Virus record (IMG/VR): IMGVR_UViG_3300009702_001269
Span: 1 to 24,212 of that record
Strand: one strand, 5' to 3'
DNA from: a virus
DNA: 24,212 bases
Under the pieces are notes generated by a model. It ran no database searches and was not told the DNA's origin. It was given only the letters and a program-made list of their open reading frames with translations. Shown in pieces: positions 1 through 24,212 of this stretch (within the stretch, counting starts at the first letter, position 1; each line of letters opens with the position of its first letter). The translations under genes and the position numbers were made by a program.

Positions 1-999
1 AGCGAAAGCGGCCTCATTGGAATGGATACCCTGAACTTTCTCTGGAACCGCGAGCCGGACAGCAACCCAATGCGACATCTACCGGACCGTCTAAAAACAG
101 ACAATGGTGCCTTTAGTAAGCTGACAGAAACAAAGGAGATGCTGCGTGCTCTTGATATCAAATCAAAACTATCTGAACCATACAATCATGATTCGCAGGG
201 AAAAGTTGAAAGCGGGTTCGCAAGTCTGTGGCGATGCTTTGAGCTTAAATATGCCATCGAGAAGGGACCTGGTTACACGCTATATCTGAGCGAATACAAC
301 GAGCTTTTGCACTATTTCATGTCAGTAACAGATGCGCAGAAATATCACCCAATACTAAAGGGACAAACCAGAGAAGAGGTGTACCGGGAAGGAATACTTA
401 AGCATCAGCCAAGGAAAATAGATATCGACATCATGGAAATTGCTTGCAGGGTTAAAGAGTGTACGGTCACCGATTCTCTTAAGATAAGATATGGCGGTGA
501 AGAGTATCAGGCGCCCGTGTATGCCATCGACAAAAAGGTCAGAGTGTATAAAAACATGCGCGGTGAACTCATTGGAGAAATGATAGACGAATATCGCAAG
601 ACGTTTAAACTCTCCACGTTCAAATCGCGAGAGATAGACGATTTTACAAACAGGCCGCACCAGCGTTATTTGCAGAAAATTGGGCTTTTAGCTGAAAAGG
701 AAAATTCCGAAAAATTATCCGATAACAAGAAGCGTGCCCGACGAGTGTTTATGAAACCGAAAGCCATAAAAACAGTCCCCACATCACCTTTTGTCGAACG
801 CGAACAAAAGATGATTGAATTTCCCAATCCATACACAGCCAAGGCCTACATCGGCAAGCGGTTGCGCTGTTACAACCTGACCTATGAGGACGTCAAGGAC
901 ATTTTTGATAGCATCCTGGTCAAAGACTTAAGCAAGAAAACAATCAACAAGATGATTGATGAAGTCATCTTTGAAGTTGAAAAAGCCATCGCACTATAA
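1..999 (+). CDS. Mu-like DDE transposase, C-terminal part (5' end cut by window)
   Basis: The frame is open to base 1, so the gene starts upstream. The product catalyses strand cutting and joining during replicative transposition. Visible are the second and third catalytic acids: Asp in TDNGAF (nt ~100) and Glu in GKVESGF (nt ~208), exactly 35 residues apart. The first Asp lies off the window. Downstream, HPILKGQTREEVY followed by IRYGGEEYQAPVYAIDKKVRVY matches the Mu-transposase C-terminal beta-barrel domain. The tail is basic, then ends in a helical segment that in Mu A contacts the B ATPase and ClpX. The D(35)E spacing is shorter than the roughly 55 residues of Mu A and resembles the Tn552/IS481/TnsB type. 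A MuB-like ATPase gene follows closely, which supports the call. Family assignment is firm; the subfamily is inference. Confidence 0.9.
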   Translation, partial: SESGLIGMDTLNFLWNREPDSNPMRHLPDRLKTDNGAFSKLTETKEMLRALDIKSKLSEPYNHDSQGKVESGFASLWRCFELKYAIEKGPGYTLYLSEYNELLHYFMSVTDAQKYHPILKGQTREEVYREGILKHQPRKIDIDIMEIACRVKECTVTDSLKIRYGGEEYQAPVYAIDKKVRVYKNMRGELIGEMIDEYRKTFKLSTFKSREIDDFTNRPHQRYLQKIGLLAEKENSEKLSDNKKRARRVFMKPKAIKTVPTSPFVEREQKMIEFPNPYTAKAYIGKRLRCYNLTYEDVKDIFDSILVKDLSKKTINKMIDEVIFEVEKAIAL

Positions 1000-1021
1000 A
1001 CTAAATGGAGAGGAACTGCTC

Positions 1022-1198
1022 ATGACGAAAGAAGAGTTAAAACGGGCCGTTGCGGAGGAAGAGCTGAGCGATTTGATCACGCTTCGCAATGAATTAGAAG
1101 ATCATCTCGATCTTCTGTCTGACGAGATACGTGCCATCGATGAACGCGTAATCGCCTTGCGTGACAAGAATCCACATCTTGTCAACCATATCTTTTAA
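1022..1198 (+). CDS. small coiled-coil protein between transposase and ATPase genes
   Basis: A 58-residue, highly charged protein (MTKEELKRAVAEEELSDLI...) made almost entirely of predicted helix, with heptad-like leucines (LRNELEDHLDLLSDEIRAID). The start at 1022 is chosen because GGAGAGGA lies about 7 bases upstream. The frame extends further upstream but then overlaps the transposase and lacks a ribosome site. It sits 22 bases after the transposase and 24 bases before the ATPase, so it belongs to the transposition operon. I do not recognise a family. A role as a small accessory or regulatory protein of transposition is only suggested by position. Confidence 0.7.
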   Translation: MTKEELKRAVAEEELSDLITLRNELEDHLDLLSDEIRAIDERVIALRDKNPHLVNHIF

Positions 1199-1222
1199 CC
1201 AAAATAATGGAGTCACACAGCT

Positions 1223-2176
1223 ATGAACAGAAGAGTTATGGAACACTTCGGCGTTTTAGAGAAGAGAATCTATGTCAATACGCAGTTCAAGGCAAATGTG
1301 CAGGATATCAAGAATTCTATCTATGACAACGGGATGCTCGCCATTCTCGGCGCACCCGGTGCAGGCAAAACGTTGATGTTTAAGCATGCTGCACGCGCAC
1401 TACGCCTAAATGCGGATGATGCACCGATATTCATTCATGTTCGCAATAAGTACAAAGAGAAACTAACGATATCCAGCATTCTGAATGCGATCGTATTCGA
1501 TATTTCAAGCGAGATGCCGCGTCACGATTTGGAAGCACGCAGCCGCCAAGTCATAAGGCTTATGGGAAAACGTCACGTTGAGCACAAGCGCAACCTTTGC
1601 GTCGTCATAGAGGAAGCACATCGCTTACACTCAAATACACTGCGTGCCATCAAGGAGCTGCGCGAGGACGCCTTTGCAGGTATATCGCCGCTCTTCTCAG
1701 TCATTCTTTTGGGCCACGAAGAGTTGGGCGCAAAACTTGAATCTCGACGAGAGGTCTTCTGGCGGACAGAGATATTATCCTTGAACCAGTCCTCGGGGTG
1801 GATGGTTTATAACGACCGCATCGATTATCTGAAGGCAGTATATGGTGGTGCCATAAACAGCAACACCAGGCACAGAATTGCAACGCTCTATCGGGTACCG
1901 CTGGAAATGGATTTCTTTGTTGAGCAGAAGATGTCGGAAGCACAACGCGCAGGGATGAAACAGTTGAGCGAGGATTGCTTTGAAGCCTCTCCACGCGAAA
2001 TGAAAGAGGCTCTCGACGTGTCGCTCAAGCAAATAGCGGACGAAGCCGGCATCGGAAAAACGACTGTGCATGACGTTATTGCCGGAAGAAACGACTATAA
2101 GTCTGAGGCTGTTAAGGGTGCATTACAGCGTCTTGCAGAAAAAAAGCACAACGAAGATGTCAAGAAGGTTGCTTGA
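1223..2176 (+). CDS. MuB-like AAA+ ATPase, transposition target selector
   Basis: 317 residues. Walker A is GAPGAGKT (residues 43-50). Walker B is LCVVIEEAH (about 125-133) with the usual acidic pair. A sensor-like ILLGHEELG follows at 161-169 and arginines at 175-176. MuB-family ATPases bind target DNA as ATP filaments, stimulate the transposase and give target immunity. The C-terminal part (about 266-304, SLKQIADEAGIGKTTVHDVIAGRN) reads as a helix-turn-helix. Mu B carries its HTH at the N terminus, so the domain order differs here. A GGAG lies about 10 bases before the ATG. The gene directly follows the transposase and the small coiled-coil gene, the expected A-B arrangement of transposable phages. 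TniB/IstB-type ATPases are the alternative label. Confidence 0.88.
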   Translation: MNRRVMEHFGVLEKRIYVNTQFKANVQDIKNSIYDNGMLAILGAPGAGKTLMFKHAARALRLNADDAPIFIHVRNKYKEKLTISSILNAIVFDISSEMPRHDLEARSRQVIRLMGKRHVEHKRNLCVVIEEAHRLHSNTLRAIKELREDAFAGISPLFSVILLGHEELGAKLESRREVFWRTEILSLNQSSGWMVYNDRIDYLKAVYGGAINSNTRHRIATLYRVPLEMDFFVEQKMSEAQRAGMKQLSEDCFEASPREMKEALDVSLKQIADEAGIGKTTVHDVIAGRNDYKSEAVKGALQRLAEKKHNEDVKKVA

Positions 2177-2204
2177 TTCAAAGGTGATATAGGAGATAGC
2201 TGTT

Positions 2205-2426
2205 GTGGCAAGAGATGTGAACGGTACCCGTATATTGACAGGCCAGGAAGTGAAAAACGTAGAAACCGGAGATCATGGAATTGTCAAGAAGACAACCCAT
2301 ACAAATTTCACGGAGGTTTCGTTTTTCTCTTGCGAATATTCTAAGTGGGTAAGGTCTGAAAAATTGCAGGTCGTACCGACGACAATGAAACCAACGTTCA
2401 CGGCCCGGAATGACCGGCCGGAATGA
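2205..2426 (+). CDS. small hypothetical early protein (GTG start)
   Basis: 73 residues beginning at GTG, with AGGAGAT 7 bases upstream supporting that start. The middle (TGQEVKNVETGDHGIVKKTTHTNFTEVSF, split here by description only) alternates hydrophobic and polar residues in short strands with glycine turns, like a small SH3/KOW-type beta barrel. The C terminus is basic and proline-containing. It lies 28 bases after the ATPase gene and 34 before the Gam-like gene, so it is part of the early operon. No family is recognised, and a nucleic-acid-binding role is speculation. Confidence 0.65.
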   Translation: MARDVNGTRILTGQEVKNVETGDHGIVKKTTHTNFTEVSFFSCEYSKWVRSEKLQVVPTTMKPTFTARNDRPE

Positions 2427-2460
2427 TTAATCAACCACCTAATAAGGAGGCAAGCAAAAA

Positions 2461-2973
2461 ATGGCTGCCAAAAAAGAGCGCACGAGCGCGATAAAAAACG
2501 ATAGCGCATGCGACGATCGCATGTGCCGGCTCAAAGAGCTTGAAATAGAGCTGACCAGGCTGAACGCAGACCTTGACGATGAGATATTGGAGGCTCTAAA
2601 GCGGTACTCAGATCAATTACAGGATCTGCAGCTTCAGTATAATCAGAACGATTCAGACCTAAGGCATTACCTGGAAGCTGAGCAGGATCGCTTGTTCCAG
2701 TTCAGCAAAAGTATCAAGATGGTGTTCGGTGAACTGAAACGAAGTGAGGGCACGCCCTCCATCGTTATCGATGATCCCATGAAGACAGTTGCAGCATTGG
2801 AAAAGCTCGGACTCAATGATGCGATCACGGTGACCCGGGTGCCGAACAAGCAGGTTCTAAAAACATTCAATGATGCCACCCTGAAGAAGGTCTTTGCGAG
2901 ACGCGAACAGAGCCGGAGCGTAAACTACAAACTGCGTGCCGAGAAGCTGGAGACAAAGTCTGCAGCAGCTTAA
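2461..2973 (+). CDS. gam: Gam-like host-nuclease inhibitor, Ku-like DNA end-binding protein
   Basis: 170 residues. A long N-terminal helical hairpin (about 20-90, rich in Glu, Leu and Gln) is followed by a short beta/alpha region (about 90-150) with the pattern SIKMVFGELKR, then PSIVIDDPMKTVAALEKLGL, then a basic C terminus. Mu Gam has the same length and layout: a coiled coil, then strands in the order of threonine-rich strand, 'LKARGL' helix and a 'LNKEAL' helix. Mu Gam binds linear DNA ends as a dimer and blocks exonucleases, and is related to Ku. AAGGAGG lies 11 bases before the ATG. The position after the transposition ATPase fits the Mu early operon. The call rests on layout and motif similarity, not alignment. 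Confidence 0.72.
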   Translation: MAAKKERTSAIKNDSACDDRMCRLKELEIELTRLNADLDDEILEALKRYSDQLQDLQLQYNQNDSDLRHYLEAEQDRLFQFSKSIKMVFGELKRSEGTPSIVIDDPMKTVAALEKLGLNDAITVTRVPNKQVLKTFNDATLKKVFARREQSRSVNYKLRAEKLETKSAAA

Positions 2974-3017
2974 TGTCAGTCGCAATCGTCCGCTCCTCCT
3001 ATGTAATGACTATAACA

Positions 3018-3044
3018 AAGCAGGGCTATGTATTGGCCCTGCTT
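3018..3044 (+). terminator. hairpin at end of transposition operon, likely terminator
   Basis: A perfect 9-bp inverted repeat, AAGCAGGGC (3018-3026) and GCCCTGCTT (3036-3044), with a 9-base loop. It is followed by a mixed TATTCCT rather than a clean T run. It lies 45 bases after the gam-like stop and before the zinc-ribbon gene. It may be a weak or partial terminator. Confidence 0.5.
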
Positions 3045-3064
3045 ATTCCTAAAAAGGGAAGTGA

Positions 3065-3286
3065 ATGATGATTTGCCCCGAATGTAAAAACAAGAATTTC
3101 GAACAGACAGAGGACGTGCGCAAACCATTGCTGCACGAGGGTAAGGAATCCTATGACACGGTTAACTATCGCCGCTATTTTTGCCGCCAGTGTGGGTATG
3201 CTTTCATAACCACGGAAACATTTGAGAGAGCAGTAAAAATAAGGCGCAACATCCAACGGGATCTTTTCAAAAGTGGCAGCAAATAA
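3065..3286 (+). CDS. NrdR-like zinc-ribbon protein
   Basis: 73 residues with CPEC (4-7) and CRQC (40-43), a four-cysteine zinc ribbon. The stretch YRRYFCRQCGYAFITTETFERAV closely resembles the DNA-binding zinc ribbon of NrdR repressors (RRRxC..CGxRFTTFE). The ATP-cone domain of NrdR is absent, so this is a stand-alone finger, similar in size to the Ogr/Delta late activators of P2-like phages. A GGGA lies 5 bases before the ATG; a second ATG at 3068 is equally possible. The stop overlaps the next gene by 14 bases, so translation is coupled. It is plausibly a phage transcription regulator, but its target is unknown. Confidence 0.7.
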   Translation: MMICPECKNKNFEQTEDVRKPLLHEGKESYDTVNYRRYFCRQCGYAFITTETFERAVKIRRNIQRDLFKSGSK

Positions 3287-4076
3287 GAAGAGGGTCAACC
3301 AGTTCAACTCAGATATCAGAGATCTCGAAGCAAAGCTCGGATTTGAGGAATTTTACAAGATATTCCGCGCCAAAATTCTTGACCTGATGCAGCGAGCAGA
3401 AATCGGAGGGGAAACTCTAACCGCATTCAAAAGGCAAATAAATAAGGTAATTTCCCCTGAGTTCGCAGGATTCACAGACAGAGTGACGAGCGCCTACGGG
3501 GATGCGCTCGCTCTTGTCAATTCTCATTATCACGATGTTGGTCCGGATGTAACGCGTAATCTCAGCAAGATAGTCCGTCTTGAAAAAGTCAACCAGACGA
3601 GACTTGGGAACTACAAAGAAGGCACTGTCAGGGAGATTTCAAAAATACTAAGATCAGGAATCCTGGAAGGGAAAAACAGTGATGCTATCGCAAAAGATAT
3701 TGACATCATCGGCGGTAGAGTTTCATCTTTCGCCAATACAATTGCACGTACCCAGCTTAAAGGTTATGGCCAAACTGGTGTGGTGGAAAAAGCGCGAATA
3801 GGTGAGGTCTTCTTCTTCGAATATATTGGAATTATCCGTGCGGATACAAGAAAGTTTTGTATGGAGCTACTCAACCAAACGGACCCAACTTTTCACATTC
3901 AAGACATCAGACAGATGAGAAACGCACAAATAGGCAATCCGGAGAACTATTCCGGCGGTTTTAACTGTCACCATTATTGGGAGCCTGACCCTTTCTTTGA
4001 CGGCGAAAATTATGCTGTCAGTTTCTACACGACAGATGTCGGCAACCGCACCATTAAACTAGCGAGGCAAATATGA
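3273..4076 (+). CDS. MuF/SPP1 gp7-like head morphogenesis protein
   Basis: 267 residues from a GTG start. The N-terminal two thirds are helical. The C-terminal MuF signature is clear: SFANTIARTQLKGYGQ (about 152-166), a variable strand FFFEYIGIIRADTRKFCMELL split around residues 181-200, and the closing GGFNCHHYWEPD (228-239), equivalent to the usual 'GhPNCRC' ending. MuF proteins are minor capsid proteins near the portal (Mu gp30). Normally the gene follows the portal gene, but here portal is about 6 kb away on the other strand. The start overlaps the zinc-ribbon gene by 14 bases, and its ribosome site is weak, which suggests coupling. Confidence 0.82.
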   Translation: MAANKKRVNQFNSDIRDLEAKLGFEEFYKIFRAKILDLMQRAEIGGETLTAFKRQINKVISPEFAGFTDRVTSAYGDALALVNSHYHDVGPDVTRNLSKIVRLEKVNQTRLGNYKEGTVREISKILRSGILEGKNSDAIAKDIDIIGGRVSSFANTIARTQLKGYGQTGVVEKARIGEVFFFEYIGIIRADTRKFCMELLNQTDPTFHIQDIRQMRNAQIGNPENYSGGFNCHHYWEPDPFFDGENYAVSFYTTDVGNRTIKLARQI

Positions 4077-4177
4077 AAACAGCACTAATAAAAATTTTGC
4101 GGATAAGCTTTGTCATTATTGTCGTGGCAGCTGTGGCATGGCTCGTTACCATGTACTGGTTGGCACAGGGATTTTAA
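4073..4177 (+). CDS. 34-residue single-span membrane protein
   Basis: Starts with ATG overlapping the previous TGA (ATGA), a strong sign of coupling. Translation gives MKTALIKILRISFV, then IIVVAAVAWLVTMYWL, then a short AQGF tail: a basic N terminus followed by about 20 hydrophobic residues, so one membrane span. It sits directly before another small hydrophobic gene. Two adjacent small membrane proteins in a phage often are holin, antiholin or spanin parts, but nothing here identifies which. It could also be non-functional, though the tight overlap and the ribosome site of the next gene argue for a real gene. Confidence 0.55.
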   Translation: MKTALIKILRISFVIIVVAAVAWLVTMYWLAQGF

Positions 4178-4194
4178 GAGGAGGCATATTTCAC

Positions 4195-4389
4195 ATGGTT
4201 GACAAAATGAAACAGACAGGCGCCCTCAACACCTCGCAATCAAGGGGATCGATGACAATCGGAACGGCTCTGGCCACGCTCGTCATGGTATTTATACCAC
4301 ACGACTCGAACTTGATAATTCTTGGACCGGCTTTGGCTACTTTTTTTAACTGGGTCTTGCCGGCATCTCCACCCTGGAAGAAATCTTGA
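4195..4389 (+). CDS. small hydrophobic protein, holin candidate
   Basis: 64 residues from ATG 4195, chosen because AAGAGGAGG (4176-4184) precedes it and because the longer frame would overlap the upstream gene. After a polar N terminus (residues 1-19), MTIGTALATLVMVFIP forms one membrane segment. A short polar turn follows, then ILGPALATFFNWVLPA forms a second, with a basic KKS end. Two spans, small size and a charged C terminus fit a class II holin. No endolysin gene is visible nearby. The stop overlaps the TTG start of the next gene (TTGA). Confidence 0.6.
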   Translation: MVDKMKQTGALNTSQSRGSMTIGTALATLVMVFIPHDSNLIILGPALATFFNWVLPASPPWKKS

Positions 4390-4976
4390 AACTACCTTCC
4401 TTTATCTCAAAGTTCTATTCTGAAAAGCGCTACGCAGAACTCGTCTATTTCTTCCGTGCCCTATGGGATAACCAGGGTTCTCTCGCACTCAAGCGAAACA
4501 GGAATGCGGTCAACCGCATTAAGCAAGCCTTCACTCAAATAACCGGTCGGCCCGTCTATTCAAGTGGCCACATCAATCACAAATATTGGGATGAACAGAT
4601 TGCAAAGTACGCAGACCGCCTTGGGGTCGCGGCCCTTATCGATGACATGAAACTGAACGCCAACAAGAGGCCGCAGTCTATCGCCTTTTTTATCTACAGC
4701 AAGCACGGAGCCTGCCGCTGGGAAAACATGGTGATGCAGCAAATCGAAAAAGATAACCAGGCACGCAAGAAAGAAGAAAACGAGATGTATGAGGAGCTTG
4801 GGAGGGCCCTGCGACTGGCTGCACGGAAAAGTGAACCAGACTGGATGATACAAGCGCGGAAAAGGCTAACCATGTTGCGGCGCGAGCGCGAGCTCACATC
4901 GCCGGTAGCACGACATGAAATTGACCGTGAGATTGCAAGGATTGAGGCTAATTTGCAGAGGCATCATTCGAAATAA
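4386..4976 (+). CDS. hypothetical protein, 196 residues, helical and basic
   Basis: Starts at TTG 4386, overlapping the preceding TGA, with GGAAG about 4 bases upstream. The first 120 residues (KLPSFISKFYSEKRYAELV..., then RIKQAFTQITGRPVYSSGHINHKYWDEQIAKYAD) look like a compact mixed fold, possibly winged-helix-like, ending in PQSIAFFIY. The last 75 residues are charged helix (DNQARKKEENEMYEELGRAL, then arginine-rich repeats RKRLTMLRRERE and REIARIEANL) and probably form a coiled coil. No lysozyme or amidase motif and no membrane span are seen. I do not recognise the family. It is the last gene before a strong promoter and leader RNA. Confidence 0.7.
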   Translation: MKLPSFISKFYSEKRYAELVYFFRALWDNQGSLALKRNRNAVNRIKQAFTQITGRPVYSSGHINHKYWDEQIAKYADRLGVAALIDDMKLNANKRPQSIAFFIYSKHGACRWENMVMQQIEKDNQARKKEENEMYEELGRALRLAARKSEPDWMIQARKRLTMLRRERELTSPVARHEIDREIARIEANLQRHHSK

Positions 4977-4985
4977 TCTTTTTTA

Positions 4986-5016
4986 TTGACTTTTTTGGCT
5001 GGCCGCCATATATAAT
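4986..5016 (+). promoter_or_regulatory. strong sigma70-type promoter
   Basis: TTGACT (4986-4991) is followed after 17 bases by TATATAAT (5009-5016), giving a near-consensus -35/-10 pair (using TATATA as -10; TATAAT would give 19). Transcription would begin near 5023 and run into the structured leader and the BRO-N gene. Confidence 0.72.
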
Positions 5017-5022
5017 GGTATC

Positions 5023-5180
5023 TGAATTACGAAGCGGTTTGCCCCGCTTGCATAAGTGTGTGGCATTTTTTTTTGCCCCACCTATGACGGTGTTAATCCA
5101 TTAGCCGAGATCCCCGTAGCCGTGAGGAGCGGGGCGCCTGCTTCGTAAGCGCAGATAGATCTCGGCTTTATTTTTTATCT
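5023..5180 (+). ncRNA. structured leader RNA or small RNA upstream of BRO-N gene
   Basis: About 158 non-coding bases lie between the promoter and the next start. Several inverted repeats are visible. AGCCGAGATC (5103-5112) pairs with GATCTCGGCT (5158-5167). Inside that are CCCCG (5112-5116) with CGGGG (5130-5134), and GCTT with AAGC (5140-5150), which gives a three-way junction. A separate 9-bp match, TTACGAAGC (5027-5035) with GCTTCGTAA (5140-5148), links the 5' end to the inner hairpin, as a pseudoknot or an alternative fold. There is also a small AAGCGG/CCGCTT hairpin near 5032-5049 and a run of nine T (5066-5074). CACCT (5079-5083) could pair with AGGTG of the BRO-N ribosome site. No known riboswitch consensus is recognised. 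Confidence 0.55.
5103..5176 (+). terminator. intrinsic terminator in the leader of the BRO-N gene
   Basis: A perfect 10-bp stem (5103-5112 with 5158-5167) encloses two small hairpins and is followed by TTATTTTTT (5168-5176). The ribosome site of the next gene starts only 12 bases later. Most transcripts from the promoter at 4986 should therefore stop here unless the fold is changed, which is an attenuator layout. Confidence 0.6.
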
Positions 5181-5198
5181 AAATTGCGGAGGTGCAAC

Positions 5199-5795
5199 AT
5201 GCTACCTACCACGTTTCAATCCCACTTCATTCAAAGCGGCGGACACTACTGGATGCGAGGTCACAACCTTGGCAATCAGTTAGGATTTTCCCGTGCTGCC
5301 GACGGCATCAATCTAATCTACAATAGGAACAAGGAAGAGCTTGCACCCTTCACCATCAAAATGATGGTGGAGGGAGAAACAAGCCCTGCCCGCTACTACG
5401 ACGAACAAGGCTGCTACATTATAGCCATGCTGGCCAAGACACCACAGGCGAAAATATTCCGTAAAAACCTGGCACAGTTCCTGTCTGTGCTCAGGCAAGA
5501 GGCAGTTAACCTCGCAACCATGCAGGCTGAATACGACGACCTCCGCCTGAAAGTCGCTCAGGAACGCTGGAAACGTTACCTGCAATGCAGCGAGTTCAGC
5601 AATTCAAAGGCCGAGCGCTTGGTAGCGCTAAAGTCCAGCGGCTTACTGAGCATGCTGGAGCTAAGCAAAGTCTTTGGTTTGAGTGTGTCACAGATTTACA
5701 AGGTAATGAATATGTACCGGCAGGCCCAGGGCGATTTCAAAAACATGCAACCGCAGTGGCTTCAAGCCGCGAGGCAGCCATGCTTATCCGCATAA
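5199..5795 (+). CDS. BRO-N-type antirepressor-like protein with C-terminal HTH
   Basis: 198 residues. The start at 5199 is set by GGAGG 6 bases upstream. The N-terminal half (HYWMRGHNLGNQLGF about 16-30, then RYYDEQGCYIIAMLAKTPQAKIF about 70-92, then FLSVLRQ) follows the BRO-N pattern 'W....dv...LGy...' and 'gvy.LimlSktp.A..Fr.w....VL'. That domain is found in phage antirepressors and baculovirus BRO proteins and binds DNA or repressors. A coiled segment follows. The C terminus (AERLVALKSSGLLSMLELSKVFGLSVSQIYKVMNMYRQ, about 137-175) is a helix-turn-helix. It lies just after the structured leader and is translationally coupled to the next small gene. A switch role is inferred from family and setting. 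Confidence 0.7.
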   Translation: MLPTTFQSHFIQSGGHYWMRGHNLGNQLGFSRAADGINLIYNRNKEELAPFTIKMMVEGETSPARYYDEQGCYIIAMLAKTPQAKIFRKNLAQFLSVLRQEAVNLATMQAEYDDLRLKVAQERWKRYLQCSEFSNSKAERLVALKSSGLLSMLELSKVFGLSVSQIYKVMNMYRQAQGDFKNMQPQWLQAARQPCLSA

Positions 5796-5995
5796 GTTGG
5801 GAAGAGCGTGAGCAACTGGAGAACAATCTTAACATTTTGGAGGCCAGCATTCATGGCGCTTGTGCCATGTTGCACGAACACAAAGGCTACGATCGAACGA
5901 GCCAGGGCGTCTATCTGGCCCATCAATTGTTGAGCGACCAGTTGACCGAGATATTGGCGCGCCCTATAATAGTAGAAGATGTTAAGGTTGGGTAA
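5780..5995 (+). CDS. small hypothetical protein coupled to BRO-N gene
   Basis: 71 residues (MLIRISWEEREQLENNLN... to ...VEDVKVG). The ATG at 5780 lies inside the end of the BRO-N gene (16-base overlap), and GAGG sits 5 bases upstream, so translation is likely coupled. The frame is open further upstream but that part is the BRO-N gene read out of frame. The protein looks helical, with an acidic start and several leucines at helix spacing. No family is recognised. As the partner of a putative antirepressor it may be a small regulator; P1/P22-type systems carry such small genes, but this is inference. Confidence 0.6.
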   Translation: MLIRISWEEREQLENNLNILEASIHGACAMLHEHKGYDRTSQGVYLAHQLLSDQLTEILARPIIVEDVKVG

Positions 5996-6008
5996 ATCTA
6001 ATCACGTC

Positions 6009-6041
6009 AAGAAGCCGGCCTTTTAAAGGGGTCGGCTTCTT
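6009..6041. terminator. terminator hairpin between convergent operons
   Basis: AAGAAGCCGGCC (6009-6020) pairs with GGTCGGCTTCTT (6030-6041) over 12 bp with one G-U pair and a 9-base loop. It lies just after the plus-strand small gene and about 80 bases beyond the end of the minus-strand operon. T runs are weak on both sides. Being symmetrical, it could stop both converging transcripts. Confidence 0.65.
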
Positions 6042-6121
6042 GGTTTAAAGGCAATATGTATTGTTAAATGTATTAGCGTAACGATACGAAAGCGGACCCT
6101 TGAAGTCAAAGCTATTTATTT

Positions 6122-6559
6122 TCAGGTTAGATCGTGCGTATGGTCCATGATGGGAAGTGAGACGTCTATGATATGGAACCTGCTGTTGTCCATTGCAATC
6201 AATCCCGCCTGCACACCCTCAGTCTTAATGGCGTATGTGCCACCGCCACCGATTTTCGTAAACACAGAGTTATCGCGCAAATAATTAATCACAAGCGAGG
6301 ATAGCTGCAAGCCTGTGTCCTTGCTTTGCGATTTCTGCAAGGTCACACTCTGCGTAATGACAAGCAAATCGAAATTGTGCAGCGGGTCTTGTGCCATGGG
6401 AGAACCGTCCTGGTAATTTACCAGTACGGCCGGCATGAGCTGAGCAAGGTTATCGGCGTCCTGAATCTCGCCGGCATATTGCTTGATGGTCTTGATGGCC
6501 GCCGGTTCGAACTTGAGACTCAAATGTCTGATAAGCGCTTGCTGACAGTCAAACATCAT
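6122..6559 (-). CDS. Mu gp37-like (DUF1834) tail terminator/connector protein
   Basis: 145 residues. The pattern IKTIKQYAGEIQDADNLAQLMPAVLVNYQDG (described by parts, residues about 21-52), then DLLVITQSVTLQKSQSKDTGL and a C-terminal IIDVSLPIMDHTHD, fits the gp37 family of Mu-like phages, which sits at the head-tail joining region. Its start overlaps the stop of the gp36-like gene by 4 bases on the minus strand, the same gene pairing as in Mu (36-37). It is the last gene of the minus-strand operon, with a terminator hairpin about 80 bases beyond. The family call rests on pattern and neighbourhood. Confidence 0.65.
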   Translation of the reverse strand: MMFDCQQALIRHLSLKFEPAAIKTIKQYAGEIQDADNLAQLMPAVLVNYQDGSPMAQDPLHNFDLLVITQSVTLQKSQSKDTGLQLSSLVINYLRDNSVFTKIGGGGTYAIKTEGVQAGLIAMDNSRFHIIDVSLPIMDHTHDLT

Positions 6560-6975
6560 TCATACCATTCTTTAGGATTTGTGAGGAAACTGTCATCGAA
6601 TTGCCGGTCTCTCGTCTTGAACCTAACGTGCCCTTTAGTGTTATCCGCCGTTCCAAAGCTTATGATTCCTTTTTCAAGGAGTTCAATGCTGTGTTTGTAT
6701 TCCTTCACAATGAGAGGGTCGTTCTTGAATGTAGTGTTGCCATGTAGAAAGTTGAAGCAGTTAAATTTGACCATGTGCAATAGGTGACCATTGAGTTCGT
6801 CAGTCATATCTAAGACAGTAATGCCATTCATAAATCCGACAAAGGTGCCGGTCGCGTCATCTATTGCAAGCTGTAACATCTCGTCTGGCGTTTTGAGATT
6901 GTCCTCCCGAGTACAGTAAGTGCTCCAGGTAGGAAATCGATCCTTAACCCAATCAGAAGTCACGAGTACTGTCAT
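6556..6975 (-). CDS. Mu gp36-like (DUF1320) head-tail connector protein
   Basis: 139 residues. The protein is helical: MLQLAIDDATGTFVGFMNGITV near residues 33-54 and a long helix DELNGHLLHMVKFNCFNFL, then YKHSIELLEKGIISFG. Gp36/DUF1320 proteins have the same order: a DA-rich helix, a helix that packs as 'diA.y.L', and a 'lek.Gki.L' C-terminal segment. They act as adaptor rings below the portal. It overlaps both neighbours by 4 bases (ATGA), placing it in a tight operon directly before a gp37-like gene. Sequence similarity alone is moderate; gene order strengthens it. Confidence 0.6.
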   Translation of the reverse strand: MTVLVTSDWVKDRFPTWSTYCTREDNLKTPDEMLQLAIDDATGTFVGFMNGITVLDMTDELNGHLLHMVKFNCFNFLHGNTTFKNDPLIVKEYKHSIELLEKGIISFGTADNTKGHVRFKTRDRQFDDSFLTNPKEWYE

Positions 6976-7289
6976 GACAAATTTTCCTTATCTATAAGTT
7001 CGTTTGCGCGGGGTAGACGCAAGTTAAGTTCATGCCACAACTCAGTCAATTTATCGGCTGCTGTGAATACCCTCATATCCCCTTCAGGCACATGGTAAAG
7101 TATTTTTGCCCATGCATTTAAAAGTGCATATTCTATGCTTTCCTTTGCAACCGTAAATTTGTCCTCCGAGTAGAGTTTAAAAATCTCTGTAATATCAGGG
7201 CGCAAACTAACATTTTCATCCAGCCGACCAAAATCGGGTCGGCATTTTTCGCATTCGCAACTTGGTTTGTGTGTCAAAATCGCTGGCAT
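6972..7289 (-). CDS. hypothetical CxCxxC protein in connector operon
   Basis: 105 residues. AGGAGA lies 5 bases before the ATG, a good ribosome site. The N terminus has CECEKC (Cys11, 13, 16) in HKPSCECEKCRPDF, a compact possible metal site with His7 nearby. The remaining 80 residues are mostly helix (ESIEYALLNAWAKILYHVPEG, TAADKLTELWHELNLRL). It overlaps the gp36-like gene by 4 bases and so is part of the connector operon. No known family is recognised. A structural or assembly role is inferred from position only. Confidence 0.65.
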   Translation of the reverse strand: MPAILTHKPSCECEKCRPDFGRLDENVSLRPDITEIFKLYSEDKFTVAKESIEYALLNAWAKILYHVPEGDMRVFTAADKLTELWHELNLRLPRANELIDKENLS

Positions 7290-7325
7290 AATTTTCTCCT
7301 AAGTTTTGGCGGCTGATTAATTGCG

Positions 7326-7523
7326 TTATAAAGCCTTTTGCAGATAGGCAAGCAAATGCCGCCCCACCCATTCAGTGTACGCCGGCGGTATTGCCTGGCT
7401 CATTTCGTCACGTTTCATCCAATCAATTTGCATCGCTTCTGCGGCCTCTTTTCTGTAAAGCATCCTATGTTTCCCGGTGTGTCCGCCATGTCCATATACA
7501 CCAACATCCTGACCGCTGGCCAT
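7326..7523 (-). pseudogene. C-terminal remnant of a phage-type cytosine-5 DNA methyltransferase
   Basis: 65 residues from ATG at 7523, with only a weak upstream AGG. The C-terminal part (EAAEAMQIDWMKRDEMSQAIPPAYTEWVGRHLLAYL, residues about 27-62, described by parts) matches what I know as the end of phage cytosine-5 methyltransferases: an 'aMgIdWMtrdELsqAIPPaYTeyiG' segment, motif X region. The preceding GVYGHGGHTGKHR also fits the stretch before it. All catalytic motifs (PCQ, ENV) are missing, and the upstream DNA encodes the gpG-like protein instead, so this is a fragment of about one sixth to one quarter of the usual length. It may be translated, but it cannot be an active methyltransferase. 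A self-standing small protein is the alternative. Confidence 0.5.
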
Positions 7524-7551
7524 GAGCCTGCCGCTCGTTTTCTTTCAAGGC

Positions 7552-8034
7552 TCATTCTCTGTTTTGCGCCTGCAAAAGCTCGTTAAGCTTTGCTACCATT
7601 TTTTCACCGACTAATTTAGATATATCCTCCTCACCCTTCTTGCCCAACCCCCAGAACGGTCGCAAGTTTTCGCCGCGCTTGCCAACTCCAAGCTCGTTGT
7701 GATAGCTTGCTATTTTCTTCTTTCTTGCATCAGCAATATCGAGCGAAACAGACTTTAGGTCTGATGCAACCTTGTGATCTATGTTTCGAATCATACCGAA
7801 TTGGTCATCAAAAACAAGATCGACCTTATCGACAGGCAGCCCGAGCTCGAGCCGCTTTTCTGCATAAGCGTCTGAATAAGGCTTGAACGGTCTTCCCTCT
7901 ATGTCGCGTCCAGTTCGTGTCCGTTTCCTTATAATCCGCTCTGAAGCAATTCCTATTTCAGATAGTTGCGCCTGGCTTTGCAAATTCCCAATCAGATCGT
8001 CTAATATCTTTTTTACATCCATCAAATCAGCCAC
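7552..8034 (-). CDS. Mu gpG-like virion morphogenesis / tail completion protein
   Basis: 160 residues from a GTG start, supported by AGGAGA 5 bases upstream. The stop of the large terminase gene overlaps this start (TAGTG). The core IGIASERIIRKRTRTGRDIEG then RPFKPYSDAYAEKR (about 27-60) is the hallmark of the Mu gpG/HK97 gp10-type family: a helix, then 'RT.sGrDidGrpFkpYS..Y...K'. These proteins join heads to tails. The C terminus carries an HNELG...RPFWGL segment, also typical. It belongs to the minus-strand head operon, directly after the terminase gene, as expected for Mu-like head modules. Confidence 0.8.
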   Translation of the reverse strand: MADLMDVKKILDDLIGNLQSQAQLSEIGIASERIIRKRTRTGRDIEGRPFKPYSDAYAEKRLELGLPVDKVDLVFDDQFGMIRNIDHKVASDLKSVSLDIADARKKKIASYHNELGVGKRGENLRPFWGLGKKGEEDISKLVGEKMVAKLNELLQAQNRE

Positions 8035-9548
8035 TACATTCTCCTGAACCAGGTTTGCACACGTTGGAATTGTCGTGTCTTGAGCGTTTTGAAACTGCCT
8101 CTTTCAGAATATCTCCGTACCATTATGAAGGCAGTAGCAAGTGCGTCGAGGCCGTCTAATTTATCTTTTGCCTTGCCAAAACTGAGATATTGAGAACGAT
8201 ATCGCTTATAATCTGCATTGCCAATAATCGAGCTGTCGTAGACAATTTGCCCTGTCTGATGTGGATGTACAAGGTTCATAATGCGGCTGACCTTATCGCT
8301 ACCACGATGCTCTGTCTTAAGAGTACTCGTATAGTGTGGAACAATCGGCAGTACTTTTTGTCTTTGTTTCGACCAGTCTTGATAGTACGGTTGTGCTCCA
8401 TGCCACTGATTGAAATCGTTCTCGAATTGCAACACCACCCAGCCAGGAATTTTGCAGCGCAGTGAATCTATATAATCAAAAAAGTTGAAATATGATTCTC
8501 GTCTGACGTAAATGTCTTCCACTACAACCATATTATTATTTGTCAACCCAACAGTGGCGATCGCTTTATAACATGAATGTGGTGAGGTTCCAAATGCTGG
8601 GTCTGCAGCCGACAATGATGTAACGACTTTAATGGTATTGATATTGATTGGTCTAAGCCAATCTTGTTCAAATATGTCGCCCTTGACGGCGGGTTCATCC
8701 TGGTAGTCTCCTGCCCATACATCCCACTCTGTCTCGTCGCGGAAGTGTATCCACTCCCGAGTCGTGCGATATTCTGGCCAGGTAGATTTCTCATTTTCAT
8801 CCAGAGCCGGCATTCCAAAATGATTATCAGGATGTTTCTCGCGCAACTCTATGATAGGAGCATTCTCAGAGGTTGCGTTTGCAAGCGTTAGGCTGATGCC
8901 GTCGTCCTCAAGTTGCCCTGCAACTTCATATTCTATGAACTCGACAACCTTTCTGTTGTGCAGCGATGAGGTGACAGACTGTTTACTATACAAATCGTCA
9001 TTGACAGCCCTTCTAATCCTCTTGAATTCGTCATCGAAAACATTGCGAAGTCCCTTTTCCACAGACCCGGCTGTAAGGTAAGTATTGTTGATGATATATT
9101 TGCCCTTGAGGTCTTGCTGCAATTCCAGGCCGTAGTCGTAGCATAAGAGCTTATTTCTCAACATAAGTCGCTTGATAGCAGCAGTACGCTCCTTACTAAT
9201 TTCGAGTGTTTCACAACTGATGACACAGATACCTCCGATACCAAGTGCAATGGGTTTGATTATGTGAGCAGTGTATCCGATAGCTGATTTACCGCACTTC
9301 CTAAAACCTGAACGCGTGAACATACCCGGCGGCAAATTTGCCATGGAGCGGTGCATGTCATTGAAAGGCAGTGAGAATATAGTAGGGAAATATGTCTTGC
9401 AAAAAACCAGATCGTCAATATCAGCCTGTTTGCGGCGTTCCCACTTCTTTTCTTCGTTGAACTCCGTCTCAACAAAATCATGACGTACATTCTCCAAAAA
9501 TGAAGTGAACCTATCGTCTAGAGCCTCGTATTTTTTAATCTTCAACAT
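8034..9548 (-). CDS. terminase large subunit (Mu gp28-like)
   Basis: 504 residues. The ATPase domain has a Walker A variant, GFRKCGKS (81-88), and an acidic NVFDDEF (about 169-175) in the Walker B position. The second half is the RNase H-like nuclease: AADPAFGTSPHS (around 315), MVVVEDIYVRRES, and a late DGLDALATAF aspartate. This is the DNA packaging motor; Mu-type terminases cut host-flanked genomes by headful. The start (ATG 9548) is the first in-frame start after a stop and has no strong ribosome site. A 141-base gap with a palindrome precedes it. The stop overlaps the gpG-like gene. Confidence 0.88.
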   Translation of the reverse strand: MLKIKKYEALDDRFTSFLENVRHDFVETEFNEEKKWERRKQADIDDLVFCKTYFPTIFSLPFNDMHRSMANLPPGMFTRSGFRKCGKSAIGYTAHIIKPIALGIGGICVISCETLEISKERTAAIKRLMLRNKLLCYDYGLELQQDLKGKYIINNTYLTAGSVEKGLRNVFDDEFKRIRRAVNDDLYSKQSVTSSLHNRKVVEFIEYEVAGQLEDDGISLTLANATSENAPIIELREKHPDNHFGMPALDENEKSTWPEYRTTREWIHFRDETEWDVWAGDYQDEPAVKGDIFEQDWLRPININTIKVVTSLSAADPAFGTSPHSCYKAIATVGLTNNNMVVVEDIYVRRESYFNFFDYIDSLRCKIPGWVVLQFENDFNQWHGAQPYYQDWSKQRQKVLPIVPHYTSTLKTEHRGSDKVSRIMNLVHPHQTGQIVYDSSIIGNADYKRYRSQYLSFGKAKDKLDGLDALATAFIMVRRYSERGSFKTLKTRQFQRVQTWFRRM

Positions 9549-9608
9549 CGGTCTAAAACAACGCTCTCAGATGTTTGATGTTGAATGGGGACAGAGCTAC
9601 ACCGGTGA

Positions 9609-9623
9609 ATCGTTCTGAACGAT
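9609..9623. promoter_or_regulatory. 15-bp palindrome in gap before terminase gene, operator candidate
   Basis: ATCGTTC-T-GAACGAT is a perfect 7+7 inverted repeat with one central base, lying 61 bases before the large terminase start in a 141-base gap (9549-9689). On the minus strand a TTGACA (9678-9673) lies upstream and TATTAT 14 bases after it. That spacing is too short for a normal sigma70 promoter, while TATGCC at 17 bases is a poor -10. The palindrome may be a regulator site. Confidence 0.35.
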
Positions 9624-9689
9624 AAGCGAACGCACCCTCAAGCGAAATAGGCATAATATAGGTTTTCTGAGATGTCAAGTTTTGGACGC

Positions 9690-10199
9690 TCAAAAAGTCA
9701 GCTCGCCATTTAAGCGCCCGCGCACATGATTCTTATAGGCTTCAGCCATGTCAAGGAATTCTGAAGTAACGACACTGGTGCTGCGACGTTGAGCGAATTT
9801 GACGAAATCCTCAAGAAAAAAATATAAGACCGGCACTTGGAACTGAGGGTCAGACACCTTTTCAAGAATTGCGATCAACTTATAGGCTGCGTCTGCAAAC
9901 TTTGAGACCTCCATTCCCGGATCATTGAGTAGTTGTTGCATCTTGTCCATTAGTGCCGTAGCAACATTCTGCGGTGACATCTGAAGATAATTTGCGTCAG
10001 CCTTTGCTTTGCGATAGTCATACCAGGTCTTGCCATGCTCATCCTTCCTATTTGCCCAGTACGATACTGTTTGACGCGTTGGGTGTCCTCTGAAGTGCCG
10101 CGATATTGTCAGTGGATTTTTCTCCTCGTCGATAAACATCATACGCGCAGTGTTTATGTCGTTATTTTTGTAAATGATGTACTCCTTCTTCTTTTTCAT
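9690..10199 (-). CDS. terminase small subunit (Mu gp27-like, DUF1804-type)
   Basis: 169 residues. After a lysine-rich start, NTARMMFIDEEKNPLTISRHF and GHPTRQTVSYWANRK form an N-terminal helix-turn-helix (about 15-52), followed by GKTWYDYRKAK, equivalent to the 'gDdWd..RaA' after the HTH in Mu-type small terminases. The rest is helical (oligomerisation region). Small terminases recognise phage DNA and load the large subunit. The gene lies between portal (18 bases upstream) and large terminase, which supports the call; Mu has the order small, large, portal. No strong ribosome site is seen before the ATG. Confidence 0.72.
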   Translation of the reverse strand: MKKKKEYIIYKNNDINTARMMFIDEEKNPLTISRHFRGHPTRQTVSYWANRKDEHGKTWYDYRKAKADANYLQMSPQNVATALMDKMQQLLNDPGMEVSKFADAAYKLIAILEKVSDPQFQVPVLYFFLEDFVKFAQRRSTSVVTSEFLDMAEAYKNHVRGRLNGELTF

Positions 10200-10217
10200 C
10201 GCAAAGAGAAAAGCCTA

Positions 10218-11336
10218 CTAAAATTGGGATGGCGTTTTAACCAACTCGACTTGATCCTCAAAGACACGGAGACCAAGATCACGATATTCATCAGGGCTGA
10301 TTCTACCGCCCTGGTTGAAGAACTGTTCAAGCGTATCAAGCCGCTCCTTGACGTTGACCGGGTCCTTCTTGTCCATCTGGAAAATAGAATATCTTCGGTC
10401 ACCAAAATTACGATCTTCTATCGTCTTTATGAGTCGTTGCATACAGCTATCTACGAAGAACATATCATCGATACCGATTTCACGCTTCACCTTGAATTGC
10501 GTGAGATTCTCCCCTACTTGTAAGCCATCAGACTGAGAGACAGCGTTCTCGTGACCGAGTATAGCAATAGAAATACCGCGGTTACTATTCGATATAAACT
10601 TGTCGTGATCGCCAGCGCTTCTTTTTGTCTCCACAACATCAATGGAGCTACCTTCTGGCATGACGCCACGACTTGCGGAAGCTATAGCATTAACGGCTGT
10701 CTCAACCTCGTCTATGAATTTAGCGTTTGAACCTGCCGGATATTTTCCGATCACCATGCCCTCGCCGAAAGTCTCGATAAATCCCGCCCACGACTCTATG
10801 CCGAATACTTTAAGGATGTAATCTCGTAACACCGGAAACAGAACTGGAATTGAATATGTCTGGCAGACGAGTGCTTCTGCTGGAATATCACGCAAATCTT
10901 TTCCGAAATCTATCTTGAGTTTTCCCTCCTCGTCATATCTGAAAAAGCGATGCTCTACTTTTTTATGATCTATTGGAACCTGCCGGTTATCTACAACCTC
11001 CCACTCAAAATCGATAACAGAAAATTTCTTATTGACGGCGTCCTGTATATCCTTAAAAAGTCTACGTAGATCGAGCTGACGCAAGACGTTCCTCATCCAC
11101 AGCGCTCTTTCCGATGCTTCAGTTGAGTCGTCATACCCAGTGATTGACCATTCGGACTGAAACCCCGCTCGCCTTCCAACAAGACAGCCGGAAACGTGAC
11201 TGTCAGTCTCAGCCTGATTCATCATCTCTATTATATCACGCCACCGACCCTGACGAAATTGTTTATATGCTCTCTTGTAGAAATCAGCGTTAAAACGAAC
11301 CTGTGGTGTACCGATTTTCTTATTTACAACTATCAC
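10218..11336 (-). CDS. portal protein (Mu gp29-like, DUF935)
   Basis: 372 residues from GTG 11336. I chose this start because AGGAGA lies 6 bases upstream; an upstream in-frame TTG at 11363 would add 9 residues but has no ribosome site. Diagnostic segments are IIEMMNQAETDSHVSGCL with GRRAGFQSEWSI, the typical N-terminal 'mle.D..i.s.l..Rk.av...dW.I', and ETFGEGMVIGKYPAGSN followed by IASASRGVMPEGSSIDVVE, the DUF935 core. Portal forms the twelve-fold ring for DNA entry and tail attachment. It is the first gene of the minus-strand head operon and divergent from the protease-capsid operon. Confidence 0.87.
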   Translation of the reverse strand: MIVVNKKIGTPQVRFNADFYKRAYKQFRQGRWRDIIEMMNQAETDSHVSGCLVGRRAGFQSEWSITGYDDSTEASERALWMRNVLRQLDLRRLFKDIQDAVNKKFSVIDFEWEVVDNRQVPIDHKKVEHRFFRYDEEGKLKIDFGKDLRDIPAEALVCQTYSIPVLFPVLRDYILKVFGIESWAGFIETFGEGMVIGKYPAGSNAKFIDEVETAVNAIASASRGVMPEGSSIDVVETKRSAGDHDKFISNSNRGISIAILGHENAVSQSDGLQVGENLTQFKVKREIGIDDMFFVDSCMQRLIKTIEDRNFGDRRYSIFQMDKKDPVNVKERLDTLEQFFNQGGRISPDEYRDLGLRVFEDQVELVKTPSQF

Positions 11337-11564
11337 GTCTTGTCTCCTGGACTTGTCCGCCAAAAGATAATAAATCTGTGCGCTGTGAATTAAGCTTCAA
11401 GTTTCCGAATAGCGTATGCGTATTCGCGTTGCTTGTTTGGTTTGAATGGAGATCGCTATTTTGCGTGTATGAAATGCGGCAAGATAAAATTCGAAGGCGT
11501 GAAAAAGATAACCAATTTTTTTTGCAAGTCAAGGCTTTTTTTGAATACGCAGATTTTCAGGAAT
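11337..11564. other. divergent intergenic region between portal and protease operons
   Basis: 228 bases separate two late operons that are transcribed away from each other, so promoters for both should be here. The plus side is rich in T and A runs (two long T tracts at about 11515-11545). On the minus side a TATTAT -10-like box lies near 11372 without a clear -35. I see no convincing sigma70 pair in either direction, so an activator-dependent late promoter is possible. The protease frame is open back to 11433, but that part reads as unlikely protein. Confidence 0.4.
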
Positions 11565-12815
11565 ATGAGCGATCTGGGATCCTGGATGAGAAGCCAGCGA
11601 GAAAAACTCGATCTTTCAATTCAGGAATTTGCAGACAAAATGGATGGTGCAGGCGCCAGAGATGCCAGCACAATTAGCGGTATAGAGTTGGGCGACATTC
11701 TGTGCCCTCCAAGAGAAGTTTTGCAGTCAATTGCTCGGGTTTTGGACGTTTCCATCGAAACAGTCCTGAGGCATGTTGATGATAGTTGTCCCGTAAAAAA
11801 AGACGGTGAAGAAAAAGCCAACTTTGAGAATATAGATTGTGCATACAAGAACTCTATCCTGCTAAACATGGACAGGAATGGCAATGGGAAAATAAAAATA
11901 GTTCCCATTGGCGACTTTCCGTTCCATCCGGATGGTCCCCACAAGGTAACTCGTAAGGACGTGGAAGACATGGTGTCGAATTCAAAAACAGACATCATGG
12001 TAGACGTTGGACATGAAGCTATTTGGAATCCTGCTGCTGAAGCGGCTGGTTGGATTCCTTTTCAAAGTCTCGAAGTACGAAATGATGGACTCTACTCAGA
12101 CTACCCTCAGTTTACGCCCGATTTTGATGAAAAAATTTCACAGAGAAAATATCGGTTTTTGTCTCCGGCGTACATACTGCAAAGCAGGGATAAGCATGGA
12201 AATCAAATAGGTGCGCGGCTTCTGCCAATCAGCCTGGTAAACACACCGTATATGGACGAGGAAATTTCGCATCTCAGAAACACAAAAAGATACAAGGAGA
12301 AAGCAATGGAGTATACATCTGAATTGAAGAAAAAATTAGGATTATCTGAAGATGCTACGCCAGAACAGGTCGATGCGAGGCTTGATGAAGCGGTGAAGTC
12401 GCTTTTGGAGAAGGATGTCGATCCAAGCCCGGGCAGCAATGAAGACAATCATAATGAACCGGCAGCCGCTGAGCCAGCCCTAAATTCCGAGGTTGAAGCC
12501 CGCCTAGCCGAGCTGGAAAAGAGAAATGCGCAGAGTTTTGAGGAAAAATGCATCGCTCTAGTGGATGGTGCTATTGCCATTGGAAAGCTGCTGCCGGCAG
12601 ACAAAGACGTTTGGCTTAATTCAGCCAAAGCAGATTTTAACAGTACCAAGGCCAAACTCGATTCGAGAAAGCCAAATTCAGCGATGCCTCAATCAGTCGG
12701 TGTCAATGGTGTTGGTCCCAAACAAGAGAAGAACTATGCAAATTCCTCCATTACCGATTTGATGGAGAACGCGGCGCAATCATTTAGGGACAAGGGTCGA
12801 GTATTGTCTGCCTGA
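11565..12815 (+). CDS. Mu gpI-like prohead protease with N-terminal XRE-type HTH
   Basis: 416 residues from ATG 11565, preceded by AGGA at very short spacing. The frame is open to 11433, but the extra 44 residues look unlike protein. Residues 1-70 (LGSWMRSQREKLDLSIQEFA, STISGIELGDILCPPREVLQ) are a Cro/C1-type helix-turn-helix. Then follows the protease: MVDVGHEAIWNPAAEAAGWIPF and DGLYSDYPQFTP, then YRFLSPAYIL, matching the 'yeHq...pAAGW...l..r.dGLw' and 'rYrylSPvf' signatures of Mu gpI. It cleaves the scaffold during head maturation. The C-terminal 170 residues are the scaffold region, which also has its own start. The HTH fusion is not part of Mu gpI itself. Confidence 0.8.
   Translation: MSDLGSWMRSQREKLDLSIQEFADKMDGAGARDASTISGIELGDILCPPREVLQSIARVLDVSIETVLRHVDDSCPVKKDGEEKANFENIDCAYKNSILLNMDRNGNGKIKIVPIGDFPFHPDGPHKVTRKDVEDMVSNSKTDIMVDVGHEAIWNPAAEAAGWIPFQSLEVRNDGLYSDYPQFTPDFDEKISQRKYRFLSPAYILQSRDKHGNQIGARLLPISLVNTPYMDEEISHLRNTKRYKEKAMEYTSELKKKLGLSEDATPEQVDARLDEAVKSLLEKDVDPSPGSNEDNHNEPAAAEPALNSEVEARLAELEKRNAQSFEEKCIALVDGAIAIGKLLPADKDVWLNSAKADFNSTKAKLDSRKPNSAMPQSVGVNGVGPKQEKNYANSSITDLMENAAQSFRDKGRVLSA
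12306..12815 (+). CDS. nested scaffold protein from an internal in-frame start (Mu gpZ analogue)
   Basis: Within the protease gene and in the same frame, AGGAG (12295-12299) stands 6 bases before ATG 12306, a full ribosome site. The product would be 169 residues: MEYTSELKKKLGLSEDATPE, an acidic, proline- and alanine-rich linker (DPSPGSNEDNHNEPAAAEPA), a coiled segment VEARLAELEKRN and a helical C terminus ending in ENAAQSFRDKGRVLSA. In Mu the scaffold Z is made the same way from inside gene I, and lambda Nu3 inside C is comparable. The start site is seen; its use is inferred. Confidence 0.65.
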   Translation: MEYTSELKKKLGLSEDATPEQVDARLDEAVKSLLEKDVDPSPGSNEDNHNEPAAAEPALNSEVEARLAELEKRNAQSFEEKCIALVDGAIAIGKLLPADKDVWLNSAKADFNSTKAKLDSRKPNSAMPQSVGVNGVGPKQEKNYANSSITDLMENAAQSFRDKGRVLSA

Positions 12816-12861
12816 CCTGTGCCAAAAGTTGAAAATTAACATTTTTGGAGAATATTGAGAA

Positions 12862-13782
12862 ATGCCACTTCTGAGAGAAATATCTGATAGCGCACCCGAG
12901 AGTTTGCTCGCATTGCGCGGGCTTGAAGAGACCGCGCCCATCCTTCAGGACGCGCAGTTTTATGCACAGCCTGGAAGCGCAGCACGAATTAAGCGCGCGC
13001 GCACCGGAACTGTCGTGGCCAAAGTGACGCGCTCGCTAAACGAAGCGAATACCGCAACTCCACCGACACCCAACTATGATACCCCGGCAAAGTCAATCGT
13101 CAGCTTCGACGCGAGTGTTGATGTTCTGCTGGAGGATCGAAATGAGGACATAGAGGCTGAGCTTGCTCACCAAACCTATCTGGAAGCGCGTGAAGCAGGA
13201 TGGGTCTTGCAGACCTTGTTTTTTGAGGGTAATCAGGCGGGCGACGCTGAGGACTTCGATGGTTTTAGGCAAATTGTAGACGTCAGCTGGATTCTTAATG
13301 GAGGGTCTGCTGTCCCAGTTGGCGGAGATGCGCAAAAGGAGCAGCAACAAATCGCGCTTGAAACATTTAAGCAACATGCAAGGCGTGTTCGTGGTGGGGT
13401 TCCAATCGCATACATGAACGATGATTTGCTTGTTCGCTGGATCACCGTTGCCAAGAATCTCGGATATTACAGGCAAAGCAAAGATGCGTTGGGCGACGAG
13501 ATCGAATTGATTGGCAATATTGTCGTCAAGGGTGCCGGCCAAAAACAAGATGGTTCCCAAAACTTGCCTTTTACAGAGACTGGGAATACCAGTTCGATTT
13601 TCTTCGTGCGTTGGGGAGTCCGAGTCGATACAACCTGCTTGACGTCGGTTGGTGTAAAGGGTCGTTATGCCGGACAGTCTGGCAATTTGATTACGAACAA
13701 CGTCAACCTTGATTGTGTATTGCACCTACAGGATCTGACCGCACTCGTGCAATCCCAGGGTTGGAGTCTGTCCACGCTTTAA
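12862..13782 (+). CDS. major capsid protein, HK97-fold type
   Basis: 306 residues following the protease-scaffold gene by 46 bases, with GGAG about 11 bases before the ATG. Order of segments: a helical N arm, ARIKRARTGTVVAKV, a VDVLLEDRNEDIEAELAHQTY spine-helix-like stretch split around 90-110, TLFFEGNQAGDAEDFDGFRQIV (E-loop/P-domain junction), then GGVPIAYMNDDLLVRWITVAKN, IELIGNIVVKGAG and SSIFFVRWGVRVD. The pairs 'FDGF' and 'MN..L..R....A' are typical of HK97-fold capsids. It does not look like Mu gpT itself, so the capsid may come from another phage lineage. Position after protease and scaffold makes the role nearly certain. Confidence 0.8.
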   Translation: MPLLREISDSAPESLLALRGLEETAPILQDAQFYAQPGSAARIKRARTGTVVAKVTRSLNEANTATPPTPNYDTPAKSIVSFDASVDVLLEDRNEDIEAELAHQTYLEAREAGWVLQTLFFEGNQAGDAEDFDGFRQIVDVSWILNGGSAVPVGGDAQKEQQQIALETFKQHARRVRGGVPIAYMNDDLLVRWITVAKNLGYYRQSKDALGDEIELIGNIVVKGAGQKQDGSQNLPFTETGNTSSIFFVRWGVRVDTTCLTSVGVKGRYAGQSGNLITNNVNLDCVLHLQDLTALVQSQGWSLSTL

Positions 13783-13825
13783 ACCTGCTAACTGCTGAGT
13801 AGAATTTATCTTGAGGGATATTGAA

Positions 13826-14299
13826 ATGAAACGAAAAGGTTTTATCCTTGTCTGCATCATCTCATGCTTGATGTTTATCTCAGTCTTGTTTGCCGCAGAC
13901 GCCGTAACCGTTACATCCAAGACGTCCGTTTTCCCGGGCCAGATTTTACAGGTAAGTGGAACAATGGAAGGTCCGGGTACTGCCAATTCTGCGGTATTCA
14001 CTCTCGGAAATTATGATGACGTCAATTGGACGAATTTTCCATTCACATATCAATTCAATAACAATTCTGTCGCGGGCTCAATTCAACTGAAGGCCTGGAT
14101 TCAAGGAAGCTTTGATAAGACAAACTGGGTGACAACGGATACGTTATTGACTCAGTGGTCTACCACTGAGGGGATTGTCAACGGCACAATAGATTTTGGC
14201 AACTCCAAATATCCATACTACCGAGTTGGTGTCGAGGGAGGTGCGTCAAACAATGCCGATACGACATTCGATTTTCGTTTCTGGCTCTATCAGGAGTAA
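13826..14299 (+). CDS. late-operon beta-sandwich protein with N-terminal signal peptide
   Basis: 157 residues. ATG 13826 is preceded by TTGAGGGA, giving a GAGG site. The first 23 residues (MKRKGFILVCIISCLMFISV, then LFA) are a classic Sec signal: basic start, hydrophobic core, small residue before ADAV. The mature part is beta-rich with an SVFPGQILQVSGT strand, NFPFTYQFNNN, KAWIQGSFDKTNWVTTDTLL and YPYYRVGVEGG. This is an Ig-like pattern found in several uncharacterised phage virion proteins, and it could be a head decoration or a secreted host-surface protein. It sits between the capsid and a decoration-like gene. The signal peptide is unusual for a virion protein. Confidence 0.65.
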   Translation: MKRKGFILVCIISCLMFISVLFAADAVTVTSKTSVFPGQILQVSGTMEGPGTANSAVFTLGNYDDVNWTNFPFTYQFNNNSVAGSIQLKAWIQGSFDKTNWVTTDTLLTQWSTTEGIVNGTIDFGNSKYPYYRVGVEGGASNNADTTFDFRFWLYQE

Positions 14300-14307
14300 T
14301 GTAGCAA

Positions 14308-14646
14308 ATGGCGACTCTCACTGTCCAAAAAATGACAATCTCAGGTATATTGCCCACTTACGGTTCTGCAGCGGCCGGTGGTGACGATTTCTCCAATGAC
14401 GGCAAGACGTTCCTGCATATCAAGAATGGTGGCGGCGCAAGTATCAACGCAACAGTCACGAGCCAGGTTGCAACGCCTCCTGCAGGCACGGCGGCTGCCA
14501 ATAAGGTTGTCGCTGTCGCAGCTGGAAGTGAGCAGATGATTGGACCAATCAATGCAACAGGGTTCAACGACGCTTCCGGAAAGGTGCAGATATCATACAG
14601 TGCTGTTGCCAGCGTTACGGTTGCAGCAATATCTGTCTCGGATTAA
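14308..14646 (+). CDS. small beta-rich protein, head decoration candidate
   Basis: 112 residues, ATG with AGGAG about 11 bases upstream, starting 9 bases after the preceding stop. Segments LTVQKMTISGILPTYGSAAA, GGDDFSNDGKTFLHIKNGGG, INATVTSQ, VVAVAAGSEQMIGPINATGF and VQISYSAVASVTVAAISV form about eight strands with glycine/alanine turns. I recall this pattern in small uncharacterised phage head proteins near the capsid gene, but no function is proven. It has no signal peptide, unlike the gene before it. Confidence 0.6.
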   Translation: MATLTVQKMTISGILPTYGSAAAGGDDFSNDGKTFLHIKNGGGASINATVTSQVATPPAGTAAANKVVAVAAGSEQMIGPINATGFNDASGKVQISYSAVASVTVAAISVSD

Positions 14647-14676
14647 GTTTTAATTAATTATTGAGGAAATGACAGG

Positions 14677-15042
14677 ATGGACAAGGTACTTATATATTCA
14701 CGCAACGTCAACTTCAATGGATTCAGAAATGCCGGTCGGCACTCCATCCAATTCCGAGAAGGAATAGCTGAGGCAACAAGTGAAACCGCAAGCGTGTGTG
14801 TTTCTCTTTACGGATATCTTTGTCCAAAGCTTTTCCCTGAGCACAGTGATACTGTGTTAAAGTTGAGAGCTGGCAAGGATTCCCCTCTACCATCTGATCC
14901 ATCTGAAGAACCCGATGCATCTGGTGAATCGGATGATCCGCCATCTGATGATTCAAGTGATAAACCTATACGGGAGGAATCCGTAAGCGTAGCCGAGCCG
15001 AAATCTGGTAAATCCACATTACGTAAGGCGAAAATAAAATAG
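14677..15042 (+). CDS. hypothetical protein with acidic Ser/Asp/Pro-rich C terminus
   Basis: 121 residues, with a GAGG about 10 bases before ATG. The first 65 residues (MDKVLIYSRNVNFNGFRNAG, SIQFREGIAEATSETASVCV) appear folded and mixed alpha/beta. From about 68 to 110 the sequence is disordered: SPLPSDPSEEPDASGESDDP, PPSDDSSDKP, and the end is basic (STLRKAKIK). It lies between decoration-like genes and the small membrane protein, at the place where Mu has gp35, but I cannot assign it to that family. A flexible-tailed minor head protein or completion protein is possible. Confidence 0.6.
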   Translation: MDKVLIYSRNVNFNGFRNAGRHSIQFREGIAEATSETASVCVSLYGYLCPKLFPEHSDTVLKLRAGKDSPLPSDPSEEPDASGESDDPPSDDSSDKPIREESVSVAEPKSGKSTLRKAKIK

Positions 15043-15073
15043 CGTTGCAGTCATGCACGCTTCTCTCCCGAAA

Positions 15074-15102
15074 GGATGGCGCTGCGACAAGCGACGCCAT
15101 CC
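15074..15102. repeat. inverted repeat before small membrane-protein gene
   Basis: GGATGGCG (15074-15081) and CGCCATCC (15095-15102) form a perfect 8-bp stem with a 13-base loop in the 96-base gap between two late genes. It has no T run behind it, so it is more likely an mRNA stability or translation element than a terminator. An in-frame ATG at 15076 lies inside the stem and is therefore an unlikely start. Confidence 0.4.
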
Positions 15103-15138
15103 AATAAATCCAATCAATGGATGAAAGAAGTAGCTAAA

Positions 15139-15378
15139 ATGTCTGATAGTGGGATCTGGAAATTCACGACTGTTCTTCTGTCGAGCGTTCTTGTCACAAT
15201 CTCTATAGGATGGTTCACGATGGCAAGAAATGTTCCAGATTTGGAAGATTTTAGAGAGATCAGGGATGAGGTAAGGGAGATAAAAAGGACGGTCAACAAC
15301 ATCAATACGCGACTATCTGTTCTGGAAAATACAAACTTTGGAGCGCGAGATGGACAGGCTTCACGCAAAGTACGTTAA
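15139..15378 (+). CDS. small membrane protein with C-terminal coiled coil
   Basis: 79 residues from ATG 15139 (alternatives are 15121 and 15076; none has a strong ribosome site, but an AAGAAG lies 7 bases before 15139). After a short polar start, FTTVLLSSVLVTISIGWFTM makes one membrane span. Then ARNVPDLEDFREIRDEVREI and KRTVNNINTRLSVLE are a clear heptad coiled coil. The topology resembles XhlA/hemolysin-type or holin-accessory proteins but in the reverse order (span first). It overlaps the tail tube candidate by 29 bases. The role is unknown. Confidence 0.6.
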   Translation: MSDSGIWKFTTVLLSSVLVTISIGWFTMARNVPDLEDFREIRDEVREIKRTVNNINTRLSVLENTNFGARDGQASRKVR

Positions 15379-15826
15379 AATAGTTTCCGCCGGCGGAGAT
15401 TTGAATGGGGCACCAGAGATGAAGCTTGCCCTCGATGCTGTTTCAATCAAGGGTACGGGATCGATTGTTGAGCATATCACCTCTGAAAATCCAAATCCAG
15501 TCGACCGGGTTGAAATCGGAACAGAATTTGAGGTTCGGGGTGTATTGGGTGCTGCAAGTCAGTCAGAATTGGTCACAGTTATGGGCGGGTCTGTCGCCTC
15601 AAATGTCTATTCAAAAATACAGGGAATACGCACACTCCCGAAGTTTGACATGCGTATTGCGGTACACCGTGCCAGTGACGGGAAGCTTGTTCTTAAAGAC
15701 ATCACCGACTTGAATTTCATGCCTGAGTTAGAGGAAAGCTTCGAGCAGAAGAAACGTTTCTATCTGCCTTTCATCGCGAAATCAACTGATACGAGTGACT
15801 ATACTTCCGATAATTCAGCCGTTTAA
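15350..15826 (+). CDS. tail tube protein candidate
   Basis: 158 residues from ATG 15350, with GGAG 6 bases upstream; a frame extension to TTG 15338 is less likely. The sequence has strands AKYVKIVSAGGDLNGAPEMKLALDAVSIKGTGSIVEHIT (described by parts), then VEIGTEFEVRGVLGAASQ, KFDMRIAVHRASDGKLVLKDITDLNFMPELEE and a mobile C terminus. Size, beta content and position just before the chaperone and tape-measure genes are those of a siphovirus tail tube protein. No sheath gene is next to it. The call rests mainly on gene order. Confidence 0.55.
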   Translation: MDRLHAKYVKIVSAGGDLNGAPEMKLALDAVSIKGTGSIVEHITSENPNPVDRVEIGTEFEVRGVLGAASQSELVTVMGGSVASNVYSKIQGIRTLPKFDMRIAVHRASDGKLVLKDITDLNFMPELEESFEQKKRFYLPFIAKSTDTSDYTSDNSAV

Positions 15827-15859
15827 CGAGATTACTAAAAATAATTGGGAGGCATTAAC

Positions 15860-16024
15860 ATGGCTTTGACAAAAGGTGAAGCAGTCCAGGTACTAGGGAG
15901 AACCGTCGAGAAATTCGGCAAAGCGCTTGATGACGAAGAAACTCCGAATGAGATTACGCGAGAGGAATTGATGGCGATTCTGCAGTCAGCCGCGGCCGAT
16001 GCTTTCAAGGAATTTTCAGACTAA
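15860..16024 (+). CDS. 54-residue small late protein
   Basis: MALTKGEAVQVLGRTVEKFG, KALDDEETPNEITREELMAI, LQSAAADAFKEFSD: helical, acidic, with a clear GGGAGG site (15847-15852) 7 bases before the ATG. It stands 33 bases after the tail tube candidate and just before an intrinsic terminator. No family is recognised; a small tail assembly or head-tail factor is possible. The strong ribosome site and low-complexity-free sequence argue that it is real. Confidence 0.62.
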   Translation: MALTKGEAVQVLGRTVEKFGKALDDEETPNEITREELMAILQSAAADAFKEFSD

Positions 16025-16045
16025 GGCAAGCCCCTCCACCGCCAG

Positions 16046-16089
16046 GCCCGGGACAATCGTGACCAAAATTGTCTCGGGCGACATTTTTT
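16046..16089 (+). terminator. intrinsic terminator between tail tube and chaperone genes
   Basis: GCCCGGGACAAT (16046-16057) pairs with ATTGTCTCGGGC (16068-16079) over 12 bp with one G-U pair and a 10-base loop, then GACATTTTTT. It lies inside the late operon, before the next ribosome site. It could lower expression of the tape measure and downstream genes relative to the tube. Confidence 0.7.
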
Positions 16090-16111
16090 AAAAATCGGGA
16101 GTTAGTCAGAA

Positions 16112-16369
16112 ATGGCAAAAGATGAAAACTACAATATCAGAAAAGTCACTCCTCGAGGTCTCAAGATTCTTAAGAATGCAGGGCTGCTAGATGGAAATCT
16201 CTTCACTCTCGGCCAGGCATGTGAGATTTATCTTGATGAGACCAAGCTACGTGAGGTTTGCGACGCTGTATTCGCTGAAGACATGAGCAAAATGGAATAT
16301 GATGATATTAATCTTGAGGTTATAGGCAAGGGGATTCGTGATTTTTTGCAAAAGTTGGTCGGCAATTAG
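16112..16369 (+). CDS. tail assembly chaperone, short form (gpG-like role)
   Basis: 85 residues (MAKDENYNIRKVTPRGLKIL, NAGLLDGNLFTLGQACEIYL, ending DFLQKLVGN). It sits directly before the tape measure gene, where lambda-type phages have the G and G-T chaperones. CGGGAG lies about 10 bases before the ATG. A slippery TTTTTTG near its end leads to a longer product (next entry). The protein is helical and acidic. It would bind the tape measure during tail assembly and is not in the virion. No direct similarity to lambda G is claimed. Confidence 0.7.
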   Translation: MAKDENYNIRKVTPRGLKILKNAGLLDGNLFTLGQACEIYLDETKLREVCDAVFAEDMSKMEYDDINLEVIGKGIRDFLQKLVGN

Positions 16370-16593
16370 AACGTGTCGGCCAAGCTCATGAAAGTCTCTC
16401 AACAGTAGGAAATTCGTTCGAACTCGGGAAGTTAGAAGATGAATTTATCTGGGACCGTTTCATTCGAACATTAGTGCAATCAGGATTTGGAGATTATGAG
16501 GCCGCAGCCGAGGCAGATGTAGTTGAGGCGGCGGTTTTTTTGTTTCTGTCAAACGATAAGCAGAAGCGAGTAGAGGATTGGCTTAACAGATAG
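16112..16593 (+). CDS. tail assembly chaperone, -1 frameshift fusion (G-T-like)
   Basis: The zero frame reads up to the codons TTT-TTG at 16343-16348. Slipping back by one base gives GCA AAA GTT and an open frame to TAG 16591-16593. The fusion is about 160 residues: 79 shared, then 81 from the -1 frame (AKVGRQLERVGQAHESLSTV, then GNSFELGKLEDEFIWDRFIR, then TLVQSGFGDYEAAAEADVVE, ending KQKRVEDWLNR). The extension has no start of its own and fills the otherwise empty gap before the tape measure start at 16600. The layout is that of the conserved frameshift in siphophage tail chaperones. The frame is seen; frequency of slippage is unknown. Confidence 0.75.
16342..16383 (+). promoter_or_regulatory. 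programmed -1 frameshift element: slippery heptamer, spacer, hairpin
   Basis: TTTTTTG (16342-16348) is in the correct phase (T TTT TTG) for -1 slippage. After a 6-base spacer (CAAAAG), TTGGTCGGC (16355-16363) pairs with GTCGGCCAA (16375-16383) over 9 bp with two G-U pairs and an 11-base loop that holds the zero-frame stop codon. All three parts match the standard model. Confidence 0.8.
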
Positions 16594-16599
16594 ATTCCT

Positions 16600-19302
16600 A
16601 TGTCACTGCTGAAAATAAAAATAACACTAGACGCCTCGCAATTTAAGTCTGAGGCAGGAGATGCAGGCAGGGTCGCTGGTGAGGGATCTGTTAAGTTCGA
16701 TTCTTTCACAGCAAAGGCAGGTGCCTTTGCTTTCGCTTTCAATCAAATAGGTGCTGTTGTATCGCAGGTCGGTAGACTCATAGCTGTTCCGATCAGCAAA
16801 TTCTCTGAGCTAGAATCTGCCATGACTAACGTGGCCACTCTTGGTGTCGAGAACATAGATGACATGACGGATAGTGTCCTCAATTTAGGTGATGAAATTT
16901 CAGTTCCCCTTAGCAATCTCTCTGGCGGATTGTTCGAAGTTGTTTCAGCCGGGGTAGATGCTGCCAATCAAATTGATGTACTAGAAGTTTCTGCCAAGGC
17001 GGCGCGTGCTGGATTGACTGAAACAAGGCAGGCGCTTCGTCTTTCATCCGCAGTAGTCAAGGGCTACGGTCTAGAATGGGATACGGTCGAAAGCATTATG
17101 GACCGTGCTTTTAAGACAAACGAATTAGGCCAAACGACGTTTCCGGAACTGGCGGACAATATGGGAATCGTCGTGCCGCTCGCATCAGCTTTGAAGATAG
17201 ACATCGATGAACTGTTCGGTTCATTCGCAACCCTCACAGGCGTAACCGGCAACACCTCACAGGTAGCTACGCAGTTGCGCGCCGTTATGACGGGACTTGC
17301 AGATCCAACGAAAGAATTGTCTCAACTGATAGAAAATCAGACCGGCCTTAGTGTCGAGCAAGCAGTTGCGCAAGAAGGTCTAGCTGGGATCCTGGCCATC
17401 CTTGGAAACGCAACAGGTGGCTCAGCTGCTGAGATGAATAAATTTTTCGGCAGGGTTGAGGCAGTCAACGCTGCGCTGGCACTCAGCAGCACGCAATATG
17501 ACACTCTAATAGAAAAGACCGGCGCAATGACGGATAGCGCAGGAGCCATGAACGACGCTTTTGAGCTTCAGAACGACACAATTGATGGTCAAATTCAGCT
17601 CCTCGAAAACCGTTGGGATCGAATTATGATAAGGGCGGTTGAGGTCGCCGTTCCATTCATAAACTCTATACTAGATGTTGCTGGTGCAGCGACTGATAGC
17701 CGCACTGAAATCGGGAAGCTTGAAGACAGCATAAGTAACCTGAATAATGAGATGAGCCAGGTTGAAGATGTTGAAAAACTTCTTTCCCGTTATCAGGATT
17801 TGAAAGAAAAAACGAAGTTATCAAAGACAGAACATGAAGAGCTGCGAGATATCATAGTCACGCTTTCAAATCTTTATCCTAGTGCCATAACAAAACTAGA
17901 CGATTATGGTAAGGCCGTCGGCATAAGCGCTGAGAAAGTCAGAGTTCTTGTCAATCAGCAAAGAGCACTTTTGAAAGCCCAGAATCAAGACATACTGGAG
18001 ACAGGCTTAAAGGCATTGGCAAGCAATTTGGATTTAATCTTACAGAAAAACGAGAAGCTTGCTAATATCCCAACGACAATACGCAAAACTTTCCGTGGTG
18101 ACATCGTAGAGTTAAACCGCACTACTGCTCAAATAGCTGAAGAGACAAACAAGGTGAAGCAGGAGGCCGTCGACGCGAGTAATGAGCTAAGCAAAGGCAT
18201 TCTTCTGCTGAGCAATTTCTTTGATTTCGATGCTGACAAAAGCACTCTGGCAACTCAGTTGGGACTGAATGGACAACAAGCGGAATTACTGATAAAGCGA
18301 TGGAAAGAACTCAACTCTGTTGTAGACAAGGCCAAGCAGATTGCTTCTCAGCCATTGGCTGACGTAGACCCAGGATTAAAGATTTCATCTAAGCCGATAG
18401 AATTTCCAATCAAACCAATCATCAAAGCAGATTCATCAGGAATTGCTCCTAAACTATTAGACCGAGTAGATTTCACGCAAGAGCTTGACTTCCTGGATCT
18501 GATGCGCGAAGCTGCCATCATTTCAGATGAGGATTTCTTTGAGCGCAGACTCGCTCTTTTGCAGGCTGACCTTGAAAATGCAAGAGAGATAAACGGAGAG
18601 CGATCACGAGAGGCGCTTGAGGTGCAGGCTGAACTTGTGCAAGCAGAGCAGGATGCGGCCGAGCGTAAACTTGAAATTCAGGAACAAGTCATTGCCGGGA
18701 CTGTAGGACAGCTTGCGACCCTCATGCAGCTTGCACAGGGATCGAGTCAGGAATTGTTCCTAGTTGGAAAGGCCGCTGGTATCGCCAATGCGACCATCGA
18801 TACTTTTGTAGCCGCCAATAAGGCGCTCTCAAATCCTCCCGGACCTCCGTTCACATTTCCAATCGTGGCTGCAACAATCGTGAGAGGCCTGGCAACTGTT
18901 GCCAAGATAGCGTCTACGAAATTCGAACGTCGTGCAAAAGGTGGTTTCCTAGGAGACGAGATTAGAACGGTATTGGAATCTGATTTTGGCGGTGGTGAGA
19001 ACCGTCTAATAGTTGCAAATGATGGTGAGTTCATCGTAAATGCATCGGCGACAGCACGCAACAGAGCATTACTTGAAGCGATAAACGCAGGAACTCGATC
19101 GGTTCCAGTTTCATTTGCTGGCGGCGGCCCGGTCACAGGAGGGCAAGTCTTTCTTGGTGGTGATCTCGATGCGCTTGCCGAGAGGCTATCCGATGCGGTT
19201 CGTCAAGTCAAAATAAATTTCAAAGGAACGCTAGACGGTCAGGAGTTTTTGCGCGAAAACTTCGATGATTTCCAGCGCATTGAAAACAACCGGAGATTTT
19301 GA
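16600..19302 (+). CDS. tail tape measure protein (TP901-type core)
   Basis: 900 residues. The core region (about 60-370) has the TP901-core pattern: FSELESAMTNVATLGVENID, LFEVVSAGVDAANQIDVLE, AARAGLTETRQALRLSS, LADNMGIVVPLASALKIDID, LRAVMTGLADPTKELSQLI. Then comes a long coiled region (370-690), a hydrophobic helical stretch (about 690-760, with Pro-Gly-Pro at LSNPPGPPFTFP) and a C terminus with AKGGFLGDE and ANDGEFIVNASATARN, typical of tape measure ends. It sets tail length and occupies the tube lumen; at roughly 0.15 nm per residue of helix this suggests a tail near 130 nm. It follows the frameshifted chaperones directly. Confidence 0.9.
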   Translation: MSLLKIKITLDASQFKSEAGDAGRVAGEGSVKFDSFTAKAGAFAFAFNQIGAVVSQVGRLIAVPISKFSELESAMTNVATLGVENIDDMTDSVLNLGDEISVPLSNLSGGLFEVVSAGVDAANQIDVLEVSAKAARAGLTETRQALRLSSAVVKGYGLEWDTVESIMDRAFKTNELGQTTFPELADNMGIVVPLASALKIDIDELFGSFATLTGVTGNTSQVATQLRAVMTGLADPTKELSQLIENQTGLSVEQAVAQEGLAGILAILGNATGGSAAEMNKFFGRVEAVNAALALSSTQYDTLIEKTGAMTDSAGAMNDAFELQNDTIDGQIQLLENRWDRIMIRAVEVAVPFINSILDVAGAATDSRTEIGKLEDSISNLNNEMSQVEDVEKLLSRYQDLKEKTKLSKTEHEELRDIIVTLSNLYPSAITKLDDYGKAVGISAEKVRVLVNQQRALLKAQNQDILETGLKALASNLDLILQKNEKLANIPTTIRKTFRGDIVELNRTTAQIAEETNKVKQEAVDASNELSKGILLLSNFFDFDADKSTLATQLGLNGQQAELLIKRWKELNSVVDKAKQIASQPLADVDPGLKISSKPIEFPIKPIIKADSSGIAPKLLDRVDFTQELDFLDLMREAAIISDEDFFERRLALLQADLENAREINGERSREALEVQAELVQAEQDAAERKLEIQEQVIAGTVGQLATLMQLAQGSSQELFLVGKAAGIANATIDTFVAANKALSNPPGPPFTFPIVAATIVRGLATVAKIASTKFERRAKGGFLGDEIRTVLESDFGGGENRLIVANDGEFIVNASATARNRALLEAINAGTRSVPVSFAGGGPVTGGQVFLGGDLDALAERLSDAVRQVKINFKGTLDGQEFLRENFDDFQRIENNRRF

Positions 19303-20576
19303 TGCCCTGGACGTTCAAACTATATCAGACCAGTACCTTCGGTAGAATCATTTCAGAGACAGATGTGCTCGACATAGAGAATGATTTCAAAATCGAGAAA
19401 ACTGTCGGTGACCAGATGTGGATAAAGAGCGGTGACATCACAATCAATACCAGGAAAGCGCTTGCTAATACTCCGTTCACATGGTTAGCTGCAATTCTAG
19501 ATGGCAAGGTATTTGATATTTACACCGTTGAAAATATTTATGATGAGTTTGATGAAAAATTCGGGAAGTACAAAATCAGACTATTATCGATTCAAAAACA
19601 ATTCTTTGATGATATCAATGCCACTGTCATGGCATACAGCGCAACCGCCGATGACTGGGGTAACTCGGCTGCATCCACAAATCTGATCATCGATGAGATA
19701 AGGTATGTGGATGAATTTGGCGTTCCGACAGTTGCACAAGGCAGACACGGGTTCAGTCTTGGAGATATCCTGCAGAGCATATCCGGAAGCAACTCAAACG
19801 GTTACAGCGTACAGAGCGTGAGCTTTCCAGGCCCGACTATGAATCAAAACAACGTGCCTGTCATCTATCGCGGCATATCACAGAGCGTATTTCTGCAAGG
19901 TTCACCCACGGCAATCGAGGCGTTCGACCTGACTTTTAAAGATCACAATTCAACCTGGATGGATATGTTTAAACTCGCCATTTTCGGGTTCAATTCGTTT
20001 GTGCGAGCCAATCCGAGCATATTCAAATCAGGCGTCGATGACTTTGTCGGACTCAGTGTTAGTATTGTGCCACGTGTTAACGTATCTCCTGGCACTACTA
20101 AGTCGCCCCGATGGCTCAAGCGCAAAGTTAGCCGAGGCAAGTTTCAACTTGATGGAGTTCACATCAAGAGCAGCATAAACGACATCAATGGAAATCCAAG
20201 CTTTGAATTTAAGCAGGGTGATATTGACGGCAACGAGGTATTCAAAAGAGATGCAGATATCGGGGATCCGAGCTCATCGATTAAGTCTGGGGATACGACG
20301 CTTTACTGGTCAGACGGTACCTACAACGCCACGAGCGGCAAGTATGAGATTTTGGACGTGTCATCAAACCCGCTGCCATATTTCGCTTCGGGGTTGGTAG
20401 AGCCATTTTACGCCGGCCTGTTGACGAGCGGTGACGCGATAGAGGGAACGGTGATCTACGAAGACGAGGATATTCTGGACCACATAGCCATAGGTGCAGA
20501 CATCATACAGTTAAACAAAATCACAAAAGGCAGGCAAGGTCTTAAAATGAAAGTTCAGGGGTTTAAGATTGCTTAA
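19302..20576 (+). CDS. distal tail / minor tail protein
   Basis: 424 residues. ATG 19302 overlaps the tape measure TGA (TGATG), and GGAG lies 6 bases upstream. It is beta-rich: KLYQTSTFGRIISETDVLDI, VGDQMWIKSGDITINTRK, FDIYTVENIYDEF and a long hydrophilic middle with GDILQSISGSNSNGYSVQSV, ending in LGDAIEGTVIYEDE-like strands and KGRQGLKMKVQGFKIA. Gene position after the tape measure corresponds to the distal tail/baseplate hub genes of siphophages. I recognise no specific family. It may be a baseplate component connecting tube and spike. Confidence 0.6.
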   Translation: MPWTFKLYQTSTFGRIISETDVLDIENDFKIEKTVGDQMWIKSGDITINTRKALANTPFTWLAAILDGKVFDIYTVENIYDEFDEKFGKYKIRLLSIQKQFFDDINATVMAYSATADDWGNSAASTNLIIDEIRYVDEFGVPTVAQGRHGFSLGDILQSISGSNSNGYSVQSVSFPGPTMNQNNVPVIYRGISQSVFLQGSPTAIEAFDLTFKDHNSTWMDMFKLAIFGFNSFVRANPSIFKSGVDDFVGLSVSIVPRVNVSPGTTKSPRWLKRKVSRGKFQLDGVHIKSSINDINGNPSFEFKQGDIDGNEVFKRDADIGDPSSSIKSGDTTLYWSDGTYNATSGKYEILDVSSNPLPYFASGLVEPFYAGLLTSGDAIEGTVIYEDEDILDHIAIGADIIQLNKITKGRQGLKMKVQGFKIA

Positions 20577-21000
20577 CCATAGCGTTGACGTTCGATTTTC
20601 CTATTCGAATGGTTTATATGCCAGGACATTAAAGTGCGATTTCGTCGAGTTCGGGATGACATTCTTGGGCGAAGTTGAGGAGGACCTAAACTTTGATCTG
20701 ATAGAGGATTATGAAAGTGTGAGAATGCAAATCAGATTGAAGGTGAGGCTATCTTTTGCTGAGACGCTTTATGTTGCTGACTTCTTAGCAAGCACGTCAA
20801 AGGTACTCACCATAGACGGTGTGAATATTGAAGTAGTAAACGATATGAAGGATATCGATTTTAAGCTTGTCGAAAAAAGCTCGTTTGCAGCGATCACCGA
20901 ACTGCGATTCAAGAAAAGAAGTATAGGACTTGCAAACATGGGAGCAGGATCGTTCGGAGCAACTGGTCACATTGGAAACGTAGGAGTAGCCACGTCATGA
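20569..21000 (+). CDS. hypothetical minor tail protein (TTG start)
   Basis: 143 residues from TTG 20569, with AGGGG 7 bases upstream, overlapping the previous gene by 8 bases. The N terminus (SVDVRFSYSNGLYARTLKCD) and the middle (IEDYESVRMQIRLKVRLSFA, ETLYVADFLASTSKVLTIDG) form regular strands around one helix. The C terminus is glycine-rich (GLANMGAGSFGATGHIGNVG). It is tightly packed between tail genes, so a small baseplate or tail-tip role is likely. No family is recognised. Confidence 0.62.
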   Translation: MLNHSVDVRFSYSNGLYARTLKCDFVEFGMTFLGEVEEDLNFDLIEDYESVRMQIRLKVRLSFAETLYVADFLASTSKVLTIDGVNIEVVNDMKDIDFKLVEKSSFAAITELRFKKRSIGLANMGAGSFGATGHIGNVGVATS

Positions 21001-21332
21001 TAAACACGGTAATTCTAGAGAAATTGATTTCTGGTAGCAAGGCGCCTGATACGCTGCAGGCCGTGTCAGCATATGACTATAATGCTGCTGACATTTCAGG
21101 ATCACCTCCTAACGGTACCAAGATAGCAGACATGACAGAGATTTCAGGAGCAGGTCTCTATACGATAGACCTGGTTGAAGCAAAAAAAGTTACAATCGTC
21201 GTAGGAGGTACGTGTAGAGCCGGCCTCATAGGTATACTTTTCAACGGAGACAAAGCTCTAGACGATTCTGTAGATACCAGCGCTTTGTCAGATTCGGCTG
21301 TCACGCCAGTCAAAACAACATTTGCATATTAG
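20997..21332 (+). CDS. hypothetical small tail-region protein
   Basis: 111 residues. ATG overlaps the previous TGA (ATGA), with an AGGAG nearby upstream. The middle (AGLYTIDLVEAKKVTIVVGG) and end (GTCRAGLIGILFNGDKALDD, SALSDSAVTPVKTTFAY) look like a small beta domain. The ending contains ALSDSAVTPVK, which resembles the ALADSEVTLQKL near the start of the spike gene that follows, so the two may share a short structural motif used at the spike base. No family is recognised. Confidence 0.62.
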   Translation: MINTVILEKLISGSKAPDTLQAVSAYDYNAADISGSPPNGTKIADMTEISGAGLYTIDLVEAKKVTIVVGGTCRAGLIGILFNGDKALDDSVDTSALSDSAVTPVKTTFAY

Positions 21333-21341
21333 GAGAACAAC

Positions 21342-24212
21342 ATGAAACGCATGATGATATTCCTTGTCCTTCTTATCGCACCAGTCGCACTGTTTTCCCA
21401 GAGAAAACTAGAGACGGACACAGTTAAGGTCCGTTCAGGGCTGAAAATAAAGGGTGTCGATCGCACCTCTCTATTTGACAATCTCTCTTCCGGTAACAAG
21501 GTTGGGACCGCCGCGCTGGCCGATAGCGAGGTGACATTACAAAAACTTTCACCTACTGTGAATATTTTGGCTGGTGGTGCCGGGACGTATGCTCCTGATG
21601 ATGTCAAACTTGAATTCAAGATAGTCGGAAATGATACACTTATTTCCGTGAAAGACGCTTTTTTGGACACCACTAAACTTGGTCGTTCATATCGTTCTAT
21701 AAATGGAGATATTTCAAAGAAAATAGGCTCCATAGATAGCATCGGAATCAGACCGCATTTGCTCAACGAGAAGGTAATAAATCTCTCAGATTTCGCCAAT
21801 GGAGATCTAAGAGTTGTTAATGACGCAATAATAAGAAATGACACATTAACCTCCTCATCCGCTTCGTTCTCATCGTTTGACGTAGGCAAGAGCGTTACAA
21901 TAGATAGTGCCGGACCTTCTGGGTCCGGATTTAGCACAACCATACTCTCACTTATCAATTCGTCAAGTGTTAAAATGGCGGCTGCTGCCACATCAAATGT
22001 CACTAACGAAAGGGCAGCATTCGGCACCGATGTCACATCTTTTGTGCAACAAGCTATCGATTCTAGCATCTCATTGGGTAAGACTTTATTTATTCCTAAT
22101 GATTTAGGATTCGGGATAACATCTTCTCTAAGCATTTCTTCTGGACTTAGAATAAAAGGTGAGGGTACCAACTCTGTGATTGCAATGCTTGCGGATAATA
22201 TGAACTTGATATCCGGAACATCAATCCAGAAGCTGATAATCGAAAACATGTCACTCGTTGGTAACAACACTTCTTCTGTAGCAACAAACGGAAATCTAAT
22301 AAGCATCACAGGTGGCAGTCAGATAATAGTCAGAAATTGCATGATGACGAATTTCGCATCAAGGGCCCTTACCGTAACTGACGTTGATTCAAGCATGTTT
22401 TATGGCAACCTCATCGTTCAGACTAAAGTTGACCACGATGCATTCGATGCATCTGGGATACAATTGTTGTGGGGATGCGACAGTAATATCATAAGAGACA
22501 ACTTGATAGTGAATTATCAGCCATATTTATCAACACTCGATTTGAACACAGGCATTTTCATTCAGCGTAATCTTCTTGGTAAACCCGGTCCCAAGAATAA
22601 TATCGTATCGGGTAACATTCTACATGGCTGGAATAAGTATGGAATCATGCTTTACAGCTCGAACAACAATGTCGCCTATGATATTCTTTCTGATTCTGTA
22701 ATGGTTCATAATTCGATCGTAGGTAACACCATACGAAAAACCAACTTCATGGGCATTTATCAAAATGGTGGAGATTTCACAACTGTTTCCGGTAATCATT
22801 TAGACAGTTGCGGAATATCTATATCAGACGAAAACATAGCACGAGGAGGAATCGCTCACAACTCAGGAAGATATTGCTCTTACACAAACAATGTCGTGAC
22901 AAATCAACTTAAATACCACGGCATGTCTTTCAACAAAGCGTTCGGCTCTATAGTTACAGGTAACATCATCTGGAAATGTGATAGAAACGGGATAAGAGTC
23001 GTTTCAGCAGGCAACACATCCGGACCTGGAAGCAATGCAACGTTTGACATTGGTGCCGACGCGATGAATATCAGTAACAACGTTATTGAGCGTGTAGGTG
23101 AGGGCGGAAGCATCGGGAATGGTATCAGGGTCATTGGACAAAAGCTATCTGTTCCTGTTACTGACATAAATATCAGTTCAAATTTCATTCGAAATGGCAA
23201 TCAAAGCGGCATTTTAATTATTGCTGCCACCAGGGCGCGCATACAAAACAACAACATAAGTGATTTTGAGAGAAGAGGTATAGATGCAGATTCTCTCAAT
23301 TTATCCATTGTGAGCGGCAACATCATAGAACAAATAGACACTTTGAATGTTGGGCATCCCGCCATCATATTAGGTGCATCATCAGATAATAACCACGTTT
23401 TTAACAATTTTGCCCACAATGTATCGTCGTCGAAAGGATTCACCTATGGTGTTCAGGTTAATGACGCGTCGGATGACAATAATATTGTCACAAACAATGT
23501 CGTTATAAATGGTAGACTCGGGTCTTTCAGTGATCTCGGTACTGCAACAATCTTATTAAACCCAACTCCCGGTCAGGATTATACATTTGGCCAAGGCAAT
23601 GACACTATTATCTTAGGTTCAGGCGACATAAAAGTTGGTGACACAGGATTTTTAACTGGAGGTGTCGCAGCTAATGATAAAATTGGATTTAGTAGTGGAA
23701 GTTTATCTATGTCAGCTAGAGGTGGATTGACGATCGATATGGATTCCGACAACAACGACACCAATCGTAAGATGATGTTTACTCATGATGGTGGAGTCGT
23801 TATTCTCGCGATGAATGAAGGTGGCAATGTCGGAGTCGGTACACAGACGTTCGATGCTTCAGCGACTTCGACTGTTGCAATCATAAACGGAACATCACCA
23901 GCAACCGGTACACCGAATCAGTCTTATATTTACGCAAAAGATGTTGCCGCATCCAGTGAGATGTTTGTTATGGACGAGGCTGGTAATCAAACACAAATTA
24001 GCCCTCATGATCCCAAAACAGGTGAATGGATATATTATTCGCACAACAAGAAAACCGGTAGAATATTGAGGGTTGATATGGAGAAGATGATGTTTGCTTT
24101 GTCCAGAATACCAGGTTTTGGTGGATTCATTCATGAAGAATTATACGTTGTCGATCGTGTTGAGCCACGCCGTATGCGATACTTTTTCAACGTCAAAGAT
24201 CGCGATCATTAG
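21342..24212 (+). CDS. large tail spike / beta-helix protein with signal peptide
   Basis: 956 residues, complete, ending exactly at the window edge. AGGAGA precedes ATG by about 5 bases. Residues 1-20 (MKRMMIFLVLLIAPVALFSQ) are a Sec-type signal peptide. An N-terminal attachment-like region follows. From about 155 the pattern FVQQAIDSSISLGKTLFIPN, then LSISSGLRIKGEGTNSVI, starts a right-handed parallel beta-helix with repeated asparagine-rich turns (NNIVSGNILHG, SGNHLDSCG, VVTNQLKYHG, IQNNNISDFERRG) to about 760, as in pectate-lyase-like spikes. The end has DVAASSEMFVMDEAGNQTQI and SPHDPKTGEWIYYSHNKKTG, a C-terminal domain common in phage spikes. It probably binds or degrades a host glycan. 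No catalytic residues can be named. Confidence 0.78.
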   Translation: MKRMMIFLVLLIAPVALFSQRKLETDTVKVRSGLKIKGVDRTSLFDNLSSGNKVGTAALADSEVTLQKLSPTVNILAGGAGTYAPDDVKLEFKIVGNDTLISVKDAFLDTTKLGRSYRSINGDISKKIGSIDSIGIRPHLLNEKVINLSDFANGDLRVVNDAIIRNDTLTSSSASFSSFDVGKSVTIDSAGPSGSGFSTTILSLINSSSVKMAAAATSNVTNERAAFGTDVTSFVQQAIDSSISLGKTLFIPNDLGFGITSSLSISSGLRIKGEGTNSVIAMLADNMNLISGTSIQKLIIENMSLVGNNTSSVATNGNLISITGGSQIIVRNCMMTNFASRALTVTDVDSSMFYGNLIVQTKVDHDAFDASGIQLLWGCDSNIIRDNLIVNYQPYLSTLDLNTGIFIQRNLLGKPGPKNNIVSGNILHGWNKYGIMLYSSNNNVAYDILSDSVMVHNSIVGNTIRKTNFMGIYQNGGDFTTVSGNHLDSCGISISDENIARGGIAHNSGRYCSYTNNVVTNQLKYHGMSFNKAFGSIVTGNIIWKCDRNGIRVVSAGNTSGPGSNATFDIGADAMNISNNVIERVGEGGSIGNGIRVIGQKLSVPVTDINISSNFIRNGNQSGILIIAATRARIQNNNISDFERRGIDADSLNLSIVSGNIIEQIDTLNVGHPAIILGASSDNNHVFNNFAHNVSSSKGFTYGVQVNDASDDNNIVTNNVVINGRLGSFSDLGTATILLNPTPGQDYTFGQGNDTIILGSGDIKVGDTGFLTGGVAANDKIGFSSGSLSMSARGGLTIDMDSDNNDTNRKMMFTHDGGVVILAMNEGGNVGVGTQTFDASATSTVAIINGTSPATGTPNQSYIYAKDVAASSEMFVMDEAGNQTQISPHDPKTGEWIYYSHNKKTGRILRVDMEKMMFALSRIPGFGGFIHEELYVVDRVEPRRMRYFFNVKDRDH

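Follow-up and report, generated by a model that had tools for sequence, protein, structure and literature searches.

The leader in front of the Bro-N gene of this Mu-like phage (5019-5198, + strand) contains a three-way-junction RNA with clear covariation, laid out like the C4 RNA of phage P1 and complementary, copy by copy, to both of its own flanks. C4 is the textbook antisense immunity RNA of P1/P7 and their relatives in Proteobacteria. Judged from its sequence, the leader probably represents a C4-type antisense RNA system that blocks the translation of the Bro-N regulator. Expression of the RNA, its action in trans, the block of translation, a promotion of lytic growth by the Bro-N protein in the manner of an antirepressor, and a role of the RNA in lysogeny are inferred.

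Genomic context of the leader

The stretch of DNA analysed here, which we call the window, comprises 24,212 bases and corresponds to a single virus record. Pfam recognized several genes of Mu type in it, namely a MuB-like ATPase, Gam, a Mu F-like protein, a Mu portal and a Mu I-like protease. The gene order is transposase, MuB, Gam, F, GemA-like, leader and Bro-N, where transposase, MuB and GemA were named by their position and their relatives, not by Pfam. The controlled gene (5199..5795, + strand) encodes a Bro-N domain protein of 198 aa (Pfam PF02498, E 4.7e-6). The structural genes are distributed on both strands (6122-11363, - strand; 11433-21332, + strand), and the block of portal and terminase is divergent from the protease and later genes, which is not as in Mu. 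The ORF at 11433-12815 presents an HTH_3 domain joined to the Mu I-like protease domain; translation may in fact begin further inside this ORF, or the two domains may be truly fused.

The closest TerL relatives in named genomes were found in KSB1 (61%) and in the Deltaproteobacteria bin PRO9 (52%), and then in Bacteroidetes, Melioribacteraceae and Ignavibacteriales. In addition, two pairs of Bro-N gene and RNA (L319 and L320) come from a sample of the KSB1 phylum. Since the terminase relatives and these pairs are found there, the host of the window probably belongs in or near these groups.

Organization and fold of the leader

A putative sigma-70-like promoter is located at 4986..5016 (+ strand), with TTGACT at 4986-4991 and either TATAAT at 5011-5016 (19 nt) or TATATA at 5009-5014 (17 nt). 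The preliminary description had considered it near-consensus; the hexamers are indeed present, but the promoter is weaker than that, and a consensus scan called none at the window leader. In relatives, the same place is occupied by TTGACA-17-TATATT (L007) and TTGAAA-17-TATGTT (L091). The 5' element of the leader, TTACGAAGC, has its complement in P3, one of the stems of the junction. By comparison with a2 and a' (see below), TATCT at 5019..5023 (+ strand) is the candidate a1, complementary to a' (AGATA), and it may lie at, or partly upstream of, the transcription start. It is followed by b1 (TTACGAAGCGG, 5027..5037, + strand), the upstream target copy and counterpart of b1 in phage P1, which forms 11 pairs (G-U allowed) with P3. 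The perfect 9-base complement between the 5' end and the inner hairpin, previously pointed out, was confirmed, and TTACGAAG has just two sites in the 24-kb window, at 5027-5034 (+) and at 5141-5148 (-). Two elements had been overlooked in that description: the complementarity of the loop to the ribosome-binding site (5184-5191), and a terminator-like hairpin, T1 (UGCC...GGCA plus T9; 5040..5074, hairpin 5040-5065, + strand; -8.9 kcal/mol), between b1 and the junction. A hairpin with a T run is found at the T1 place also in L007, L091, L311-L313, L319, L320, L322-L324 and phage P1.

The C4-like junction core (5103..5167, + strand) was delimited by folding, covariance model matches and covariation. 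It is closed by the 10-bp P1 stem (AGCCGAGATC, 5103-5112, with GATCTCGGCT, 5158-5167), whose 5' end reads AGCC in the window and GGCC in L007, and includes P2 with a GNRA loop (5113-5133) and P3 (5134-5152). The P3 loop carries b' (GCTTCGTA plus A, 5140..5148), the complement of b1 and b2, and the J3/1 linker carries a' (AGATA, 5153..5157), the complement of a1 and a2. Directly 3' of the P1 stem, the T run TTATTTTTT (5168..5176) renders the junction terminator-like; at this place at least four T per 8-nt window were observed in 22 of 23 copies, and at least five in 21. Further downstream on the same strand are a2 (TTATCT, 5175..5180) and b2 (TTGCGGAG, 5184..5191), the latter overlapping the Shine-Dalgarno GGAGG (5188-5192). 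The P3 loop forms with b2 eight pairs, two of them G-U, in a duplex of -9.3 kcal/mol, and the duplex of b' with b1 is stronger (-15.9 kcal/mol).

The segment 5103-5170 folds with -34.0 kcal/mol (z -3.65), and none of 200 shuffles was equally stable. The three-way junction, the 10-bp stem and the T run before a Bro-N gene described earlier were all confirmed. When all 166 nt are folded together, a different structure has the lowest energy, with the 5' element paired to P2/P3 in a long-range duplex (-57 kcal/mol, z -3.65).

Homologues and covariation

A TerL search gave nine related phages. One of them, L007, was matched by the leader in BLAST (85% identity over 39 nt), and the match immediately precedes a Bro-N gene. 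The Bro-N proteins of the window and L007 are only about a quarter identical. The leader of L007 is complete, with the promoter mentioned above, AATTACTAAGCGG, a hairpin plus T run, the three-way junction, a second T run and the ribosome-binding site. A covariance model was built from the junction core alone and refined twice (last version, R3; E-values from a short calibration). With this model we found L091 among pattern matches, L307 and L309 in a Deltaproteobacteria bin, two copies in G049, L313-L315, three matches in the phylum of the KSB1 bin (two of them, L319 and L320, preceding Bro-N genes) and a further eleven sites in the class to which G016 belongs. The further copies, 22 in total, are distributed in a related phage, another phage and many bacterial genomes.

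Other searches were less productive. Neither Bro-N nor MuB gave a match when viral contigs were searched with the proteins directly, and neither did Bro-N in genome contigs, while TerL worked; when the P2 core was first scanned for as a pattern, L007 was accompanied by chance matches only, two more scans after L091 added no new member, and the RNA was found in none of the remaining Mu-like TerL relatives. L308 was rejected as a short hairpin fitting only P1 of the model, and likewise two terminal repeats of L091 (22-54 and 12789-12821), also short hairpins that fit P1 only. These repeats are two similar copies of one strong terminator-like hairpin; they are separated by 12.8 kb, are close to the contig ends and adjoin a tRNA gene (12830-12903), and are possibly the ends of an integrated element. 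L315 has a doubtful score (33 bits) and was kept as a member because its own flanks fit a' and b'. The weak members L314, L321, L327, L328 and L332 are without a clear match at the ribosome-binding site and may be decayed, misaligned or acting elsewhere.

A covariation check on the homologues gave a clear answer. In an alignment of 24 rows, 96.3% of the cells were paired, 19 of the 22 pairs presented two-sided changes and none of 500 shuffles came near, whereas sliding the structure along the alignment left only 33-49% pairing. These rows include L308, which we regard as spurious; the result does not depend on it, because an earlier alignment of eight rows was equally clear. Between the window and L007, four neighbouring pairs of the P1 stem are changed on both sides, and the complement between the upstream element and the loop differs with compensation (G-C to T-A). 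The window segment 5103-5167 is, therefore, a three-way junction supported by 22 further copies.

The genes behind the RNA are not always antirepressor-like. A Bro-N domain was found behind it in the window, L007, L319 and L320, and below the cut-off in L315. The window protein is 43% identical to that of L320 and 36% to that of L319, and the downstream genes of these two loci show Bro-N/Rha-type similarity. Elsewhere the RNA precedes an integrase (L307), a RadC-like gene (L313) or unknown small proteins. The RadC-like gene of L313 (1592-2068) contains a JAB domain (Pfam E 2.9e-40). In L309, from the Deltaproteobacteria bin, the RNA (2099-2012) also stands before an integrase gene, and an ORF of 46 codons (2128-1988, - strand) runs through the three-way junction; its own Shine-Dalgarno is covered by the P3 complement of TCTAAGAGG, and its end overlaps the integrase start (ATGA), like orf45-anrP of Gifsy-1.

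Complementarity of each RNA to its own flanks

The P3 loop has two complementary sites: one is the element behind the promoter, and the other is the ribosome-binding site of the gene downstream. The sequences of b' and a' and of their targets vary between copies, and each RNA fits its own flanks. For 21 copies, a swap control also paired each RNA with the flanks that belong to the other copies. The mean energy with the own flank, compared with swapped flanks, was -9.9 versus -5.9 kcal/mol for b' and the ribosome-binding site region, -11.9 versus -7.5 kcal/mol for b' and the upstream region, and -3.3 versus -1.4 kcal/mol for a' and the downstream region; in the three tests, none of 20,000 permutations was as good. 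It should be noted that 18 of the 21 RNAs had been found by the junction model, which is blind to the flanks; the other three are the window, which was the start, L007, found by leader BLAST, and L091, found with a pattern that required part of the upstream match.

The two targets of a copy commonly share the same core and differ behind it. The upstream element and the ribosome-binding site read, respectively, TTACTAAG-CGG and TTACTAAG-GAGG in L007, TTCGATGG-CGG and TTCGATGG-AGG in L313, TACAGG-CGG and TACAGG-AGG in L319, TCCAAAAG-CGG and TCCAAAAG-GAG in L322, TCTAAAGG-CGC and TCTAAAGG-AGG in L324, and TCATACG-CGG and TCATACG-AGG in L311. Thus, the upstream copy turns to C where the other runs into AGG/GAG, as is the case in L007, L091, L311, L313, L319, L320 and L322-L324. 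The linker between P3 and P1 (AGATA in the window) fits a short second site just before the match at the ribosome-binding site (TATCT in the window), and the other copies do likewise. A reading of the inverted 9-mer as a DNA operator was rejected, because the same information recurs in the RNA linker and on the ribosome-binding site and changes together.

In most copies the downstream match lies on the Shine-Dalgarno or on the start codon. In L325, L329 and L330 of genome G443, and in L326 of G457, the target of the loop is on the start codon (GCACTATG, GCATCATG) and not on the Shine-Dalgarno. G443 holds five copies (L325, L329, L330, L331 and L332), before small ORFs of about 80-110 codons, a situation reminiscent of Acinetobacter, for which numerous C4-like RNAs have been reported (PMC5320573). 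The assignment of contigs to G443 and comparable bins may be wrong.

Proposed mechanism and alternatives

According to the model that we propose, one promoter would give a transcript with a1b1 and T1, the three-way-junction RNA and its T run, a2b2 on the Shine-Dalgarno, and the Bro-N gene. The junction RNA, ended by its own T run or freed by processing, would expose the loop b' and the linker a' and pair with a2b2 of the same or another transcript. This pairing would cover the Shine-Dalgarno of Bro-N, be it the own copy or that of an incoming phage, so that translation would be blocked and the regulator kept off. The short RNA ended at T1 and b1 would bind the same loop, either as a decoy, to be compared with the short IsrK, or as an attenuator, as in P4; in the attenuator version, binding of b' to a1b1 would free the terminator T1. 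Most likely, the upstream 9-mer is such a decoy or attenuator copy (a1b1), and a2b2, at the ribosome-binding site, serves as the main target.

The attenuator version is suggested by a GCGG-CCGC-GCGG-T block behind b1, upstream of the junction, present in P1 (NC_005856, about 48269-48312), L007, L311, L313, L320 and L332, and expected in shuffles with a mean of 0.01. The window lacks this block in its exact form; there, the pairing of b' runs into GCGG. Its sequence looks like an attenuator: the first GCGG could keep CCGC from the second, and an antisense loop covering the first GCGG would let the terminator form. On this basis the RNA might work mainly by termination, as the CI immunity of P4 does. 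The junction RNA would pair chiefly with b1 on the nascent RNA and prevent the GCGG:CCGC anti-terminator, T1 would terminate, and the copy at the ribosome-binding site would be secondary. The pairing of b' with b1 is the strongest in the window (-15.9 versus -9.3 kcal/mol), T1 lies directly behind b1, other copies have the block far more often than expected by chance, and the layout is compatible with the seqA/CI logic of P4 (PMC4825925). However, most downstream matches sit on a Shine-Dalgarno or start codon, needless for a device that only terminates, and we hold this reading to be rather unlikely as the main mode of action. The two mechanisms are compatible with each other. A different possibility is that the 5' element and the junction are exclusive folds of one leader, an attenuator or riboswitch in cis with no RNA acting in trans; a switch between two folds had been considered possible in the preliminary description. 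The two folds do compete, since the leader as a whole has its lowest energy as the long-range duplex, and a T run ends the junction. A plain switch leaves unexplained, however, the match of loop and linker to the copy at the ribosome-binding site (0/20,000) and the fact that P1, whose C4 acts in trans, has an identical plan; moreover, the copies differ freely in the sequence of the loop, in contrast to a ligand pocket. This switch is thus a rival and not the best reading, and an improbable one.

With the antisense RNA working as we propose, the Bro-N protein could still be an activator of middle or late genes instead of an antirepressor, an option to which we assign a minor share of the probability. 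Its gene comes after the GemA-like gene and before the divergent structural block, where Mu has mor, so an activator role is possible, and Bro-N is a domain assignment only. On the other side, P1 and Gifsy-1 place such RNAs before antirepressor genes (PMC4825925), and L319 and L320 show Bro-N/Rha-type similarity. Finally, T1 and the T run behind the junction (T2) are both terminator-like, as expected from an ordinary tandem terminator or insulator between the early operon and the Bro-N gene, with complementarities arising by chance. This is hardly credible, since it is contradicted by the cognate complementarity in the swap control, by the covariation and by a layout kept before unrelated genes.

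If the antisense system operates as proposed, the model provides a means of searching for such switches in uncultured bacteria, and the copies are a natural data set of matched antisense-target pairs for predicting which phages cross-repress. It also provides a hypothesis for the upstream a1b1 as a decoy or attenuator site, in which a ribosome signal was turned into part of an anti-terminator. More tentatively, and with less than even confidence, this branch of C4-type RNAs, distinct and widely spread, could be an immunity code across bacterial phyla: scaffold and attenuator would be fixed, b', a' and both targets would change together, repression or tolerance between prophages could be read from a dozen bases, and one device would combine translation block and premature termination.

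Comparison with C4 and other known systems

The likeness to P1/P7 C4 (RF01695) suggested beforehand held in part order, junction topology, complementarity of the loop to both the upstream element and the ribosome-binding site, and covariation in homologues. The annotated P1 record reads promoter, a1, b1, C4 RNA, a2, b2, icd and ant1, and P1 C4 folds into the same three-way junction, in which b' occupies the P3 loop and a' the linker between P3 and P1 (J3/1). The window shares the order of promoter, a1b1, junction RNA, a2b2 on the ribosome-binding site and gene, and has b' and a' at the same positions. P1 also has a hairpin plus T run behind b1, shows between b1 (GTTAGTG-CGG) and b2 (GTTAGTG-AGG) the contrast seen in the relatives of the window, and has the GCGG-CCGC-GCGG-T block in common with five copies. 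Of the features of C4, the window thus has a covarying three-way junction, b'/a' complementary to a2b2, and a1b1 behind a promoter; the weakest point is the a2b2 match, with its two G-U pairs. On the other hand, C4 has a UUCG loop and the window type a P2 with an internal loop and GNRA loop; the P1 stem has 17 bp and no T run in phage P1, and 10 bp followed by a T run in the window; the target gene is reached through icd in phage P1 and lies directly behind b2 in the window; and the window type occurs in hosts outside the groups where C4 is listed. C4 RNA is processed by RNase P at a GGW site (PMC5320573), located at the 5' end of the P1 stem.

Other known systems share part of this plan. In IsrK/orf45/anrP of Gifsy-1 (RF01394), too, a short RNA extends from promoter to terminator, is complementary to the sequence that follows it and controls translation before an antirepressor-like gene, and the short IsrK activates anrP in trans (PMC4825925). 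The small ORF of the homologue L309, with its AUGA overlap to the next gene, is like orf45-anrP, whereas no equivalent of orf45 was recognised in the window. In phage P4 (PMC4825925), CI RNA with seqA/seqC likewise has complementary sites upstream and downstream of the antisense RNA; it acts by transcription termination, and the comparison covers the layout.

Rfam searches with gathering and permissive thresholds, on the window and its homologues, gave no family for the window. RF01695, which scores 68.8 bits on P1, did not match the window at E <= 5 or E <= 10; c4-a1b1 (RF03163) and isrK (RF01394) match P1, the latter below the cut-off, and not the window. The c4-2 RNA (RF02944), of the same clan CL00128 (C4, c4-2 and c4-a1b1), differs in a longer consensus P1 with an internal loop; it had no match in the window or most copies, and scored 39.1 bits on L091 and 38.9 on L322 (cut-off 41). 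Because these models miss the window and R3, in turn, does not find P1 C4, the RNA was not filed as C4 or c4-2. The earlier suggestion of an undescribed system applies, then, to the branch, absent from Rfam 15, but not to the kind, which is described in clan CL00128. A Mu-like phage whose nearest TerL relatives come from bins of KSB1, Ignavibacteria and Bacteroidetes is now seen to carry the C4 plan, which also occurs in genomes distant from the proteobacterial hosts of known C4 RNAs and stands before Bro-N, integrase, RadC-like and unknown genes. The best reading is that the window RNA forms a separate branch, C4-like by every testable feature of its layout.
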